Positions 1 through 64,000 of a DNA stretch of 64,000 bases are shown here, in pieces (positions within the stretch are counted from its first letter, which is position 1; each line of letters opens with the position of its first letter). Under the pieces are notes generated by a model that was not told the origin of the DNA, searched no databases, and worked only from the letters and a program-made list of their open reading frames with translations. The DNA is taken from positions 1 to 64,000 of the IMG/VR virus record IMGVR_UViG_3300047375_001083. One strand, 5' to 3'. Made by a program: the position numbers and the translations under genes. The DNA is from a virus.

Positions 1-966
1 GAAGCTCAGGTTGAAGCTCAGGTTGAAGCTCAGGTTGAAGAAGCTAACTTGATGGATATCGACACTGAACTTGAGGAAGCGTATGAGGAAGCGATTGGCT
101 TCTCAGAGGAAGCTAACTTGATGGATATCGACACTGAACTTGAAGAGGGTCAGACTCAGGTTGAGGTTGATTGGGTAGACGACGCCTCCGTTACTGTGAG
201 AGTCACTTTCGACGCTGAGGGAAATAAGGTTGATGATGAGGAGGGAGAATCGCTCACTCTCCAAGAGGTGGAGACGTTCGGAATCGAGACTCAGGCTTGG
301 GTCGATGAGGAGAAAGAGATCCGCGTAGGTGTTGACGCTGAGGGTCTTGAGTACACCCGACCCATTGATATGGTCGAGACTGTCAAGAAAGACCTTTCTG
401 CTGAGCCTACTGAGCCTCAAGCTGAGGGTTACACACTCACAGATAACTCTGAGTCCGAGCCTCCCTTCGATGTTGACGAGTCCACAGAAGACACTGTGGT
501 TTCTGACGCGCTCAACCTCGATAACCTCTTTGATGATGAGGTGGAGATTGAGCCTACCGTAGAGGATGCTCAGAGTATCTTCCTAGAGCTTGTCGAGGGT
601 AACGTGTGGGGCGCAATTGAGGGTGGTGACGTCTACTTGAGCGAGGCGCAGAGCGGAGAGGTTGTCCTTTCTTTCTCTGAGGACGTAACGCCCCTCGACT
701 TCATCCCTGAAGAACGCAGAAAGAAGCAGGCACTCATCCTCGCAGACGCTAAGAAGAAGGGGCTGAAGGGCTACACGTCAAAAATCCTTAAAGTGATCGA
801 GAAGACGAGCGAGCGCGCCCTTAAGGGACTAGAGGGTTGGAAGACTCACCACGTCGAGGGAAGCTCTCTTGGATGCTTCGGAGCAGAGGGTGTTGATCGC
901 ACTCAGTGCGCTCAGGTCTGCGCTCTGAGCGCAATGTGCATGAACGCTAAGGCGATAGGTTCGTAA
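1..966 (+). CDS. Acidic repeat protein, 5' end outside window
   Basis: The frame is open from base 1, so the start lies upstream; 321 codons are visible. It opens with three EAQV tetrapeptides coded by a 12-bp tandem repeat (bases 1-36). Two copies of a block containing ANLMDIDTELEE follow. About two thirds of the protein is very rich in Glu and Asp. The last 85 residues turn basic (RRKKQ, DAKKKG) and end in a Cys cluster (GCFG, TQCAQVC, AMC). No family recognised. The internal ATG/TTG codons near base 49 lie inside the repeat and have no ribosome binding site, so they are unlikely starts. It ends 4 bases before the next gene and probably shares its transcript. Confidence 0.75.
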   Translation, partial: EAQVEAQVEAQVEEANLMDIDTELEEAYEEAIGFSEEANLMDIDTELEEGQTQVEVDWVDDASVTVRVTFDAEGNKVDDEEGESLTLQEVETFGIETQAWVDEEKEIRVGVDAEGLEYTRPIDMVETVKKDLSAEPTEPQAEGYTLTDNSESEPPFDVDESTEDTVVSDALNLDNLFDDEVEIEPTVEDAQSIFLELVEGNVWGAIEGGDVYLSEAQSGEVVLSFSEDVTPLDFIPEERRKKQALILADAKKKGLKGYTSKILKVIEKTSERALKGLEGWKTHHVEGSSLGCFGAEGVDRTQCAQVCALSAMCMNAKAIGS

Positions 967-970
967 GACT

Positions 971-1429
971 ATGAAGCCGATCAAGTATCTTGAGGAGCTT
1001 ACACTCTTCCATAGGCACTTGAATGCAGAGAACGCGACGGTAGAGTTGCTTACGAGCTACGCTAAGCTGAGACACCTCTATAAAAAGACAGGAGACGAGG
1101 CGTACAAGAATACGTCCGACTGCTTCCCTACAGGGCGATGCCCCTCTGTCCCTATTCAGATTATCTCTCCCAATCAGTTTGAGAAAGAACTGAGGGAAGC
1201 CAAGAAACTAAGCGTTCAGGTACAGATAGCAGAGAGAGTGTTTGACCTACTCAGTGCAGAAATGGCTCGCTGTAGTATACTTGGCCTTAAGCCCCCTAGA
1301 AGACTCATCAGAAAGTACTGTCGAGTCCTCACTAGAAACAGCGATTTTTACCCTGTCGAGACTATCATATGTGTATGCGCTAAGTGCCTGATGAAGTGTT
1401 ACCCCTCGGGGAGATTTTTAAGGAGATGA
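971..1429 (+). CDS. Hypothetical protein with C-terminal Cys cluster
   Basis: A 152-residue protein, mostly charged and predicted helical, not recognised. The C-terminus holds CVCAKCLMKC (four Cys in ten residues), which could bind a metal. It follows the acidic repeat gene by 4 bases and precedes the next gene by 4, so it is one of a four-gene run ending at the terminator at 2823. The next gene's ribosome binding site (AAGGAG) lies in its last codons. Function unknown. Confidence 0.7.
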   Translation: MKPIKYLEELTLFHRHLNAENATVELLTSYAKLRHLYKKTGDEAYKNTSDCFPTGRCPSVPIQIISPNQFEKELREAKKLSVQVQIAERVFDLLSAEMARCSILGLKPPRRLIRKYCRVLTRNSDFYPVETIICVCAKCLMKCYPSGRFLRR

Positions 1430-1433
1430 CCTG

Positions 1434-1718
1434 ATGATTCACATCCACATACAGAGCGAGGGAGTGACCGCAACCTTCAAGAAAGAAGAGGTGAGAGAAG
1501 ACCATATTTCCTTCAGACTAACTGACACACAGACCCAAGAAGCCCTCCCCTATTTCTTCAGCGCGAGGGTGCGGTCAAGGAAAGAAATTTTCGTTTTTGT
1601 TGAGGGAAAGCAAAAAGAGCTTTCCGAAATCATATATGTCGATAGAGCTTCGCCACTCATCGAGGCTCTCCCTGATATCGTCACTGAGGCGCTAGACCTC
1701 ATCGAGAAAGAAACATGA
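1434..1718 (+). CDS. Small hypothetical protein
   Basis: 94 residues, beginning MIHIHIQSEG after a clear AAGGAG site 8 bases before the ATG. Probably a small alpha/beta protein, with alternating hydrophobic beta-type segments in the first half and an acidic helix at the end. Its stop overlaps the next start as ATGA, so the two are likely translationally coupled. No family recognised. Confidence 0.7.
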   Translation: MIHIHIQSEGVTATFKKEEVREDHISFRLTDTQTQEALPYFFSARVRSRKEIFVFVEGKQKELSEIIYVDRASPLIEALPDIVTEALDLIEKET

Positions 1719-2797
1719 TCACAGACACACACAGACTAAGAAGATCCATCGTCGCCCTCCTCGACAACTCCCCAAAAAAGACTCTTTCCTATCGAAACAT
1801 CGCTAAGATGTTTCCAAATGCTTCAGAAGGTGAGATCAGAAGCAACATCAACGGCATTGTTCATCGAGGATTCGCTACGAGAAACAGTGACTATTACACT
1901 CTTACTCAGGGCGAGTGGAAACCCACTAACTCGGCTGAACTCTACAATAAGCTGACTGAAGGGACTACATACCGATACAAAGATATTCACTCCCTCTCAG
2001 AGAAAGAATCTTCGACCACCGATTCCGCTCTCGAAACCCTCCTTAGTGATCAAGGACTACTCCGAGTAGATCAAGGACGTTACATCTGTCAGCAACTCCC
2101 CCCTATATACAGGGTTACTCAGAGTAACATAAAAACAATCGCACTTGTATGCCCTGTTCAGAGGGCTATTTGGGATCACTTGACCTCTGACATCAACAGC
2201 TACGATAAAGTCCGTGAGGACGTAACCTCGCTCTCTTCAGAGTGTACAAGGCATCGCTTCGCGCGCGCCATAAAGTCTTTAGTAGATTCAAACTCTATTC
2301 TCCTACAGAGAGGGCTTATTTTGAAAGGAGAGCTTAACCCACTCGATGCGGATATTCTTTACGACCAAATCAAACATAGACAAGATGTCCTTTCTAGCGA
2401 CCTAAAGTCTGTCGGTGACTTTAAGTGGCCCACTAATGTTATTTCCACGTTGAGGAGACTAGGCGCTCTTGAGCGTATCTCACACGGACACTACAAAGTT
2501 ATGCCTCTACCTCAACTCCAAACCCAACAAGAGAATCTCCAACAAGAGAAATGGCAGACCGTAGCTGAAGCTCTCATGGCTACAAGCGAAGCAAAGCGCA
2601 TCTTTGAAAATCTTCTCAGCGAAGCCGAGATCAAGAAACAGGAAGTCACGAGACTTAGAGAGGAGGCTCGGGTCTCCTCCCGACGCGCAGATAAACTAGA
2701 AGCCTCTTTTTCAGCCCCCCTCGCCTCTGCGGAACAGAAAGCGATGGAAGCCCGAAACAACCTCTCAAATATCCTCAAGCAAAACGGGCTACTCTAA
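1715..2797 (+). CDS. Tandem winged-helix protein with C-terminal coiled coil
   Basis: 360 residues. Residues about 1-65, 66-125, 150-205 and 206-265 each read like winged-helix units. Each is a helix-turn-helix-like stretch ending in a short hairpin: GIVHRGFATRNSDYYTL, LSDQGLLRVDQGRYIC and LRRLGALERISHGHYKV. Residues 270-355 form a long charged coiled coil (KKQEVTRLREEARVSSRRAD). The plan suits a DNA-binding oligomeric regulator or a replication/segregation accessory protein; the choice is inference. Last gene of the run, 26 bases before the terminator at 2823. Confidence 0.65.
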   Translation: MITDTHRLRRSIVALLDNSPKKTLSYRNIAKMFPNASEGEIRSNINGIVHRGFATRNSDYYTLTQGEWKPTNSAELYNKLTEGTTYRYKDIHSLSEKESSTTDSALETLLSDQGLLRVDQGRYICQQLPPIYRVTQSNIKTIALVCPVQRAIWDHLTSDINSYDKVREDVTSLSSECTRHRFARAIKSLVDSNSILLQRGLILKGELNPLDADILYDQIKHRQDVLSSDLKSVGDFKWPTNVISTLRRLGALERISHGHYKVMPLPQLQTQQENLQQEKWQTVAEALMATSEAKRIFENLLSEAEIKKQEVTRLREEARVSSRRADKLEASFSAPLASAEQKAMEARNNLSNILKQNGLL

Positions 2798-2822
2798 TAA
2801 GACGCTGAGAAAAGAAAACAAA

Positions 2823-2873
2823 ACAAAAGGGCGCTCGTAAGGTCGATGATTTGACCTTGCGAGCGCCCTTTTG
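2823..2873. terminator. Bidirectional intrinsic terminator
   Basis: Inverted repeat with 22-base arms (2823-2844 and 2852-2873) around an about 8-base loop. The stem contains GGGCGCTCG/CGAGCGCCC and is flanked by AAAA and TTTT on its two sides. One G.U pair occurs on the plus transcript. It sits where the plus-strand run ends and the minus-strand genes end, so it can serve both. Confidence 0.9.
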
Positions 2874-2906
2874 TCGTTCTACAACATGGGGTCAAAATAC
2901 ACCCTC

Positions 2907-2919
2907 GTGAACTCATAAG
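2907..2919 (-). repeat. T motif (minus orientation)
   Basis: GTGAACTCATAAG, the reverse complement of the CTTATGAGTTCAC motif found in most intergenic gaps up to 14.7 kb. It lies just downstream of the minus-strand zinc-ribbon gene, as T motifs do behind other cassette genes. Confidence 0.7.
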
Positions 2920-2949
2920 GGAGGAGCGCGTTCGCGCCCCCCCCCGACC

Positions 2950-3147
2950 TCATCCCTCCTTCCAAGCTGAAAGGAAAGTGAAGTTGAAGTCACCCGATCG
3001 AACCGCCTCAAGCTCCGCCTCTCGGCAAGCTCGATAGTCAGCGCGATGTGTCTCTTTCTCGGCGCATGACAGGCAGATTTCCTGCCTGTTGTACCAAGAG
3101 CATTTGTACATGCGGGCGTGATTATCGCAACGCTGACACCTCCTCAT
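2950..3147 (-). CDS. Small zinc-ribbon-like protein
   Basis: 65 residues from the ATG at 3147, which overlaps the upstream stop as ATGA and has AAGGAG at the right spacing; a TTG start 15 bases further up is less likely. Paired cysteines RCQRC, YKC and ICLSC suggest one zinc-binding ribbon over residues 3-33. The rest is charged, ending FTFLSAWKEG. Cotranscribed with the transglycosylase upstream. Function unknown. Confidence 0.65.
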   Translation of the reverse strand: MRRCQRCDNHARMYKCSWYNRQEICLSCAEKETHRADYRACREAELEAVRSGDFNFTFLSAWKEG

Positions 3148-3659
3148 CTCCACTCCTTCCAAAGACGGAGAGTCTTTAGGCGTGTGGCTCGGTGGCGTTG
3201 CGAATACTTTCTCGCGCTCCGATCACATCGGTTGCCCGAGAAGTAATGGCACATCGCCCGATCCATGCGAAGCTCACCCTTGCCCTTGTGACGAGGCTTG
3301 AACCTCTTCTCAATCATCTTCAGGTATGCGAGAGCTTGCCTCACAGCCTCTTTAGGCTGTTGGAGCTTCGCACAGGTGGTCTTCCCCGCGAGAGCGTACC
3401 GAGGCAACTGTTGGAAAATCCCACACGCACCGCTCGACACCTTCAGCTTGCGCCCCTTAAGGACGTGCTGAAACCCGAAGCGTGACTCCTCGTACCCGAG
3501 CGCGATGACGCGCACCTGATACGAGGTTGGCGCTGACTCGATAGCTTTTGCTACCGAAGTCAGGTGGTCGAGGACAGGTGCGCTCAATAAGCGACCTGTC
3601 GGCGCTCCGTTCCAGCTCAGGAGAGCTAGAATGATATTGAGGATCTTGACGTATCCCAT
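3144..3659 (-). CDS. Secreted lytic transglycosylase (SLT-like)
   Basis: 171 residues from the ATG at 3659, chosen because it follows the conserved leader CAGAAAGGTTTCTATC also found before 7557, 8194, 10409 and 10987. The N-terminus MGYVKILNIILALLSW is signal-peptide or anchor-like. The catalytic domain shows ALGYEESRFGF (Glu as candidate catalytic acid), GACGIFQQLP and CHYFSGNRC, the usual order in soluble lytic transglycosylases. It would cleave peptidoglycan glycan strands, for lysis or DNA entry. Very basic C-terminus. Confidence 0.75.
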   Translation of the reverse strand: MGYVKILNIILALLSWNGAPTGRLLSAPVLDHLTSVAKAIESAPTSYQVRVIALGYEESRFGFQHVLKGRKLKVSSGACGIFQQLPRYALAGKTTCAKLQQPKEAVRQALAYLKMIEKRFKPRHKGKGELRMDRAMCHYFSGNRCDRSARKYSQRHRATRLKTLRLWKEWR

Positions 3660-3719
3660 GATAGAAACCTTTCTGTGAGGAGGGGGAGTTAGGTTAGGAA
3701 GTTTAAGCCCCTCTCTCAC

Positions 3720-3756
3720 ACCTTATCTCCCATTTCTGCTTTCTCACCAATACCTC
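3720..3756 (-). promoter_or_regulatory. P-element promoter for the transglycosylase gene
   Basis: Reading minus: GAGGTATTGGTGAG, AAAG, CAGAAATGGG, then AGATAA. A TTGGTG -35-like box lies about 16-17 bases from the AGATAA -10-like box. The leader that follows contains a stem pairing 3708-3719 (CCCCTCTCTCAC on plus) with 3675-3686, then the AGAAAGG ribosome binding site. Confidence 0.75.
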
Positions 3757-3772
3757 CACCCCTCCTCACAGA

Positions 3773-3822
3773 AAGGAATCTGTAGAAAACTCTCCCGTAG
3801 CTAGAGATCGTGAACTCATAGG
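3773..3822 (-). repeat. A motif and T motif, minus orientation
   Basis: GGAATCTGTAG at 3775-3785 (A motif) and GTGAACTCATAGG at 3810-3822 (T motif). They lie between the minus-strand gene ending at 3885 and the P element at 3720. The rest of 3757-3884 is GC-rich and shows nothing else. Confidence 0.6.
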
Positions 3823-3884
3823 GAAAGGCGAGCCAGCGCGACCCGAGACGCGCCCCTTCCCCCCCCAATCCGATCCCCTCCTAG

Positions 3885-4739
3885 TCAGCGTTTGAGTCCG
3901 AGTGCATTTCCGACTTCGGAGCTGATCACCCCCCACTGAGGAACAAAGTACATCCCCTCGCCCACAAGTATTGATGCCCCCGAAGCGGTGCAAGTTACCG
4001 CGTTCCTCGCACTAAAGTAGCGCGCCAAGCTCAGGTCGGCCCCGCTCGGTACGTTGATGTCGCTCTCCTCGACGCCCACCGCCTGAGCCACATCACGCAC
4101 CGCCTGATCTTGAGCCTCCTCTTGTGCCTTCTGAGCTTGAGCCTCCTCAGCCCGCTCCATGCGAAGCTCGGCGCAGAAAGAGCTTAACAGACAGCTCTTG
4201 CAGTCACGGCTTCGAGAACTGTAGTGCTTTCCGTAGCAAGCTGTTCGCGCCACAAACCAATCCCTTGTTATTGGGTCATTCACGTCGTATATTACCGGCC
4301 CCTCGACCTCGACCTCGACCTCGACCTTAAGCTCTTGCTTCAGCGAGGGTGAAGGCGAGGGTGAAGGCGGGCGCAGAGGCGAGGGCTGAGGCGCGGGCTT
4401 CGGCGTTGGCTTCGGCGTTGGCTTCGGCGTTGGCTTCGGCGTTGGCTTCGGCGAGGGTGAAGGCGAGGGCTGAGTTACCGCCTGTGACGCGCCCACGCGC
4501 TCCCAACGACCATGCCCCGCCTTTCGGACTCCCGACGAGGGGTCGCTCGCGAGCTTCTTGCAAGCGTTGGTAACCAACGCGGGCAAGATAGCTTTCCCGC
4601 TCTCATACACTCCCACCGCCTCAGCGGTGGGATAGCCCATCACCTGAGCGACCATCTCGCTTAAGGCTGATGTGCGGGTGACAGGGAATGAGGGGATTGA
4701 TTTTTTAATGACGTCTGCGATCTGAGCTTGGTTATACAT
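3885..4739 (-). CDS. Proline-rich-linker protein with Cys cluster
   Basis: 284 residues from the ATG at 4739, which follows the AAAAGTT leader also seen before 5165. Domains: about 80 residues beginning MYNQAQIADVIKKSIPSFP (DNA-binding-like helical region); a Pro linker with KPTP repeated and then PSPSPS (about residues 95-135); a VEVEVEVE strip; CYGKHYSSRSRDCKSCLLSSFC-type four-Cys cluster (about 160-182); a Glu/Ala/Gln coiled segment; and a compact C-terminal domain. The N-terminal domain is HU/KorB-like only in general feel. Unknown function. Confidence 0.65.
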   Translation of the reverse strand: MYNQAQIADVIKKSIPSFPVTRTSALSEMVAQVMGYPTAEAVGVYESGKAILPALVTNACKKLASDPSSGVRKAGHGRWERVGASQAVTQPSPSPSPKPTPKPTPKPTPKPTPKPAPQPSPLRPPSPSPSPSLKQELKVEVEVEVEGPVIYDVNDPITRDWFVARTACYGKHYSSRSRDCKSCLLSSFCAELRMERAEEAQAQKAQEEAQDQAVRDVAQAVGVEESDINVPSGADLSLARYFSARNAVTCTASGASILVGEGMYFVPQWGVISSEVGNALGLKR

Positions 4740-4799
4740 AACTTTTTCTTTCTGTGAGGAGAAGGGGGGAGAAGTTAAAGGGTTGATCTCCTCTCTCAC

Positions 4800-4836
4800 A
4801 CCTTATCTCCCATTTCTGCTTTCTCACCAATACCTC
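4800..4836 (-). promoter_or_regulatory. P-element promoter for the 3885-4739 gene
   Basis: Minus reading GAGGTATTGGTGAG, AAAG, CAGAAATGGG, AGATAAGG, identical over the core to the copy at 3720. The leader pairs GTGAG with CTCAC (4754-4799). Divergent from the P element at 5074. Confidence 0.75.
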
Positions 4837-4851
4837 AAGCTACCCGACCCC

Positions 4852-5060
4852 CCCCCCGAGAAATAGGAATCTGTAAGTGTCGGGGATCTGCCCCACCTAC
4901 AGGAATCTGTCGGTGGAAATACCTACAGGGACTCGCACAGTTCTATGAGTTCACTCTACCCTATCTAGCGGAGCTACCACCCACTCACAGATTCCTACAG
5001 GTGGGGCGCTCAGGGCTAGGGGGGGAAAGGGTTTTACAGATTCCTATAGGTGGGGCGCTC
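4852..5060. repeat. Divergent intergenic region with four A motifs
   Basis: Between the two divergent P elements lie A motifs in both orientations: minus at about 4864 and 4901, plus at about 4986 and 5036. There is also a T motif at 4943-4954. Short palindromic pieces such as CCCCACCTACAGG and CCTACAGGTGGGG make this a likely regulatory hub. No gene seen. Confidence 0.6.
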
Positions 5061-5073
5061 GCTAGTGAAAGTC

Positions 5074-5116
5074 GAGGTATTGGTGAGAAAGCAGAAATGG
5101 GTTAGTAGGTGTCAGG
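5074..5116 (+). promoter_or_regulatory. P-element promoter for the AAA+ gene, with leader hairpin
   Basis: GAGGTATTGGTGAG, AAAG, CAGAAATGGG, then TTAGTAGGTGTCAGG. The leader folds: GTCAGGGGA (5111-5119) pairs with TCCCCTGAC (5142-5150), nine perfect pairs, leaving the AGAAGGA ribosome binding site single-stranded just after the stem. Confidence 0.8.
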
Positions 5117-5164
5117 GGAACAAACCTTCCATTCTTCCCCCTCCCCTGACAGAAGGAAAAAGTT

Positions 5165-6202
5165 ATGGCTATCAAGCGTACACCACTCACTAACTCATGC
5201 CTGAGCAAACCCTTCACCTTTGATCTCGCGGGGGTCTCTTTCGAGAGATCTCCTCTGACACAAAAAATCCTGGATGGGCTTGGCCTCAACAATCAGGCCC
5301 GCTCTCATTCCTTCGGCGAGGATTGGCACGAAGACGTTTTGGAGAACGTCTTCATTGGAGATCACCCCGTCTGTATCACGGGGGTCTCGGGGTCGGGCAA
5401 AGACTACACCGCAGAGGCGCTGGCTTGGGCACTCGGGCGACCTTTGGTCAAACTCTCCATCAAGCCCGACCTCGATCCCAACGAGTGGGTAGGGGGAACG
5501 AGCCTTCGGGGTGATGGAGTTGGCGGGACTGAAACCGTCGCTGAGAACGGATGGCTCGCCCGCGCTTGCGCGGGATGGAGCGACGAGACATGGGAAAAGA
5601 TTGGCGCGAAGCGGATCGCGCCTGTGGTGTTGATCTCCGACTTCGACCGCGCAACTCCTCGACAGCTTGAGGTGTTTCGTCAAGCCTTTGAGGAGCGATC
5701 TCGAAGGTACCTCTCGCATCCCACAACGGGATGCGAGATCCCGATACATCCCGACACAATCTTTATCCTCACATCCAATAGTGGGATAGATGGGGATGGG
5801 GGATCAGGGAACGTGACGAGTCAGCTAGATACCTCCATTGTCAACAGGATAATGGGGGTCATGGCGAGCGCGCCAAGCGCAAAGTTCGAGAGAGACGTAC
5901 TCTCTCGGACGTTCCCTCAGTTAGACAAGGCTGAGGTGGCACTCCTCGTCAAGTGTCTGCGGAGCCTTCGTTCCGCAATGAAGGAGTGCCACCTCCCCTT
6001 TGAGGTGTCGCTCCGTACAGGAAACATGGTGGCGAAAAAGGCTCTCCTCGCCAAGAGGCGGGGGAAAACATGGGAGGAGGCACTGAGGAGAGGCTTTAAG
6101 GTGGTGTCAGGTCACTGTCACGAGCCCGACAATAGAGCACTCATCAAGGGCGCACTAGATCCGATTATCGGATCGCCTTCAATCGGATCTACTAAGCTCT
6201 AA
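5165..6202 (+). CDS. CobS/MoxR-like AAA+ ATPase with atypical Walker motifs
   Basis: 345 residues. P-loop GVSGSGKD (73-80) has Asp where Ser/Thr is usual. The Walker B region VVLISDFD (154-161) reads S-D where D-E is usual. Sensor 1 is ILTSNSG (about 201-207), followed by GDGGSGNVTSQLDTSIVNRI, resembling the CobS stretch that ends in an Arg finger. CobS-type proteins work with a CobT-type VWA partner, and a VWA gene lies 310 bases downstream. Known in the family: ATP-driven remodelling or metal insertion. Inferred here: a chaperone-like phage complex, with ATP use uncertain because of the substitutions. Confidence 0.75.
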   Translation: MAIKRTPLTNSCLSKPFTFDLAGVSFERSPLTQKILDGLGLNNQARSHSFGEDWHEDVLENVFIGDHPVCITGVSGSGKDYTAEALAWALGRPLVKLSIKPDLDPNEWVGGTSLRGDGVGGTETVAENGWLARACAGWSDETWEKIGAKRIAPVVLISDFDRATPRQLEVFRQAFEERSRRYLSHPTTGCEIPIHPDTIFILTSNSGIDGDGGSGNVTSQLDTSIVNRIMGVMASAPSAKFERDVLSRTFPQLDKAEVALLVKCLRSLRSAMKECHLPFEVSLRTGNMVAKKALLAKRRGKTWEEALRRGFKVVSGHCHEPDNRALIKGALDPIIGSPSIGSTKL

Positions 6203-6255
6203 CTAAGGTGGTAGGGTGAGGCGTTAGGCTTGGCAGAAAGGAAATGCCTATGGAA

Positions 6256-6282
6256 AAAACCGCGAGGCGTGGGCGCGGTTTT
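6256..6282 (+). terminator. Intrinsic terminator after the AAA+ gene
   Basis: AAAACCGCG (6256-6264) and CGCGGTTTT (6274-6282) around a 9-base loop; the A/T ends make it symmetrical. It lies 54 bases past the AAA+ stop. Confidence 0.65.
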
Positions 6283-6336
6283 GGAAGGTCGGCGCTCGCG
6301 CTGACCTCGCGGGGAGGCTCGCTGACTCGCCAATCC

Positions 6337-6440
6337 CTTATGAGTTCACTCACTAGGGGAGCTACAGCCGACCCACAGATTCCTGTAAGTGGGGCTGTGG
6401 GTCGGTGGGAGAAAGGATCTTACAGATTCCTATTTCTCGG
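6337..6440 (+). repeat. T motif, A motif palindrome and second A motif
   Basis: T motif at 6337-6349. The first A motif copy is enclosed in a perfect 11-bp inverted repeat, CCGACCCACAG (6368-6378) with CTGTGGGTCGG (6395-6405). The second A motif, ACAGATTCCTATTTCTCGG, is at 6422-6440, directly before the P element. Confidence 0.6.
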
Positions 6441-6461
6441 GGGGTCGGGGTCGGGTAGCTT

Positions 6462-6502
6462 GAGGTATTGGTGAGCTAACAGAAATGGGTTAGTAGGCGA
6501 AA
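6462..6502 (+). promoter_or_regulatory. P-element promoter for the VWA gene
   Basis: GAGGTATTGGTGAG, CTAA, CAGAAATGGG, TTAGTAGG. The ATG is only 10 bases after this copy, with an AAAGGA site at the join, so the leader is short and carries no hairpin, unlike most other cassettes. Confidence 0.75.
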
Positions 6503-6511
6503 GGAAAAAAA

Positions 6512-7339
6512 ATGAAAAAAAGTTATAAACACCCCTTAGTAGAATCATCCCGAAAAGGGATGGTAGCGCAAACTAACCTCCTCCGCCGAGCTTTGATAGA
6601 AGCTCGTGGCTCGAAAGGACTCCTAGCGACAGGTCGCTCGCTGGCTGGAGGGCGACACCTCGTCAACACCTATCGCTCCGCGCAGAGCGGAGAGGTCAAT
6701 CAAGACCGCTTTAAGCGGTCGTTCGTAGAACCCTCGGTTGACGCAGGCGCGAGCCTGATGTTAGACATCTCAGGGTCGATGACCGATAACTTATGGAATA
6801 AATATTCCATAATACAAAACGTGATGGCGTCTGCGGTGGCGCTGTCAGAGGTCTTAGACAAGCTCGGCGTCGTCCACAGAATCGGCGGAGTAGACGTCGA
6901 AATGACCTCTGAGGGATCGGATAAGGAGAGTAAAGTTCGGTCGACGTCTCACGGGATTACAGGCGTGGTCTACCCTTTCTCCAAGCCGAGCGGGAAAGGG
7001 CTAAACTACCCGATTGAGTCAATCATGCGGTTTCCCGCGAACGGCTCAACCTACATTGCGACCTACGCAGAGGTCGCGGTGGATGAGGCGCGCAAGATAC
7101 GCGCGAAACATAGGGTTGCGCTTTACATGACTGATGGGTGCTGTCGTAGTTCCCACTACTTGCACTCCCTCGCCCAACAAGCGAAGCGTGATAATATCAC
7201 GCTCGTAGGCGTGGTGATGGGGCCTCCGAAAATGAGGGAGCAAGCGTCACTCCATCCTAACGGCATCTACGCGAGAGATTGCGTGGAGCTTAGTAAGGTG
7301 GTTTTGGGTCATATCGCTAAGGCTGTGAAGCTCAAGTGA
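6512..7339 (+). CDS. VWA-domain protein (CobT C-terminal-like)
   Basis: 275 residues. A basic N-terminal 75 residues precede a von Willebrand A domain. The metal-binding (MIDAS) pieces are visible: LDISGSM (84-90), Thr in NGSTYIATY (about 178-186) and YMTDG (205-209). In CobT and related proteins this domain is the C-terminal part of a longer chain, joined to an acidic linker and an N-terminal domain. Here it is a separate gene, and a protein matching the missing part is at 11772. Probable partner of the AAA+ protein at 5165. Follows its own P element. Confidence 0.75.
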   Translation: MKKSYKHPLVESSRKGMVAQTNLLRRALIEARGSKGLLATGRSLAGGRHLVNTYRSAQSGEVNQDRFKRSFVEPSVDAGASLMLDISGSMTDNLWNKYSIIQNVMASAVALSEVLDKLGVVHRIGGVDVEMTSEGSDKESKVRSTSHGITGVVYPFSKPSGKGLNYPIESIMRFPANGSTYIATYAEVAVDEARKIRAKHRVALYMTDGCCRSSHYLHSLAQQAKRDNITLVGVVMGPPKMREQASLHPNGIYARDCVELSKVVLGHIAKAVKLK

Positions 7340-7393
7340 GGAGTCGGTCGATGGGAGGGGAGCGCGAGGTTGGGTCGCTGACGCGCCCCTTCC

Positions 7394-7440
7394 CTTATGA
7401 GTTCACTCCCCTTAGTTACCTACAGAGTCCTATTTCTCAG
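7394..7440 (+). repeat. T motif and A motif
   Basis: T motif CTTATGAGTTCAC at 7394-7406 and A motif variant ACAGAGTCCTATTTCTC at 7422-7438, separated by CTTAGTTACCT as in other copies. Confidence 0.65.
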
Positions 7441-7459
7441 GGATATCTACTCATGAGGT

Positions 7460-7503
7460 GAGGTATTGGTGGCATACCTGAAATGGGTTAGTAGGTGTCA
7501 GGA
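7460..7503 (+). promoter_or_regulatory. P-element promoter for the 7557 gene, with leader hairpin
   Basis: GAGGTATTGGTGGC, ATAC, CTGAAATGGG, TTAGTAGGTGTCAGG. The leader pairs GTCAGG-GGAGA (7497-7508, one bulged A) with TCTCCCCTGAC (7531-7541). AGAAAGGTTTCTATC then leads to the ATG. Confidence 0.75.
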
Positions 7504-7556
7504 GGAGATTGACCCTTTAACTTCTTTTCCTCTCCCCTGACAGAAAGGTTTCTATC

Positions 7557-7958
7557 ATGGATAAGCAAGCAGTTGCACAGCGTCTCGCTGAGATCAAGGG
7601 CGCTATGGATGCGCTCAAGGCAGAGGAGGCAACACTCCGCGCTCAGTTGAGCGTAGGCGATAAGCTCAAGGGAGCTTACGGAGAGGTTGCGCTGTCGGAG
7701 CGAGAGAGCGTGAGCTACGATGAGTCGCTGTATCAAGACCTCCTCATGCTTGGGGTTGATCCCCTCGCGTTGGGGAAGGTGAAGCTGAACCCACAGAAAG
7801 AGGCGGTGGCGGTGGCGGTGGCGCAGAACGGCGCGGTTCAGGTGGCGCTCGACAAGAACCGCATCACCAAGACCTCATCAGTGCTTCGAGTGAAGCCCTC
7901 ACCCTCTGTGGCGGTCGAGGGGATCAACAAGGTGGCAAGCCTCTTGGGAGCTGAGTGA
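7557..7958 (+). CDS. Hypothetical protein with N-terminal coiled coil
   Basis: 133 residues. Residues 1-35 form a heptad-like helix (VAQRLAEIKGAMDALKAEEA). A region with GVDPLALGKVKLNPQKEAV follows, then an Ala/Val-rich middle coded by a short GGCGGTG repeat (about 7803-7820), and a C-terminal helix ending LLGAE. Its cassette (P element, leader hairpin, CAGAAAGGTTTCTATC start) is nearly identical to that of the 26-residue peptide downstream. Unknown function. Confidence 0.7.
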   Translation: MDKQAVAQRLAEIKGAMDALKAEEATLRAQLSVGDKLKGAYGEVALSERESVSYDESLYQDLLMLGVDPLALGKVKLNPQKEAVAVAVAQNGAVQVALDKNRITKTSSVLRVKPSPSVAVEGINKVASLLGAE

Positions 7959-8022
7959 GGCGTTAGGCTCAGGGGCGAGGGAGACGGCGAGGTGGGCTTT
8001 GGGTGGCGATCCGCGCCGTTCC

Positions 8023-8078
8023 TTTATGAGTTCACTGCCCCTAGCCACCAACTCACTTACAGATTCCTATTTCTCAGG
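8023..8078 (+). repeat. T motif and A motif
   Basis: TTTATGAGTTCAC at 8023-8035 and ACAGATTCCTATTTCTC at 8060-8076, followed by a stretch nearly identical to 7438-7560. The whole upstream region of the next gene is therefore a duplicate of the upstream region of the 7557 gene. Confidence 0.65.
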
Positions 8079-8096
8079 GATATCTACTCATGAGGT

Positions 8097-8139
8097 GAGG
8101 TATTGGTGGCATACCTGAAATGGGTTAGTAGGTGTCAGG
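8097..8139 (+). promoter_or_regulatory. P-element promoter for the 26-residue peptide gene
   Basis: Same sequence as the copy at 7460 (GAGGTATTGGTGGC, ATAC, CTGAAATGGG, TTAGTAGGTGTCAGGAGGAG). The leader hairpin GTCAGGAGGAGA/TCTCCCCTGAC is conserved with few changes. Confidence 0.75.
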
Positions 8140-8193
8140 AGGAGATCAACCCTTTAACTTCTTTCCCTCTCCCCTGACAGAAAGGTTTCTATC

Positions 8194-8274
8194 ATGAACA
8201 CATTTATTGCACTCGCTGTTGGCTCACTCGCTGTGAGCTTCATTTATCACTATGTGATCAGCTTCAGGCGCTGA
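8194..8274 (+). CDS. 26-residue single-pass membrane peptide
   Basis: Starts MNTFIALAVG and ends YHYVISFRR. One hydrophobic segment (about residues 3-23) with a basic Arg-Arg tail implies an inner-membrane peptide with cytoplasmic C-terminus. The ATG follows the standard CAGAAAGGTTTCTATC leader and a full P element, so this very short gene has the same expression apparatus as its neighbours. It may share a transcript with the 8351 gene, which lacks its own P element. Could be a holin-like, toxin-like or membrane-anchor peptide; not decided. Confidence 0.65.
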   Translation: MNTFIALAVGSLAVSFIYHYVISFRR

Positions 8275-8350
8275 TCCATCTCACCTAAAGGGGATCGGCG
8301 TGAACTCAAGACCTCGCCCCTGTCAGAAACAACGATAAAGGAAAATAGAA

Positions 8351-8953
8351 ATGACACAACAAGAACTTATAGAACAAGCAGTCGGGATCGCAAACAGCAT
8401 CGGACACGAACTCTCCACGAACGCTCCAAAGAGCGATGATCCCTTTCTCGGCTATGAGGTCGCTGACCTAATCTATCTCGTGGGTCAAGAGGCTGTAGAC
8501 AGCTTGCGCGCTCAGTGGGGTAAAGAAGCGATCAAGGCTCTTGAGGGTCAAGACCTCACCATTGGTCAACCTGTGGTAGCCACTAGAGGAAAGATGAAGG
8601 GAGTCAAGGGATGGATCAACGCGGAGATGCCCTCACAATATACCGATAACGATCTTGCCTACCTCGTAATCACTCTACAGGGGAAGAGCGGTTGGGTCGC
8701 CAAGAAAAGCCTCAAGCTCCGCGTTCCCGATATTGGGGAGCGTGACTTACAGGCTGAATGCAAGGCTAAAGGAATGAAGATCAAGCAGATGTCGCGAGGA
8801 TCTAAGGTCAAAGACGCTGAGGGGCGCTCAGGCTACCTTATCGGTTATGGGAAGAAAGACGACGACCAGCCTTTACCCACAGTGGCGGTTCAGTGGGAGG
8901 GGTCGAGCCAAGAGGAGTGGGTCGTGGCATCATTACTAGAGAGCGGAGCTTGA
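8351..8953 (+). CDS. Hypothetical protein, possible SH3-like beta domains
   Basis: 200 residues. Residues 1-70 are helical. Residues about 70-125 (IGQPVVATRGKMKGVKGWI ... SGWVAKKSLKLRV) and 145-198 (MSRGSKVKDAEGRSGYLIGY ... VAVQWEGSSQEEWV) look like two small KOW/SH3-type barrels: each has a Gly turn after a basic strand and a closing W-V-A pair. Such barrels often bind nucleic acid or protein; this is inference. AAAGGA lies 8 bases before the ATG. No P element of its own. Confidence 0.65.
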   Translation: MTQQELIEQAVGIANSIGHELSTNAPKSDDPFLGYEVADLIYLVGQEAVDSLRAQWGKEAIKALEGQDLTIGQPVVATRGKMKGVKGWINAEMPSQYTDNDLAYLVITLQGKSGWVAKKSLKLRVPDIGERDLQAECKAKGMKIKQMSRGSKVKDAEGRSGYLIGYGKKDDDQPLPTVAVQWEGSSQEEWVVASLLESGA

Positions 8954-9055
8954 GCCTCCGCAAGTGAGGAGGCCAAGTGGTTTGCTCAGGCCATGTCTGA
9001 CGCGGGGATGGTATGGCATGAGGCGAGGGGAGGGAGGGCGCGAACGCGCTCCTCC

Positions 9056-9068
9056 TTTATGAGTTCAC
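9056..9068 (+). repeat. T motif
   Basis: TTTATGAGTTCAC, placed between the 8351 gene and its terminator. Confidence 0.6.
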
Positions 9069-9088
9069 GCAAGGGGGAGTAAAGCAAA

Positions 9089-9141
9089 AGAGGCGTGGTG
9101 AGGATGAGGTGTCAAACCCTCGTCTTCACCACGCCTCTTTC
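9089..9141 (+). terminator. Terminator hairpin
   Basis: AAAGAGGCGTGGTGA.GA.GAGG pairs with CCTCGTCTTCACCACGCCTCTTT around a short loop, ending TTTCTCGTTT. A second, smaller hairpin with GAGGCGTG and CACGCCTC follows at about 9163-9198 and also ends TTTCTCG. The rest of 8954-9368 shows no gene. Confidence 0.8.
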
Positions 9142-9303
9142 TCGTTTCTGATAGTAGAGCTGAGGCGTGTGGCTCAAAAGAAAGAACCTCACGCCTCTTT
9201 CTCGCTTCTGATAGCAACACTCCGCGCCCGCCTCTCGGCAAGCTCGCTCTGATCGGAGATACCCTCTCTCGCTCACCCTGTCCTTCTTTGCTGTAGGGTA
9301 AGC

Positions 9304-9368
9304 GAGAAAGTAGATGATCCTACTAGCATATCCAAAGGCATTTGACCTCTTGGATCATCTACTTTCTC
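9304..9368 (-). terminator. Perfect 17-bp inverted repeat after the 9369 gene
   Basis: Arms 9304-9320 and 9352-9368 (core AGTAGATGATCC/GGATCATCTACT) with a 31-base loop, starting one base after the minus gene's stop. Minus-strand reading ends ...CTTTCTCG, like the other terminators here. Likely terminator or mRNA-stabilising hairpin. Confidence 0.7.
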
Positions 9369-9650
9369 CTATCTGTTGTGGGGAAGCTCGATGATCACAC
9401 ACTCGCGAGCATCCATTTTGACGCCGTTGATGTAGTCCGACCTTCCCTTGCGTCCATACTCCACCTCAGCCAATCCCTCCACCTCTGGACAGAGATAACC
9501 CATAGGGTTGGGGTATAACAGCTTATGGGCAAGTGTCGCAATACCAACGCCTATGCTCGCCCAAAGAATACAGGTAAGAGCGAACCCTCCCAACTCATGG
9601 TCTGTGCGACCCTTGCCCACTACCGCGCCCCCTCTGACGTACTGACTCAT
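9369..9650 (-). CDS. Small single-pass membrane protein
   Basis: 93 residues. A hydrophobic segment at about 22-44 (GFALTCILWASIGVGIATLA) is followed by a polar domain (YLCPEVEGLAEVEYGRKGR, CVIIELPHNR). The ATG at 9650 follows GAAAGGTTTTTACT, a variant of the standard leader. The leader keeps a GAGGGGC/GCCCCTC stem (9668-9674 with 9691-9697). Its promoter is a poor P-element match. Unknown. Confidence 0.65.
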   Translation of the reverse strand: MSQYVRGGAVVGKGRTDHELGGFALTCILWASIGVGIATLAHKLLYPNPMGYLCPEVEGLAEVEYGRKGRSDYINGVKMDARECVIIELPHNR

Positions 9651-9699
9651 AGTAAAAACCTTTCTTCGAGGGGCGGGTGTAATGAGTTAAGCCCCTCTC

Positions 9700-9742
9700 T
9701 CATACTGCATATCCGATTTCTGCTCTCCCCTCACAGCACCTG
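9700..9742 (-). promoter_or_regulatory. Divergent P-element copy
   Basis: On minus: GGTGCTGTGAGGGGAG then AGCAGAAATCGG and ATATGC. The 3' half (CAGAAAT-GG) is kept, but the GGTATTGG half is degenerate. Position and the leader hairpin downstream match the other cassettes. Confidence 0.45.
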
Positions 9743-9770
9743 TTTCTACAGAAACACCGCCCGAATAACG

Positions 9771-9819
9771 GGAATCTGTAGGTAGCTCTCCTATCTAGGG
9801 GAGGGGTGAACTCATAAAG
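9771..9819 (-). repeat. A motif and T motif, minus orientation
   Basis: GGAATCTGTAGGTAGC at 9771-9786 and GTGAACTCATAAAG at 9806-9819, behind the minus gene ending at 9876. Confidence 0.6.
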
Positions 9820-9875
9820 GAACAGGCGCGAAGCCCCCCCTCAAAGCCCGACCGCCGACCTCCCCCCTCCCCTCA

Positions 9876-10409
9876 TCAATCGGGTGTCGGGTCACTCAAG
9901 GTCCAATCCGCGCTCTCGGCAGATGCCGAGATCCTTGAGGCGACATCACAAGCGATGTCGCTTATCTTTCCCCACTCCGTTCTCAACGAAGGGGAAAGGT
10001 TTCGTTCAATAGCCTCGAAGAACTCGCGGTGTCTCGCGAGGGTCACGACATCTGCCGAGAGCTGATCCAACTCCCGAGGAGTTGGATCATAAGGCATCTC
10101 AAATAAATTGTTCTTTCTGATCGCGAGAGATATCATCGCGATACGAGGGTCTTTGAGAAGCGGAACTTCCCTCTTCACCTCTCTGTATGTGAAGCCCATT
10201 GCCTGCATAAAACCATCACAGGTCTCAGCGCCCATTGTGTGTGTCTCTGTCATCAGAGACATCTCTTTGCGGAGCTGATCAAGCTCCACCTCAAGCGCAT
10301 GAACGCGCTCGCTCTTCTTTGTGAGAAGATCGTCCTTCGCGTCTAAGGTTTTTGAGATCGCGTAGTAGGCCCACGCGAACATCCCGACAAGAGAGATGAG
10401 TGACATCAT
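9876..10409 (-). CDS. Membrane-anchored coiled-coil protein (spanin-like layout)
   Basis: 177 residues: N-terminal hydrophobic segment (MMSLISLVGMFAWAYYAIS), then a coiled coil at about 25-55 (LLTKKSERVHALEVELDQLR), then a mixed soluble domain to residue 177. The layout resembles an inner-membrane spanin or another anchored phage protein, but no spanin lipoprotein partner was seen, so the name is only a comparison. Standard CAGAAAGGTTTCTATC start. Own P element at 10471. Confidence 0.65.
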   Translation of the reverse strand: MMSLISLVGMFAWAYYAISKTLDAKDDLLTKKSERVHALEVELDQLRKEMSLMTETHTMGAETCDGFMQAMGFTYREVKREVPLLKDPRIAMISLAIRKNNLFEMPYDPTPRELDQLSADVVTLARHREFFEAIERNLSPSLRTEWGKISDIACDVASRISASAESADWTLSDPTPD

Positions 10410-10470
10410 GATAGAAACCTTTCTGTGAGGAGGAGGGAGTTAGGTTAGTAAGTTAATCTCCTCTCTCACA

Positions 10471-10506
10471 CCTTATTTCCCATTTCTGCTTTCTAACCAA
10501 TACCTC
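10471..10506 (-). promoter_or_regulatory. P-element promoter for the 9876-10409 gene
   Basis: Minus: GAGGTATTGGTTAG, AAAG, CAGAAATGGG, AAATAAGG. Leader pairs GTGAGAGAGGAG with CTCCTCCTCAC (plus 10424-10470). Confidence 0.75.
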
Positions 10507-10530
10507 AAACCACCTTGAGCGGAAGCGCAG

Positions 10531-10572
10531 AATAGGAATCTGTAGGTAACTAAGGGCAGTGAACTCATAAGG
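10531..10572 (-). repeat. A motif and T motif, minus orientation
   Basis: AATAGGAATCTGTAGGTAAC and, 9 bases on, GTGAACTCATAAGG. The same block recurs almost unchanged at 11531-11571. Confidence 0.7.
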
Positions 10573-10618
10573 GATGAGCCGATCCTGATCCCCTGATCCC
10601 CCCCCCGACCTCCCCACC

Positions 10619-10987
10619 TTAGCCATAATATCGGCTGTAGTGGTGGTGGCCTGGTACATCGGGGGCATCAGGCTCACCATCCTCTCCCTTCATCTCACGC
10701 TTGAGGCGGTTAGCCTCAGTGCGAGCCTCAAGCTCTGCCCTCACCCGAGCCTTCCTCGCCTCCCGAGCCTTCACCTTCACCATCCCCTTTTCGTGAGCGA
10801 GCTTGAGGCTCGCTTTCTCTTCTTCCTCTCGTTTGAGGAAGGCTTGCCAACGCTCCTCCTCAGCCTCCCACCTCTTCGCCTTTCTCCTCCTCCATTCCCG
10901 ATCCTCCGCGCCATCCCTCCATTCCTCAATGGCGGGGAGGATCGGGATGAGGAGTAGAAAGACGAGACTGATGACTAAGCTAACCAT
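10619..10987 (-). CDS. Membrane-anchored, highly charged helical protein
   Basis: 122 residues. N-terminal hydrophobic segment (MVSLVISLVFLLLIPILPAI), then about 80 residues of Arg/Lys/Glu/Ala helix (REWRRRKAKRWEAEEERWQA), and a His/Tyr tail (GHHHYSRYYG). Same layout as its upstream neighbour: anchor plus long helix. Standard leader and own P element at 11049. Unknown. Confidence 0.65.
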   Translation of the reverse strand: MVSLVISLVFLLLIPILPAIEEWRDGAEDREWRRRKAKRWEAEEERWQAFLKREEEEKASLKLAHEKGMVKVKAREARKARVRAELEARTEANRLKREMKGEDGEPDAPDVPGHHHYSRYYG

Positions 10988-11048
10988 GATAGAAACCTTT
11001 CTGTGAGGAGGAGGGAGTTAGGTTAGTAAGTTAATCTCCTCTCTCACA

Positions 11049-11084
11049 CCTTATTTCCCATTTCTGCTTTCTCACCAATACCTC
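11049..11084 (-). promoter_or_regulatory. P-element promoter for the 10619-10987 gene
   Basis: Minus: GAGGTATTGGTGAG, AAAG, CAGAAATGGG, AAATAAGG. The leader of about 60 bases is nearly identical to the one at 10410-10470, with the GTGAG/CTCAC stem. Confidence 0.75.
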
Positions 11085-11110
11085 AAGCTACCTAGCCCGA
11101 GCCCTAGAAA

Positions 11111-11150
11111 CAGGAATCTGTAGGTAACTACAGGGGAGTGAACTCATAAG
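11111..11150 (-). repeat. A motif and T motif, minus orientation
   Basis: CAGGAATCTGTAGGTAACTA, then GTGAACTCATAAG. Followed at 11163-11200 by CCACCGCCCACCG tandem repeats. Confidence 0.65.
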
Positions 11151-11211
11151 GGAAGGGGCCGAAGCGCCCACCGCCCACCGCCCACCGCCCACTGCGCCCC
11201 TCACATCAGGC

Positions 11212-11412
11212 TCACCCTTGGCGCTCAGGTGCGCGGTCGAAGTCGAAGTCGGAGATCAACACCACAGGCGCGAAGCGGATCGCGCCTGTGGTGTTGATCG
11301 AGGGTTTGAGCTTGTGTGCGCGGTCGAAGTCGGAGATCAACACGAAGCGGATCGCGCCTGTGGTGTTGATCGAGGGTTTGAGCTTGTGGTTTGGGTATGT
11401 CAACGCTCGCAT
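11212..11412 (-). CDS. Chimeric mini-gene built from pieces of the AAA+ gene
   Basis: 66 residues from the ATG at 11412, which follows CAGAAAGGCTCTGCT and a P element. After MRALTYPN the protein is two copies of HKLKPSINTTGAIRF, each followed by VLISDFDRA or VVLISDFDFDRA. VLISDFDRA is the Walker B stretch of the AAA+ protein (residues 155-163), in the same reading sense. KPSINTTGAIRF is the antisense reading of the same DNA. It therefore arose by duplication and inversion of 5603-5652. Whether it is translated to any purpose is unknown. Confidence 0.45.
   Translation of the reverse strand: MRALTYPNHKLKPSINTTGAIRFVLISDFDRAHKLKPSINTTGAIRFAPVVLISDFDFDRAPERQG
11231..11388. repeat. Inverted and tandem duplication of AAA+ gene segment, with perfect palindrome
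   Basis: Two tandem units (11231-11317, 11318-11388), each with a reversed copy of 5627-5652 followed by a direct copy of about 5605-5634. In unit 1 the two form a perfect 19-bp inverted repeat (11254-11272 with 11281-11299) with loop AAGCGGAT. At the source the same loop lies between a 6-bp inverted repeat GGCGCG/CGCGCC (5603-5608, 5617-5622), which looks like the template-switch point. Confidence 0.85.
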
Positions 11413-11470
11413 AGCAGAGCCTTTCTGTGGAGAGGAGGGGAAGAATGAAAGGTTGATCTCCTCTCTCACA

Positions 11471-11506
11471 CCTTATACCCCATTTCTGCTTTCCCACCAA
11501 TACCTC
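11471..11506 (-). promoter_or_regulatory. P-element promoter for the chimeric mini-gene
   Basis: Minus: GAGGTATTGGTGGG, AAAG, CAGAAATGGG, GTATAAGG, with the best -10-like box (GTATAA) of the set. Leader stem GAGAGAGGAG/CTCCTCTC at 11425-11467. Confidence 0.75.
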
Positions 11507-11530
11507 AACCCACCTTGAGCGGAAGCGCAA

Positions 11531-11666
11531 AATAGGAATCTGTAGGTAACTAAGGGCAGTGAACTCATAAGGCTGTGCGAAGCTGACTAGCCCCACTTAC
11601 AGATTCCTATTTCTCGGGGGGTCGGGGTCGGTGAGGGAAAGGATCTTACAGATTCCTATTTCTCGG
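11531..11666. repeat. Divergent A/T motif cluster
   Basis: Minus A motif (11531-11550) and T motif (11559-11571), then two plus A motifs ACAGATTCCTATTTCTCGGGG (11600-11619, 11649-11668) before the plus P element. Lies between divergent cassettes; no gene. Confidence 0.65.
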
Positions 11667-11682
11667 GGGGGTCGGGTAGCTT

Positions 11683-11726
11683 GAGGTATTGGTGAGCTAA
11701 CAGAAATGGGTTAGTAGGTGTCAGGG
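11683..11726 (+). promoter_or_regulatory. P-element promoter for the metallopeptidase-like gene
   Basis: GAGGTATTGGTGAG, CTAA, CAGAAATGGG, TTAGTAGGTGTCAGGGG. The upstream 60 bases (A motif, GGGGTCGGGTAGCTT) match those at 6421-6461 before the VWA gene, tying the two cassettes together. Confidence 0.75.
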
Positions 11727-11771
11727 GAACAAACCTTCTAAACTCCCCCCCTCGACAGAAGGAAAAGCCTT

Positions 11772-13382
11772 ATGGCTAAAGACATTTACAACTACGACCC
11801 CATGAGTCCAGCTTCAGGTGCGTTCAAGGGGCTCATGCGGAGCGTGAACGCCCTATCAGGGCGAAACGTCCCCTTACATCGTGGCGGTATAACGTTCGCG
11901 GTCGGCGGACAGTTTCGCTTTTTGAGTGTCGCCACAGCAATTTCGATCGCCTGGCGCGGATGCTTCAAAAAACCATCCGCGCACGAGCTGTGGGCGTTGG
12001 CTGAGAAGGTCGTACTTGAGGAGTTGCTCAAGTACGGCCTATACTACCCGACAAGAGAGGCCGCCGCGATGGCCAAACTTGATCCTAGCTCCGCGATGGG
12101 GGGCGTGATCCACGAGGTCGGCCACCTCATCTGCGATCAGGCGGGGGTCGAGGCTGACTTCAAGTCAGCTAAAAAGCACTACCTCCCTATTTTATTACGG
12201 CTTGAAAAGATTGGCGCTCTCAGAGCGGTTGAGGTCTTGCCTAGATGGTCTAACCTCACCTCTGATATCCGCCTTGAGCGGATGATGGGTGAGATGTACC
12301 CACACTCGAAGATCCGCTTGGAGTCAGTCCAAGCGTGGGTGCATGGCCTTGAGGCCCCAACGCGAAAGAGTGGGGGCTTCGCGTCTCAGCTCATGTGCGC
12401 TCTCCGTGACATGGGGAAGGGGTGGGGTAATCCCGTGTGGGCTGAGTACTCAAAAGAGGCGCGGGATGAGGCGTGTCGCTTGCGCCCTATCCTTGAAAAG
12501 CTCTACACGGAGGGGCAGAGCGTAGAGGCCACATCTCACCTACCTGTACAGGTGGCTCTTGAGATCCTCTTGGAGCTTAAAGAGCAAACTCTACCACCTG
12601 TAGAGGATGACGAGAAAGACGGCGAGGGAGAGGGAGACGGCGAGGGTGAGGGCAAGGGTAAGGGCAAGGGCAAGGGCAAGGGTAAGGGCAAGGGCAAGGG
12701 CAAGGGTAAGGGCAAGGGAGATGATGAGGGAGACGGAGACGGAGAGGGCAAGGGAGAGGGAGACGGCGAGGGAGACGGCGAGGGAGACGGCGAGGGAGAC
12801 GGCGAGGGCAAGGGAGACGGAGACGGCGAGGGAGAGGGAGACGGCGAGGGCAAGGGAGAGGGAGACGGCGAGGGAGAGGGAGAGGGAGACGGCGAGGGAG
12901 AGGGAGACGGCGAGGGAGACGGAGAGGGAGAGGGAGAGGGCAAGGGAGACGGCGAGGGAGACGGAGAGGGAGACGGAGAGGGAGACGGAGAGGGAGACGG
13001 AGAGGGAGACGGAGAGGGAGACGGAGAGGGAGACGGCAAGGGTAAGGGCAAGGGCAAGGGCAAGGGCAAGGGCAAGGGAGAGGGAGACGGAGAGGGCAAG
13101 GGAGAGGGAGACGGCGAGGGCAAGGGAGAAGTGGATGGGAGACAGCGGGGGCGCTCAGGTGGGGATAAGGCGAGTGAGGCGCGCCCCGACGCGACACTCC
13201 CCTCAAAAGAGGCGGTTGATAGGGTCTTGGGGGGGGAAGGAAAGGCTCTTGATCCTAGCTCTGCGATGGATCGTGCCTTCAACGCCAATAAGGGTGATGT
13301 GGGCCATGATGTGTGGGTAGGAAACGGCATCCCACCACGCGTGGTGAGTGATAAAGATATGCGTAAGTTAATGCGCCTTTAG
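11772..13382 (+). CDS. HEVGH metallopeptidase-like protein with Gly/Glu/Asp/Lys linker (CobT N-terminal-like)
   Basis: 536 residues. N-terminal 280 residues: HEVGH (114-118) is a zinc HExxH motif, and [17 protein letters not shown] (about 162-178) resembles the third-ligand region of metallopeptidase-VWA proteins. Residues about 283-453 are an almost pure [12 protein letters not shown] low-complexity linker. The C-terminal 80 residues end with [13 protein letters not shown] and repeat LDPSSAM from residue 103. In CobT-like proteins a VWA domain follows the acidic linker; here it is missing and the VWA is a separate gene at 6512. Likely partner of the AAA+ and VWA proteins. Confidence 0.7.
12616..13130 (+). 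repeat. Hexanucleotide minisatellite coding the linker
   Basis: About 500 bases of GGCGAG, GGAGAC, GGAGAG and GGCAAG hexamers (all GGN-GAN/AAR type) coding Gly alternating with Glu, Asp or Lys. Blocks of pure GGCAAG (Lys) lie at both ends, about 12650-12718 and 13032-13076. Prone to length change by slippage; the reverse strand is open for the same reason. Confidence 0.9.
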
Positions 13383-13466
13383 GCGCGAGGTTGGGGCGCG
13401 AGGTTGGGGCGCGAGGTTGGGTCGCGAGGTTGGGTCGCGAGGTTGGGTCGCGAGGTTGGGTCGCTG
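13383..13466 (+). repeat. 13-bp tandem repeat, six copies
   Basis: Six tandem copies of the unit CGCGAGGTTGGG plus G or T, directly after the metallopeptidase-like stop and before a T motif. Single copies of the unit occur in the same place in other cassettes (about 7369, 14080, 14668), so this is a local expansion of the ordinary downstream sequence. Confidence 0.85.
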
Positions 13467-13479
13467 GCGCGCCCTTTCC

Positions 13480-13527
13480 CTTATGAGTTCACTCCCCTTA
13501 GTTACTTACAGATTCCTATTTCTCGGG
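13480..13527 (+). repeat. T motif and A motif
   Basis: CTTATGAGTTCAC (13480-13492) and ACAGATTCCTATTTCTCGG (13508-13526). Confidence 0.7.
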
Positions 13528-13536
13528 GGGGGGTTT

Positions 13537-13580
13537 GAGGTATTGGTGGGAAAGCAGAAATGGGTTAGTAGGTGTCAGGG
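13537..13580 (+). promoter_or_regulatory. P-element promoter for the first paralog (13607)
   Basis: GAGGTATTGGTGGG, AAAG, CAGAAATGGG, TTAGTAGGTGTCAGGG. Leader is short (AAACAAAGAAAGAAAG) without hairpin; identical to the copy at 14164. Confidence 0.75.
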
Positions 13581-13606
13581 AAACAAAGAAAGAAAGAAAG
13601 AGGTGA

Positions 13607-14053
13607 ATGAAGATGATGATAAAAACTAATCGGGGATTAGAGCTTGATCTCCTAGCCATCCCTCATGTGCATCTTGGAGGGTGGGCGTGTGTGTCCACGC
13701 GGGGGGAGCGATTAGGAGCGTGGACACTTAGGACACTCAGTCGAGATCTGCTCGGCGTACACGTCGGAGTGTGGGTTGAAGAGGATTATTCGCGATCAAG
13801 CGATGAATCGCGAACATACGCATTTTGCGTACAGTTCAGGGAGAGGGGGGGGGGGGTCGAGTGGGGGTATTGGTCGAGGTATAAAGTAACCCTTCCTACA
13901 GGGAAGGGATCATACCGCTTTAAAGGCGTTCACGTCCATACAGTGGACGATGCGCTCTCGATCATCGGTGAACCTCTCCGAGAGGTTCTTTTGAATATAA
14001 AAGCAGACGTGGACCATCTGCTCACGTTCTACGGAGCGGTTGGCGCTACATAG
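13607..14053 (+). CDS. Hypothetical protein, paralog of the 14231 gene
   Basis: 148 residues. It shares with the next gene LRTLSRDLLGVHVGV, an FRERG...W.WSRYKVTLP stretch, and the C-terminus ADVDHLLTFYGAVGAT. The middle is variable. This gives an all-purpose alpha/beta fold guess only; no family recognised. A second ATG six bases in is equally good. The pair arose by duplication of a whole cassette including promoter. Confidence 0.65.
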   Translation: MKMMIKTNRGLELDLLAIPHVHLGGWACVSTRGERLGAWTLRTLSRDLLGVHVGVWVEEDYSRSSDESRTYAFCVQFRERGGGVEWGYWSRYKVTLPTGKGSYRFKGVHVHTVDDALSIIGEPLREVLLNIKADVDHLLTFYGAVGAT

Positions 14054-14106
14054 GCGTGTGGCTCAAGAGGTTGGGGGCGAGGTTGGGTCGCTGACGCGTC
14101 CTTTCC

Positions 14107-14153
14107 CTTATGAGTTCACTCCCCTTAGTTACCTACAGATTCCTATTTTCTCG
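14107..14153 (+). repeat. T motif and A motif
   Basis: CTTATGAGTTCAC (14107-14119) and ACAGATTCCTATTTTCTCGG (14135-14154). Confidence 0.7.
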
Positions 14154-14163
14154 GGGGGGGTTT

Positions 14164-14207
14164 GAGGTATTGGTGGGAAAGCAGAAATGGGTTAGTAGGT
14201 GTCAGGG
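14164..14207 (+). promoter_or_regulatory. P-element promoter for the second paralog (14231)
   Basis: Same 44 bases as at 13537. The preceding GGGGGGTTT and following AAACAAAGAAAGAAAG are also shared, showing recent cassette duplication. Confidence 0.75.
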
Positions 14208-14230
14208 AAACAAAGAAAGAAAGGCAGAAC

Positions 14231-14638
14231 ATGATACTTGAGTTGAAACCTTCGGGGTGGGTTAATTATCCCAATGAAATCGACATTAAGTCGATTGTCC
14301 CTCAAATGAGGGGTTGGGGCGAGAGGGCCGGCTTTTTAATGCTCCGCACACTGAGCAAAGACTTGCTCAGTGTGAGAGTCAGCATAAAAAAATTAAAAGA
14401 TGACGGGGATGATCGCGGAACCGACGCCAAGCGCAACCTCGCATTCAGTACTGAATACAAAGAGAGGGGTGTCGGCGAGTGGTCTAAGTGGTCGAGAATC
14501 AAATTCTCTGTCCCCAAGAGGGCATCGGGTGAGAGATTAGACCTCTCGAAGCTACCTACAGTGATGAGTGCAAGGGAGGCACTCATCGAGGACGTGGAGC
14601 ATCTGCTCGCGTTCTATGGCGCGGTTGGGACTCACTGA
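14231..14638 (+). CDS. Hypothetical protein, paralog of the 13607 gene
   Basis: 135 residues from the ATG at 14231 (MILELKPSGW), chosen because it follows AAAGGCAGAAC. Upstream in-frame codons run through the P element and are not a plausible start. Conserved with the 13607 product: LRTLSKDLLSVRVSI, YKERGVGEWSKWSRIKFSVP and EDVEHLLAFYGAVGTH. Unknown function. Confidence 0.65.
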   Translation: MILELKPSGWVNYPNEIDIKSIVPQMRGWGERAGFLMLRTLSKDLLSVRVSIKKLKDDGDDRGTDAKRNLAFSTEYKERGVGEWSKWSRIKFSVPKRASGERLDLSKLPTVMSAREALIEDVEHLLAFYGAVGTH

Positions 14639-15480
14639 GGGATCGGATAGGGCGTGGTAGGCTGAGGGTCGAGGTTGGGTCGCTGACGCGCCCCTTCCCT
14701 TATGAGTTCACTCCCCTTAGTTACCTACAGATTCCTATTTCTCGTAGAGGATCAGGCGAGCTAGGGGATCAACAGAAAGAAGCGAGAGGGAGGGGCGCTC
14801 CTTTCTGTCAGGGGAGGGGGTCAAGGTCGGATCAGGGCTAGGGGTTGAGTGAGGGAGTAATCAGGTCAGCTCGGGGTTAGCTCAGCCATCAGCTAGAGGA
14901 GGGGTTGAGCTGACCTCTCCTCTAGCTGATGACTAGAGGTCGGCTCAGGTTGGCGCTCGGAGGTCATGTGGGGTGGTTGGGGTCAGCTTGAGGCTCGGCT
15001 CGTTCAAGGGCGGGGTCAGCTTGAGGCTCGGTTCGTTCAAGGGTGAGGTCAGGCTAGAAGGAGTGTTCGGCTCGTTCAAGGGTGAGGTCAGGCTAGAAGG
15101 AGTGTTCGGCGCGCGCTCAGGGGATGAGGGGGGGTCAGGGTCTATATAGGGGCGTAACCCTCTCTAACTAGGCGTGTGGCTCGGCGCGATCCTTGAGTTC
15201 ACGCTTTCGACCTCACAGATTCGCGCCAAAAAGTGGGCGGAGTGGGTCGGGACCCCCGAAAAGCCATATTGAAAACGCATTGAAAATGAGAAGCCTGATT
15301 CTGAACCATGTTTGAACCCTGTTTCTTTCTCACCTTCCTTTTCTCTTGTGCGGATAGACTTCCTTAGTATTTCCTCTCAGAGAGGGGGGGTCTTACACGA
15401 GAGATTTTTAGGATTGTTTTTCTTATAAAGCGTCAGCCATATATTATTTGGTTTTGGATTTTTCGTGTTTGATTTTGAGT
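14639..15480. other. Non-coding region with palindrome and tandem repeats; possible origin
   Basis: About 840 bases without a gene. It contains a T motif (14699) and an A motif (14728) and a 19-bp inverted repeat with one mismatch (14887-14905 with 14913-14931, core CATCAGCTAGAGGAG). Two tandem repeat pairs follow: a unit with GGTCAGCTTGAGGCTCGG (about 14982 and 15015) and a unit with GGTGAGGTCAGGCTAGAAGG (about 15041 and 15080). A GC-to-AT transition ends in an AT-rich stretch at 15400-15480. Direct repeats next to AT-rich DNA fit a replication origin, but no initiator site is recognised. Confidence 0.45.
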
Positions 15481-15482
15481 GG

Positions 15483-15525
15483 GGGTATTGGTGAGGTAAC
15501 AGGTTTGGGAAAGTGGTCATCAGGG
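15483..15525 (+). promoter_or_regulatory. P-element copy for the three-HTH regulator
   Basis: GGTATTGGTGAGGTAACAGG, then TTTGGG and AAAGTGG. First of the copies in which CAGAAATGGG becomes CAGGTTTGGG or similar. Confidence 0.6.
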
Positions 15526-15581
15526 AGGGAGTTTTCATATATTCTCACTCATTAGCTCAAAACACATTCAGGAGGTGTCAC

Positions 15582-16205
15582 ATGAAATTGGGAGATAACC
15601 GTAGGGCTTTTACGGAGAAGCAAGAGAAGAATGTTTGTCGGTCTTACTCGGGGGGTAAAGGTGCAAAGGACATTTCGCGGGATTATGGAGTATCGTATAG
15701 GACAGTCTTAAATGTCTTGAAGCGTCATGGTGTTTACAAGAATAAGAAGGCATTGAGGGCGCAGATTGTCGAGGCTTTTGATTTGGGTATGGGCGTAGCT
15801 GACTTGTCCTCACATTTTGGTGTGCGTCCCTCTTTAGTGTATGGGGCTTTGAGAGAGGGCAAGAGGGACATAAAGGGTCTGAATAAGAAGATTAGGCATG
15901 AGGCTTTATTGAGTGAAGGTTTAATAGAGAGGTATTTATCGGGCGAGAGGGTACAAGATTTGGCGAATGAGTGTGGTAAGTCTACAACGACAGTCTATGC
16001 ATTTCTTAAGGATATGGGGGCGAAGAGAAGGGGCAGAGATGTTGTGTGGTCTGAGCTTGAATCTTTGGGTAAGGGAGCTACTTTTTTCAGGAGGGACATT
16101 ACTATTGAGGGTATGTCGTATGGTCGGGTTGGAGGTGGTTTGGGAGCGTTGTGTGATCTCGGTTTGATTGAGCGTGTTTCGAGGGGATTTTACCGAGTGG
16201 TTTAG
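15582..16205 (+). CDS. DNA-binding protein with three helix-turn-helix repeats
   Basis: 207 residues from the ATG at 15582, which has AGGAGGTG upstream. Three HTH units are visible: AKDISRDYGVSYRTVLNVL, VADLSSHFGVRPSLVYGAL and VQDLANECGKSTTTVYAFL, each followed by a basic patch, then a winged-helix-like C-terminus (LGALCDLGLIERVSRGFYRV). Resembles resolvase or transposase HTH modules but no catalytic domain follows, so a regulator is likely. It has the same architecture as the 46167 product. May act on the repeated sites around it (inference). Confidence 0.7.
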   Translation: MKLGDNRRAFTEKQEKNVCRSYSGGKGAKDISRDYGVSYRTVLNVLKRHGVYKNKKALRAQIVEAFDLGMGVADLSSHFGVRPSLVYGALREGKRDIKGLNKKIRHEALLSEGLIERYLSGERVQDLANECGKSTTTVYAFLKDMGAKRRGRDVVWSELESLGKGATFFRRDITIEGMSYGRVGGGLGALCDLGLIERVSRGFYRVV

Positions 16206-16229
16206 GTTGTTTAGGGGTTAGTTGGGGTT

Positions 16230-16270
16230 GAGGTATTGGTGAGGTGACAGAGTTGGGTAACTAAGAGTAA
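16230..16270 (+). promoter_or_regulatory. P-element copy for the nuclease-methyltransferase gene
   Basis: GAGGTATTGGTGAGGTGACAG, AGTTGGG, TAACTAAGAGTAACG. The TAACTAAGAGTAACGA tail is shared with the copy at 19813. Confidence 0.65.
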
Positions 16271-16320
16271 CGATTAAACAGGCGCGCTCATAAGAGGGTG
16301 TGTCGAGAAAGAGATTGAGT

Positions 16321-18837
16321 ATGAGATTCCATTCAGAGATGGACGTAACTACACATTTCCGTAGGCTTCTTGAGGAGGCAACGGACGAGCACTTTAAGAG
16401 TCTTAAGGGATCGGGTTGGGCAACGGACGGAGTTCTTTCTTGGGAGTCACCTACGAAGTCTTCGGTGCGTGTTTTGCTTGAGACGAAGTTTGGCACAGAC
16501 CTTAAGAAAGAAGAGGTGCGTTCATCGGTGTTGGCTCAGGCGCTTTACTATTGCAAGCGATTTGAGGAGCGCGGAGACGATCTTCCTAATGTGATCTTTA
16601 TTGGAGACGAGTCGCATTGTTTCGCGATTTCTTTCGAGAGCGTGAAAGAGTTCTTGAACGCGGAGGTTGATTGGAGTCGTCGTCCATCGAGTCCTGACGC
16701 ATCTCTTAAGGTGTCTCACTCAGCTCATCTTGAGCCTACGTTGGGAGTTGACGGTCATCACTTGAAGAGTCTCTGCGAGCAGTTATCAGAGGGTTGTCTT
16801 TTGAAGGTGAAACCATCTAAGAAGAACATCTCAGCGATGTATCAGTATTGGGTGGAGCACATCATCCCTGAAGATCTTTATGAGGCTGTTGAGATGACGG
16901 ACATTTTCTTTGGTTGTGTGTTTTACTCTGAGGAAGATGATCACTTTGCTTACGCGCATCCCTCGAAGAAAGAAACGCTCGTTATGGGGGGCAAGGAGTA
17001 CCGTCTGAATCTCAAGGCGATGGAGGCTTTCTTTGAGCGCCGAGAGCGTGGTTTATCCGCGAAAGAGATTGATGAGCTTGTGTCGATGAGAGACAGGATC
17101 ATTGAGGATGACACACGTCGTCGTCAGGGTGCTTTCTACACGCCTACGTTATGGGTAAACGAGGCACATTCTGAGATGGACAAGGTGTTGGGGGAGGGTT
17201 GGAGAGATGAGTGTATTGTGTGGGATTGTTGCGCGGGGACGGGGAACTTGACTCGCGACTTTGACTTCGAGAATCTTATTCTTTCTACGGCGGAAGCACC
17301 TGACGTGAAGGCGATTGTTAGAGAGGGTTACAATGAGGGCGCGGAGGTCTTTCAGTATGATTTCTTGAACCCTGAGTCTGATAGCCCTTTCTTTTCGGAG
17401 CGCGAGAACGTGTTACCTCTTTCAGTTAAGAAGATGCTGAGAAAGGGCGCGGAGAGTGGGAAGCGATTGGTGTTTCTGATCAACCCCCCTTATGCCACAG
17501 CAGGGGTAAAGAGTGCAGAATCTCGAAAGGGAGTAGCGAGTACCATTGTAAACCAAGAGATGAAGGGGGCTAAGTTAGGGGCTTGCTCTCAACAGCTCTA
17601 TGCTCAGTTCTTATTTCAATGTGAGCAGGTAGCGTCTGAGTATGGGTTCAAGGATAAGAGTGTGGGAGTGTTCTCGCCTATCCTTTACATGGTGAGTGGC
17701 TCTTTCGCTAAGTTTCGCCCCTATTGGTACGAGCGTTATTCTTATCAGTCGGGCTTCATGTTCCAAGCCTCTCATTTCGCTGATGTGAAAGGGTCTTGGG
17801 CGATTAGCTTCACTTTATGGAACGAGGGTACTACTGAAGCTAATCAAGACCTTCCCCTCACTCTGAAAGATATAGCAGAAGAAAGCGTTGTTTCTCTAAG
17901 GAGAAAAAACTTGTATTCGGCAACTGAAAGAGAGGCTTCTAAATGGGTAGGGTTAAAGAACAGCACCGCTAAAAAGTCTGCGTATCTGACCTGTCGAAGT
18001 GGACTCATGGTTTCAGGTGAAAAAATAAAGCATGATCCAAAAGGACTAGTTTACTTTGTAAACGACTCCAACTCCCCTTACCAAAATCAGCTTGTTTACT
18101 TTGCCCCCTTGCCCCCTTACTCAAACAATCGCTCTATCCCCATTCTTGCAGGTGAAGGGTTTAGACGAGCTATCGCCCTTTACTCTGCTCGCAAGCTCTC
18201 AACAGACACTTGGATCAACAACAAGGACGAGTATCTAGCTCCTCAGACTGAGAAAGAAGGCTATGAGCAGTGGGTTGATGACTGTCACGTTTATGCTCTC
18301 CTACATATCTCTAATAACATGAGCGCGATGAGAGGAGTTGAGTACAAGGGTCAGACTCACAACATCCACAACCATTTCTTTTGGATGACTCGGAAAGAGG
18401 CTCTTGATCTTTACGGATCACACAAGCAAGCTCGCGCTCTTTACCGAGATGCTAAGAGTAATCCGATTCCTTACGAGAAAGGGATTGAGTTAGGAGAGGA
18501 TGTGACACCTGAGTGGAGAAAGAACGGCGACCCTTACTTCTCTCATGTGCTTCCGACTCTTAATCTCTCTGACTTGGCTAAAGAGATCATGACTGACTTG
18601 AGAGAGTTATTCGTTGAGAGCTTTGCCTTGAGGTCTAAGACTGACCATGTGGTAGAGAGGGGAAAGAGCATTGACCTTCACTTAGGCGCGTGGGATGCGG
18701 GTATCTATCAGCACAAGAAGATGTGGTACACCGACCCTGTGTTGAAAGCGAAGTGGGATGCTTTAAGAGAGAAGCACAGTCGTCTAGGAAAGAGTCTTGA
18801 GCATGGAGTTTACAGCTATGGATTCCTTAAGAAGTGA
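16321..18837 (+). CDS. Type IIG-like restriction-modification fusion (PD-(D/E)XK nuclease plus adenine methyltransferase)
   Basis: 838 residues from the ATG at 16321; a GTG at 16300 is possible. The N-terminus has WATDGVLSW ... VLLETKFG (E-T-K near residue 53), consistent with a PD-(D/E)XK nuclease. Then a helical spacer; RRQGAFYTPTLWV (about 266-278), typical of Eco57I-class enzymes; motif I VWDCCAGTGN (about 300-309); motif IV INPPY (about 387); and about 400 further residues likely holding the target-recognition domain. Would cut and methylate DNA at one site. In a phage it may attack host or competitor DNA or protect its own. Confidence 0.7.
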   Translation: MRFHSEMDVTTHFRRLLEEATDEHFKSLKGSGWATDGVLSWESPTKSSVRVLLETKFGTDLKKEEVRSSVLAQALYYCKRFEERGDDLPNVIFIGDESHCFAISFESVKEFLNAEVDWSRRPSSPDASLKVSHSAHLEPTLGVDGHHLKSLCEQLSEGCLLKVKPSKKNISAMYQYWVEHIIPEDLYEAVEMTDIFFGCVFYSEEDDHFAYAHPSKKETLVMGGKEYRLNLKAMEAFFERRERGLSAKEIDELVSMRDRIIEDDTRRRQGAFYTPTLWVNEAHSEMDKVLGEGWRDECIVWDCCAGTGNLTRDFDFENLILSTAEAPDVKAIVREGYNEGAEVFQYDFLNPESDSPFFSERENVLPLSVKKMLRKGAESGKRLVFLINPPYATAGVKSAESRKGVASTIVNQEMKGAKLGACSQQLYAQFLFQCEQVASEYGFKDKSVGVFSPILYMVSGSFAKFRPYWYERYSYQSGFMFQASHFADVKGSWAISFTLWNEGTTEANQDLPLTLKDIAEESVVSLRRKNLYSATEREASKWVGLKNSTAKKSAYLTCRSGLMVSGEKIKHDPKGLVYFVNDSNSPYQNQLVYFAPLPPYSNNRSIPILAGEGFRRAIALYSARKLSTDTWINNKDEYLAPQTEKEGYEQWVDDCHVYALLHISNNMSAMRGVEYKGQTHNIHNHFFWMTRKEALDLYGSHKQARALYRDAKSNPIPYEKGIELGEDVTPEWRKNGDPYFSHVLPTLNLSDLAKEIMTDLRELFVESFALRSKTDHVVERGKSIDLHLGAWDAGIYQHKKMWYTDPVLKAKWDALREKHSRLGKSLEHGVYSYGFLKK

Positions 18838-18845
18838 GGATAGAT

Positions 18846-19022
18846 ATGAAGAAAGAAAACATTAAGAAAGAATGTGGTTTGTGCGAGGGTGGATTGAAGA
18901 AGAGAGGCTTCTTTGATTTCTCTTTCAGGGCAAACTTAGACCACCACCTGAATGACTCACCTTACTGTTCATGTGAAGAGGGCAAGAGACGAGAGGAGAG
19001 GGAGTCTAAGAAGATCGCCTGA
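18846..19022 (+). CDS. Small zinc-finger-like protein
   Basis: 58 residues from the ATG at 18846. CGLCEGG near the start and YCSCEEG near the end give two Cys pairs, likely one zinc site, and the tail is strongly charged (KRREERESKK). Lies 8 bases after the restriction-methyltransferase stop and before the terminator at 19050, so it is in that operon. Unknown role; may modulate its neighbour. Confidence 0.6.
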   Translation: MKKENIKKECGLCEGGLKKRGFFDFSFRANLDHHLNDSPYCSCEEGKRREERESKKIA

Positions 19023-19049
19023 CAGATCGAGCGGAGTTTGAAGTGAGGA

Positions 19050-19096
19050 GCGCGGTGTAAAGTGTTGATATTCGGCACTTTACACCGCGCTTTTTT
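19050..19096 (+). terminator. Strong intrinsic terminator
   Basis: Perfect 15-bp stem GCGCGGTGTAAAGTG (19050-19064) with CACTTTACACCGCGC (19076-19090), 11-base loop, then TTTTTTG. Confidence 0.95.
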
Positions 19097-19110
19097 GCGT
19101 TTGGTGACTT

Positions 19111-19152
19111 GAAGTATTGGTGAGTCAACAGGTTTGGGAGAGTAAGAGTAAT
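19111..19152 (+). promoter_or_regulatory. P-element copy for the HNH gene
   Basis: GAAGTATTGGTGAGTCAACAG, GTTTGGG, AGAGTAAGAGTAATC. Directly downstream of the terminator at 19050, so it restarts transcription. Confidence 0.65.
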
Positions 19153-19172
19153 CACAACGAAAGGAAGAGACT

Positions 19173-19640
19173 ATGAAGTTGAGTATTGAGCTTGTGCCTA
19201 GTTCCTCATGGGGGGACAACCTACGTTCTGAGGCGAACCTCTCTAAGAAAGAGTGGGATAAGTTAAGGAAGGCTTGTTATGAGAGCGCGGGTCACAAATG
19301 TGAGATCTGTGGCGGAGTAGGCTGGAGGAGATACAACGGAAAGCCTAAGAGTATTGTCGAGTGTCACGAGATTTGGTCATACGATGACAGAAAGAAAGAG
19401 CAGACTTTAAAGGGTCTGATCGCGCTCTGCCCTACTTGTCACAAGGCGAAGCATCTTGGACGCACTCTTTCTGTAGAGAAGCCTCAAGCGAGAGAGAAAG
19501 TGTTGATCCATATTCTTGAGCAGAATGAGATGACCGTAGATGAGCTTGAGGCTTACATCGTAGAGGTCTTTCAGAAACACGCTGAGAGGTCACAGCATCA
19601 ATGGACATTGGACTTGAGTTGGCTTGAGTCAGAAAGATAA
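19173..19640 (+). CDS. HNH endonuclease
   Basis: 155 residues. Cys pairs HKCEICGG (about 48-55) and ALCPTCHKAKH (about 91-101) frame VECHEIWSYDD, the HNH core with ECHE and the closing C-x2-C-H. Such enzymes nick or cut DNA with a single divalent metal. A helical C-terminal 50 residues follows. GAAAGGAAG is the ribosome binding site. Could be a free-standing homing-type nuclease or a packaging or defence nuclease; the context does not decide. Confidence 0.85.
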   Translation: MKLSIELVPSSSWGDNLRSEANLSKKEWDKLRKACYESAGHKCEICGGVGWRRYNGKPKSIVECHEIWSYDDRKKEQTLKGLIALCPTCHKAKHLGRTLSVEKPQAREKVLIHILEQNEMTVDELEAYIVEVFQKHAERSQHQWTLDLSWLESER

Positions 19641-19644
19641 GTAA

Positions 19645-19764
19645 ATGACAGACGAAAAGTTCTTTAAGATGATTCAGAAGAACGCGGAGGCTCACGAAGT
19701 ATTAGAGGTCTTCCCTTTTGGAGCGAAGTTTTCACACAATGGCAAGCCTACTCTGATCGGGTAG
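19645..19764 (+). CDS. 39-residue hypothetical protein
   Basis: Starts MTDEKFFKMIQKNAEAHEVL and ends HNGKPTLIG. It follows the HNH stop by 4 bases with codon use like its neighbours. The ribosome binding site is weak (AGAAAGATAAG), so translation may depend on coupling. No family. Confidence 0.5.
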   Translation: MTDEKFFKMIQKNAEAHEVLEVFPFGAKFSHNGKPTLIG

Positions 19765-19812
19765 TGTGAGATTGAGGGGGTTTTCTGACACATAGTGGCG
19801 CGTCGAATTGTT

Positions 19813-19855
19813 GAGGTATTGGTGAGGTATCAGGATTAGGTAACTAAGAGTAACG
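19813..19855 (+). promoter_or_regulatory. P-element copy for the 19901 operon
   Basis: GAGGTATTGGTGAGGTATCAG, GATTAGG, TAACTAAGAGTAACGA, 46 bases before the ATG at 19901. Confidence 0.65.
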
Positions 19856-19900
19856 ACTAGATCAAGATCCATACGAGGGCTTCTAGAGAAAGAGATTTAT

Positions 19901-20395
19901 ATGACTGCCTACAACGAACGAGTCAACAATACTTTAGTGGATGCGATGTTTCGCCATGACTTAGCGACAGGATTCGTATCACATACTTTAGTCTGCTTAA
20001 GAAAGATCTATGGGGGTGGGTGTGTGATGGAGAGCTACACGAGCTGTCTTATGGCTTACCACGACTACCCTGAGAAAGAGGGCTTCGATCTCTTTGAGGT
20101 AGGAGTTCGCTTTGAGCCTGATCCTTCGTCCCCCACTTCCACTGAGTGGATTCCATTCTTACCTGTGTATGTCGAGAGGGGGTCGTCAGATGTTGAGATC
20201 AGGAAGGCTTTCCAATCGAGCGTGGAGAGCTATAAGAGCTTCGATCTCAAAGTTGGGTCTGAACTGATCGTAGACGAGGGGGCAGAGGGTATTTTTCGTG
20301 TCAATGTTGTGACGCCTCTCGCGGTTTTCGGTGACTTTAACGAAATGACCAAAGAGTGGGTGTCTTGGGCTTCAATCACAGGTGTATTATCTTAA
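19901..20395 (+). CDS. Hypothetical protein
   Basis: 164 residues beginning MTAYNERVNNTLVDAMFR, after GAAAGAGA. Mixed alpha/beta, one Cys-rich patch (GGGCVMESYTSC). No family recognised. The next gene's AAGGAG lies in its last codons, so the two are probably coexpressed from the P element at 19813. Confidence 0.6.
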   Translation: MTAYNERVNNTLVDAMFRHDLATGFVSHTLVCLRKIYGGGCVMESYTSCLMAYHDYPEKEGFDLFEVGVRFEPDPSSPTSTEWIPFLPVYVERGSSDVEIRKAFQSSVESYKSFDLKVGSELIVDEGAEGIFRVNVVTPLAVFGDFNEMTKEWVSWASITGVLS

Positions 20396-20405
20396 GGAGA
20401 AAGAA

Positions 20406-20993
20406 ATGAGCAGAAGCAACTTTGTACGCGAGATGGTCAAAGTTATCGGCGTCGATACTTTCTGTGAAGGTAAAGAGTTTTCAGTGGTGGCGGGCATCCT
20501 GCTAAGGAAAAATGGATTTATCGGATCTGACTCTCACCTTTCAGTCAGAGTAATGAAAAGACCTGACTCTCTGAGAATCGACTTTGAACACAAGAACATG
20601 GCTGTAGACGACAACAGAACTCATGCTAAGAATGTTCTAGTTTGTAATGATCATGTGGGCGAGGACAATACCCTTGATTATTGTGCTCTTGAGTGTCTTT
20701 GTGAGACTCTAGTTGATTGGGTCACAGAAGTAGAGAAGGGGAGTGTTTTTGCCCACAAGAAAGAAGTAGAGAAGTCCGACATTATCTTAGCTGACATTGG
20801 TCATTTTAAGAGAGTCAGCCACCCCTATTTCATAGGAGTAAAGAGGCTCTGTCTTTCAGGAGAAATAAAAGAAATGGTGGTTGACTATATCTCTGCTTAT
20901 GGAATATCGGGGCATCTCTTACATGGCGTGGGAACCCACGAGAGAGTCTTCACCAATTGGAGCGGTTTGAAGGGTTTAAACCCATATAAATAA
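20406..20993 (+). CDS. Hypothetical protein
   Basis: 195 residues from the ATG at 20406, with AAGGAG 7 bases upstream. Features: a beta-rich N-terminal half (FSVVAGILLRKNGFIGSD), a Cys pair YCALECLC, and an acidic-to-basic alternating C-terminal half. Not recognised. A hairpin follows at 21003. Confidence 0.6.
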   Translation: MSRSNFVREMVKVIGVDTFCEGKEFSVVAGILLRKNGFIGSDSHLSVRVMKRPDSLRIDFEHKNMAVDDNRTHAKNVLVCNDHVGEDNTLDYCALECLCETLVDWVTEVEKGSVFAHKKEVEKSDIILADIGHFKRVSHPYFIGVKRLCLSGEIKEMVVDYISAYGISGHLLHGVGTHERVFTNWSGLKGLNPYK

Positions 20994-21003
20994 AACCACT
21001 TAA

Positions 21004-21028
21004 AGCATCAGCCTTAAGAACTGATGCT
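21004..21028 (+). terminator. Hairpin after the 20406 gene
   Basis: AAGCATCAG and CTGATGCTT around CCTTAAGAA. There is no T run after the stem, so it may protect the mRNA end or attenuate instead of terminating fully. Confidence 0.5.
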
Positions 21029-21050
21029 TCACACACACTAAGGAGATCAG

Positions 21051-21554
21051 ATGAGTTACGTTAATATCACCCGAGACGATCTAGAGGGTTGGTTAACTTC
21101 TGAGAACTTTGATTGGGAGCGCGTTGATGGTCGAGCGGGGATTTACCACATCCTCCTTTCAGACAATGTGGCGATTCTTCTTTCTTCTACGCAGACGCGG
21201 GATGATAAGTCGATGGGTCATGGGAACGCGAGCATGAACCTCCGTCTTGTATCGCGTCTGAACGGATGGACTCTTAACAGAAAGGCGCGGGATAGGAAGC
21301 ACTTCAAGCGCACTAAAAATTGGCGATCTACTTGGTCTGCGGGGATTCATCATTGGATGGGAGAGTATTCTTCCAAGACTTCTTTCTACGAGAAGATCTC
21401 GGATCGAGAGTCTTACAAGTTCAAGTGGTGTGGGATCATCAGCGGATCATCCTCTTACCCCTCTAATCCTTTCTTGAGAGAGGCTTATGAGAAGGTTTCG
21501 GGAGGGAAGGTTCTTTGGGATAACGAAGAGATTAAAATCTTAGCTTTGGCTTGA
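21051..21554 (+). CDS. Hypothetical phage protein
   Basis: 167 residues. A small basic alpha/beta domain (about 1-105) with WERVDGRAGIYHILLS and LNGWTLNRKARDRKHFKRTKNW resembles short phage orphan domains in general pattern (strand, basic strand, R-x-K-N-W). The C-terminal part is aromatic. AAGGAG precedes the ATG. Function unknown. Confidence 0.6.
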   Translation: MSYVNITRDDLEGWLTSENFDWERVDGRAGIYHILLSDNVAILLSSTQTRDDKSMGHGNASMNLRLVSRLNGWTLNRKARDRKHFKRTKNWRSTWSAGIHHWMGEYSSKTSFYEKISDRESYKFKWCGIISGSSSYPSNPFLREAYEKVSGGKVLWDNEEIKILALA

Positions 21555-21567
21555 AAGAGAAAATACA

Positions 21568-21882
21568 ATGAACAATGATAAGAACAGTTGGATCTTGTGG
21601 GCGCAGTACGGTTTTGCTTTCTGCTGTGTCGTGAATAGCAGTCTCACAATCTCAGTGCTCCTCCTACTCTCGATTATCGCGTCGTTTTACCTCAAAGACT
21701 TAGAGACGCTTTCTCTTCTTAAAGCGGAGGCTCTGTATGTCTTTAAGGAGCGAGGTGGGATTCTGCCTTTCTCTGAGAGAGAGTTTTGGGATCATCTTCA
21801 TGATGCTTCTTTGATGTTAAACTATCAGAGGGCTATGGTGATTGCACAATCCTCTCTAGTGCTCCTGTCCTATACTATTTAA
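21568..21882 (+). CDS. Two-segment membrane protein
   Basis: 104 residues with two predicted membrane segments: about 9-42 (WAQYGFAFCCVVNSSLTISV and LLLLSIIASF) and a C-terminal one near 88-104 (VIAQSSLVLLSYTI). The loop is charged. First of three consecutive small membrane-protein genes ending at 22380. Confidence 0.6.
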   Translation: MNNDKNSWILWAQYGFAFCCVVNSSLTISVLLLLSIIASFYLKDLETLSLLKAEALYVFKERGGILPFSEREFWDHLHDASLMLNYQRAMVIAQSSLVLLSYTI

Positions 21883-21895
21883 GAGTGGTTAAATC

Positions 21896-22231
21896 ATGTA
21901 CTACTTAACTCTGTTTCTGTTCTGCGCCTCTATTTTCTTCAGACAGAAAGAGAAGAAGGCGCTCCATAACCTAATCCTCCGCATACAGGAGGTCATCAAG
22001 AGTAAGCCCGATTCCAAGACTTACCTAACTCAAGAGGTCTTCGAGAGCGCGGTTGAGGAAGGTGAAGAGTTGCTCGTGATTTCTGAGACAGGTCAGGTCT
22101 TCAGGAAAGAGGTGATCTTCAGTGACCCTGAGTCTTGTATGTTAGTCTTAGAGTCTGATCGCATGGGCAACATGAAGATGATATCTTTCTACCTAGCGGT
22201 CATCTGTCTCGCTTTCTCTCTCCCTCTTTAA
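21896..22231 (+). CDS. Small membrane protein
   Basis: 111 residues: N-terminal hydrophobic stretch MYYLTLFLFCASIFF, then a soluble acidic domain (about 20-95), then a C-terminal hydrophobic segment (ISFYLAVICLAFSLPL). Predicted two-pass with the middle domain on one side. Unknown. Confidence 0.6.
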   Translation: MYYLTLFLFCASIFFRQKEKKALHNLILRIQEVIKSKPDSKTYLTQEVFESAVEEGEELLVISETGQVFRKEVIFSDPESCMLVLESDRMGNMKMISFYLAVICLAFSLPL

Positions 22232-22242
22232 GAGTGATCGCT

Positions 22243-22380
22243 ATGCTTTATCTCACGCTTGTGTTCATCATCTTTCTCTCGTTTCATTTCCATAAGGTGG
22301 GAAAGTATGATCTCTCACTATTAGTGAAATTTATTTTAGTGGTTTGCGCGGTAGTTGAGACGATCCTAGCTTTGTATTAA
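22243..22380 (+). CDS. 45-residue two-pass membrane protein
   Basis: Starts MLYLTLVFIIFLSFHFH and ends VETILALY. Two hydrophobic helices are separated by KVGKYD. Its start MLYLTL resembles MYYLTL of the gene just upstream, suggesting related topology. The size and two-helix hairpin form are holin-like, but the other two membrane genes are as plausible. The ATG is 12 bases after the previous stop. Confidence 0.6.
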   Translation: MLYLTLVFIIFLSFHFHKVGKYDLSLLVKFILVVCAVVETILALY

Positions 22381-22392
22381 GAAAGAAACCTG

Positions 22393-22794
22393 ATGGAGAT
22401 ACAACACTGTGATCGGTGCGCCTACCCGATGGAGAGTTCACCTTACGCCCACTGTTACGACTGTTGGAAAGAGATCAACGGTTGGGAGAGGAATAAGAGT
22501 GACGAGAAATACTTCGAGCTTCAGAAGATCATACAGGGTCTTCTGATTGAGGGATCTTCATCAGAGATGACTCACTTGAGGGAGAGAGTGAAAGACCTTG
22601 AAGAAGAGGCTCACAGGCTCAAGATGGACTTGCTAGAGTCTCAGAGTAACGTAGAGGAGGCGATGAGTCAGATCATCTTGAGCCCATCCTTCTTAAAGAA
22701 GCTGATTAGCTTCTGTCATCCCGACAAGAACCCTAATAAAGAAGACCAAGCTCTTGAAATCACTCGGGAACTATTAAAAATGAGACAAAAGTAG
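22393..22794 (+). CDS. Zinc-ribbon and J-domain-like protein
   Basis: 133 residues. HCDRCAYP and HCYDCWKE (about 5-30) form a zinc ribbon. Residues 55-100 are a coiled coil. The C-terminus LKKLISFCHPDKNPNKEDQ carries the HPDK motif of DnaJ J-domains, followed by a short helix (ELLKMRQK). A J-domain recruits Hsp70/DnaK, so a host-chaperone adaptor is possible, though the helices around HPDK are shorter than in DnaJ. AAGAAAG precedes the ATG. Confidence 0.65.
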   Translation: MEIQHCDRCAYPMESSPYAHCYDCWKEINGWERNKSDEKYFELQKIIQGLLIEGSSSEMTHLRERVKDLEEEAHRLKMDLLESQSNVEEAMSQIILSPSFLKKLISFCHPDKNPNKEDQALEITRELLKMRQK

Positions 22795-22799
22795 GAGTT

Positions 22800-22840
22800 G
22801 AGGTATTGGTGAGGTATCGGGTTTGGGATATGTGTTAGAA
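22800..22840 (+). promoter_or_regulatory. P-element copy, most downstream
   Basis: GAGGTATTGGTGAGGTATCGG, GTTTGGG, ATATGTGTTAG. Last recognisable copy; none was found from here to 64 kb. Confidence 0.6.
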
Positions 22841-22850
22841 GGAGGTAAAG

Positions 22851-23300
22851 ATGAAGGCATTTGAAGAGAGGGGGGTCGATTCCCCTTTTAGGAGAGTAAG
22901 CATGAACAACCTTACACAGAAACAAGAGCACTGCTTTAGGCTACTTAACGGAGTAGCCGACCCACTACTCAACGAGTTCGGATACGACGAGGTTTACTCG
23001 ACTTCAGAGTATCGTCAGAACCCGTCAAAAGGTGGTCGGATGGTTACGCTCACAAAGAAAGAGGTGATGTTCGTAGGTCGGAAAGAGACGGTCAAGTACA
23101 CCTTGTTTTCTGAGGTTCGCATGGACGTCGAGAGCGAGATCTTGAAGATCAGAGCAATCCTTGAGGGAGAGGGTCGAGTCCGTATCCGCACTAAGTGGGT
23201 TAAATCGACTCTTAACGACTCCGCGCCCTACATCAAGGGCATCGAGGAGGCTCTTTGGAAAGCCTTTAAGAGAGATCAACTTGAGTTGGACTGTACTTGA
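22851..23300 (+). CDS. Hypothetical protein with two possible starts
   Basis: 149 residues from the ATG at 22851 (AGGAGGT site) or 132 from the ATG at 22902 (AGGAG site), in the same frame. The P element ends only about 10 bases before 22851, so the second start has the more usual leader length. A beta-rich, basic-tailed protein (RVRIRTKWVKSTL). No family recognised. Confidence 0.6.
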   Translation: MKAFEERGVDSPFRRVSMNNLTQKQEHCFRLLNGVADPLLNEFGYDEVYSTSEYRQNPSKGGRMVTLTKKEVMFVGRKETVKYTLFSEVRMDVESEILKIRAILEGEGRVRIRTKWVKSTLNDSAPYIKGIEEALWKAFKRDQLELDCT

Positions 23301-23314
23301 GGGGGGTGGCCGTG

Positions 23315-23674
23315 ATGATAGATGTTAAGAAAGATCTCTACAGAGGAGGCTACTTCCGCATCCCCTACGCTAAAGACTTACCGCAAGGCGTTTCTTTGTG
23401 GGTCAAGCCTGAAGGAAGTTGGTGGGAGTACCCTGATTATCAAGAATATCTAGCGGTTTTTGTCCATGACATTGAGGGTCAGGGGGTCACCTATGGACTG
23501 AGCTTCTCTTACTTTCGAGCGCATAGAAACAAGGATATCAAGTCTTACTTAGGGGACAAGTCGGCGGAGAAGCTCAAGAACCTCAAGATAGAAGACGTGT
23601 GGGGCTGGAAAGAGAAAGCTACGCAGACTCTGAGAAAGAATAGTTTAAACAGATCCCCCGAGCTTCAAGTTTGA
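23315..23674 (+). CDS. Hypothetical protein
   Basis: 119 residues from the ATG at 23315 (GGGGGGTGG upstream; GTG at 23312 also possible). Rich in Trp and Tyr (LWVKPEGSWWEYPDYQEY), with a basic C-terminal helix. Probably small alpha/beta. Unknown. Confidence 0.6.
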   Translation: MIDVKKDLYRGGYFRIPYAKDLPQGVSLWVKPEGSWWEYPDYQEYLAVFVHDIEGQGVTYGLSFSYFRAHRNKDIKSYLGDKSAEKLKNLKIEDVWGWKEKATQTLRKNSLNRSPELQV

Positions 23675-23732
23675 CCGAATCCGTTTCGGACAGTTACACT
23701 TTAAGAAACCGACCACCTATAGGAGAAAGAAG

Positions 23733-23888
23733 ATGGGCATCTCTATCATTGAAAGAGTGGAGGAGCGTCAACAGAGAGAGGTGGAGGAGGATCACAGGGT
23801 TTACCTTGAAATACCACCGCCACCGATAGAGCGCCCGAAGAAAGAAACCAAGCGCGAACCAAAGCGAGTGATCGAGATACAGCTTTAA
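23733..23888 (+). CDS. 51-residue charged protein
   Basis: Begins MGISIIERVEERQQREVEED, has IPPPPIERPKK in the middle and ends VIEIQL. AGGAGA lies 6 bases before the ATG. Highly charged with a polyproline centre, suggesting an extended peptide that binds a partner. No family. Confidence 0.55.
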   Translation: MGISIIERVEERQQREVEEDHRVYLEIPPPPIERPKKETKREPKRVIEIQL

Positions 23889-23904
23889 GAATCAGGAGGA
23901 AACG

Positions 23905-24228
23905 ATGAGTAGACGAAACAGCAGAGCAAGAAGAAAGAACCGTAAAGAGCGCCTAGAGGCTTTACGCCAAGCTAAGGCTGACTTTAACACTAAGTTCCCC
24001 GAGAGAGGCACTACGCCCACAGCTCTCATGCTCAACATGATCGCGCTCAAGTACGGTCGGGAGGAGGCGAGCGCAAGGCTCTCTGAAGCTACCGACCCAC
24101 TTAAGTTCGACAATATCTTAATGAAGAAGAAAGCAGAGCTTCGCAAAGAGTTCTTTCGCAACGACAAATGGAGAGAGGGCGTTGAATCTCTTGACCACAG
24201 TGGTTGGGCGAAGCCTCAGATTAACTAG
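23905..24228 (+). CDS. Small basic protein
   Basis: 107 residues. The first 25 are almost all Arg, Lys, Asn and Glu (MSRRNSRARRKNRKERLEAL). The rest is helical with acidic and basic faces. AGGAGG precedes the ATG. Could bind nucleic acid. It converges with the next gene, overlapping by 8 bases. Confidence 0.6.
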   Translation: MSRRNSRARRKNRKERLEALRQAKADFNTKFPERGTTPTALMLNMIALKYGREEASARLSEATDPLKFDNILMKKKAELRKEFFRNDKWREGVESLDHSGWAKPQIN

Positions 24229-24874
24229 CAACCGCCAAGATGTCTGAGGTCTTGATAGGGCTTGTGCGATTCCAATCAAGAGGGTTGTTCCAATTGAAGC
24301 CGATGTCGAAAGAGCCACCTCGACCTCTAGAATAGAGGTCTTTCGCACTGCTCAGACTAATCTGAGTTGCCATATCTTTATCTACAGCGAAAGTGACTTT
24401 CCCTGTCTGCTCATACATAGCGAGAGGGTTTGTTGAGCTAGACCAAATGAAGCCGTCTTGCTCGAAGTGGTTTGAGATTCTGAGCGCGTCTGCCCATGAG
24501 ACAGGGGCGAGGATTGCAAAGCTCTGCTCCTGAGTCGGTACGTCCGAGTTTTCCTCAAGCCATTGAGACTTGAGCTTAACAATCTTACTGACAGGGACGC
24601 CGAGAGAAAGAATCATCTGCCTGAGCTCTTCGTTTCTTTCTTTGTTCTGCTTGCGTGAGAACTGATTGCGGTAAGCTGAGACGATGAAGATACCTGACTG
24701 AGCATATCTTAAAAGCTTAGAGATCGGTAACCCCTTGGATGCTTCTTTCATAAGAAGCCCTTCAGCTCGATCTATCGCTGATGCAACTCTGTCTGTAGCT
24801 TGAATAATACGAAGAACCTGCTCCCTCATGTGGGGGTTTTGATGAGCGATTCTTATCATTTGATTTCTGTTCAT
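24221..24874 (-). CDS. DUF3293-like phage protein
   Basis: 217 residues. Residues about 60-165 fit the DUF3293 pattern: SAYRNQFSRKQNKERNEEL, then an E-Q-SFAILAP segment, and ISNHFEQDGFIWSS. The function of that family is not established. The N-terminal 55 residues are helical. AAGGAG lies 7 bases before the ATG. Divergent from the next gene across 60 bases. Confidence 0.6.
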   Translation of the reverse strand: MNRNQMIRIAHQNPHMREQVLRIIQATDRVASAIDRAEGLLMKEASKGLPISKLLRYAQSGIFIVSAYRNQFSRKQNKERNEELRQMILSLGVPVSKIVKLKSQWLEENSDVPTQEQSFAILAPVSWADALRISNHFEQDGFIWSSSTNPLAMYEQTGKVTFAVDKDMATQISLSSAKDLYSRGRGGSFDIGFNWNNPLDWNRTSPIKTSDILAVAS

Positions 24875-24934
24875 GCGAAACTCCTTTTACGATATAAGAC
24901 TAACCCACCGATTTTATAGAAAGGTTATTGAATA

Positions 24935-25867
24935 ATGATCGTCATTCTCTCACCCACTGCTCAACTCGCATCAGACACCCTGAGCCTCGATAAACCTCCC
25001 TCTTTGACTGTAGAAGCTGAGTACGGCGCGTTCGTGTGCGAGGGAACTCGCTATACCGCTGCCCACCATCAGCCTGTGGGTTCAGACTATGTGGGGAGAC
25101 ACCTCCACCCCGAAGGCCGACCCGCGCCCTGTAATGATAAGAATATTCCTGTTCTCTCGGACGATGAGGTCGCTTTGATTTCCCACCTCGACCTCGACAC
25201 TATCGGCGGTCTGATGAGAGCGACAGGTCTCTACAACTCGTCTTTCTCTGATCACAGTGATTTTTGGGACTTGGCTGAGAAATGCGATGTTGATGGAGTA
25301 CACTCTCTCGATGAGAAAGACCCTTACTATTTCTGCTTGATGGGCATTCAGAAAGAAATCAAGGACACACGCCCTCAGTTCCCTAAAGACCACAACCTTG
25401 AGGTCAGTTCTTTCGTCAGTTCTATTTCTAACTACATTTCTGACGCCCTTTCTTCTCCCTTTGAGGGAAGCAACTATGAAAAGGGTTTAGGGTTTGTTCA
25501 GGGTGAGCGAGATCTGAATCTTAAGACCTTTCAGTACATGACACCCCTCTCGGTGGTGATCCGAAGATCGCCTGATGGAGACTTCTGCAACCACTTATAC
25601 TCTGACCCTGATGGAGTAAGAGGTATCGCAGTTGTCACTTACAATGAGAAATGGAGATCAATCTCTGTAAGTCTCGCCGAACCCATTGAGGGTTTCTCAT
25701 GTAGAGAAATTGTTCAAGAGCTTTGGGGAGATGAGGCAGGAGGCCATCAGGGTATTGCAGGTTCTCCGCGTGGAATCCCTATGAGCGAGGAGCAGTTTTA
25801 CCAAGCTGTGAGCTACTTCACCGACCGCCTGATTCCTTGTCTCTACGAGCCTAGTCGTCAACATTAA
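24935..25867 (+). CDS. DHH/DHHA1-like protein
   Basis: 310 residues. LISHLDLDTIGGLMRATG (about 81-98) resembles the D-x-D metal site of DHH phosphoesterases. The C-terminal part IAVVTYNEKWRSISVSL followed by GGHQGIAGSPRG fits a DHHA1 substrate-binding domain (usual GGHxxAAG). The classical DHH triad is not evident, so nuclease or oligoribonuclease activity is inference. Followed by an unusual terminator (26038) inside the antisense gene. Confidence 0.55.
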   Translation: MIVILSPTAQLASDTLSLDKPPSLTVEAEYGAFVCEGTRYTAAHHQPVGSDYVGRHLHPEGRPAPCNDKNIPVLSDDEVALISHLDLDTIGGLMRATGLYNSSFSDHSDFWDLAEKCDVDGVHSLDEKDPYYFCLMGIQKEIKDTRPQFPKDHNLEVSSFVSSISNYISDALSSPFEGSNYEKGLGFVQGERDLNLKTFQYMTPLSVVIRRSPDGDFCNHLYSDPDGVRGIAVVTYNEKWRSISVSLAEPIEGFSCREIVQELWGDEAGGHQGIAGSPRGIPMSEEQFYQAVSYFTDRLIPCLYEPSRQH

Positions 25868-26282
25868 GACAGGGTTCTAATAGGTGTGTAGGGACAACCC
25901 ACGTTCTCTCGGGCTTACTCACCCCTAGCTCCGAGAGTAGCGTGAGGTAGGGGTTGTCCCTTAAGACAAAGCCTCTGATATTAAGCTCAGCCCCACCTAC
26001 GTCAACAGTCCAAGAGGCTCTAGCCCCAAAACGAAATAAGCCCACACCACTTTTTCGGAAAGTGGTGTGGGCTTTTTTTGTTTCCCCCACGCTCAACTGA
26101 ACATGACCCACATCTTCTGTCTCGGGCGCGTTCACGTCTAAGATTACCCCATAGATTTCATACGGGCTTAGAGGAAAAGCTCTTTTCTTACAGGACACGA
26201 GAAAGTTTCTTTCTTCCACTTGTAAGACTAAGACTTCCTCTAAAGATGAGGTCAGTAGTCTCTGCCCGACTTTGATCGCCAT
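25851..26282 (-). CDS. Hypothetical protein containing a terminator-derived stretch
   Basis: 143 residues, unknown. The N-terminal half is beta-rich (VLVLQVEERNFLVSCKKRAF). The stretch KKAHTTFRKSGVGLF is coded by the opposite-strand hairpin at 26038-26079. Its end overlaps the DHHA1-like gene by 17 bases and its start overlaps the kinase gene by 31. It might end up shorter than drawn if the terminator was inserted late, but the frame is unbroken. Confidence 0.6.
   Translation of the reverse strand: MAIKVGQRLLTSSLEEVLVLQVEERNFLVSCKKRAFPLSPYEIYGVILDVNAPETEDVGHVQLSVGETKKAHTTFRKSGVGLFRFGARASWTVDVGGAELNIRGFVLRDNPYLTLLSELGVSKPERTWVVPTHLLEPCLNVDD
26038..26079 (+). terminator. Intrinsic terminator embedded in an opposite-strand gene
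   Basis: Perfect 16-bp stem AAGCCCACACCACTTT (26038-26053) with its complement (26059-26074), loop TTCGG, then a run of seven T. It serves the plus strand only. It lies about 170 bases after the DHHA1-like stop and wholly inside the minus-strand gene. Confidence 0.95.
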
Positions 26283-26806
26283 TGTCTCGGGTCATTCTGA
26301 TGAGGAGGGAAATGCGGATATGGAGGCATATTCCACCCATACATGAACATATTCTTCGGAGCGCGAGGTCGGTTCTTTCTGTGAGGGTGGACGTTGAGAT
26401 CCCACTTCCCTCTTTGATCGTTAATCTGACGCGGATTCAGACCATGAACACACCTCTTCGCGAGATCTCCATTGCTTAGTCCTCCATCATAAAGAGAGAC
26501 AACTTGAACCTCGTAAGAGTATTCTTTCGCGAGATCAAAGTAGGGCGTTGCTTCCCACTGTTGTTTAAAGGTGTTGTGTACGACAATGACCTCAAGGCCA
26601 TCTTCCATCATCTCTCTCGTTTCTGACTGACACCAAGCGTGGGATTCCTTGATCTTCTTAAAGTCGAAGTGATAGTTGCCCTCTTCGTCTAGAAAGAAAT
26701 CGTCGGCGCACACCTCGCCTGAGTTGTCATTACCCGAAACGATTGTCTCAGCTAGAGTCGTCTTTCCCGACCCTGATAAGCCTCTGATTAGAATCACTTG
26801 TTTCAT
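26252..26806 (-). CDS. Polynucleotide-kinase-like P-loop protein (AAA_33 / N4BP2-like)
   Basis: 184 residues. Walker A GLSGSGKTT (9-17), ADDFF (about 34-38), then a conserved H-x2-C helix and VIVVHNTFKQQWEATPY (about 71-87), matching the zeta/N4BP2-type kinase domain. It would phosphorylate 5' DNA or RNA ends. The C-terminal 45 residues are basic and Pro/His/Asn-rich. It overlaps the next upstream gene by ATGA. Confidence 0.75.
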   Translation of the reverse strand: MKQVILIRGLSGSGKTTLAETIVSGNDNSGEVCADDFFLDEEGNYHFDFKKIKESHAWCQSETREMMEDGLEVIVVHNTFKQQWEATPYFDLAKEYSYEVQVVSLYDGGLSNGDLAKRCVHGLNPRQINDQRGKWDLNVHPHRKNRPRAPKNMFMYGWNMPPYPHFPPHQNDPRQWRSKSGRDY

Positions 26807-27048
26807 TTAAATCTGTCCTCGAAAATGTTTAAGATTTTTTCCGATAAGATGTCGAAGAGAAGCTCTACTTTGAGAAAGAAAAACAGGACGAAAGAGGGTT
26901 TGTGTACGGCGATTACTCTCGTAAACATTTCGTGCTGTTTTTCAGTCATTTTATGGATCTCATTCTGAACGGAGATGAGGTTGCCTTCTTCGTCTATGAC
27001 GAGAAACACCAGGCTCGCCTCTTCAATGTCTTTCTCATTCATGATCAT
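26803..27048 (-). CDS. Small protein with a C-terminal hydrophobic segment
   Basis: 81 residues. A short acidic domain (about 1-45, DEEGNLISVQNEIHKMT) is followed by a hydrophobic stretch (FVLFFFLKVELLFDIL) and a polar tail. May be a tail-anchored or peripheral membrane protein. Coupled by ATGA to the kinase. Confidence 0.55.
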   Translation of the reverse strand: MIMNEKDIEEASLVFLVIDEEGNLISVQNEIHKMTEKQHEMFTRVIAVHKPSFVLFFFLKVELLFDILSEKILNIFEDRFK

Positions 27049-27081
27049 AGTCCTCTTTGTTGGGGAGTTTTCTCTAAGAGC

Positions 27082-27129
27082 ACTATAACCACTTTACCGA
27101 TTCTTATCCGCGTTTGAAGTGGTGATAGT
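27082..27129. promoter_or_regulatory. Inverted repeat between divergent genes
   Basis: ACTATAACCACTT (27082-27094) and AAGTGGTGATAGT (27117-27129), 13-base arms with one mismatch and a 22-base centre. It lies between the minus kinase operon and the helicase gene, where an operator for both directions would sit. Confidence 0.5.
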
Positions 27130-27188
27130 CTCTTTATGGAGTTGGTTGAATAGAACCTATCTTGAAATAAGAAAGCGAGGGGCGCTGT

Positions 27189-30100
27189 ATGTCCAATCTT
27201 AAGAAAGAAGCGGCTACGAACCGCGAAAACTACATAACCGCCATTAGGTTGATCGAAGATGCCATTGAATACCGCATGATTGACTCAATCGAGTCGGCAT
27301 ACGCTCTCCTTGAGAAAGGTGTCACAGGCGAAAACACTCTTAGATTAGAGGTTGGTCTGAACAAGGCTCAGATCAAATCTCTCAAGAGTATGCCCAAGCC
27401 TACCAAAGTTGATCAGAATCAGCAGAAGAGAATGGTGCTTATCGTCAAGTCTCTTAAAGTTTACTACGATGCGATTGTTGCTTCACACAACAACCCTGAC
27501 CCATCTCTTTCTGAGGCGGTTTCTGATCTTCAAGATAGCATTAAGAAGCTCGACGTACAGCACAACGTGTTTTTCGATGTTCAAAGAGACCTCATCAGCG
27601 CCATTAGTAACAACAGCGCGAGAACACAGATCAGTCGCCTCCTCAAGACCGTCAGAGGAAATCTGAACAATGTGAGAGAAATCGCATACGCTGCGAGGGC
27701 AACTCATGTGACGCTCAATAAGATTAAAAACACTGATCTTCAAGAGGTCAAAGACGTTTTCGACAACGCTAGGGTGAAAGAGCTTCGCTCATTGACCGAT
27801 GCGCCAACTTTAACAGATATCGTTAACGTCAGCACTAAGACTCCTCCCGATGGAAGGTCTAAAGCCTTAATCAAGTCCATGCAGAAAGTAGCCGAAGCGT
27901 ATGGCTCTCCTGCGAAGACTGCGAGCGAATCTGCCGAGGTTCGGGGTCTACTTAAGTCTCTCAAAGAGAATAGGGAAAGCGGAGCTTCTCTCCCCGAGAT
28001 TCTTAGAGAGCAGAACAACCTTATCGAAGAGGCGCAGACTGAGGGCAATCTAGATAGCTCTATCGTAGAGGTTATCAAGGTCTTGAATGAGGCTAAGGTT
28101 CTCGTCACAGACGCTGAGCATAAAACTGATATCGGTGGCGATCTAGGTCTTACGAGAGAGCAAGAGGACGCGATGCTTTCTGACGGGATGACTATCATTT
28201 CTGCGGGCGCGGGATCAGGTAAGACCCGTGTTCTCTCAGGTAAGGTAGCTCACCTCATCAAAGACAAGGGAGCAGACCCTTACTCTATCCTTGCTTGTTC
28301 TTTCTCTAGGAAGTCTGCTAGTGACCTTAAGAAAAAGATCGAGGACGCCGTAGGTAGATCACTCAAGAACATTGAGTACACTACGATTGGGCGCACCACT
28401 CACTCAATTGCGATTGAGTTTATCAACCGCTTTGACCCTTCTGCGGGAGTTAAGAAAATAGTTGATGAGTACGATCTTCTTTCTTTCGTACAGAGAGCAG
28501 TTAAGCTCGCGAAAGACACGCCCAATTCAGGCTCAAGACCTAAGAGTGATAGCTTTTGGTCTGAGAAGATGACTCCAATGAGTGCGAGTGCAGAAAGAGA
28601 CGACATCCGTGTTCTTTCTATGATCTACACCGTTGAGAATTGGCGTGAGGAGAAAGGATACGAGAAAGAAAACGTGTCTTCTGTCGTCTTGGGTATTAGA
28701 GAGAGCTATAAGAAAAACGGAGTAGGGAGCGTAACTACCGAGAACGTCAGCCTCATTGACTCTATCTTGAAAACGTCGAGAGGCGAGAAAATCTTGGCGA
28801 GAGCTTTCGGCGGAAACCAAGAGAAAATCGACTCTTATTCTTTCCCTAGTGCAGTGGAGAAGAAAGGAAAGAAAGCATCTACTGAGTCTGCTTGGTGGGG
28901 CATCATGGGGATGGGAAGTCAAGGGGCTGAGATTAAGATCCCTTCAGCTAAGAAATGTCAGCTCTTCATTACTAAATGTAAGGCGCGTATGCTATCCCCT
29001 TCTGAGGCTTGGGTAAAAGTCTCAGGTAAGGGTGATCTCTTTGAGATGCAAGCGAGAGTCTATGGTGCTTATCAGCATCTCTTAAACATTGACGACCGAA
29101 TGGACTTCGACGATGTTCTGATCAAAGCTACGAGGCTTCTTTCTTATAAGAAAAACCTTGATGAGATCCGCGCTCAATACAAGCACATCATTGTTGACGA
29201 AGCTCAAGACTTGAACCTTGTCCAGCACGCTTTCTTCGGCATGATTGCGGGAACATACTCAGCTAAGGGTTCTAACTCTAAGCCTGTTCCTGTGAAAGCC
29301 CCTGTAGCGACTCAGGGTACGAGCTTCACTCTCATCGGCGATGAGAATCAGAGTATCTACGGCTTCCGAGGCGCGACCTCACAAGAGTTCACGAGTAAGT
29401 CTAAGACTAATCAAGGCTCTTTCGATCTTATGTCTATCGGGCTTAACTTCCGCTCAGGTGAGAACATTGTCAGCGCAGCCAACCGACTCGCGAGTAAGGG
29501 TCTAGGGCTTTCTTGCGTCGCTTCTTTCAAGGGTAGTCAAGACTCTATTAAGCACGAAAGAAAGAAGAACGCGAATGAGTCTGCTCGTAGCCTCGCTTCA
29601 GACATTAAGACAGCTATCACTAGTAGTGTTCAGACGAGCACACCTAGCGATTTCGGTATCGCTTGCCGAACCAACGCTGAGGTCATCCCATACGCCCTCG
29701 CTTTACTTGAGCAAGACATCCCTTTCGTATCAGGCGTAGATCCCTTCAACCACACCTCTACAAAGTCAATCATCAGAGTAATGGGCGCGTCAAGCTCAGA
29801 CGTTTCTCTCAGAATGAGTGCTCTCTTCAACTCATGGAGAGATTTCGGGTACGACTTCCCAAGCTCTTTCAACGGAAAGACGCTCGGAAAAGTGGCTGAC
29901 TCTTTTAAAGTAAAAGTTGAAGATCTGCCTGATCATATCATGGATCAAGTTGACGAGGGTCAAGAAGATAACTTCTACACCCTTTTAGAAGCTCTTGGCA
30001 TTGATTCTAAAGATAAGAAGAAGAACGAGATTTTTAAGTATTTGGAGATGCTTGCTCATTGGGGTGGTGAGGGTACGGCTAGACCTAAAGAGGCTTTCGA

Positions 30101-30839
30101 CATCGCTCTCGGATATAAGCCCATCTATGAGGGAGACGAAGACTTCTATGTAGAAGGACCTAATGGAAAGAAACTCCATGAAATCCTCGCTTCAAAGGTG
30201 AAGGCTTCTGACACGGAGTACCTTAGCAAGATGGTTTCTGACGGAGGTGGTGAAATTGAGCCGAGCGTCGAATCTGAAGGCGACAGTCAAGGCGACCCTG
30301 AAGAGTACAACCTTGCTCCTCTCCCTTCTCTGCGATCTCTCTTCAATAAGCATGAGAGCGTCCAAGAAGCTCTTGATAAGATTAAGGTCATGAAGAGCAA
30401 GGCTAAGAGAGGGTTCGCCAAGAGCGATGAGGATGCTGTTGTCCTCGACACCGTTCACGGTTGGAAGGGTCTTGAAGTTCCGAACCTTTACGTCCCGATG
30501 ATCGAAGGCAAGTTCCCCTCAGACAAAGTGGATTTCGACCCTATCATCCACGCTAACGAAGCTCAGGCTCAGGCTGATAAAGCAGAACAAGAGCAGAAGC
30601 TCGCCTACGTCGCAGTCACTCGCGGTATGAAGAGCGTCACGGTTCTTTCTTACGAGCAGAATGAAAAGGGAGAGGAGCTTGAGCCTTCAGAGTTCATCGG
30701 GAAGATGGGTCTTGATTGTGGCTCTAAGACGGGTTCAACGAAGCTCGCGACAGCCCTTGAGATTCTTTCAGAGGATGTCACCATCGAGGATGACGATATG
30801 ACTGACGCAGAGATCGACGAGGCGCTCAGCCTCTACTGA
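27189..30839 (+). CDS. UvrD/Rep-like SF1 DNA helicase with long N-terminal extension
   Basis: 1216 residues. Residues 1-320 form a helical, coiled-coil-like extension with no recognised domain. The helicase core then shows Walker A SAGAGSGKT (about 337-345), VDEAQDL (about 663-669), LIGDENQSIYGFRGA (about 716-730), NFRSGENIVSAANRL, VVLDTVHGWKGLEV (about 1085) and YVAVTRGMKS (about 1140). The order is that of superfamily 1A helicases. It would unwind DNA 3' to 5' in replication or repair. Known members average 650-750 residues, so the extension and an enlarged 2B region make it long. Confidence 0.85.
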   Translation: MSNLKKEAATNRENYITAIRLIEDAIEYRMIDSIESAYALLEKGVTGENTLRLEVGLNKAQIKSLKSMPKPTKVDQNQQKRMVLIVKSLKVYYDAIVASHNNPDPSLSEAVSDLQDSIKKLDVQHNVFFDVQRDLISAISNNSARTQISRLLKTVRGNLNNVREIAYAARATHVTLNKIKNTDLQEVKDVFDNARVKELRSLTDAPTLTDIVNVSTKTPPDGRSKALIKSMQKVAEAYGSPAKTASESAEVRGLLKSLKENRESGASLPEILREQNNLIEEAQTEGNLDSSIVEVIKVLNEAKVLVTDAEHKTDIGGDLGLTREQEDAMLSDGMTIISAGAGSGKTRVLSGKVAHLIKDKGADPYSILACSFSRKSASDLKKKIEDAVGRSLKNIEYTTIGRTTHSIAIEFINRFDPSAGVKKIVDEYDLLSFVQRAVKLAKDTPNSGSRPKSDSFWSEKMTPMSASAERDDIRVLSMIYTVENWREEKGYEKENVSSVVLGIRESYKKNGVGSVTTENVSLIDSILKTSRGEKILARAFGGNQEKIDSYSFPSAVEKKGKKASTESAWWGIMGMGSQGAEIKIPSAKKCQLFITKCKARMLSPSEAWVKVSGKGDLFEMQARVYGAYQHLLNIDDRMDFDDVLIKATRLLSYKKNLDEIRAQYKHIIVDEAQDLNLVQHAFFGMIAGTYSAKGSNSKPVPVKAPVATQGTSFTLIGDENQSIYGFRGATSQEFTSKSKTNQGSFDLMSIGLNFRSGENIVSAANRLASKGLGLSCVASFKGSQDSIKHERKKNANESARSLASDIKTAITSSVQTSTPSDFGIACRTNAEVIPYALALLEQDIPFVSGVDPFNHTSTKSIIRVMGASSSDVSLRMSALFNSWRDFGYDFPSSFNGKTLGKVADSFKVKVEDLPDHIMDQVDEGQEDNFYTLLEALGIDSKDKKKNEIFKYLEMLAHWGGEGTARPKEAFDIALGYKPIYEGDEDFYVEGPNGKKLHEILASKVKASDTEYLSKMVSDGGGEIEPSVESEGDSQGDPEEYNLAPLPSLRSLFNKHESVQEALDKIKVMKSKAKRGFAKSDEDAVVLDTVHGWKGLEVPNLYVPMIEGKFPSDKVDFDPIIHANEAQAQADKAEQEQKLAYVAVTRGMKSVTVLSYEQNEKGEELEPSEFIGKMGLDCGSKTGSTKLATALEILSEDVTIEDDDMTDAEIDEALSLY

Positions 30840-30875
30840 GATCATTGTCTCTGACAGGAGCTTTTCTTAAGCTCT

Positions 30876-30927
30876 AAAGGGGGGCTTGTTGGGTGGTCTT
30901 TTAGAAATGCCTAGCAAGCCCCCCTTT
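30876..30927. terminator. Bidirectional terminator between convergent genes
   Basis: AAAGGGGGGCTTG (30876-30888) with CAAGCCCCCCTTT (30915-30927), then CTCGTTTTA. It closes the helicase gene on plus and the MazG-like gene on minus. Confidence 0.9.
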
Positions 30928-30933
30928 CTCGTT

Positions 30934-31413
30934 TTATCGGTCGTCTCCTGAGCCACCTAGAACTTCCCTGTTCTTTCGGCTGATGAGCTTATCCATGTTC
31001 AGCTCCGCTACTTCAGAAAGAGAACCGCCGAGCTCATCTACGAAGCGAGCGCAGTACCAAAGGACATCACCGATTTCCTTTACCATTTGAGATCGGGTTG
31101 TGGGGCTCACTTGACCGTCTTCATCTCGGATGATCTTCTTAAGTTTCCCCGCTACTTCACCCGCTTCAGATGCGAGCCCTAAACACAGATACTCAAGGGC
31201 TCTGCTTTGAGGGTAGATAGCGGTTTGCTTAGTGAAATCTTGATACTCATTGAAAGTAATATCTGAGTAGACGGAGGCGTTGACTTCGTTGAGATAGTCA
31301 AAGACGGCGCGCTCTTTCTCTTCTTCTGTCATGTCATTCTTAGTGACGAGAAACTCGATCTCTTCCCTAGAGACGATGATCGTTTTCCCATCCTCATTAA
31401 AGGCGTACTTCAA
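30934..31413 (-). CDS. MazG-like nucleotide pyrophosphohydrolase
   Basis: 159 residues. Residues about 60-150 hold the MazG-type fold: SRALEYLCLGLASEAGEVAG (E-x-G-E-x-A metal ligands) and KEIGDVLWYCARFVDEL (E-x2-D). It would hydrolyse (d)NTPs or alarmone-like nucleotides to monophosphates. The N-terminal 55 residues are extra. It overlaps the upstream gene by ATGA; last gene of a long minus operon. Confidence 0.8.
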   Translation of the reverse strand: MKYAFNEDGKTIIVSREEIEFLVTKNDMTEEEKERAVFDYLNEVNASVYSDITFNEYQDFTKQTAIYPQSRALEYLCLGLASEAGEVAGKLKKIIRDEDGQVSPTTRSQMVKEIGDVLWYCARFVDELGGSLSEVAELNMDKLISRKNREVLGGSGDDR

Positions 31414-31592
31414 AGCGAATCTTCTTTCTCAATCTTAGTGAGTACACACTCATCTTCAGTCTCGTAGTAAGGCGATCCGTCCATGAACTGAGCAGTCCAA
31501 TCATGGAAGCGATCTCCCCATGAATCGGGTAAGAAAGGGATGAGTGGGTGTGCGATGCAGTTATGGATCACAGAGCCGAGCCAATATCTCAT
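31410..31592 (-). CDS. Small conserved phage protein (WGDRFHDWT motif)
   Basis: 60 residues from the ATG at 31592 (MRYWLGSVIHNCIAHPLIPF), which overlaps the previous stop as ATGA. A shorter-than-usual hydrophobic stretch is followed by SWGDRFHDWTAQFM, a motif familiar from small phage and bacterial orphan proteins of unknown function. Acidic tail. Confidence 0.6.
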   Translation of the reverse strand: MRYWLGSVIHNCIAHPLIPFLPDSWGDRFHDWTAQFMDGSPYYETEDECVLTKIEKEDSL

Positions 31593-32044
31593 ACAAGATC
31601 CTCTAACAGACCCTCGTCTTCGCTCTCTTCGTCTTTCTCTGAGAGGTCGGGACGCCAATGTCCGTTACGCTCAACCTCAGAAGAGAAATAAGAGATATCA
31701 GGAGTCGTGAGGTGATATTTCATCTCGCCCGACTTCTGATCTTCCTCGCCTCCGATAAAGCAGAGCTGATGGTCGAGGAGGGAGTTTTTCTGAACGTCGT
31801 CAAGCTGATTCCAAGTGTCAGCGGCAAGCTCAATCACGAACTGATACTCGCGCTCACCGAGAAGAGAAATAAGGGAAGGTGCTTTGGAGGTCTTACCGAG
31901 TACGGGCTGACCGCCCTTTCGGGACGCTTTCTCTTTGAAGATCACGATGATGTCGTCGCAGATATCTACGAGATGAGGGTGTGCTTGACCGATAAGATTT
32001 CTGATTTGCTCTTGGACTTGATCGCCCGCTTTCCATCTATCCAT
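31589..32044 (-). CDS. Degenerate putative phage metallopeptidase
   Basis: 151 residues. The layout of the putative phage metallopeptidase family is clear: basic KASRKGGQPVLGKTSKAPSL, YQFVIELAADTWNQLDDVQK, then the helix that normally carries HELCH, and SSEVERNGHWRPDL at the end. Here the active site reads DHQLCF: the catalytic Glu is Gln and the second His is Phe. It should therefore not hydrolyse peptides in the usual way. It may bind the same target without cutting (inference). Confidence 0.7.
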   Translation of the reverse strand: MDRWKAGDQVQEQIRNLIGQAHPHLVDICDDIIVIFKEKASRKGGQPVLGKTSKAPSLISLLGEREYQFVIELAADTWNQLDDVQKNSLLDHQLCFIGGEEDQKSGEMKYHLTTPDISYFSSEVERNGHWRPDLSEKDEESEDEGLLEDLV

Positions 32045-32513
32045 TGTGATGGCTCTCCTGATTTTCTGAGAGGTAGGTGATACCTCTCGATGGGTTATGG
32101 ATGAGGGGGTATTTCTTTCCCCCGATGATAATGATGCACCCTAGTAAGCTAGGGTTTTTAGGTACGACAGCGTTGCCAACTTTTCGGGTTTCAGAGATAC
32201 CTAGAGAAAGCATCCTTTGCCCCGCTGTGTTACTACATATCTGAATGATGCCCCACTGCTCTTCAGTTCCTCGATTTTTTATCATGCGCTCCATCTCTGA
32301 AAGAATATCCTCTACGGAGCACTCAATCCCCCAAGAAAGAATCGTACCTCTGACTGAAGGTGCTTCTACCCACTTAAGAAGATCAGACCCTTCTTTGGGG
32401 TTTCCCACGAGGTAAGGGAAAGACTTTTCAGGCACAGGCATTTCGAGCATGAGGGGAGTCTTATCTTTCTTCATCTGTATGATCTCTAGGATCTGAGGGT
32501 TCATCATCTTCAT
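32037..32513 (-). CDS. Hypothetical protein
   Basis: 158 residues, not recognised. Mixed alpha/beta; LLGCIIIIGGKKYPLI is a clear beta-turn-beta unit. The start is uncertain: ATG at 32513 overlaps the upstream gene by 53 bases, and ATG at 32474 (MKKDKTPLM) is an alternative. Overlaps the next gene by 8 bases. Confidence 0.55.
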   Translation of the reverse strand: MKMMNPQILEIIQMKKDKTPLMLEMPVPEKSFPYLVGNPKEGSDLLKWVEAPSVRGTILSWGIECSVEDILSEMERMIKNRGTEEQWGIIQICSNTAGQRMLSLGISETRKVGNAVVPKNPSLLGCIIIIGGKKYPLIHNPSRGITYLSENQESHHNG

Positions 32514-32895
32514 TTCTTTCTTCAGAGTTTATGTCAACACCCGCGAGAACCCAAAGAAGGGCAGCGATATCAGGATACTTCGATGCTATGATACCCATGT
32601 CACCACTATTTAAGAGTTCATCGACCTCTGCCTGAACTTCACCCTTGCTCTTTCTAGGTTGAAAGAACGGACAGGTGTTCGGAACGCTCGCGTCACAGAT
32701 CATCCCCTCCCACTCATCGGGTTTATCTGAATCCATGAGGCACACATGGAAAAGAGGTTCGGAAGCACTACCTCTCACGACACCACTGTGCTTACAGTTA
32801 CAGGGCTTCTTTGAGGTAGCTTTCCGCATCTCTTTCTGAGTGATGCGGTGTTTCACTTGCTTGAGCTTGTGTTTGATCTTTCCTTCAGATTTCAT
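32461..32895 (-). CDS. Cys-rich hypothetical protein
   Basis: 144 residues. A very basic N-terminus (KIKHKLKQVKHRITQKEMRK), then CNCKHSG, HVCLMDSD, MICDAS and NTCPFF (about 32-75), consistent with a single zinc or Fe-S site, then an acidic tail (ERNEDDEPSDP). Function unknown. It starts 3 bases after the Rad50 C-half stop. Confidence 0.55.
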   Translation of the reverse strand: MKSEGKIKHKLKQVKHRITQKEMRKATSKKPCNCKHSGVVRGSASEPLFHVCLMDSDKPDEWEGMICDASVPNTCPFFQPRKSKGEVQAEVDELLNSGDMGIIASKYPDIAALLWVLAGVDINSEERNEDDEPSDPRDHTDEER

Positions 32896-32898
32896 AGC

Positions 32899-33516
32899 TC
32901 AACTCATCTCGGTGAACACCGCTCCGTTTTTCGTAGCTTTGACCTTGTATGATCGGTCAGCACTATCGGCTAGAGAGGTGTTGTGGGAAACACATAATAT
33001 ATCCATGTCCAATCTTGAACATAGAGCCTTTAAGAAATCGACGAGGAGTTCCACGCGATTCTCATCTACGGCGGGGAAAGTCTCATCGAGAACGAGGACA
33101 GGTCTAAGACCTCTCTTAAGTAAGAGCGAGACGCGCAACAGGAGGCTCTGTACTGTACTCACAGCGCCTCCAAATGTGTCAAGCCCCTCTCCCTCTACTT
33201 CGATACCATCCTTGCCCTTAACGACCGTTTTAAGACGGACAGAGACTTTTCCTCTGATCTTTGTGATCTCAGCTACCTGACTGATATCTTGCTCAGGGAA
33301 GATTGCTTTCAACCCCTCATCAAGTAGTGCGATATACGTCTTAACACCCTCCTCGACTTCTTTCTCTGCGAGGAGGTCAAGCACTCCCTGTGCTTGTTGT
33401 TTGACATCTAAGTCTGACTCAAGGATCGCGATCTCAAGATCGAGGTTATTGACTTTCTTCTGCTCTGTTTCTTGAAGGGTCTTTACCTTAAGAAAGCGTT
33501 CCTTGAGTGTATACAT
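32899..33516 (-). CDS. Rad50/SbcC-like ATPase, C-terminal half
   Basis: 205 residues. A short coiled coil (about 1-55) and then the C-terminal lobe of an SMC/Rad50-type ATPase: signature-like FGGAVSTVQSLLLRV (115-129), Walker B PVLVLDETF (139-147), D-loop-like AVDENRVEL and H-loop VSHN (176-179). There is no Walker A, which is in a separate gene at 37959. The two presumably assemble in trans, with the SbcD-like nuclease, to process DNA ends. Located next to the sliding clamp. Confidence 0.75.
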   Translation of the reverse strand: MYTLKERFLKVKTLQETEQKKVNNLDLEIAILESDLDVKQQAQGVLDLLAEKEVEEGVKTYIALLDEGLKAIFPEQDISQVAEITKIRGKVSVRLKTVVKGKDGIEVEGEGLDTFGGAVSTVQSLLLRVSLLLKRGLRPVLVLDETFPAVDENRVELLVDFLKALCSRLDMDILCVSHNTSLADSADRSYKVKATKNGAVFTEMS

Positions 33517-33520
33517 TAGC

Positions 33521-34780
33521 TTATAACATCCAACCTAAGATTGACACGATTTCGACACCGCTAGAGGTCGATTGCTTGAAGAGCATATAACCGCGCTTCT
33601 CTCCCTCTCGGTTACAGCCGAATGTGATTATATCGGAAGTCACATCTAGGCTTCGCTTCATGTAGCTCAGATTAAAGTGGAAAGAGTCAATGTCCTCTCC
33701 CTCTGTCTCGCCTTTCTTATCCTCAAGCAGACGTGAGGCATACAGGCGCTCCTCGATGTCTTCAATCGTGTTGAGGTCAAAGTCATCTGTAAGCTCCACG
33801 CTCAGACTAACAGGGTCGAGGTTATACGAGATTACACTGCGTCCGTTGTAGGCATCCATCTCTAGGCGAGGGGGAGAAAGAGTCTCGGCCTCCGCGTCAA
33901 TGAGCTTTACTTTCATGTTGGAACCATCAGCGCCCGAAGAAAGAAACTTAAGCGCGTTGGAGAAGTCAGCCTTCTTAATACGCCATACACGGCGAGGTGT
34001 CCAATCAAACGCATCCATGTATTTCTGAGTGATAACTGTAGGCATGTCAAATGGTACATCCATAAGACCGAAGATTGCCCCGTCCTCAGCTTTGAGAAAC
34101 ACTGCCTTGTCTGACTTAGAAACCTCAACAGAGTGACCCTCATGAGCCTTTAAGAACTTGACTGCGGGAGACACGTCCTTGAGGTGGAACTTGACTTCTA
34201 GGTCTTTGAAGCCCTCAGACTTAGCCATAGAAAGACCAAACCCATCACACGAGAAAGCCATACCATCTTTGACGTAGACCTGAGCGAGCTCAGGGCGTCG
34301 AGCCTCATCGGTAGACGCGAAAGGCTTAGAGATGAGGAGAGTGTCATGGAGCACACCTGAAGGGACTTCAGACTGCTTCTGAGCGTCCTTGAGCATATCT
34401 CTCCAAGGGGGAAACACTGTAGGATCGAGACTAGACAGATCGACAGTTCCCTTGTCGGAGACGATAGAAACCTGACCCTCTGAAATAGAGATAGAAAGAA
34501 GACCTTCTACTGCATCAATCGCTTGAAGCACGCGCTTACCTTCAATAGTAAATGCTTGAAAGGCGCTCTCTGTCTCACCATCGTCATTCTCAACCTCATC
34601 GACTTTTGCTCCCTTGAGCGGAATAGAGGAGTAAATGCGCGGTGGGTTACACGCAGAAACGAAAACTTCGCCACTCACGCTTTCAAATAAGAAATGTGAG
34701 GTGATGTCAGGCCCGCTTCCGAGCGTCGCCTGTGCGATTGAAAGAGTTTCCTTCAAGTCATTCTTAGATATCTTCATCAT
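33521..34780 (-). CDS. DNA polymerase sliding clamp (DnaN-like)
   Basis: 419 residues, close to or slightly over the usual length of beta clamps. The three-domain pattern is suggested by FASTDEARRPELAQVYVKD followed by FSCDGFGLSMAKS, the equivalent of the RPVLxG...ATDGxRL region, and by the domain-3-like stretch with RRSLDVTSDIITFGCN. It forms a ring that holds the polymerase on DNA. Its gene overlaps the upstream coiled-coil gene by ATGA. The loader is encoded at 47692. Confidence 0.75.
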   Translation of the reverse strand: MMKISKNDLKETLSIAQATLGSGPDITSHFLFESVSGEVFVSACNPPRIYSSIPLKGAKVDEVENDDGETESAFQAFTIEGKRVLQAIDAVEGLLSISISEGQVSIVSDKGTVDLSSLDPTVFPPWRDMLKDAQKQSEVPSGVLHDTLLISKPFASTDEARRPELAQVYVKDGMAFSCDGFGLSMAKSEGFKDLEVKFHLKDVSPAVKFLKAHEGHSVEVSKSDKAVFLKAEDGAIFGLMDVPFDMPTVITQKYMDAFDWTPRRVWRIKKADFSNALKFLSSGADGSNMKVKLIDAEAETLSPPRLEMDAYNGRSVISYNLDPVSLSVELTDDFDLNTIEDIEERLYASRLLEDKKGETEGEDIDSFHFNLSYMKRSLDVTSDIITFGCNREGEKRGYMLFKQSTSSGVEIVSILGWML

Positions 34781-35049
34781 AGGTTTCTAATCCTGTCTTC
34801 TATGGTGGTGATGATTTCTTCAGCTTCTTCAAGCTCTTGTTTAAATTTAGCGAGTGCGAGGTCGCGCTCTGATCTCAGGCGCTCTATTTCAGCGTCTAGG
34901 TCTGAGGGGTCAAGACCCATTTCAGAAAGGCGAGTGTCGATCTCTCCGAGAGCAGATTTGGCAGACTCTAGCTTACCGCTGAGTTTGGCTTTACGGCTCT
35001 CGATTTCGTCTCGTCTTTCTACTAGGTCTTGGACTGTAGGTTCAGACAT
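34777..35049 (-). CDS. Small coiled-coil protein
   Basis: 90 residues, almost entirely heptad helix in two arms around MGLDPSDLDAEI: VQDLVERRDEIESRKAKLSG and AKFKQELEEAEEIITTIE. A helical hairpin is likely. Coupled to the clamp by ATGA. Possibly a clamp or SMC accessory; not recognised. Confidence 0.6.
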   Translation of the reverse strand: MSEPTVQDLVERRDEIESRKAKLSGKLESAKSALGEIDTRLSEMGLDPSDLDAEIERLRSERDLALAKFKQELEEAEEIITTIEDRIRNL

Positions 35050-35112
35050 AAGTCTTTCCTTTCTCCGAGATTAGGGGAGCTAGGATATATCAGAAAATAA
35101 GGAGGGCTGAGC

Positions 35113-36096
35113 TTATTTTTTCACACCAAAAGACAGATCTAAGAATCCTGTTTCTCCCCTGTCTTTAAGTGGGTCGGGTGTGCTTGTTCTTCTTAACCCT
35201 CTCTTGGCTGCGTTTCTTTGCTTTTGGGCTTGGCGCTCTTCGCATACAGACTCGTAGACACACATTGTGCAGTGCTTCGGGACAGGGTTGGGCTCGAACA
35301 CACCTCTGTGGATCGCCTTGCTTGTCTCTACCGCTTCTTTCGCGAGTCTCTTAATGTCGCTGATATCGCAGTCTACCTCAATGAACCCTGTCCAATCCTC
35401 TCTGTATTTCTCATCAACGTGGCTGAGGTTTCCAGGTGGATTGTCTGAAGGATATCGAAAGTAAAAGAAACCGAGACGATGAGGCATCTGACCATACTGT
35501 AAACGGAAACAGAGCGCATACCACCTGAGCTGATCCTCATCCTCATATTTCCCTGGCGTTGAGGCGTTCTTTCCATCAAGAATATGGATTTGATCTTGTT
35601 TGTCTCGATACACAAGATCCGCGATCCCTGACGCATTGAAATACTTGTTCACTGAGGGTGTCATCTTAAGCTCTGACTTGTTCCACACTCCGAGCAAGCG
35701 GTTCTCTTTCATTATTCTGAGGTAGTTGAGCGCACCTTTCACGCAGATGTCGATGCAGTCTTCTCGCGTCATGTACGTCCACAGACAGTAGCGCCTCTGT
35801 TCCTCAAAAACGAACTCTTTCCGAGCGATCTCCTCAACCTTTTGAGGGAGATTCTTAGGTTCTTTCCAAAGCTCATGGTTATAAAGGTCTTCAACCACCT
35901 TAGAAAGCACACTACCCATCAATAGGTGATGCTCAGACTGTCTCTGATCTTCAGGGGGGAGTGGCTTTCGCTTTCCTTGTCCAGCTCCGAGATCATGGAG
36001 TGGGTGACCCTTATGCCAAAGGAACTTCTGAGGACATTCCCTCATCATCTTAACGTGTGACCAATATAGGTTCTTCATCTCGTCGTCCTGATTCAA
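35113..36096 (-). CDS. PD-(D/E)XK nuclease, Cas4/RecB family
   Basis: 327 residues. The start is TTG at 36096, because AGGAGG sits 8 bases upstream; ATG at 36078 has no such site. Catalytic residues: GIADLVY (D about 158), then ILDGKNA (D-x-K about 173-175), then QLRWYALCF (the QxxxY helix). Cys near the N-terminus (ECPQKF) and at the C-terminus (HCTMCVYESVC) suggest an Fe-S cluster as in Cas4/AddB. Likely end-processing exonuclease of the recombination set. Confidence 0.8.
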   Translation of the reverse strand: MNQDDEMKNLYWSHVKMMRECPQKFLWHKGHPLHDLGAGQGKRKPLPPEDQRQSEHHLLMGSVLSKVVEDLYNHELWKEPKNLPQKVEEIARKEFVFEEQRRYCLWTYMTREDCIDICVKGALNYLRIMKENRLLGVWNKSELKMTPSVNKYFNASGIADLVYRDKQDQIHILDGKNASTPGKYEDEDQLRWYALCFRLQYGQMPHRLGFFYFRYPSDNPPGNLSHVDEKYREDWTGFIEVDCDISDIKRLAKEAVETSKAIHRGVFEPNPVPKHCTMCVYESVCEERQAQKQRNAAKRGLRRTSTPDPLKDRGETGFLDLSFGVKK

Positions 36097-36128
36097 ATCT
36101 GTTACCTCCTACAATACCGAATCTAGGA

Positions 36129-36138
36129 CTACTCATAT
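36129..36138 (-). promoter_or_regulatory. ATATGAGTAG element upstream of the nuclease gene
   Basis: The same ten bases occur at 47650-47659 on plus, in both cases ending 33 bases before the start codon. Candidate promoter -10 region of a second class. Confidence 0.35.
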
Positions 36139-36157
36139 CGGAACAAGGTAAGACAGA

Positions 36158-37000
36158 TCAGTAAATCCTCCCTCTTGAGCTGACTAGGAGTGGGAAAGGA
36201 TCAAAGCAGTCTTGGTCTGAGTGGTACAGATCTTCACATAGGAGGAGGTCAGTTACTCTGACTTCAATGTGCTTCGTAGTGGGGCTGTGTTCTTTCCCAA
36301 GAAAGTCTCTCATCTCTTTGACAGAGATGCCCACCCGTAGTGCTTCTTCCTTTAGCTCATTCTTAGACAAATAGCGAGGGTGTTCGTAGTTGGGGTGAGA
36401 CTTGAGACGTACCGACTTGATCTTGAAGAATAAGAAGATCTTAGTGTGCGTGAGAAACAGTCCTTCAAGACCGCCTCCAATAAAGCGACCCACCGAAAAG
36501 AAAACAGGCTCGTCGAGGTCTGCTACAGGCATAAGGTTCGTAGCGACGAAGCCTGATAACTCTGAGGACGCGGTGTCCACTTGCTGATTAACTCCTCTGA
36601 GCAAAGCCCTTAGCTTTTTTTTCTTTCTGTCATAGCGCCACGCTCTGATGTCATCGGTGTAGTCAACTAGATTCGGCTCTAAGAAGCAGAAGGTTTTGAG
36701 AGGTAGGCTTGCCCTGTCTCTCTTTAAGGCTTTCAGGCGAACCTTATACTCGCGAGTGGTCTTGTATCGAGCTCTGCTGACCTCAGTAATGGGGTCATTG
36801 TCTTGAGGCTTGTAACTGAAGACATCACTATTTCTTAGTGCCTCTAGACCTTCCCACAAGCATCTCTTCTGATTAAAGGAGCTGATGCACTTGGGAAAGA
36901 ACCTCTGATAGCTCGCCTTGCACTCTTCGAGCCTCTTCTCAAAAGCATGGGCGTTCAAAGGGATAGAAACCAATATTAAGAAAGTAAATAGATTCTTCAT
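36158..37000 (-). CDS. Exported hypothetical protein
   Basis: 280 residues. A clear signal peptide (MKNLFTFLILVSIPLNAHA, cleavage after AHA). The mature part is basic with scattered Cys (EECKASYQRFFPKC, QKRCLWEG, LLLCEDLYHSDQDC) that could form disulfides in the periplasm. Coupled by ATGA to the SbcD-like gene, an odd neighbour for a DNA nuclease. No family recognised. Confidence 0.6.
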   Translation of the reverse strand: MKNLFTFLILVSIPLNAHAFEKRLEECKASYQRFFPKCISSFNQKRCLWEGLEALRNSDVFSYKPQDNDPITEVSRARYKTTREYKVRLKALKRDRASLPLKTFCFLEPNLVDYTDDIRAWRYDRKKKKLRALLRGVNQQVDTASSELSGFVATNLMPVADLDEPVFFSVGRFIGGGLEGLFLTHTKIFLFFKIKSVRLKSHPNYEHPRYLSKNELKEEALRVGISVKEMRDFLGKEHSPTTKHIEVRVTDLLLCEDLYHSDQDCFDPFPLLVSSRGRIY

Positions 37001-37971
37001 TTCGCTGTCTCCTCCAAGTAAGATATGACCTTCTCCCTCACTTCATTTGAGAGAGACATTCCGCTGACCTTATCAATGAGCGTCATGCCCGACCAACCTG
37101 ATGTAGCTACAGCCTTCATCTTCTCAACAATCTCTATCATGCGATCTGAGTCCTCATTCTCTCTCACCGCTTCCTCTATCTTAAAAGCATCCTTTGTATC
37201 CCTCACGGGTACGTTGTGGCGCGTGAATCTGATCCCTTCTTTCGTGGCTTCAACCTCTACTACACAAGGCTTCCGATCTAAGTCGTCTAGGTGGAGCGAC
37301 CCTCTCGTTAAAGAACCCACATTGACTACTGTAGAGCCGTTCTTAAGAGTCTTTATGCCCTGATCCTTATGCCAATGACCAAAGAACCAACCATCAACTC
37401 CCTGTATGGAGTTCAGAAAGTCATACCCGATGATATCCTCACCCTCAAACATCGAGCCTGTCTTTCCGCGCCTCGCTAGAAGATGACAAGCCACGAGCAA
37501 GTAGTCCTCATCTTTCTTAGTGATAGATGAGAGCCTATCGAAGTCATACTCCACCCCATGATAAGGGATTCCGACCACTCTGACTTTGACTCCATCACCC
37601 TCTAAGATTATTTCTTTCTCGTCTCCGAACTGCTTGAACACACCCGAAGAGAAGAGGACACCTAGAGGTTGCTCAGGTAGGTAGTCGATGTTGCCATACT
37701 TAACATCATGATTCCCAACGAGCGCATAGACAGGACAGGGGTATTCTGAGTGAGTCTCACAGCTCTTTCTAACAAGGTTGTGGGAGTTTTTAGCGGGCGA
37801 CTTAACGTCGAAGAAATCGCCCCCATCAATCACAGCGTCAGCTCCTATCTCTTTCGCTTTCTCTCCAACCCATTTGAGTTTCTTAACCACATCGGCGCAC
37901 CAATCTCCTGTGCGTCGGCGCGGTGTCCTATCTCCCATATGAACATCTGTTCGCCACACTAGCTTAGGCAT
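36997..37971 (-). CDS. SbcD/Mre11-like nuclease
   Basis: 324 residues. Calcineurin-type phosphoesterase motifs in order: WRTDVHMGD (D-x-H, about 6-14), IDGGDFFD (48-55), LVGNHD (about 83-88), ACHLL (about 161) and FGHWHKDQ (about 196-203). A C-terminal helical part follows, as in Mre11. The two-metal nuclease subunit that works with Rad50/SbcC on DNA ends. It overlaps the Rad50 N-half gene by 13 bases. Confidence 0.85.
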   Translation of the reverse strand: MPKLVWRTDVHMGDRTPRRRTGDWCADVVKKLKWVGEKAKEIGADAVIDGGDFFDVKSPAKNSHNLVRKSCETHSEYPCPVYALVGNHDVKYGNIDYLPEQPLGVLFSSGVFKQFGDEKEIILEGDGVKVRVVGIPYHGVEYDFDRLSSITKKDEDYLLVACHLLARRGKTGSMFEGEDIIGYDFLNSIQGVDGWFFGHWHKDQGIKTLKNGSTVVNVGSLTRGSLHLDDLDRKPCVVEVEATKEGIRFTRHNVPVRDTKDAFKIEEAVRENEDSDRMIEIVEKMKAVATSGWSGMTLIDKVSGMSLSNEVREKVISYLEETAK

Positions 37972-39089
37972 GAGTCTCCCTCTCTCAGACAGACAGGGCA
38001 GATGCCCTCTGTAATCTTCTTCTGAACCATTGTTCTTTCCTTTCCGAGAGTCCGAATCTCTTTCTCAACGAGGACGATACCCCAACCGAGCTTCTTCTTT
38101 CTCTCTAGCATATTGATCGTCTCAGAGTGGTCCTCCATCGGGATCAGCTCAGGTGCTTTTGCTATATCGGAAAGCACCCCTACTGCGCGACTGAGCTTGA
38201 CCCTTCGAGCCCTTAGCCTCTCTATCTCTGAGGTGTCTCTCACGTTTGGAGTCACAGGAGCGGAGTAACTATCGAGTCCGACCTCAATGATTAAGATAAG
38301 GTTCTCTATCTTGTTTTTCTTTCTTCTCGCGGTTACGGCTTCATCTAGGTGACTGAACTTCGATTGGTCGAGCTTAGGTAAAGTCACGCGATCTGCTTCA
38401 GAAAGAGCGTCGATGATCGAGGTGATCTTGGCTCTTTTTTCTGCGAGCTTCTCCGCTTTAAGAAGAAGAGCCTCAGTCTCGTTCTTTCTCTGCTCAGCTT
38501 GCTCGTAAGAAAGGACTTTGGAGTAGTCAAAACCCACATAGGCATTGAGGTTACTCTGAGCTTGCGTTAGGTCTTCTCTCTTGACCTTCATTCTCGACTT
38601 GATATCTCGGACTTCTGATCGCGCTTTTGCAGATGCTTTCTCAAGCTGTTGGATCACATTAACATCAGAGAGCGCAGAGGACAGTGCGCTTGGAGGGAGG
38701 TCTAAGAGAAAGATGTTTTGAAACTGCTTCGCGATCTGAGGGTACAGCTCTTTCCCATCGACCTCTACACCGCTGACACCTAGACTCTTAACTTCGTCAG
38801 GGACACCCGATCCAACCTTAGCGATCTCTTTCCCATTTACAACATACCGATTGACCTTCTTGCCCTTCTCCCATAGGACTTCATTCCCATCTTCAAAGGA
38901 GACGCACACAGAAGAATGAGACTCGCCATTCCTCACATGAGCATTACCTCTAAGATTCGTGAACACCCCATTGAAAGCGCGAGCGAGAGCCGACTTTCCG
39001 ATGCTGTTCTCACCTGTGATCACAGTGAGTCCTTTAACCTCTATCTCTGTGTTCTTGATAGACTGAAAGTTCTCTACTTTGATCTTCAT
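37959..39089 (-). CDS. Rad50/SbcC-like ATPase, N-terminal half ending in the zinc hook
   Basis: 376 residues from the ATG at 39089 (MKIKVENFQSIKN); in-frame codons above it overlap the upstream gene. Walker A GENSIGKS (26-33), followed by the N-lobe, then a coiled coil from about 165 to 360. It ends GICPVCLREGDSCLS, with the CPVC zinc-hook motif at 364-367, only nine residues before the stop. Rad50 normally continues back through a second coil to the C-lobe; here that lobe is a different gene (32899). Confidence 0.75.
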   Translation of the reverse strand: MKIKVENFQSIKNTEIEVKGLTVITGENSIGKSALARAFNGVFTNLRGNAHVRNGESHSSVCVSFEDGNEVLWEKGKKVNRYVVNGKEIAKVGSGVPDEVKSLGVSGVEVDGKELYPQIAKQFQNIFLLDLPPSALSSALSDVNVIQQLEKASAKARSEVRDIKSRMKVKREDLTQAQSNLNAYVGFDYSKVLSYEQAEQRKNETEALLLKAEKLAEKRAKITSIIDALSEADRVTLPKLDQSKFSHLDEAVTARRKKNKIENLILIIEVGLDSYSAPVTPNVRDTSEIERLRARRVKLSRAVGVLSDIAKAPELIPMEDHSETINMLERKKKLGWGIVLVEKEIRTLGKERTMVQKKITEGICPVCLREGDSCLS

Positions 39090-39103
39090 GGTTTCTCTCT
39101 TTC

Positions 39104-39364
39104 TTAGAGTGGGTGAGGCAACTTGCGACGCCTTCTTCTTAAGCTCATCCACTTATGAACACTAATATCAGCCGATCTGCAAGAGGACTTAGAAAATACA
39201 CCTCTCTTCAGAAAGTCTCGGTAGTGTTCTTTCTCGCCCACGAAAAAAAGGCGCTCACGGCTGTCTCTACATGCATACAAAGTTACCTTTTCATCAGGCT
39301 TCGCTTTATACGCATTAACGATCATCGTGAAGATGAGAAGGATCAATAAGAAATACGCTTTCAC
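39104..39364 (-). CDS. Small exported or membrane-anchored protein
   Basis: 86 residues. A hydrophobic N-terminus (MKAYFLLILLIFTMIVNAY) then YACRDSRERLFFVG and SKSSCRSADIS, and a very basic tail (RRRRRK). ATGA overlap with the RecA-like gene. Role unknown. Confidence 0.55.
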   Translation of the reverse strand: MKAYFLLILLIFTMIVNAYKAKPDEKVTLYACRDSRERLFFVGEKEHYRDFLKRGVFSKSSCRSADISVHKWMSLRRRRRKLPHPL

Positions 39365-40524
39365 AAATCCCCTAGAAGATCGTCATCCTCATCGCCTCCG
39401 AGATTTGCGAGATCCTCAAGGCTCGGCGCTTCTTCGCTCTTCGCTTTCTTCGGGTCAGCGAGGAACGGCTTAACTTGAGCGAAAATCTGAGAGACGTGAT
39501 CGTCGGTGAGCATATCCTTGAAAGAGTTAAGACCTTGACCTCGAACCTCACCCTCACTCCCCGTCCAAGAGAACCAAGATCCCTTCTTGCTTACCACGCC
39601 TGTCTTAACGCCAAGCTCAAGGACAGTACGGACGTTATCGACACCTTCTCCCGACATCAGATAGAAATCAACTTCCTTGTGCGCCGAGTCAGAAACCTTG
39701 CACTTGTCGAGCTTCGCCCTCACCGCAGTACCGAGTACGGTTTCCACGACCTTTCCTTGCATACCGTCCCACTGTTTTCCTTTCTCTTTTCCGACTACGC
39801 GAAGCATAATCTGAAGGGTCGAGTAGAACGTCCAAGCCTTACCACCTTGAGGGATCTTCTTAGGGCCTGCGAAGGACATTCCCCCGATGGACTCACGGAG
39901 CTGAGAAATGCCTATTATTGCAGTCTCAGAGGATTTGATCTTACTCTTGATCTTAGGGAGGTAGGTGCTCCAAAGACGAGCGTTAAGACCTACGGGCGTA
40001 GGGCCATCGTCATTCTTTTCAAAGACGGCTTTCGGAACAGCCGCGCCCACAGAGTCGATGACGATGAGGTCTACTCCCGCATCAGTCATGGTAAAGATGT
40101 AGCGCAGTCCCGCCTCAAGAGTATCAGGCTGAATCAGGAGAAACTTGGAGGGGTCAGAAACAGGAACACCTAAGACTGAGGCGTATCTATGGTCAACTTC
40201 GTGCTCCCAATCAATATAAACACAAGTACCGCCCTCCGCGCACACCTGAGCGGCAGTCTGAAGCGCGATTGTAGTCTTTCCCGCACCCGCCAAGCCGTAA
40301 AGGTTTGTGATATTTCCTTTCGGTATTCCTGGACATGGGCGCACTCCATGTTCGTTCTCTTTCCCCCCGATGAGATAATCGAGAGCTACTGACCCTGTTG
40401 AAACGTGAGGTCTGCTTTCTTTAAGACTGTTTGGGTCGAGAGAAACAACATGATCCTCTTTCAAAACGCCTGCTACGACTTTTGCCGCCGCCATTAAATC
40501 TGTCTTTCTCTTTCCTTTAGCCAT
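39361..40524 (-). CDS. RecA/UvsX-like recombinase
   Basis: 387 residues. Walker A GLAGAGKTT (about 77-85), the ATP-site Glu region YIDWEHEVD (about 98-106), Walker B DLIVIDSVGAA (about 152-162), and the L2-like loop and Gln region AIIGISQLRES. The C-terminus is acidic (GGDEDDDLLGDL), as in RecA. It forms the presynaptic filament for strand exchange. AAGGAAG precedes the ATG. Single-gene promoter probably at about 40565 (GATATAAGG on minus). Confidence 0.85.
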   Translation of the reverse strand: MAKGKRKTDLMAAAKVVAGVLKEDHVVSLDPNSLKESRPHVSTGSVALDYLIGGKENEHGVRPCPGIPKGNITNLYGLAGAGKTTIALQTAAQVCAEGGTCVYIDWEHEVDHRYASVLGVPVSDPSKFLLIQPDTLEAGLRYIFTMTDAGVDLIVIDSVGAAVPKAVFEKNDDGPTPVGLNARLWSTYLPKIKSKIKSSETAIIGISQLRESIGGMSFAGPKKIPQGGKAWTFYSTLQIMLRVVGKEKGKQWDGMQGKVVETVLGTAVRAKLDKCKVSDSAHKEVDFYLMSGEGVDNVRTVLELGVKTGVVSKKGSWFSWTGSEGEVRGQGLNSFKDMLTDDHVSQIFAQVKPFLADPKKAKSEEAPSLEDLANLGGDEDDDLLGDL

Positions 40525-40607
40525 GTTCTCGGCTTCCTTTCCTCTTAGGGATCAAAGGTGACACACCCTTATATCAGAGTCGTGAGGGCGCACACCGAAT
40601 AAAAAAC

Positions 40608-41258
40608 TTAATCTTCAGACCAACGGAAATATCTGTCGTTTTCCTTGTAGGTTATGCCTTTCCTTTTGGTCTTGCCCGCCTTCTTTCCGCGCACATATTT
40701 CTCATAATCAGTGAATTGCCTACGCTCTAAGTCTGAGAGATCATCTCGGGTGATCGTACCCTCGGTCAGTTGCCAAAACCGACCCGCAGTGCGCCCGACC
40801 CAATAAGCGTCTGCTTGGTGGTGATTCCACCTCTTCGCGCCCTGACCCTCAGTGGCTTCCTTAACCGCGTCCACCATGTCTCCTTTCTGCATCTTCCACC
40901 CTTTCGGTCGATTTAAGAAAGAAGCGGCGTGAGCTTTGACTTGATTGGGCGACAAGTACACCGTGTCACACTTCTCTAGCATGAGAGCTTCGTTAGAGTA
41001 GAGAAAGAGTCCGTACATACCCTCAGAGTAAAGGTCGTTGAAGATGGGTGACTCGATACCTACTCTGAGCGTCTTATCAGGGTGATCTGCTCGTACTTTC
41101 TGAACGACTTCTCGCAGACCTTCTCTGAGAAAGACATACCTCTCAACGAAGACCATGCTCGCTTCTGTAGACATCATTCCTTTGTCTAAGAAGATGCCGT
41201 CATCTTCCATGAGAACCCACCCGAAGTTTCGGAGAGAGGGGTCTAATCCAAGTATCAT
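40608..41258 (-). CDS. RuvC-like Holliday junction resolvase
   Basis: 216 residues from the ATG at 41258 (MILGLDPSLRNFGW), which has AAGGAG upstream. Catalytic acids of the RNase H-like fold: D in GLDPS (5-9), E in GIESPIF (about 75), and HHQADAYWVG (about 130-139) for the closing acidic pair. Basic C-terminus (GKKAGKTKRKG). Would cut four-way junctions made during recombination or before packaging. Confidence 0.8.
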   Translation of the reverse strand: MILGLDPSLRNFGWVLMEDDGIFLDKGMMSTEASMVFVERYVFLREGLREVVQKVRADHPDKTLRVGIESPIFNDLYSEGMYGLFLYSNEALMLEKCDTVYLSPNQVKAHAASFLNRPKGWKMQKGDMVDAVKEATEGQGAKRWNHHQADAYWVGRTAGRFWQLTEGTITRDDLSDLERRQFTDYEKYVRGKKAGKTKRKGITYKENDRYFRWSED

Positions 41259-41325
41259 ATGTAATCTCCTTTCGATAAGTCTTACATCCACATACTGTGT
41301 GTATACTAACTAAGGAGGCTATTTG

Positions 41326-41430
41326 ATGTGTTTTTTATTCTTACTTTTTATCTCTCTGCTCCCTCTGTTCTTCTCAGTGAAAATAGAGAGTCCTGAGTAC
41401 AAAGCAGAGCGATGGTACGAGAGATATTAG
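41326..41430 (+). CDS. 34-residue membrane peptide
   Basis: Starts MCFLFLLFISLLPLFFSVKI and ends ERWYERY. One hydrophobic helix and a charged tail. An optimal AAGGAGG site lies 8 bases upstream, and TATACT (41304-41309 region) lies further up, so it seems independently expressed. It is the only plus-strand gene in the 30.9-45.2 kb minus block. Its stop overlaps the end of the minus-strand methyltransferase fragment. Confidence 0.6.
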   Translation: MCFLFLLFISLLPLFFSVKIESPEYKAERWYERY

Positions 41431-42128
41431 AAGAGGTCGAAGATGGAAAGAGTCCTCCCCTCTTTCTCTTCGGTCTTTCCTACCTCTGCTTCAGAGTTAA
41501 CCTCAGTGCCTATGGGCATCCAATACCGAATACGCGCCTCGCAGATTTTAGCGTACTCAGGCTGAAGCTCTATCCCCACAAAGCAATGCCCTAAACGAGA
41601 CATCGCAATGCCTGTCGTACCCGAGCCTAAGAATGGGTCTACAACAGTGGAGTTGGGTGGGGTGTCTCTAGCGCACCACTCCATGATAGAAATGGGCTTC
41701 ACTGTAGGATGTGTGTTAGCTCGCGCCCCCTCTTTCTCAGGTGTTAATCCCGATTCTCTTTCTGAACGGCTCGCTTTTGACGTGTAATAAAAGCTCTCAG
41801 CGTCTTCTGCTACAAAGATTGCATCTCGAACCTCACATCCAATGTCCTCTAACTCTATGACACCCTTATGTCCGATTAGGGTGTCTTCGCTTGGGATTAG
41901 CACGATGTGGGCGCCAGGTTTAAGTATTGAGAAAATAAGCTCCGCCTCTTTCTCAGTGGGTTCGGAAAGTAATATTAATCCATGAACAGAGGGCTTATAG
42001 GTTGGGATTATCCCACTGTTGTCTAGATACTTATCATAGTCTATTTCTGAAGGCTTTGAGACGAGAACTAAAGCGTCCTCAATCGGAGGGGTTATCATCG
42101 CTAGGAAATAGTCGATCATTTCTTTCAT
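41427..42128 (-). CDS. DNA methyltransferase fragment with SAM-binding half
   Basis: 233 residues. The C-terminal half HPTVKPISIMEWCAR, then VVDPFLGSGTTGIAMSRLG and FVGIELQPEYAKICEARI, is the motif X / motif I block of beta-class N6-adenine or N4-cytosine methyltransferases. The N-terminal half has no DPPY or SPPY; the expected place reads LILLSEPTEKE. It cannot be catalytic alone. The DPPY half is in the gene at 42809. Overlaps dCMP deaminase by ATGA. Confidence 0.7.
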   Translation of the reverse strand: MKEMIDYFLAMITPPIEDALVLVSKPSEIDYDKYLDNSGIIPTYKPSVHGLILLSEPTEKEAELIFSILKPGAHIVLIPSEDTLIGHKGVIELEDIGCEVRDAIFVAEDAESFYYTSKASRSERESGLTPEKEGARANTHPTVKPISIMEWCARDTPPNSTVVDPFLGSGTTGIAMSRLGHCFVGIELQPEYAKICEARIRYWMPIGTEVNSEAEVGKTEEKEGRTLSIFDLF

Positions 42129-42601
42129 GGGTCTTCCTCTGTGGTAGGCAGTGCTTCGAGTGAGATGCCATTATTCTTGAGATATTCAAGACCCTCTATG
42201 TGATCTCCCGAAGATAGGTTGGGGGCGAATAGTTTCTCAATACCAGCATGATGTATCGCTTTCGCGCACATCAGGCATGGGTCGCAGTTGGCGATAAGCC
42301 ATTTTCCAAGTGTAGATTGCCCTACCCTTGAAGCATTAAGTATTGCGTTCATTTCTGCGTGGTGACATCCGACATCGTTTCTCGTCCCGCTCGGGATAGC
42401 CATCTCTTCGCGTTCACAGAGATACTCCCCACCGCAGTATCTTTTGTCTGATCCTCTAGGAGTGCCGTTGTAACCCTCGCTGATTACCACATTAGTCTGA
42501 GGGTCAATGATAAGAGCACCCACTTTCCTACGAGGGCATGGAGAGTTTGAGGATATCAAATCGCACTGAGCGACTCTTACTCTAAGATGCTTAGGGTTCA
42601 T
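42125..42601 (-). CDS. dCMP deaminase
   Basis: 158 residues. Zinc and catalytic motif CHHAEMNAI (H-A-E, about 80-88) and CDPCLMCAKAIHHAGI (P-C-x2-C, about 106-121). The Cys-rich insertion (YCGGEYLCERE) is typical of phage deaminases. Converts dCMP to dUMP for thymidylate synthesis. Part of the ATGA-linked chain 42816-41427. Confidence 0.9.
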   Translation of the reverse strand: MNPKHLRVRVAQCDLISSNSPCPRRKVGALIIDPQTNVVISEGYNGTPRGSDKRYCGGEYLCEREEMAIPSGTRNDVGCHHAEMNAILNASRVGQSTLGKWLIANCDPCLMCAKAIHHAGIEKLFAPNLSSGDHIEGLEYLKNNGISLEALPTTEEDP

Positions 42602-42816
42602 TGTTTTCTGCGCTCAATTTCTCTCTGTAGATACCAAACGGCTTTACTGAGGTCTTCAGTGGCTTTCTCTGAAGGTTTCTTTCCCGCTCTCAAGATGTAC
42701 TTGACCGCAGACCCTAAAGAAAAGTTGAGGCGGAAAGCCTCTATCACGTCGATGGCTTCGATGCGCTCACTCTGATAGTGGTCAGGGTGGTCTACTTTCT
42801 CGTACTCTTTACTCAT
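42598..42816 (-). CDS. DUF3310-family protein
   Basis: 72 residues covering the whole family domain: VDHPDHYQSERIEAIDVIEA, NFSLGSAVKYILRAGKK and EDLSKAVWYLQREI. Common in phages, often annotated nucleotide kinase but without a P-loop; function not established. Overlaps both neighbours. Confidence 0.85.
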   Translation of the reverse strand: MSKEYEKVDHPDHYQSERIEAIDVIEAFRLNFSLGSAVKYILRAGKKPSEKATEDLSKAVWYLQREIERRKQ

Positions 42817-43390
42817 GTTTTTCTTTCTTAATCCCTACACACACAGGCTCCCATGAGGGTTTGAGCGCAGTCCCCCAACCTTCCCAAGTCTTTGCCTCTT
42901 CTGTGACGAGAGCTCTCACAGGTAAGTCTACTACTTTCTGAACAATACCCACAGCGCCTCTTCCGATCCCTCCGTAGCCTTGAGAGTCTTCCACTGAAAC
43001 CCCCTTAGAGTAACCGACTATATCACCTTCTACACCCGCTCTCTTTTCAAACTGTTTCGAGAGGCTATGTGACTTTGGGAAGCCTGATCCGTAAGTCCAT
43101 GCTTCTACCCGTAACTCTGAGAAGCCTATTTCTTCCATCATCGCTATCAGATGATGGAAAGTCCTTGTGCCTGAGAAAGCCTTGAGGACTCCACTTGACT
43201 TAAGAACTCTGTGGGCTTCAGTTAGCCAAGCTCTATGCCATTCTCTCTGCTGACTACCGTCACCGATGTCATCCCATCCTTTAGACATAAACTTAAGTCC
43301 ATAAGGAGGGTCGCAGATGATTGCGTCAACTGAGTTATCTTCTAGGTCTTTGAGGCGATCTACACAATCACCTATCTTTATTTCTATCAT
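42809..43390 (-). CDS. DNA methyltransferase fragment with DPPY half
   Basis: 193 residues. GDCVDRLKDLEDNSVDAIIC followed by DPPYGLKFMSKGWDD (motif IV), then RVLKSSGVLKAFSGTRTFHH, YGSGFPKSHSLSK and GWGTALKPSWEPVCVGIKK. In whole phage enzymes of this type that last stretch runs on into RKPLEGTVAEN; here it stops at EKHE. The continuation is a separate upstream ORF (43387). Needs the SAM-binding piece (41427) for activity. Confidence 0.75.
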   Translation of the reverse strand: MIEIKIGDCVDRLKDLEDNSVDAIICDPPYGLKFMSKGWDDIGDGSQQREWHRAWLTEAHRVLKSSGVLKAFSGTRTFHHLIAMMEEIGFSELRVEAWTYGSGFPKSHSLSKQFEKRAGVEGDIVGYSKGVSVEDSQGYGGIGRGAVGIVQKVVDLPVRALVTEEAKTWEGWGTALKPSWEPVCVGIKKEKHE

Positions 43391-43707
43391 TGGTCATTAT
43401 CTTTCTTGAACTGCTTAAAAAAATTTGACCCTTCACATTTGATATTACTAGTTAAGAAGAAGTTAGCAGGCCATCTGCCCTTTTCTTTATACATCTGTAT
43501 GTCAGAACCAACTTGCGCGACATGACCAGACCACCCGCTCTCTTTGTAGGAAGCTGTTTGCTGTCTTTGTCGGGCTTTGAAATTGATGCTTTCGTTATCA
43601 TCAAAAGAAACTCTAGTGGCATCTATATTAATCGCCCCACATCCATGTTTAAGGGTGTTTTCAGCTACTGTCCCCTCTAAGGGTTTTCTAAGTAATGTGA
43701 TGATCAT
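43387..43707 (-). CDS. DNA methyltransferase fragment, middle part
   Basis: 106 residues. LLRKPLEGTVAENTLKHGCG, AINIDATRV and GRWPANFFLTSN are the central part of the same methyltransferase type (RKPLEGTVAENV..NIDG..GRWPAN in intact enzymes). It is encoded before the DPPY half, so the gene order is permuted. ATGA overlap on both sides. Not active alone. Confidence 0.7.
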   Translation of the reverse strand: MIITLLRKPLEGTVAENTLKHGCGAINIDATRVSFDDNESINFKARQRQQTASYKESGWSGHVAQVGSDIQMYKEKGRWPANFFLTSNIKCEGSNFFKQFKKDNDQ

Positions 43708-43811
43708 TTCTTAATCCTTATACATAGAGGATCACAGATGATTGCGCCCACAGAGTTATCCTCTAGACCCTTGAGTCTTTCTGTGCCGTTATCTATCTTT
43801 ATTTCTATCAT
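43704..43811 (-). pseudogene. Internally deleted copy of the methyltransferase N-terminus
   Basis: A 35-residue ORF: MIEIKIDNGTERLKGLEDNS, then VGAIICDP, joined straight to LCIRIKK. The first part matches residues 1-28 of the 42809 product (MIEIKIGDCVDRLKDLEDNS), and the end matches its VCVGIKK near the C-terminus. About 150 residues were lost between CDP and the IKK end. It runs by ATGA into the 43387 fragment, to which an intact N-half must once have been fused. Confidence 0.75.
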
Positions 43812-45179
43812 TTACTTCCCCTTAATAATCTTAGCAACTGAACAAAGCGTGGTGGCTACTGAAAAGCTTTTCCGAACCAACGAGAGAGCTCTTTCTGTCG
43901 GGAATGGATCTCTTAATCGAGGAGAAAGAGATTTAGCACTCTCTAGGTTAGCGATGTTGTTGTTGAGCGCGACTACTCTAAGCGGAGCTAACAAAGCTCG
44001 GTCAACAATAGGGTGTACCCCCTGTATTTCTGAAAGAATTGGGATAACACCCTCCACGCAACCTCCTTGTAACATCATACCCATAGAGGTGATCGCCTTT
44101 TCTGCCTTATTCCTATTCACGCGCCCCTCTGCTTCAGTCACCCCTCCCACTTTCAAGCGAATAAGAGTTCCTCCGAGCATGGACGCCCTCTTTCTCCACA
44201 AGTCCCTTGTGTGCGCGTGAGGTGACTGACTCGCCTCATGTAGAAGCTGACTGATTCTCTGCGCGGTGCATTCAGCGTGATCATCATAAGGTTCTATGAT
44301 GATCTCATTAGGCTTGAGAGTTACTTCTCTCGCTGAGCCGTACATCTCTAAGCCGTATTCAGAGTATACCATAGGGTCGTAGAGCGTCCCTCCTGTGAAA
44401 GAGGCGATATCCTCTAACCAACCGCGCCCCCATGAGACTAGAGGGGCTTCAACACCGTATACTTCAACGACACCACCATCTCTGTTCTTCTTAATAGTGG
44501 CGAGTGCTTCCCCCCTGATCATCGGGGCAACAATCAGAAGAGGTCTATTTGGGAAAGAACCCATGAGCTCTAAGGGCTCAGCTATATCTTGGAAAGAAGA
44601 TAGCCTCTTAGGGATTAGAGCTACCATAGCGCCCTTGAGAGAGACTTGCTCTGACACGCCCATTGAGCGCACTTCAGAGTATAGACTCTCGGACTCAACG
44701 ACTTCACACCCAATACCTTCGTATTTCTCAAGGGATATATGAGACTCCGCTCCTGATAGAAAAACCGCATCGGCGAGTCTCTCAGCAAAGGGCAAGTCTT
44801 GAGCTAGGCTGACGAGATCATTTCTTCCTGCGCCCCTCGATCTTGAGATAATCTGAGCTTCTATTTCAGGGAGGTGGCTGAGCACTTCCCTCGTAAGATC
44901 AGGATGCCCACCATGTTTGTGTTTGGCTAAACTTCTGATGAGAGAAATAGCGAGAAAGCAACCTAGCTTCCCTCCATCACCCTCGCCAATGATCTCTAAG
45001 AATGCTTTTTGTACGAAATGGTGTCGAGGAGTCCATTGATTGACTGTAGACTTGGCTGATAAGTTAGTGAAAACTTGCCCATTTCTACAGATCGCGACAG
45101 TTTTCCCACTAGAGGCGTGGGAGCAGACTAGGAGAGCTGATATTTCTTCAATGTCGGGTATAAATAAACGGAAGCTCAT
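43812..45179 (-). CDS. Divergent GroEL-like chaperonin
   Basis: 455 residues against about 548 in E. coli GroEL. Clear matches: GEGDGG (66-70; GroEL GDGTTT), RPLLIVAPMIRGEALATIKK (212-231; apical [20 protein letters not shown]), YGVEAP...WLEDIASFTGGTL (241-266), and WRKRASMLGGTLIRLKVGGV then TEAEG (328-352). D68 matches Asp87, but the Thr residues after it are G-K-L. Gapless alignment places K361 at Asp398, the ATP-hydrolysing residue. The C-terminal GGM tail is missing. It may form a ring with altered ATP use or act with host GroEL (inference). Confidence 0.8.
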   Translation of the reverse strand: MSFRLFIPDIEEISALLVCSHASSGKTVAICRNGQVFTNLSAKSTVNQWTPRHHFVQKAFLEIIGEGDGGKLGCFLAISLIRSLAKHKHGGHPDLTREVLSHLPEIEAQIISRSRGAGRNDLVSLAQDLPFAERLADAVFLSGAESHISLEKYEGIGCEVVESESLYSEVRSMGVSEQVSLKGAMVALIPKRLSSFQDIAEPLELMGSFPNRPLLIVAPMIRGEALATIKKNRDGGVVEVYGVEAPLVSWGRGWLEDIASFTGGTLYDPMVYSEYGLEMYGSAREVTLKPNEIIIEPYDDHAECTAQRISQLLHEASQSPHAHTRDLWRKRASMLGGTLIRLKVGGVTEAEGRVNRNKAEKAITSMGMMLQGGCVEGVIPILSEIQGVHPIVDRALLAPLRVVALNNNIANLESAKSLSPRLRDPFPTERALSLVRKSFSVATTLCSVAKIIKGK

Positions 45180-45228
45180 TGCTTTCCTCTCTCAATAACC
45201 TTCTTTAAGAAAGAAAAGAGGTCATTTT

Positions 45229-46179
45229 ATGTCAAGTTTGATCACACAGACGAAAAAGAGTGCTTGCACTTACAATCTGAAAGCATCTTCAAGTGTCGGT
45301 TGGGGCGGTTCTATCCCCTGTGGTGCTATAGAAGCATATCCGAATCTCGACGCGCCTTATGACTCAGTAGAGTTCGCTTTAGCGGTTGAGTCTTTCCAAG
45401 AAGACACCTACGGCTCAGGTAGTCAAGTAGATGGTAAGATGGGGCGCGGAACATGGTCAGTTCTCCTTAAGAAATTCGATCACGTTGACGATACCCAACC
45501 CTTTTGGACACTGAACGACAGGCGCATCAACGTAGAGATTGATGGAGACGTTCATACTATCAACTTCGATCAGAGTGGTGGTCTTGATCTCCACCGCTTT
45601 GGTCACTTCTCTTCTAGAAACGGCAGAAAGCCTACGTTCATCGTCGTGCATTGGGGAGGGCTCGACCCCACACACTGTCATAGGATATTCTCAAACCCTG
45701 ACAGAAAGGTTTCTAGTCATGCGGGTATCGGACTTAGCCCTAGCGGAGATCCTACGATTTATCAGTATCTCGACCTCAACCACAAGTCGTGGCATGGAGG
45801 TTGGTCAAACTCTTATTCAGTAGGGATCGACATCTGTCAGCAACCTAGCCTGAAGTGGAAAGACCACTACACTAAAAAAGGCTACAATCTTTCAGTGGAA
45901 GAGAACACAACAGGGCGCGGAGACAAGAAGGTCTTGACGCTTGACCCAAGAGTCGCGCTCGCAGTTCGTGAGGCGATTAAGTCTCTCTGCGACGTGCTCG
46001 ACATCCCTTATCAGTGTCCTCGCGGTGTGGACGGTCAGTCCTACGAGGGAGATTTCTATCATGGAGTCATGGATAAGAGTTACATGACGAGTTCTTTTAC
46101 AGGCGTTGTAGGACATCACCATATCACCGCTAACAAGTGGGATTGTGCCTGTTGGTGGAGTCAGATTTGGGAGGACTAG
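45229..46179 (+). CDS. Peptidoglycan amidase with peptidoglycan-binding domain
   Basis: 316 residues. Residues about 40-90 (SVEFALAVESFQEDTYGSGS ... GKMGRGTWSVLLKKF) are a PG_binding_1-type domain. Residues about 135-310 form an Amidase_2 / PGRP domain: FIVVHWGG, KSWHGGWSNSYSVGIDI and VVGHHHITANKWDCACWW give the His-His-Cys zinc site. Cleaves the MurNAc to L-Ala bond: endolysin, or virion-borne if part of the tail. No signal peptide. Divergent from the chaperonin across 49 bases. Confidence 0.85.
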   Translation: MSSLITQTKKSACTYNLKASSSVGWGGSIPCGAIEAYPNLDAPYDSVEFALAVESFQEDTYGSGSQVDGKMGRGTWSVLLKKFDHVDDTQPFWTLNDRRINVEIDGDVHTINFDQSGGLDLHRFGHFSSRNGRKPTFIVVHWGGLDPTHCHRIFSNPDRKVSSHAGIGLSPSGDPTIYQYLDLNHKSWHGGWSNSYSVGIDICQQPSLKWKDHYTKKGYNLSVEENTTGRGDKKVLTLDPRVALAVREAIKSLCDVLDIPYQCPRGVDGQSYEGDFYHGVMDKSYMTSSFTGVVGHHHITANKWDCACWWSQIWED

Positions 46180-46619
46180 ACACCCTTTCTTTCGAGGCTT
46201 ACAGCCTCTATTCTCAGGGCATGACATACCGAGAGATCGCGTATGCTTTGGGCATTAAGAAAGAAAGAGTGAGGTATCAGGTCGTCAAGTACGCGAGAAA
46301 GACGAGCGCACCCTATCCTTTGCCTACTAGAAAATACAACGGAGACTACCTTCATGCGCTTTTTATGAACGGCATGAGCGTTCGGGATATTTCTCAGCTT
46401 GTAGGGCTTCACAAAGACAAGGTTTACTATCGAATCAGAAGATATTGTGAGGACAAGAGCCTACCTAACCCTTTCATAGACAAGAGAGCGGAGTTCGCTT
46501 ACAAGTTAAGAAAGAAAAATGGCTGGTCTTATGAAAAGATCGCCAAAATAGCGGGCTTTACTGACAGGTCTAACTGTTACCGCGCTGTCAAGAGACATAG
46601 AAAGAGACTTGAAGAGTAG
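46167..46619 (+). CDS. DNA-binding protein with three helix-turn-helix repeats
   Basis: 150 residues from a TTG at 46167, where GGTGGAG lies at the right distance; a GTG at 46137 would overlap the amidase further. HTH units: MTYREIAYALGIKKERVRYQ, MSVRDISQLVGLHKDKVYYR and WSYEKIAKIAGFTDRSNCYR. Each ends in an R-rich patch. Same architecture as the 15582 product. Likely regulator. Confidence 0.65.
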   Translation: MGGLDTLSFEAYSLYSQGMTYREIAYALGIKKERVRYQVVKYARKTSAPYPLPTRKYNGDYLHALFMNGMSVRDISQLVGLHKDKVYYRIRRYCEDKSLPNPFIDKRAEFAYKLRKKNGWSYEKIAKIAGFTDRSNCYRAVKRHRKRLEE

Positions 46620-46667
46620 TACCTCGTTTATAGTCAGCTCTTTCTGAAGAGCTAAAGGAGAACGGTT

Positions 46668-47645
46668 ATGAACCCTATAAAAGCAGATAAGATTCAGTTC
46701 GGTAGTCTAGCGAGCCATCCCAACATCCAAAGAGACACAACCTCTAGCCTAGTGTTTTACGACACAAGTGTCGGGAGCATTTCGCTTAAGGCTCTTGTAG
46801 GGGAAAGAGCCGTCGATGACGTGGTTTCTGTCTCTAAGAGTAATCAGGGAGCTGACTTCAATAGCGTACAGGAAGCCATTGACTTCCTCCCTCAAAGTGG
46901 GGGCGTGGTTGTCGTTTATCAAGGCACTTACTCTGAGTCACTCTCTATCTCTAAGCCTGTGGTGATGTTCTCAAGGGGAGAGGTGGTTATAGACTCAACG
47001 GACGCGCCCTGTATCACCCTCTCAGATGCTTCGTTGAAAGGTTATAATCTGAGTCTTGTGATCAGGGATCTCGTCGGTAACAATAACCCTTCGATCATTG
47101 AAGTTACCGCGCAAGACACAACGCAATCCATCGAGCTTGTCGGCTGTTCTCTTGACACGACTGATCACCCCGATTCTTCTTTCTTAAGCTCGTCTAAGGT
47201 GAGCGTACTCGCGTCAGGATGTTCTTTCTCAGGGCAAGGTTCTATCTCTGTTTCTGAGGCGAGTCATTTAGAGGTAGTAGGCGCTCGCGCGCCCGACATC
47301 ACTCTCGTCGATATGATCAGTCAGAGTTTCGTTTCTGTGTCGAGCGTTCTTGATGTGGCGCTGACTAACTCTAATCTCTACTTGAGTGGGAACGCCAATA
47401 CTTGTGTTGGCGATGTCGGAAGCACGCTGAAGCAGAGTGTCGTGAGCGGATCTTCAGACTTTGACAATGAAGCGGAGAAAGAAATCTCTCTCCCATGTCC
47501 TTTGGAGGGCGCGGAGTACACGATCTCAGTACAGCCCTCATCACAAGGTGTTATGCCTTCAATATCTAATCAGACTAATCAGGGATTCACGTTGACCTAC
47601 GGGAATCCGATTGACGAGACGATAAGGTGGTCAGCTCTCTCCTAA
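46668..47645 (+). CDS. Beta-helix spike-like structural protein
   Basis: 325 residues. AIDFLPQSGGVVVVYQGTYS and ESLSISKPVVMFSRGEVVID (about 65-105) open a right-handed parallel beta helix of the pectate-lyase kind. Ser/Val-rich coils follow to about 250. The C-terminus YTISVQPSSQGVMPSISNQT ... IRWSALS looks like a structural domain. Tail spike or baseplate-fibre role inferred. TTTATA at 46627 is a promoter candidate; AAAGGAGAACGG is the ribosome binding site. Confidence 0.65.
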   Translation: MNPIKADKIQFGSLASHPNIQRDTTSSLVFYDTSVGSISLKALVGERAVDDVVSVSKSNQGADFNSVQEAIDFLPQSGGVVVVYQGTYSESLSISKPVVMFSRGEVVIDSTDAPCITLSDASLKGYNLSLVIRDLVGNNNPSIIEVTAQDTTQSIELVGCSLDTTDHPDSSFLSSSKVSVLASGCSFSGQGSISVSEASHLEVVGARAPDITLVDMISQSFVSVSSVLDVALTNSNLYLSGNANTCVGDVGSTLKQSVVSGSSDFDNEAEKEISLPCPLEGAEYTISVQPSSQGVMPSISNQTNQGFTLTYGNPIDETIRWSALS

Positions 47646-47649
47646 TCCT

Positions 47650-47659
47650 ATATGAGTAG
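47650..47659 (+). promoter_or_regulatory. ATATGAGTAG element upstream of the clamp loader gene
   Basis: Second copy of the element at 36129, ending 33 bases before the ATG, as at the other site. Confidence 0.35.
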
Positions 47660-47691
47660 GGGTGTTAAACCTATGCTGTTAAGAGGAAGAG

Positions 47692-49002
47692 ATGAGCTTA
47701 GATACAAAGTATAGACCTCGCACCTATGAAGATGTGTTGGGTCAATCAGGTGCGGTCAAGACCTTAAGAGGAATCGTCTCGGAAGGAGCGGGGTGGAAGC
47801 AGTCTTACCTGTTCGCAGGCCCGTTCGGATCAGGGAAAACGACGCTAGGGAGAATCCTAGCTCGCGCTCTTTTATGTGAGAACCCAAGCGAGGGAAACCC
47901 CTGTGACGAGTGTTCATCTTGCAAGGGTATGCTTGAGGGAGGGAGTGACGCTTTTGTCGAAGTGGACGCAGCCACCAACAGCGGTAAAGCTGACGTTAAG
48001 AAAATCCTCGAAGAGTTGGACTACAGTGCTTTCTCAGGTAGGCGTAAGCTCTACCTCTTTGACGAGTCGCATCAGCTCTCCCCTAGCGCCCTCGACGCTC
48101 TCTTAAAGCCTATGGAGGACAATCGCAAAGGGTCTGAAGAGAAGAGGCTCGTTTGCATCTTCTGTACTACAGAGCCCGAGAAGATGAGAGCCACAGTTCT
48201 TTCTCGATGCGCTCCCGCCTTTATCATCCACCATGTCGATTCTGAAGAGATCGCAAGTAGGCTTGCTGTGGTCTGTGATCAGGAGGGTTTCTCATACGAA
48301 AGAGAAGCTCTCATACTCATCGCAGACTTCACTGAGGGTCACATCCGAGACGCGCTCAAGGGAGTTGAGGGAGTTGCTTCATCGAACTCTAAGAGTGTGT
48401 CACTAGAGGCGGTTCGCTCTTATCTTCATGTAGACAGGAATGACCTCATCTGCAAGCTCTTGGTGAGCGATGAAAAAGAAGCTCTAAGAATATCCGATGA
48501 GGTTCTTTCGAGCACTCCTGTGGGGGTGGCTTTCGACAGGCTCTTATCAGCCACGATGCTTGCGATCAGCTTGGGTATGGGCGTGGGCAACCCTCCTCCT
48601 TATTGGAACAAAGATGTTCTTTCTCAGGCTTGGGAGAAGAATGGAGACAAGCTCATTTTCTTAGCAGAAGCAATCTCTTCAAAACCGCGCCGTTCTACAG
48701 AGGCGCTGTTCAAGTGTGAACTCTTGAAGTGGCTTCGATTTAGGGGAGTTAAGATAGAGGCGGTCGCCCCTTCTACGGAAGAGTCTGCGGTCGCTTCTTT
48801 GGACACAGCCCCCGAAAACGCAAAAAACGCACCTTCGGATAAAGAAACTAGCGAGAAAGAAGAGGAAGTTTCATTGATGTTATTCTCGAAATGGGTAAAG
48901 AGAATAATAGAGAGATCAAACTCTTACAGAGGGAGTGTAGATGAGAAAGAGATCGACTTGGGTGGTGATGCAAACATCGCCGAAGGGGGAGGAAGAAGCT
49001 AA
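47692..49002 (+). CDS. Clamp loader ATPase (DNA polymerase III gamma/tau-like)
   Basis: 436 residues. KYRPRTYEDVLGQ (7-18), Walker A FAGPFGSGKTT (about 42-52), the Cys zinc module CDECSSC (about 71-77), Walker B LYLFDESHQLS (about 118-128), and the LSRC Arg-finger motif (about 169-172) are those of bacterial DnaX. Opens and loads the sliding clamp (33521). The C-terminal 90 residues are acidic and variable. Its end overlaps the NusG-like gene by 62 bases. Confidence 0.9.
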   Translation: MSLDTKYRPRTYEDVLGQSGAVKTLRGIVSEGAGWKQSYLFAGPFGSGKTTLGRILARALLCENPSEGNPCDECSSCKGMLEGGSDAFVEVDAATNSGKADVKKILEELDYSAFSGRRKLYLFDESHQLSPSALDALLKPMEDNRKGSEEKRLVCIFCTTEPEKMRATVLSRCAPAFIIHHVDSEEIASRLAVVCDQEGFSYEREALILIADFTEGHIRDALKGVEGVASSNSKSVSLEAVRSYLHVDRNDLICKLLVSDEKEALRISDEVLSSTPVGVAFDRLLSATMLAISLGMGVGNPPPYWNKDVLSQAWEKNGDKLIFLAEAISSKPRRSTEALFKCELLKWLRFRGVKIEAVAPSTEESAVASLDTAPENAKNAPSDKETSEKEEEVSLMLFSKWVKRIIERSNSYRGSVDEKEIDLGGDANIAEGGGRS

Positions 49003-49477
49003 GCTAGGACTTTTAGCGCAACGGCTGAAAGACTTAGCTGAGGTAAGCCTTGAAGACATCTACATACCGATCTTAAGAGGAGGTTCTTCAAAAGCGACCT
49101 TTCTTATAGAAGGGTATATCTTCGTCAAGTCTGGCTATCCCTCAGCTAAGTATTATGACTTAGCGAGGTCTGTTTACATAGACAGCATGATCAGTCAATA
49201 CGACACCCGAAGCGACATGATATCTCAAGGAACGATAAGCGAGTCCGACTTAAGAAAGATGATCTCTGAGGCTTACAGTCGTGGTGGGAACTACCGATTG
49301 GGGGATGAGGTTGAAATCACGGGGGGTGACTTTAAAGGGTGCGTAGGGATTGTCCTCGATATCTTGGAAAAAGAAAGCGAGTTTGAGGGTGGACGGTACT
49401 CGATATTGATCACTCTGAGGAGCGCGGAAGTGATTCTCACAGTGGATTCTTTCTCAGTAGGAGATTCTAATGGATAG
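48941..49477 (+). CDS. NusG-like transcription factor
   Basis: 178 residues. The NGN-type domain is suggested by WVVMQTSPKGEEEAKLGLLA, IYIPIL and FLIEGYIFVKSGYPS (about 7-75). A KOW motif YRLGDEVEITGGDFKGCVGI (about 126-145) follows. NusG/RfaH proteins bind the RNA polymerase clamp and affect pausing and termination, so this may be a phage antiterminator or late-gene factor (inference). Overlaps the sigma-like gene by 8 bases. Confidence 0.75.
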   Translation: MRKRSTWVVMQTSPKGEEEAKLGLLAQRLKDLAEVSLEDIYIPILRGGSSKATFLIEGYIFVKSGYPSAKYYDLARSVYIDSMISQYDTRSDMISQGTISESDLRKMISEAYSRGGNYRLGDEVEITGGDFKGCVGIVLDILEKESEFEGGRYSILITLRSAEVILTVDSFSVGDSNG

Positions 49478-50039
49478 CCACATCATGGAGAGAATCTTCT
49501 CTAATGAGCACTCAATGTCGAACTTCCCAACGTACTCAGAAGAATCAAGCGAGGAGACTTTAGAGAGGCTTGAGTGTGTCCTCGACCACATGGGTCGGAT
49601 TAGCCCTGTGGAGGCTGATATGATCGAGCTTCACGTCTTGAAAGGTGTGCCTCAATCATCTCTCGGTAAGATATTCGGGTACACTCAGCCGAACATACAC
49701 TATCGTGTGAATCGGGCTATGGATAGACTCAGAGTATTGCTCACGATACCTGTCTTCACAGAAGCATACTTACAAGATAATCTTTCTCGGTACTTTTCTG
49801 ATAAGAAGGATATAAGAGTAATGATACTTCTTTATCTCTACTCTAGTCAAAGCCATGCGGCTAGGGAAATCGGAGAGTCTCAAGGGAAAGTAAGGTATAG
49901 GTTTCTAAGATGTCTCAGCGCACTAGAAAAGATCGAGGACTTGAAAGAGATCCACCTAGCTCTAAGCACAGTCAACTCAAACCTCACCCTCCTAAGAAAG
50001 ACAGGGGGGGGTCAGGAAGTAAGGCGAGTTCTTCTGTGA
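49470..50039 (+). CDS. Sigma-region-4-like HTH protein
   Basis: 189 residues. ISPVEADMIELHVLKGVPQS and SLGKIFGYTQPNIHYRVNRA (about 48-88) read like sigma region 4 (D-x-I-x-L-H, then an HTH that recognises -35). A second HTH-like part lies at about 122-160 (SQSHAAREIGESQGKVRYRF). No region 2 (-10 recognition) is seen. May redirect host polymerase to phage promoters together with the NusG-like protein (inference). Confidence 0.65.
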   Translation: MDSHIMERIFSNEHSMSNFPTYSEESSEETLERLECVLDHMGRISPVEADMIELHVLKGVPQSSLGKIFGYTQPNIHYRVNRAMDRLRVLLTIPVFTEAYLQDNLSRYFSDKKDIRVMILLYLYSSQSHAAREIGESQGKVRYRFLRCLSALEKIEDLKEIHLALSTVNSNLTLLRKTGGGQEVRRVLL

Positions 50040-50284
50040 GCATTATCAGCAAGAAAGTAGCAGATAAGTGGTTAGAGAGAATTATTAAGAAAGAATACTC
50101 TGTGACCGTCCACCCTCAGTATGGAGAGTTCTCTGAGAGGTTTCTTAGAACCCTTAAAGAGAAAGAGGAGTGGGAGTGTTCGCTCAAAGAGAACAAGCTC
50201 GTAGTCACGTCAAATGACCCCTATAAGATTGTCTCTTTAATGGCTTATCTCAAGAGCAAAGGTTACTTTGTAGAGGAGTGCTGA
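49910..50284 (+). CDS. Small hypothetical protein
   Basis: 124 residues from the ATG at 49910, or 82 from a GTG at 50036 that overlaps the previous stop as GTGA. The N-terminal 42 residues are low-complexity and basic and overlap the previous gene by 130 bases, so the GTG is a serious alternative. The C-terminal part (VTVHPQYGEFSERFLRTLKE) is a small alpha/beta domain. Unknown. Confidence 0.5.
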   Translation: MSQRTRKDRGLERDPPSSKHSQLKPHPPKKDRGGSGSKASSSVSIISKKVADKWLERIIKKEYSVTVHPQYGEFSERFLRTLKEKEEWECSLKENKLVVTSNDPYKIVSLMAYLKSKGYFVEEC

Positions 50285-50285
50285 A

Positions 50286-50699
50286 ATGATACTGCAAGAA
50301 ACTACTCTTTCTTACTCTTACCCGTCTACTCAGGGGCTATTCAAGTTCTCTGTGTCGGCTAACAAGTACGGGTCTATTTCCGTATCAAGCGTCACTAAAG
50401 ACAATATAGCTTTCTTAGGGTCTTACCCTGTAGAGGTTCAAAGAGCGATCAGTGATGCTATTTCAAACTTGGAGGTTATCATGTCTAACATTTCTACCCT
50501 GAGCGGTACGGTTACTTTTGCGAACCAATCTGAAGCTAGCGTTTTCTTTGACTCCCCTATGCCCAACATTAACTATCGAGTCCTCTTTTTCGTGGGAGAC
50601 TTCGTTTTTGCGCGAGCCAAGAGTAAGTCTACCACAGGGTTTGTAGTTGAGTTATCGACGGCTTTTACAGGAGACGTCAAGTACGATGTTATCGTGTAG
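50286..50699 (+). CDS. Phage structural protein
   Basis: 137 residues, almost all beta and Ser/Val-rich. The C-terminal half SGTVTFANQSEASVFFDSPM, NINYRVLFF and KSTTGFVVEL fits the tail-domain pattern of phage fibre and baseplate proteins: an SGT strand, S-P-M, N-x-N-Y, and K-S-T-T-G-F. Likely a virion component close to the fibres. The ATG is one base after the previous stop. Confidence 0.65.
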   Translation: MILQETTLSYSYPSTQGLFKFSVSANKYGSISVSSVTKDNIAFLGSYPVEVQRAISDAISNLEVIMSNISTLSGTVTFANQSEASVFFDSPMPNINYRVLFFVGDFVFARAKSKSTTGFVVELSTAFTGDVKYDVIV

Positions 50700-50802
50700 G
50701 CGTCGCTCTCATTCCCTATGATCAAAGACCTCTTTCTTCTTAGGGATAGTTTATTTATCTAACACTGTGTGTGAGATGAACTTCAGAGAAAAGGACATAG
50801 AA

Positions 50803-51306
50803 ATGAATCCCACAATAACTCAAGTTAAGAAAGAGTTTTCTAAAAGAGGACTCTCTTCGACTTACCTTCCTAGTGAAGAGAGCTTACGCATCGACTTTTT
50901 CGGTGACTTAAGAGAACAGTGCGTAGAGATAGCTAGTGTTGAAGCGGAGAAGTACCTTCGCAAGTGCTTGTCGGCGCTCACTTTGGATATCGAAACCCTT
51001 ACTGTCAATAAGGGCTTGATCTGTCTGACTGTAGTTGGTTTCTCTTCTGTAGAAGTTCGCCATTACTTAAGAAAGACATCGCTCCACTCGGTTTCTAAAG
51101 CGACCAAAGAGTGCCTAGAGATCGAAGCCTTTAACTTTGACATCTCTCTCAAAGAGCGCATGAAAGAGGAACGAGCCTCCGCTATCGAGGACTTTAAGAA
51201 ATCTTTTAAGGTCTGCGTAGATAGAGGTCTCTTGGCTAAGGGTAACTCTTTCCACAAAGAGTCCGACCGAAACACAGGTAATCTTTCTTTCTTCGTAAAG
51301 GTGTGA
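50803..51306 (+). CDS. Hypothetical protein
   Basis: 167 residues from the ATG at 50803, with AAAGGAC upstream; ATG at 50776 is an alternative. The upstream region has a TTTATTTATC stretch at about 50750. A basic, helix-rich C-terminal part (SLKERMKEERASAIEDFKKS) and a beta-type N-terminal part. Not recognised. Confidence 0.55.
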   Translation: MNPTITQVKKEFSKRGLSSTYLPSEESLRIDFFGDLREQCVEIASVEAEKYLRKCLSALTLDIETLTVNKGLICLTVVGFSSVEVRHYLRKTSLHSVSKATKECLEIEAFNFDISLKERMKEERASAIEDFKKSFKVCVDRGLLAKGNSFHKESDRNTGNLSFFVKV

Positions 51307-51597
51307 CCCTCTCCCTCGTCCCCCCATTCTCTTAAAAAAGCGAAGAAGAAGGGTGTCAGCGAGTTTTGGGGGCGTAATACCGTTCGTAGCGTAAAGGTTT
51401 TCACCCTTTCTCTTTGCGCGAGGAAACGGGGAGGCTTTAATCAAGCTCTCATAGCCTATGCCTTCAGAAGAAAGAACCTCTTTCAAAGCATCGGTGCGGT
51501 CTATCACACAGATAACCTTATCCACTTTGTAGTCTTCTCCTTCTCGGTCTTGGTTGATTAAGTCTTTATATGTCTCTTGGAGAAAGAAGAGAGACAT
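51115..51597 (-). other. Antisense ORF with coding-like start, possible gene remnant
   Basis: 160 residues on minus. The part in the 51307-51597 gap reads like real protein: YKVDKVICVIDRTDALKEVL, EGIGYESLIKA, then a basic stretch. The I-D-R...L...G-I...S-L arrangement recalls the end of phosphoribosyltransferase domains. The last 64 codons are antisense to the plus gene ending at 51306. Either a truncated gene or chance; no ribosome binding site is evident. Confidence 0.3.
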
Positions 51598-51603
51598 ATA
51601 AAG
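51564..51603 (+). promoter_or_regulatory. Hairpin overlapping the ribosome binding site of fibre gene 1
   Basis: CTTTATATGTCTCT (51564-51577) pairs with AGAGACATATAAAG (51590-51603). The right arm ends inside AAGGAG (51601-51606), the ribosome binding site of the ATG at 51613. Either a translational control hairpin or an operator over the TTTATA promoter candidate. Confidence 0.6.
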
Positions 51604-51612
51604 GAGTTCGAT

Positions 51613-54600
51613 ATGAGTTCTTTCGGCACAGGCACGACCACAACGGGCGGTTCTTCGATTGTTTTGACCGCTTTCACAGGAACAGATGGAGCGCAAGCGG
51701 GTACTGACGGGCTTGTACCCGGACCCTCCATCAACCAATCAGGCTATATTCTAGGGTCAGGAGGTGATTGGACTTTAAGTATCTTAGGTGGCATCCCACT
51801 TAATGAGAGTTCAGGTCGCATCGCCACCACAGAGTTCGTCCAAGATGTTGTAGGAAACGCAGTCTTAGGGGGGAACGCTCAACTCGCTCAGCTATCTGAC
51901 GTGACGATAGCGGGACTCGCTGATGATCAGTTTCTTCAGTACAACGTGGGAGCTGGGAAATGGGAAAACGCGACCCTTACTCTGAGCTTGATTTCTGACG
52001 TAAATCTAGTAGGTCTAGTTGACGGAAACGCCTTAGTCTATGATGCGAACGTGGGTCAGTGGGTACCAGGTCAAGGTGGCGGTGGTGGCGCAGCTAATCT
52101 GAATGATCTCGGAGATGCTTCTGTCGCGAACCCCGCGCTCAATGAGTTCCTTGTTTTTGACGGAAACAACTTCGCGAATCAGACGATATCAACATCCGAG
52201 CTTTCAGACTCCGCCGATGTTGTCTTGACTAGCTCAGGGTCTACTTTCGGCGCTTTCGCTTACGACTTCACTCTTTCTACAGTGAGTGTTCAAGATCCTA
52301 CTCTTGATGCCCACGCATCGACTAAGAAATACGTTGATGACGAGGTGGCTACAAAACAGTCTCTCGACGCGACTTTGACAGGTTTATCCGCGCTCGCTCC
52401 TGTAGACAATGACCTGATCATCGCTACAGGAAACGACACTTTTGGCGTCATCAACATCAGTGCTGACTTAGAGTCTTTCTTAAGCACTGACGCTGAGATC
52501 GGAAACCTTTCTAACGTCACACTTGGCGGAGTGGGGCTCGCTAATAGCCAAGTCTTGAAGTACGAGAACGGCGCTTGGATTAACGAAGATCTTGATTTCT
52601 CTGAGCTGTCAGGGACAGGAGATGTCGCTCTCCTCAGCGCCAATCAGACTTTCACAGGAACAGTATTAGCCACCACTCAGAACGCAAGCGACAACTCAAC
52701 GAAACTCGCCACCACTGCTTATGTAGACGCTCAGATTGACACAGACATCCTCGCGCTCGCTCTTGGCACTGCTTCTCAGAGTAATGTAGGGGACTTTCTC
52801 GCTTCAGGTGCTTCCATCTCTGATCTTTCTGACGTCAACTCGATTGCGAACATTCAAGACGGAAACGTCCTCGCTTGGGTGGCGGGGAACAACCGATTTG
52901 AGTTTACAGCTCCTACTCAGACTTACACAGACGAAATGGCAAGGGACGCTGTTGGCACAGCTCTACAAGGTGGAGCTCACACAGGTGTTTCTTTCTCCCC
53001 TAACGATAACGCAGACACGATAGACGCAACTGTAAGTCTTGGGGGGTTCTCTGCTGGTGATCTTTCTGATGTCGATCTCGTAGGTGTCGTTGACGGAAAG
53101 ATTCTTAAGTATAACAATGGGTCTTTCGAGGTCGCTGACGAAACAGATACGGATACTCAGCTTTCTGATGAGCAAGTCCAAGATATAGTCGGCCCAATGT
53201 TCACCGCAAACAACGTGGGTAACACAGGGATCACTTTCTCTTATGACGACACAGAGGGGGTGAATGACGGCACAGTCACAGCGACAGTGAGCATTGCTTC
53301 TACAGACCTCACAGACACCGCTAATGTCGCTCGGCTCAATGCCGTTCAGACTTTCTCCGCGAATAACACCTTTACTGCTGATGTAGACCTTACAGGCGCG
53401 AACGCTACGGCTACCACTCAGAACGCAAGCGACAACTCAACGAAGCTCGCTACTACGGCCTATGTAGACGCTCAGATTGACACAGACATAACTGCGCTCG
53501 ACCTCGCCAATACGTATCAAGCTAAAGATGCTTCTCTTGATGGCATCACAGGGATCGCTGACGGTGATTTACTCTTAGGTAATGGCGTTGACTCTTTCGA
53601 GAAGGTCAGTGTCACAGAGGGCGTAGAGTCTTTCCTCAAGAGCGTGGGAGCTTCAGACAATCTTTCTGACACTACAATCGGTGTGAAGGCCGAGGGTCAG
53701 GTCCTAAGAATCGGAGCGGATGACTCAACCTTTGAGAACAGCATTCTTTCTTTCGGCGACCTCTCTAACACAGGTAATGTAGTTCAGACGAGCGTGGGAG
53801 CTACCTTCGGGGCTTTCGCTTACGATTTCACGCTTTCTACTGTCAGTGTCCAAGATCCTACTCTTGATGCCCACGCCTCCACTAAGAAATACGTAGATGA
53901 CGCGATTGATGCAGACATAACTGCGCTCGACCTCGCCAACACATACCAAGCCAAAGATGCTTCTCTCGATACCATTACAGGGATCGCTGACGGTGATTTA
54001 CTCTTAGGTAATGGAGCTGATTCTTTCGAGAAGGTCAGCATTCAGCTTGGAGTAGAGAACTTCTTGAGAAGCACTGCGAGGATCGACGCTCTTTCTGATG
54101 TGTCTTTGGATGGAGATGAACTCGTCAACGCTAACCATTTCTTAGTGAGTACAGGAAATGGTGGTTTTGCGAATCAGACGATTTCTACGTCTAACCTCTC
54201 AGACAACGCAAGCATCGCGCTCACCACAAGAGCTACTACTTTCGGGGCTTTCGCATATAACTTTGAGGTGGGTACTCTTACTTCAGCAACTCCTGACCTC
54301 GCCTCTGATGACACTACAGTAGCGACTACTGAGTGGGTCAATGACGTCATGCAAGCAGCAGGCAACGTCTCTAGCCTCGATGACCTCAACGATGTCCTCC
54401 TCGCCGACGTCGCAGACGCTCAGATTATCGTCTACGACTCCGATGGGGGTGCGGACGACAATCAATGGAAGAACGTATCTCTCTCGGGTGATGTTTCTAT
54501 CTCCAACGAGGGCTTGGCTACCATAAGTAACGATGCTGTAACCACCGCTAAGATTTTGAACGGCAACATCACTGAAGCGAAGCTCGACGCTGACTCCGTT

Positions 54601-57111
54601 ACTACGGCTAAAATCGTAGATGGGAACGTCACTGAGGCGAAGCTCGATGCCGACTCTGTTACGACTGCTAAGATTGTTGATGGAGACGTCACGAACGATA
54701 AGCTCGCGAACAGCTCTTTGACTGTAGGTTCAACATCCATTTCTTTGGGAGGGGCTTCCACAACTCTTAGTGGCATGACAGGAATCGACTTCACCAACGC
54801 AGATGCAACAATCGGCGCGACGATGACTACCAATAATGGCAACCCTTCAGTCTTAACGCTCGGAGGTGTTGGGTCGAAGGTTATCGTAAGTGGTGATCTT
54901 CAAGTTCAGGGCGACACGACAACAGTCAACACTTCTACACTAGATGTAGAAGATACGATTGTCAGACTTAATAAAGGCGTTGATGGCGGAGCTAACCCCA
55001 ATGACATCGGTCTTTTCTTCGAGCGTGGGACTACGGGAAATGACGCGGTGTTCTTTTTTGACGAGAGCACAGACACGTTCAAGCTAGGCACGACCACTGA
55101 TGCCCACACCGCCACAGAGTTTAATGACGCCAACCTGACTCTTTCTCCATTAAGAGTGGAAAGCCCTGATCTCGGTGATGATTCAACTCTCGTCGCCACT
55201 ACTGCTTATGTTCAAGCAGAGATCACAGACTTGGATCTCGCAAACACTTATCAGCCTCTCGACAGCACCTTGAGTGCTATTTCTGATCTCGGAACGGGAG
55301 CTGATAAGCTCATATATACTACGGGATTGGATACTTGGGCTGAAGCAACTCTTTCTGCTTTCGCTAGAACAATCTTAGATGACGCTAACTCAGCAGATGC
55401 TAGAGCGACCCTCGGTCTTACCCCTACTGCGACAACAGACCTCGCTGATCTTCTTCTGTCAGCTAACAATCTTAATGACTTAGATAACGTCGCGAATGCG
55501 AGGGCTAATCTCGGTGTCGCTATCGGGTCTGACGTTCAAGCTTTTGACGCCACCTTGAGTGCTATTTCTGATCTCGGGACGGGAGCTGATAAGCTCATAT
55601 ATACTACGGGAGTAGACACTTGGGCTGAAGCCACCCTTTCTGCTTTCTCTAGGACACTCTTAGACGATGCTAACTCAGCGACCGCTCGAACTACTCTTGG
55701 GTTAGAGATCGACACTGATATTCAAGCCTACGATGCGACGTTAGCTTCTCTCTCCGCGCTCGGAACGGGGGCTGATAAGCTCGCTTACACTACGGGAGTA
55801 GACACTTGGGCTGAGGCCACCCTTTCTGCTTTCTCTAGAACACTCTTAGACGATGCTGATGCTAACACAGCGAGAACTACCCTCGGCCTCACTTCGACAG
55901 CCACAACAGACATTGGCAATCTTCTTCAGTCAGCTAATAATCTTAATGACTTAGATAACGTCGCGAATGCGAGGGGTAACTTAGGTGTTGAGATCGGCTC
56001 TGATGTTCAGGCTTATGATGCTACATTACAAGCTTTAGCTGGTGTTAATACGGGCGCTGATAGACTCATTTATGCAAGTGGCGTAGATACTTTCTCAATC
56101 ACCATCTTTACGGCGTTCGCTAGATCTCTCTTAGATGACGCTAACTCAGCGACGGCTCGAACTACTCTTGGGTTAGAGATCGACACTGACGTCCAAGCCT
56201 ACGATGCTACTCTTCAGAGTATTTCTGATCTCGGGACAGGCGCTAACAAGCTCATATATACTACGGGAGTAGATACTTGGGCTGAAGCCACCCTTTCTGC
56301 TTTCTCTAGGACACTCTTAGATGACGCTGACTCAGCGACGGCTCGAACTACTCTTGGGTTAGAGATCGACACTGACGTCCAAGCTTTTGACGCCACCTTG
56401 AGTGCTATTTCTGATCTCGGGACGGGCGCTGATAAGCTCATATATACTACAGGAGTAGATACTTGGGCTGAGGCTGATGTAACAGCCTTTGCGAGAACAC
56501 TTTTGGATGACGCGGATTCCGCGACAGCTAGGTCTACTCTCGGTCTTACTTCAACAGCGACTACAGACATTTCAGACTTGCTTCAGGTCGGCAACAGTCT
56601 TTCTGAGATTTCTGATGGGGGAAATGAAGCGGTAGCGAGAGGCAACTTAGGACTCGGCTCTGCTTCTACACTCGACACTACTATTAATGGCGGAGGTGGT
56701 GAGAACGGCAAGGCGGTTGTTACAGATGGAGAAGGTAAGTTAGGGGCGTTAGATGGCTCAAATCTTACCGTCTTGGGCTCAGTTGAAACGCACTCCGATG
56801 TTGACTTGACTGATTTGGCCGATGGTCAGGGTCTTGTCTACAACGCCAACAACAGTAGATTTGAGCCGGGTACTGTTCCAACTATAGGTACAGACGTTAA
56901 CGAGAGTCCTGTGATTACGTCTCAGAGTATTTCTCTGAACCCGAACGCTCTCGTTGGAGGCGACCTCGTAATCTATGGTCGAGTCATGGAAGTCATCGAC
57001 TACGGCTCGGTAGCCGACGCTTTCGGGGAGGGTGACTTTAACATTGATTTCGGCTCGGTGGCTGACACGGTACTCTACTGCGCTGACGACTACGGGGTCT
57101 TAGTGGTTTAG
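51613..57111 (+). CDS. Giant tail fibre protein 1
   Basis: 1832 residues from the ATG at 51613 (MSSFGTGTTTTGG); the in-frame ATG 36 bases up lies inside the hairpin. Low-complexity, Asp/Ala/Thr-rich, with repeated blocks. TLDAHASTKKYVDD occurs twice (about 52300, 53860) and NASDNSTKLATTAYVDAQID twice. Six copies of a roughly 60-residue unit with TGADKLIYTTGVDTWAEA and LLDDANSATARTTLGL fall between 55270 and 56560. A short domain VNTSTLDVEDTIVRLNKGVD (about 54930) is shared with fibre 2. Phage long-tail-fibre shaft; host binding inferred. Confidence 0.85.
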   Translation: MSSFGTGTTTTGGSSIVLTAFTGTDGAQAGTDGLVPGPSINQSGYILGSGGDWTLSILGGIPLNESSGRIATTEFVQDVVGNAVLGGNAQLAQLSDVTIAGLADDQFLQYNVGAGKWENATLTLSLISDVNLVGLVDGNALVYDANVGQWVPGQGGGGGAANLNDLGDASVANPALNEFLVFDGNNFANQTISTSELSDSADVVLTSSGSTFGAFAYDFTLSTVSVQDPTLDAHASTKKYVDDEVATKQSLDATLTGLSALAPVDNDLIIATGNDTFGVINISADLESFLSTDAEIGNLSNVTLGGVGLANSQVLKYENGAWINEDLDFSELSGTGDVALLSANQTFTGTVLATTQNASDNSTKLATTAYVDAQIDTDILALALGTASQSNVGDFLASGASISDLSDVNSIANIQDGNVLAWVAGNNRFEFTAPTQTYTDEMARDAVGTALQGGAHTGVSFSPNDNADTIDATVSLGGFSAGDLSDVDLVGVVDGKILKYNNGSFEVADETDTDTQLSDEQVQDIVGPMFTANNVGNTGITFSYDDTEGVNDGTVTATVSIASTDLTDTANVARLNAVQTFSANNTFTADVDLTGANATATTQNASDNSTKLATTAYVDAQIDTDITALDLANTYQAKDASLDGITGIADGDLLLGNGVDSFEKVSVTEGVESFLKSVGASDNLSDTTIGVKAEGQVLRIGADDSTFENSILSFGDLSNTGNVVQTSVGATFGAFAYDFTLSTVSVQDPTLDAHASTKKYVDDAIDADITALDLANTYQAKDASLDTITGIADGDLLLGNGADSFEKVSIQLGVENFLRSTARIDALSDVSLDGDELVNANHFLVSTGNGGFANQTISTSNLSDNASIALTTRATTFGAFAYNFEVGTLTSATPDLASDDTTVATTEWVNDVMQAAGNVSSLDDLNDVLLADVADAQIIVYDSDGGADDNQWKNVSLSGDVSISNEGLATISNDAVTTAKILNGNITEAKLDADSVTTAKIVDGNVTEAKLDADSVTTAKIVDGDVTNDKLANSSLTVGSTSISLGGASTTLSGMTGIDFTNADATIGATMTTNNGNPSVLTLGGVGSKVIVSGDLQVQGDTTTVNTSTLDVEDTIVRLNKGVDGGANPNDIGLFFERGTTGNDAVFFFDESTDTFKLGTTTDAHTATEFNDANLTLSPLRVESPDLGDDSTLVATTAYVQAEITDLDLANTYQPLDSTLSAISDLGTGADKLIYTTGLDTWAEATLSAFARTILDDANSADARATLGLTPTATTDLADLLLSANNLNDLDNVANARANLGVAIGSDVQAFDATLSAISDLGTGADKLIYTTGVDTWAEATLSAFSRTLLDDANSATARTTLGLEIDTDIQAYDATLASLSALGTGADKLAYTTGVDTWAEATLSAFSRTLLDDADANTARTTLGLTSTATTDIGNLLQSANNLNDLDNVANARGNLGVEIGSDVQAYDATLQALAGVNTGADRLIYASGVDTFSITIFTAFARSLLDDANSATARTTLGLEIDTDVQAYDATLQSISDLGTGANKLIYTTGVDTWAEATLSAFSRTLLDDADSATARTTLGLEIDTDVQAFDATLSAISDLGTGADKLIYTTGVDTWAEADVTAFARTLLDDADSATARSTLGLTSTATTDISDLLQVGNSLSEISDGGNEAVARGNLGLGSASTLDTTINGGGGENGKAVVTDGEGKLGALDGSNLTVLGSVETHSDVDLTDLADGQGLVYNANNSRFEPGTVPTIGTDVNESPVITSQSISLNPNALVGGDLVIYGRVMEVIDYGSVADAFGEGDFNIDFGSVADTVLYCADDYGVLVV

Positions 57112-57118
57112 TAGAGTG

Positions 57119-57124
57119 TTTATA
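57119..57124 (+). promoter_or_regulatory. TTTATA box upstream of fibre gene 2
   Basis: TTTATATAAAAC, 49 bases before the ATG at 57173. Similar TTTATA or TTTATT boxes lie 36-53 bases before the starts at 46668, 50803 and 51613. Candidate late promoters. Confidence 0.35.
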
Positions 57125-57172
57125 TAAAACGTAAGAATAGAGAACCCTCCCATCTTTCTAGGAGAACAAGAA

Positions 57173-60100
57173 ATGGCTGTAAGAAGAGTACAATTACGCA
57201 GAGGCACTACTGCTGAGAACAATGCCTTTACGGGCGCAATCGGTGAGGTCACGGTAGATACCACTACTGAGTCTATCCGCGTCCACAACGGCGCAGATGC
57301 GGGAGGCGCAGACCTTCTTCGCGCCGATATGTCTAACAATGCTTCAATCACCTCAAACATAGGGGTGACAGGATCAATCGTGATTGGTCCTACTCTTGGA
57401 GCCAACACGATCACATTAGGTCAAGCCAACTCGATCATTTCTATTCCTGGGACACTTAACGTAACCACTCAGAATACTACGAATGATCTTCTCGTTCAGG
57501 ATAGAGTTATCGTCTTGGCTGATGGGAGTGAGGGTAACGCCCACGATGCGAATGGAACAAACGGAGACTCCATCGGCATCATCTTCACACGACCACTTCA
57601 GACTGATGGAGAGGGTGGTGGGGCTCAGAACCCTGGCGTTTTCTATTTCGATGAAGAGAACAACTATTTCGCTCTAGGTACTGCTGACGTGACCGAGAAT
57701 GACAACTCTTGGAACGCTGACTTTACATCAGGGACTCTCTCTCTTGGATCTCTTAATGTTAACGAAGGAAACATCACTAACGTGGGTGACATCGCCCTAG
57801 ATAGTATCTCCGCCGATAACAACACCATTTCTATTAGTCTTACGGACAATCAAGCGTCGTCTCTTGACATTACTGAGGGAGCTAACTCTTACCTCAAGTT
57901 CGTAACAACTGACGAGGGTGAGAAAGTGGTCTTCGGGAAAGTATTTGAGAGTGTCTCAGGGTCTGCCGTAGGGACTCTTACTCTCGCTGACGGGTCGATC
58001 ACTGACTCAGGTGGGGCGATTTCTTTCGGGGATGAGAACCTCTCAACTACGGGAACTCTCGGAGCGGGTGTGGCTACACTTGCTTCAGGCTCGACAGTTG
58101 GAACTCTTACTCTCGCTGATGGCTCGATTACTGACTCAGGCGGTTCGATTTCTTTCGGGGATGAGAACCTCTCAACTTCAGGTACTCTCGGAGCTGGAGC
58201 AACCACTGTCACTTCATTAAGTGTTACTGACGGAAATATCACGAATGTAGGCGATATCTCCCTAGATAGCATTTCTGCTGACGGAAATGCCATTTCTATC
58301 AGCCTTACAGACAACCAAGAGTCTTCACTCGACATTACTGAGGGTGTTAACTCTTACCTCAAGTTCGTAACAACTGACGCAGGTGAGAAAGTGGTCTTCG
58401 GAAAGGTTTCTGAGGGAGTCTCAGGGTCTACCGTAGGAACTCTTACTCTCGCTGACGGGTCGATTACTGACTCAGGTGGAGCTATTTCTTTCGGGGACGA
58501 AAACCTCTCAACTACGGGAACTCTCGGCGCGGGGGTAGCCACACTTGCTTCAGGATCTACCGTAGGAACTCTTACTCTCGCTGACGGGTCGATTACCGAC
58601 TCAGGGGGCGCTATTTCCTTTGGGAACGAGAACCTCTCGACAACAGGTACTCTCGGCGCGGGGGCTACCACTGTCACTTCATTAAGTGTTACTGACGGAA
58701 ATATCACTAACGTAGGGGATATCGCCCTCGACAGCATTTCTGCTGACGGCAGTACCCTCACCATCACTTTGACGGATAACGAAGCTACCGCGCTCAATAT
58801 CACAGAAGCGGGTAACTCTTACCTTAACTTCGTCACCACGAATGAAGGTGAGAAGGTAGTCTTCGGGAAAGTGTCTGAGGGAGTCTCAGGGTCTACCGTA
58901 GGAACTCTCACTCTCGCTGACGGCTCTATTACTGACTCAGGTGGAGCTATTTCTTTCGGGAACGAGAACCTCTCAACTACGGGAACTCTCGGAGTGGGGT
59001 CTGCCACTGTCACTTCATTAAGTGTTACTGACGGAAATATCACTAACGTAGGTGATGTCGCCCTTGATAGTATTTCTGCTGATGGGAATACCATTTCTAT
59101 CAGTCTTACGGATGCTCAAGCAACGGCTCTCGACATCACTGAGGGTGTTAACTCTTACCTCAAGTTCGTAACAACTGACGCTGATGAGAAGGTAGTCTTC
59201 GGGAAGGTTTCTGAGGGAGTCTCAGGATCGTCTGTTGGAAATCTTACTCTCGCTGATGGCTCGATTACTGACTCAGGGGGCGCGATTTCCTTTGGAGATG
59301 AGAACCTCTCAACTACGGGAACTCTCGGATCGGGCGCAACCACTGTTACCTCGTTAAGTGTTACTGATGGGGACATCACGAATGTAGGGGATATCGCCCT
59401 CGATAGTATCTCCGCCGATGGAGACACCCTCACCATCTCTTTAACAGATGCTCAGGCGACTGCTCTCGACATCACTGAGGGAGCTAACTCTTACCTCAAG
59501 TTCGTAACAACTGACGCTGATGAGAAGGTAGTCTTCGGGAAGGTTTCTGAGGGAGTCTCAGGATCGTCTGTTGGAACTCTTACTATTGCCGATGGTTCGA
59601 TCACTGACTCAGGTGGTTCGATTTCTTTCGGGGATGAGAACCTTTCTACCACAGGTACTCTCGGAGCGGGGGTGGCTACACTTGCTTCAGGGTCTACCGT
59701 AGGGACTCTTACTCTCGCTGACGGTTCTATTACCTCCACAGGTGGGACAATCACTTTTGATGATGAGAACCTGACCACTACAGGTTCTATCACCTGTACG
59801 AACATTACCGTAAACGGCACTCAGACTATCATCAGTACAACCAACCTTTCTGTTGCAGATCAAGTGATTGAGCTCAACAAGGACATTGGGGATAATAACA
59901 ATAACTCTGATATCGGGATCTTCCTGAATAGAGGTCTTGAGGACGATGCTCTTATCATTTGGGATGAGGGTGAAGGTAAATTCTTACTAGGCACTCACAG
60001 CGGTGCGGTAAATGGAACTACTACCGACTTCTCAGGTGTTGTGGGTCTTTCTAAGGCTGGTTTACTTGTCAGCACTCTTGAGGCTACAGGCACAGTCTCG

Positions 60101-62587
60101 GGAGCAACAGGATCTACCTTTGGAGATCTTACTCTTGCTGATGGGTCGATCACTGACTCAAGTGGAGCTATTTCTTTCGGGGACGAGAACCTCTCGACAA
60201 CAGGTACTCTCGGCGCGGGAGCTACCACTGTCACTTCATTAAGTGTTACTGATGGGGACATCTCCAACGTAGGGGACATCGCCCTAGATAGTATTTCTGC
60301 TGACGGAAATACCATTTCCATCAGTCTCACTGATAACCAAGCGTCTTCACTCGACATTACTGAGGGAGCTAACTCTTACCTCAAGTTCGTAACTACAGAC
60401 GCTGATGAGAAGGTAGTTTTCGGGAAGGTGTCTGAGGGAGTCTCAGGATCGTCTGTTGGAACTCTTACTCTCGCTGATGGCTCGATTACTGACTCAGGGG
60501 GCGCTGTTTCCTTTGGGGACGAAAACCTTTCTACTACAGGTACTCTCGGGGCGGGCGCAACCACTGTCACTTCATTAAGTGTTGCTGATGGAGACATCAG
60601 CAACGTAGGGGATATTGCTCTCGATAGTATTTCTGCTGACGGGAACTCGATCACCCTTAACCTCACTGATAACCAAGCGTCTTCACTCGACATTACTGAG
60701 GGAGCTAACTCTTACCTCAAGTTCGTCACCACTGACGCTGATGAGAAGGTAGTCTTCGGGAAGGTTTCTGAGGGAGTCTCAGGCTCGACAGTTGGAACTC
60801 TTACTCTCGCTGACGGGTCGATCACCGACTCAGGGGGCGCGATTTCCTTTGGGAACGAGAACCTTTCTACTACAGGTACTCTCGGGGCGGGGTCTGCCAC
60901 TGTTACCTCGTTAAGTGTTACTGATGGGGACATCACTAACGTAGGGGATATTGCTCTCGATAGTATTTCTGCTGACGGAAACGCGATCACCCTTAACCTC
61001 ACTGATAACCAAGCATCATCACTTGATATCACAGAGGGTGTTAACTCTTACCTCAAGTTCGTAACAACTGACGCTGGTGAGAAGGTAGTCTTCGGAAAGG
61101 TTTCTGAGGGAGTCTCAGGCTCGACAGTTGGAACTCTTACTCTCGCTGACGGCTCTATTACTGACTCAAGCGGAGCTATTTCCTTTGGAGATGAGAACCT
61201 CTCAACTACGGGAACTCTCGGAGCGGGCGCAACCACTGTTACCTCGTTAAGTGTTGCTGATGGAGACATCACTAACGTAGGCGATATCTCCCTAGATAGT
61301 ATCTCCGCCGATGGAAATACCATTTCTATCAGTCTTACGGATGCTCAGGCGACTGCTCTCGACATCGCAGAGGGAGCTAACTCTTACCTCAAGTTCGTCA
61401 CCACGAATGAAGGTGAGAAAGTAGTCTTCGGGAAAGTGTCTGAGGGAGTCTCAGGCTCATCTGTTGGAACTCTTACTCTTGCTGACGGTTCTATTACCGA
61501 CTCGGGGGGGGTTATTTCTTTCGGAGATGAGAACCTTTCAACTACAGGGTCACTCACATCGAACAGTCTTACTGTTAGCGGTGGAGGTGTAGCTCTAGGT
61601 GATGGAAGCAACGCGACCTCTATTTCTGTGACTACTCAGACTGACGAAGACACCGTAGGTGAGAACCTCACTATTTCCTCGGGTGTTGGTAATGGGACAG
61701 GCACAGGCGGTTCGGTTATCTTTCAGACAGGTGGAGATAATGCGGGTGCTCTTTCAACTGTTCTGACTCTTAGCTCTGCAAACAAGGCTACGTTTACGGG
61801 CGAGGTAGAGACAGGCAGTAACCTTATTCTTGGGAATAACGTCATTCAGAACTCAGACGGAGAGACTACGATCACTCTGACAGCAGATCAGAAAGTGACT
61901 CTCTCGGGCGATCTTGATGTCACAGGTGTGATCACAGGAAACAGCGCGGTTTCAGGGTCTTTAAGATTCAAAGACCCTACCCTATATGTGGGCTACACTA
62001 ATACAGCATCAACTCGCGATCTCGGTTTTGTAGGTGCTTACGGTGATTCTAACTTTGCTGACTTCCTTATGGGTGTCGTATATGAGGTAGACAACACCGT
62101 AGGCGGTAAGTCAGGCGCGTTTAAGATTTTTCATGGTCGAGCTGACATAACTGAGCCGGCTGCATCTTATTCCGTTCCTGACTCAGATCTCGCTCCCCTT
62201 GACGTAGGTAGCTTGAATGTCAAGAACGGTGGTCTTACAGTCGCTAAGACTACAGGTCTTACAGGTGACGAGGGCGTGACTAACGCGCCTCTCTTTAGCA
62301 CCAACACTAAGGCTTTCCAAGTCGCGGTGACAACCGATACCGCGATAGCAGATGATGCTCACTCAATCGGATTTGTGGTCAATAACACTTCAGTGTTATC
62401 TACAAGCGTCATCATGGCTACAGTGGCCTCTGCTGATAATGGAGGAGACATTCTCGCTGAGGGCGGTATCGAGGTATACGCGCATTCGATCACGAACGCT
62501 ACGAGCTTCGAGTTCAGCCTTGTCAACAGGATAGGTTCTCAGATTAACGCAGACAGTGTGATCACGATCAACTTTGTGATCCTCTAA
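57173..62587 (+). CDS. Giant tail fibre protein 2
   Basis: 1804 residues. The N-terminal RRVQLRRGTTAENNAFTGAI then GEVTVDTTT is the well-known RRGT opening domain of phage fibres. Nine copies of a 110-155-residue unit follow, each with LADGSITDSGGAISFGDENL, GDIALDSISADG and a SYLKFVTTD..EKVVFGKV stretch, at DNA spacings of about 333-336 or about 465 bases. A copy of the shared Asn/Asp domain (TTNLSVADQVIELNKDIGDN, about 59840) interrupts them. C-terminal about 330 residues are non-repetitive and probably contact the host. AGGAGAACAAGAA precedes the ATG. Confidence 0.85.
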   Translation: MAVRRVQLRRGTTAENNAFTGAIGEVTVDTTTESIRVHNGADAGGADLLRADMSNNASITSNIGVTGSIVIGPTLGANTITLGQANSIISIPGTLNVTTQNTTNDLLVQDRVIVLADGSEGNAHDANGTNGDSIGIIFTRPLQTDGEGGGAQNPGVFYFDEENNYFALGTADVTENDNSWNADFTSGTLSLGSLNVNEGNITNVGDIALDSISADNNTISISLTDNQASSLDITEGANSYLKFVTTDEGEKVVFGKVFESVSGSAVGTLTLADGSITDSGGAISFGDENLSTTGTLGAGVATLASGSTVGTLTLADGSITDSGGSISFGDENLSTSGTLGAGATTVTSLSVTDGNITNVGDISLDSISADGNAISISLTDNQESSLDITEGVNSYLKFVTTDAGEKVVFGKVSEGVSGSTVGTLTLADGSITDSGGAISFGDENLSTTGTLGAGVATLASGSTVGTLTLADGSITDSGGAISFGNENLSTTGTLGAGATTVTSLSVTDGNITNVGDIALDSISADGSTLTITLTDNEATALNITEAGNSYLNFVTTNEGEKVVFGKVSEGVSGSTVGTLTLADGSITDSGGAISFGNENLSTTGTLGVGSATVTSLSVTDGNITNVGDVALDSISADGNTISISLTDAQATALDITEGVNSYLKFVTTDADEKVVFGKVSEGVSGSSVGNLTLADGSITDSGGAISFGDENLSTTGTLGSGATTVTSLSVTDGDITNVGDIALDSISADGDTLTISLTDAQATALDITEGANSYLKFVTTDADEKVVFGKVSEGVSGSSVGTLTIADGSITDSGGSISFGDENLSTTGTLGAGVATLASGSTVGTLTLADGSITSTGGTITFDDENLTTTGSITCTNITVNGTQTIISTTNLSVADQVIELNKDIGDNNNNSDIGIFLNRGLEDDALIIWDEGEGKFLLGTHSGAVNGTTTDFSGVVGLSKAGLLVSTLEATGTVSGATGSTFGDLTLADGSITDSSGAISFGDENLSTTGTLGAGATTVTSLSVTDGDISNVGDIALDSISADGNTISISLTDNQASSLDITEGANSYLKFVTTDADEKVVFGKVSEGVSGSSVGTLTLADGSITDSGGAVSFGDENLSTTGTLGAGATTVTSLSVADGDISNVGDIALDSISADGNSITLNLTDNQASSLDITEGANSYLKFVTTDADEKVVFGKVSEGVSGSTVGTLTLADGSITDSGGAISFGNENLSTTGTLGAGSATVTSLSVTDGDITNVGDIALDSISADGNAITLNLTDNQASSLDITEGVNSYLKFVTTDAGEKVVFGKVSEGVSGSTVGTLTLADGSITDSSGAISFGDENLSTTGTLGAGATTVTSLSVADGDITNVGDISLDSISADGNTISISLTDAQATALDIAEGANSYLKFVTTNEGEKVVFGKVSEGVSGSSVGTLTLADGSITDSGGVISFGDENLSTTGSLTSNSLTVSGGGVALGDGSNATSISVTTQTDEDTVGENLTISSGVGNGTGTGGSVIFQTGGDNAGALSTVLTLSSANKATFTGEVETGSNLILGNNVIQNSDGETTITLTADQKVTLSGDLDVTGVITGNSAVSGSLRFKDPTLYVGYTNTASTRDLGFVGAYGDSNFADFLMGVVYEVDNTVGGKSGAFKIFHGRADITEPAASYSVPDSDLAPLDVGSLNVKNGGLTVAKTTGLTGDEGVTNAPLFSTNTKAFQVAVTTDTAIADDAHSIGFVVNNTSVLSTSVIMATVASADNGGDILAEGGIEVYAHSITNATSFEFSLVNRIGSQINADSVITINFVIL
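57770..61560 (+). repeat. Long near-identical repeats inside fibre gene 2
   Basis: Nine repeats, most 333-336 bases apart, with blocks such as TCACTCTCGCTGACGG-type and TTCGTAACAACTGACGC nearly unchanged at DNA level. Synonymous differences are few between some copies (for example around 58860 and 59200), implying recent unequal exchange. Confidence 0.85.
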
Positions 62588-63039
62588 GAAAGCCTGAGTA
62601 GAAAGGTGAGGAAGCTCACATAAGAAAGAGTGAGCTGATAGTACCTGACTAGGTAAGGACTCACCCTCCAATGACTGCAATAGACTTTACAGTCAGAGTC
62701 ATTGGGGAGTGATCCCCTGAGCATATCGTAGCATCCTAATGTAGCTACTAAGATGATCACTAGAGATCCTTTATCGACAGTGAACGGTAGGAGTATTAAG
62801 AAGAGAGCATTAGTGAGGCGTGGGGCGAAGGCAATCCAAGCTTCTTCTGACTTTGTTCTTGCTCTCTTATAAGTGATTGAGACAGATCCTCCTACAAGCC
62901 CTAATTCTTTGTGTTTATGGATGAAGGGTTTGATGGAGTATTGATCTACACCTACTAAGAGTTGAGCCATACCGACATGACTGTACTCGTGGGCTAATGT
63001 GGTTAGAAAAACAGATAAGATTAGGTATGTCAACCACAT
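62584..63039 (-). CDS. Membrane metalloprotease-like protein (site-2-protease type)
   Basis: 151 residues, with an HEYSH zinc motif (17-21) inside the first hydrophobic segment (LILSVFLTTLAHEYSHVGMA), as in M50 proteases. Hydrophobic segments near 72-88 and 90-108 follow, the latter ending LGCYDMLRG, whose Asp could be the third ligand. GAGGAG precedes the ATG at 63039. Its end overlaps the fibre gene by 4 bases. Function in a phage not known; cleavage of a membrane protein is inference. Confidence 0.65.
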   Translation of the reverse strand: MWLTYLILSVFLTTLAHEYSHVGMAQLLVGVDQYSIKPFIHKHKELGLVGGSVSITYKRARTKSEEAWIAFAPRLTNALFLILLPFTVDKGSLVIILVATLGCYDMLRGSLPNDSDCKVYCSHWRVSPYLVRYYQLTLSYVSFLTFLLRLS

Positions 63040-63122
63040 CTCTTTCTCCTCGATAGTAGTTTTATCTACTCAGCTCTATTGGTTTAAGAGAAATAACCTC
63101 ACTTGTCACAAGGGGTACATAT

Positions 63123-64000
63123 ATGAAGAACAGGCAGACAGTCATCCCTTTTAGGGGTCGCCTTACAGATGTTGTTAAGAGGCGTTATGGTAAGAGGCGT
63201 AAGCTCTCTGAGGAGGAAATCTTAGAGAGAAAGGAAAAAGGTCTTGAGGATCGAGTGTTTATCGCCGTTCGTCGCAAAGAGATCGACGCGCTCTTTACGG
63301 TATATACTCACCTCATCACGCCTAACGAGTTCATGCTTAAAATCTTGGCGAAAGCCGACAGGTTTAAGAACTACAATATCCTTCTCGTGGATAAGTTCGA
63401 TGAGGGTACTAAGTACCTCCGTAGAAAGTTCGCAAGCGAGATGTCGGAGTCTTTCATCCAAGACACTCAGAGAATGAGAGCTGAGATCGAGGACTTCGAG
63501 AAATTCATCCGTGAAACCTCAGAGATCAACACTCCTGTAGATGACCGCATCAGGCGCATCAGAAAGTATGTCAGAAAAGCGACCTACAAGAACCGCCTTG
63601 TTGAGAATTACTCTGATCTCCTTGGACGTGTCTTCAAGCTGATGGGTATTGAGGTGTCTACGAAGCAGAAAAGAAACAGCTCCGTCAATCTCCCCTATAT
63701 TCAGTTCGCTCTTCCCTCAAGCCTTGAGAGCGCGCTCAACAAGTCCTCGAAAGATGATACTGAGGAATATGATGTTCTTAAGAGAGCTTTCGACATTCAG
63801 CAGAAAGAGCTTGAGACGACACTTGAGCAACAGGGTTTTGTCGTAGGAAAGACTAGAGACTACCTCGGCGTCGGTGGCGCTAAGACTGCTACAGTCGCTT
63901 ATGACCCTCAAGTAAAGTCACTAGGTAAGCCACCTCGCAGACCATCTAAGAGAAGAGGAGAGTCGCGGGAGTCATATGAGGCGCGCGTAGAGGCGAGTGG
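63123..64000 (+). CDS. Basic hypothetical protein, cut by window end
   Basis: 292 codons visible, no stop before base 64000. Starts MKNRQTVIPFRGRLTDVVKR after AAGGGG. Very charged: a basic N-terminus (RRYGKRRKLSEEEILERKEK), long helices (SEMSESFIQDTQRMRAEIED) and a Lys/Arg/Pro tail (GKPPRRPSKRRGESRESYEA). Could be virion-internal or DNA-binding. No family recognised. Confidence 0.75.
   Translation, partial: MKNRQTVIPFRGRLTDVVKRRYGKRRKLSEEEILERKEKGLEDRVFIAVRRKEIDALFTVYTHLITPNEFMLKILAKADRFKNYNILLVDKFDEGTKYLRRKFASEMSESFIQDTQRMRAEIEDFEKFIRETSEINTPVDDRIRRIRKYVRKATYKNRLVENYSDLLGRVFKLMGIEVSTKQKRNSSVNLPYIQFALPSSLESALNKSSKDDTEEYDVLKRAFDIQQKELETTLEQQGFVVGKTRDYLGVGGAKTATVAYDPQVKSLGKPPRRPSKRRGESRESYEARVEAS

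Follow-up and report, generated by a model that had tools for sequence, protein, structure and literature searches.

How does a short phage open reading frame (ORF) come to carry fragments of another gene of the same genome in both orientations, and does the product serve the phage? We addressed this in a 64-kb window, the opening part of a virus record of 84,037 bases, in which a 66-codon ORF (hereafter the mini-ORF) lies on the minus strand, where a sequence-only reading had correctly placed it (Table 1). By exact tiling, ~125 of its 201 nt are a copy of the Walker-B region of a plus-strand AAA+ ATPase gene (5603-5653), with zero substitutions. From 5' to 3', the mini-ORF consists of 24 nt of its own start, unit 1, unit 2 and 18 nt of its own end, and the earlier description of two tandem units, each with a reverse and a direct copy of the donor segment, is borne out by the tiling, with a 17-nt piece heading each unit. 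The repeated block covers 11271-11388 (118 nt). Both sense copies keep the reading frame of the donor; VLISDFDRA, said to be encoded twice, is exact in the first unit, whereas the second unit has an altered reading due to a 6-nt duplication (11266-11242 corresponds to 5623-5647, and 11241-11230 to 5642-5653). In unit 1, the one closer to the ATG, one palindrome arm is short by 9 nt.

Table 1 Coordinates of the mini-ORF, its copied pieces, its upstream signals and its donor (window positions).
Feature	Position	Strand	Details
Donor gene, MoxR/CobS/GvpN-like AAA+ ATPase	5165..6202	plus	345 aa; Pfam AAA_5, phrog_249
Donor segment, Walker-B region GAKRIAPVVLISDFDRA	5603..5653	plus	Inverted repeat GGCGCG-N8-CGCGCC at 5603-5622, spacer AAGCGGAT
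Mini-ORF	11212..11412	minus	ATG 11412, stop 11212; 66 codons, 201 nt; translation MRALTYPNHKLKPSINTTGAIRFVLISDFDRAHKLKPSINTTGAIRFAPVVLISDFDFDRAPERQG
17-nt piece heading unit 1, CACAAGCTCAAACCCTC	11372..11388	minus	Exact tiling
Unit 1 antisense copy	11343..11371	minus	Reverse complement of 5607-5635, 29 nt, 100%
Unit 1 sense copy	11317..11342	minus	5628-5653, 26 nt, 100%; donor reading frame, VLISDFDRA
Identical 17-nt piece heading unit 2, CACAAGCTCAAACCCTC	11300..11316	minus	Exact tiling
Unit 2 antisense copy	11267..11299	minus	Reverse complement of 5603-5635, 33 nt, 100%
Unit 2 sense copy	11230..11266	minus	5623-5653 with 6-nt tandem duplication; reads VVLISDFDFDRA
Palindrome	11254..11299		Perfect 20-bp arms 11254-11273/11280-11299, 6-nt loop AGCGGA; hairpin scan
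P element of the mini-ORF (promoter-like region and 5' leader)	11410..11600	minus	Complete copy
Mini-ORF leader hairpin	11426..11470	minus	Just upstream of Shine-Dalgarno AAAGG (11420-11424)

The record was joined with the viral contig IMGVR_UViG_3300048438_000153 (G001; 275,102 bases), which starts at record position 3723 and ends at 14542, giving a 285,920-base circle. The AAA+ gene is the only donor of the mini-ORF pieces in this joined 286-kb genome, and its 33-nt match has a BLAST E of about 1e-12, which together put the correspondence beyond chance. The donor product matches Pfam AAA_5 (27.4 bits, cut-off 22) and phrog_249, with a match to the GvpN model below threshold. The copied segment is kept in homologous AAA+ genes (SDYDRATPEQ in the distant phage G013, VDEANRARPE in HHTV-2; the full G013 counterpart is SIILFSDYDRATPEQ, aligned against PVVLISDFDRATPRQ); the segment is thus a feature of the AAA+ family, which identifies the AAA+ gene as the donor. 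When the 285,920-bp genome was searched for the origin of the 17-nt piece and of the mini-ORF ends, nothing above chance emerged, and the 17-nt piece had no full-length match elsewhere. We rejected the mini-ORF as a remnant of an older AAA+ paralogue, given the zero substitutions and the antisense half. A CRISPR-like arrangement (two 46-nt repeats, 26 nt apart) was likewise dismissed, as its parts are copies of a coding gene.

The copied pieces meet in a palindrome whose arms are both identical to donor positions 5616-5635, and which has the top score in the 286-kb genome in the short-loop hairpin scan used here. The 19-bp palindrome with loop AAGCGGAT described earlier is the same structure as our 20-bp form with a 6-nt loop, and the donor loop is indeed flanked by GGCGCG (5603-5608) and CGCGCC (5617-5622). 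The spacer has the opposite orientation to that in the sense copy, with the sense strand of the mini-ORF reading GGCGCG ATCCGCTT CGCGCC and the donor GGCGCG AAGCGGAT CGCGCC. The footprint therefore has the elements of a template switch, namely a short inverted repeat at the donor, a longer perfect repeat copied from one arm and an inverted spacer, and the tiling breakpoints fall at the donor inverted repeat, at 5635 and at 5653. The earlier proposal of a template switch at a short inverted repeat followed by tandem duplication fits base for base and matches published footprints; the strand switch itself is the part that we infer.

Our preferred reading, to which we give a probability of roughly 0.7, is that the mini-ORF is a recent mutational product in which a piece of the AAA+ gene was copied ectopically, the strand was switched at the inverted repeat and the block was duplicated in tandem, most likely without a function. 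In the probable order of events, a sense piece of the AAA+ gene (about 5603-5653) would have been copied, inverted with respect to the genome, to the ORF slot that follows a repeated sequence termed the P element, 5.6 kb away. At GGCGCG-N8-CGCGCC the polymerase would have changed strand and run back outward along the right-hand arm to 5635, which would have turned the 6-bp arms into a 20-bp perfect palindrome with its loop inverted against the sense copy. The block would then have been tandemly duplicated; a 9-nt loss would have shortened a palindrome arm in one copy, and slippage would have added a 6-nt repeat to the other. It is likelier that the sense fragment arrived first and served as template for the antisense arm, because the sense copy reaches 5653 and the antisense copy only 5635. 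Inverted P elements near both sites could have guided the switch. Against this reading, the ectopic product needs at least one further copying step beyond the published same-site footprints. No clear microhomology was found at the mini-ORF junctions; P leaders share 10 identical nt (GGAGATCAAC) with the antisense strand of the AAA+ gene, but this stretch lies away from any junction and was rejected as a bridging microhomology.

The receiving site lies in an unusual region of the genome. P elements are roughly 200 nt long, occur in about 14 complete or partial copies on both strands and are found only within 3656-14743, ~11 kb of the 286-kb genome. The corresponding island, 3724-14541, has 55% G+C (47.5% elsewhere in the 285,920-base circle). 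Thirteen copies each stand ahead of one ORF, and these ORFs include the AAA+ gene, a VWA gene, a CobT-like gene and a lytic-transglycosylase-like gene; one copy precedes only 26 codons. The consensus reads ACAGATTCCTATTTCT ... GAGGTATTGGTGAGAAAGCAGAAATGGG ... GGTGTGAGAGAGGAG - loop - CTCCTCCTCACAG-AAAGG-ATG. Upstream lies a half-site, ACAGATTCCT, and some copies carry the dyad TTACAG-ATTC-CTGTAA. Directly before the Shine-Dalgarno sequence, 10 of the 13 leaders, that of the mini-ORF included, form a hairpin. Pairing in its outer stem is 95%, four of the ten sequences show a G-C/C-G exchange, and no shuffle or slid control reaches its covariation score. Ahead of the mini-ORF, the sequence-only reading had rightly seen a full P element with leader hairpin and start, and 12 further P copies precede ORFs. 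A search of the P elements for a sigma-70-type promoter consensus found none; their position ahead of ORFs and the likeness to neighboring genes suggest that they act as promoters. A repeated element unrelated to P occurs beyond the island (16227-16324 and 19810-19904, with more in L094 near 5703-5783 and 8200-8268) and is possibly another promoter family.

Apart from the mini-ORF, the island has no dispersed copy of coding sequence. The island makes up 3.9% of the genome length and holds four of its 13 strongest short-loop hairpins (binomial P about 0.001), an enrichment consistent with a local tendency to template-switch-like events. Two further long imperfect hairpins lie in the island (10896-10947 and 9087-9140), and the former, within a P-driven 122-aa gene, may be a second template-switch product. 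Rfam miRNA-family matches at 10870-10976 were discarded as chance matches to a hairpin in the neighboring gene, far below gathering scores. It is conceivable, though quite improbable, that this island of P cassettes with frequent palindrome-forming copying errors is a nursery for small genes, and that the mini-ORF has been caught at birth as a peptide gene or an RNA regulator of the ATPase.

On present evidence, functional readings of the mini-ORF (gene birth or decoy regulation) are unlikely, and it is most likely a young, expressible ORF with no present function, from which an RNA is probably made and perhaps translated. A gene being born would be translated from the P element, with the 66-aa peptide or its expression already under selection. 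Such a gene would be expected to carry the complete set of signals seen here (P element, leader hairpin, AAAGG Shine-Dalgarno and ATG, as in neighboring genes), and the leader hairpin has been kept despite the divergence of the leader sequence from other P copies. Each of the three indels (9, 6 and 72 nt) has a length divisible by three, for which chance gives about 1 in 27, and the sense copies stand in the phase of the donor; this keeping of the frame hints at selection for it. The open frame itself is not distinctive, as 1015 of 3000 dinucleotide shuffles were also open over the full length and, of the three frames on the opposite strand, two are open throughout. The mini-ORF has no match in Pfam or NCBIfam and was found in no relative searched, and the 20-bp hairpin within its coding sequence should impede translation. 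Taken with these observations, an emerging gene under selection is unlikely.

Decoy regulation, also raised by the sequence-only reading, is suggested by complementarity to the AAA+ mRNA. Here, the two antisense copies in the transcript (29 and 33 nt) would act on the AAA+ mRNA in trans, for example through RNase III cleavage. Complementarity to 5603-5635 is perfect, unit 1 has a weak self-fold (-17.3 kcal/mol), and its predicted pairing with the AAA+ mRNA exceeds the stability of the two self-folds by about 42 kcal/mol, but any perfect 30-nt antisense would score likewise. The antisense copy of unit 2 is tied up in the 20-bp hairpin of that unit (-43.6 kcal/mol for the unit 2 fold), and the target sits deep in the gene, about 440 nt into the coding region and away from the ribosome-binding site. 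Antisense RNAs are expected to combine complementarity to the mRNA with an accessible pairing region near the translation start, and of these we found the former and not the latter; Rfam gave no match in the mini-ORF. Regulation of the ATPase in trans is accordingly a highly improbable role.

Whether the locus is real in the phage population is a separate matter, and G001 bears on it. Over 14542-83600, the record and G001 differ by about ten single bases in alignment, and a ribonucleotide reductase in the remainder of the 84,037-base record is 100% identical to one in G001, so that G001 is nearly the same phage. The region 3724-14541, which holds both the donor gene and the mini-ORF, is absent from G001, which therefore neither confirms nor denies the mini-ORF. 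Since G001 breaks at exactly both edges of the island, perhaps owing to repeats or population variation, the mini-ORF rests on one record. This would favor an assembly or amplification artefact, formed by chimeric joining at the palindrome and the repeats. Inverted chimeras are a known product of whole-genome amplification, and the last 400 nt of the record (83641-84037) part abruptly from G001, to which the preceding 69 kb are nearly identical, suggesting a faulty contig end. An artefact is nevertheless very improbable, as the 118-nt repeated block can be spanned by one ordinary read, the two units differ by specific indels, and the mini-ORF lies in the middle of the contig and in exact register with its P element and ATG, which is not expected from assembly error.

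No close relatives of the AAA+, VWA and CobT-like proteins, of the P element or of the mini-ORF junction were found in the viral and genome collections searched. The nearest phage found with an AAA+/VWA/CobT-like module was G013, a 296,642-base record that is distant (AAA+ about 31-40% identical) and in which neither P elements nor a mini-ORF-like gene were found. The sequence-only reading would have been contradicted by an older, longer gene in the slot of the mini-ORF, and G013, the one relative comparable, has no such gene; as G013 is distant, absence from it does not date the event. The CobT-like protein contains a ~170-residue low-complexity GEGDGEG/GKGKGK tract (12624-13129), whose coding sequence is made up of imperfect repeats of 12 to 42 nt.

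Accounts of gene birth mostly draw on old and diverged cases. At this locus the donor, the likely copying event and the receiving promoter stand side by side without one substitution, so that the steps can be read directly, and several known systems offer a measure for them. The genes for a CobS/MoxR/GvpN-like AAA+ ATPase and its VWA and CobT-like partners occur together in both this phage and G013. In G013 the module is compact (108015-111873), without P elements or a mini-ORF, whereas in this phage it has both; the shared genes (5165-7339 and 11772-13382 here) stand in another order and orientation in G013. In yeast REG2, a 5-bp inverted repeat with a 5-bp spacer became a 16-bp perfect inverted repeat with spacer inversion (PMC8604942). 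As there, a short imperfect inverted repeat would have given rise to a long perfect one, with the spacer inverted against the sense copy and coding sequence altered; unlike in REG2, the donor is unaltered and the product, inverted and tandemly duplicated, lies 5.6 kb from it in a separately promoted ORF, while the cited published footprints sit at the original site. Template switching can also make RNA hairpins in one step (PMC8794818). Those cases are rRNA genes with known phylogeny, and the mini-ORF differs from them in having no ancestral allele or known RNA function; like them, it has a long perfect stem that points to one copying event rather than many substitutions. Template switching with arm homogenization and spacer inversion is therefore a documented process, which is joined at this locus by an ectopic site and a tandem duplication.
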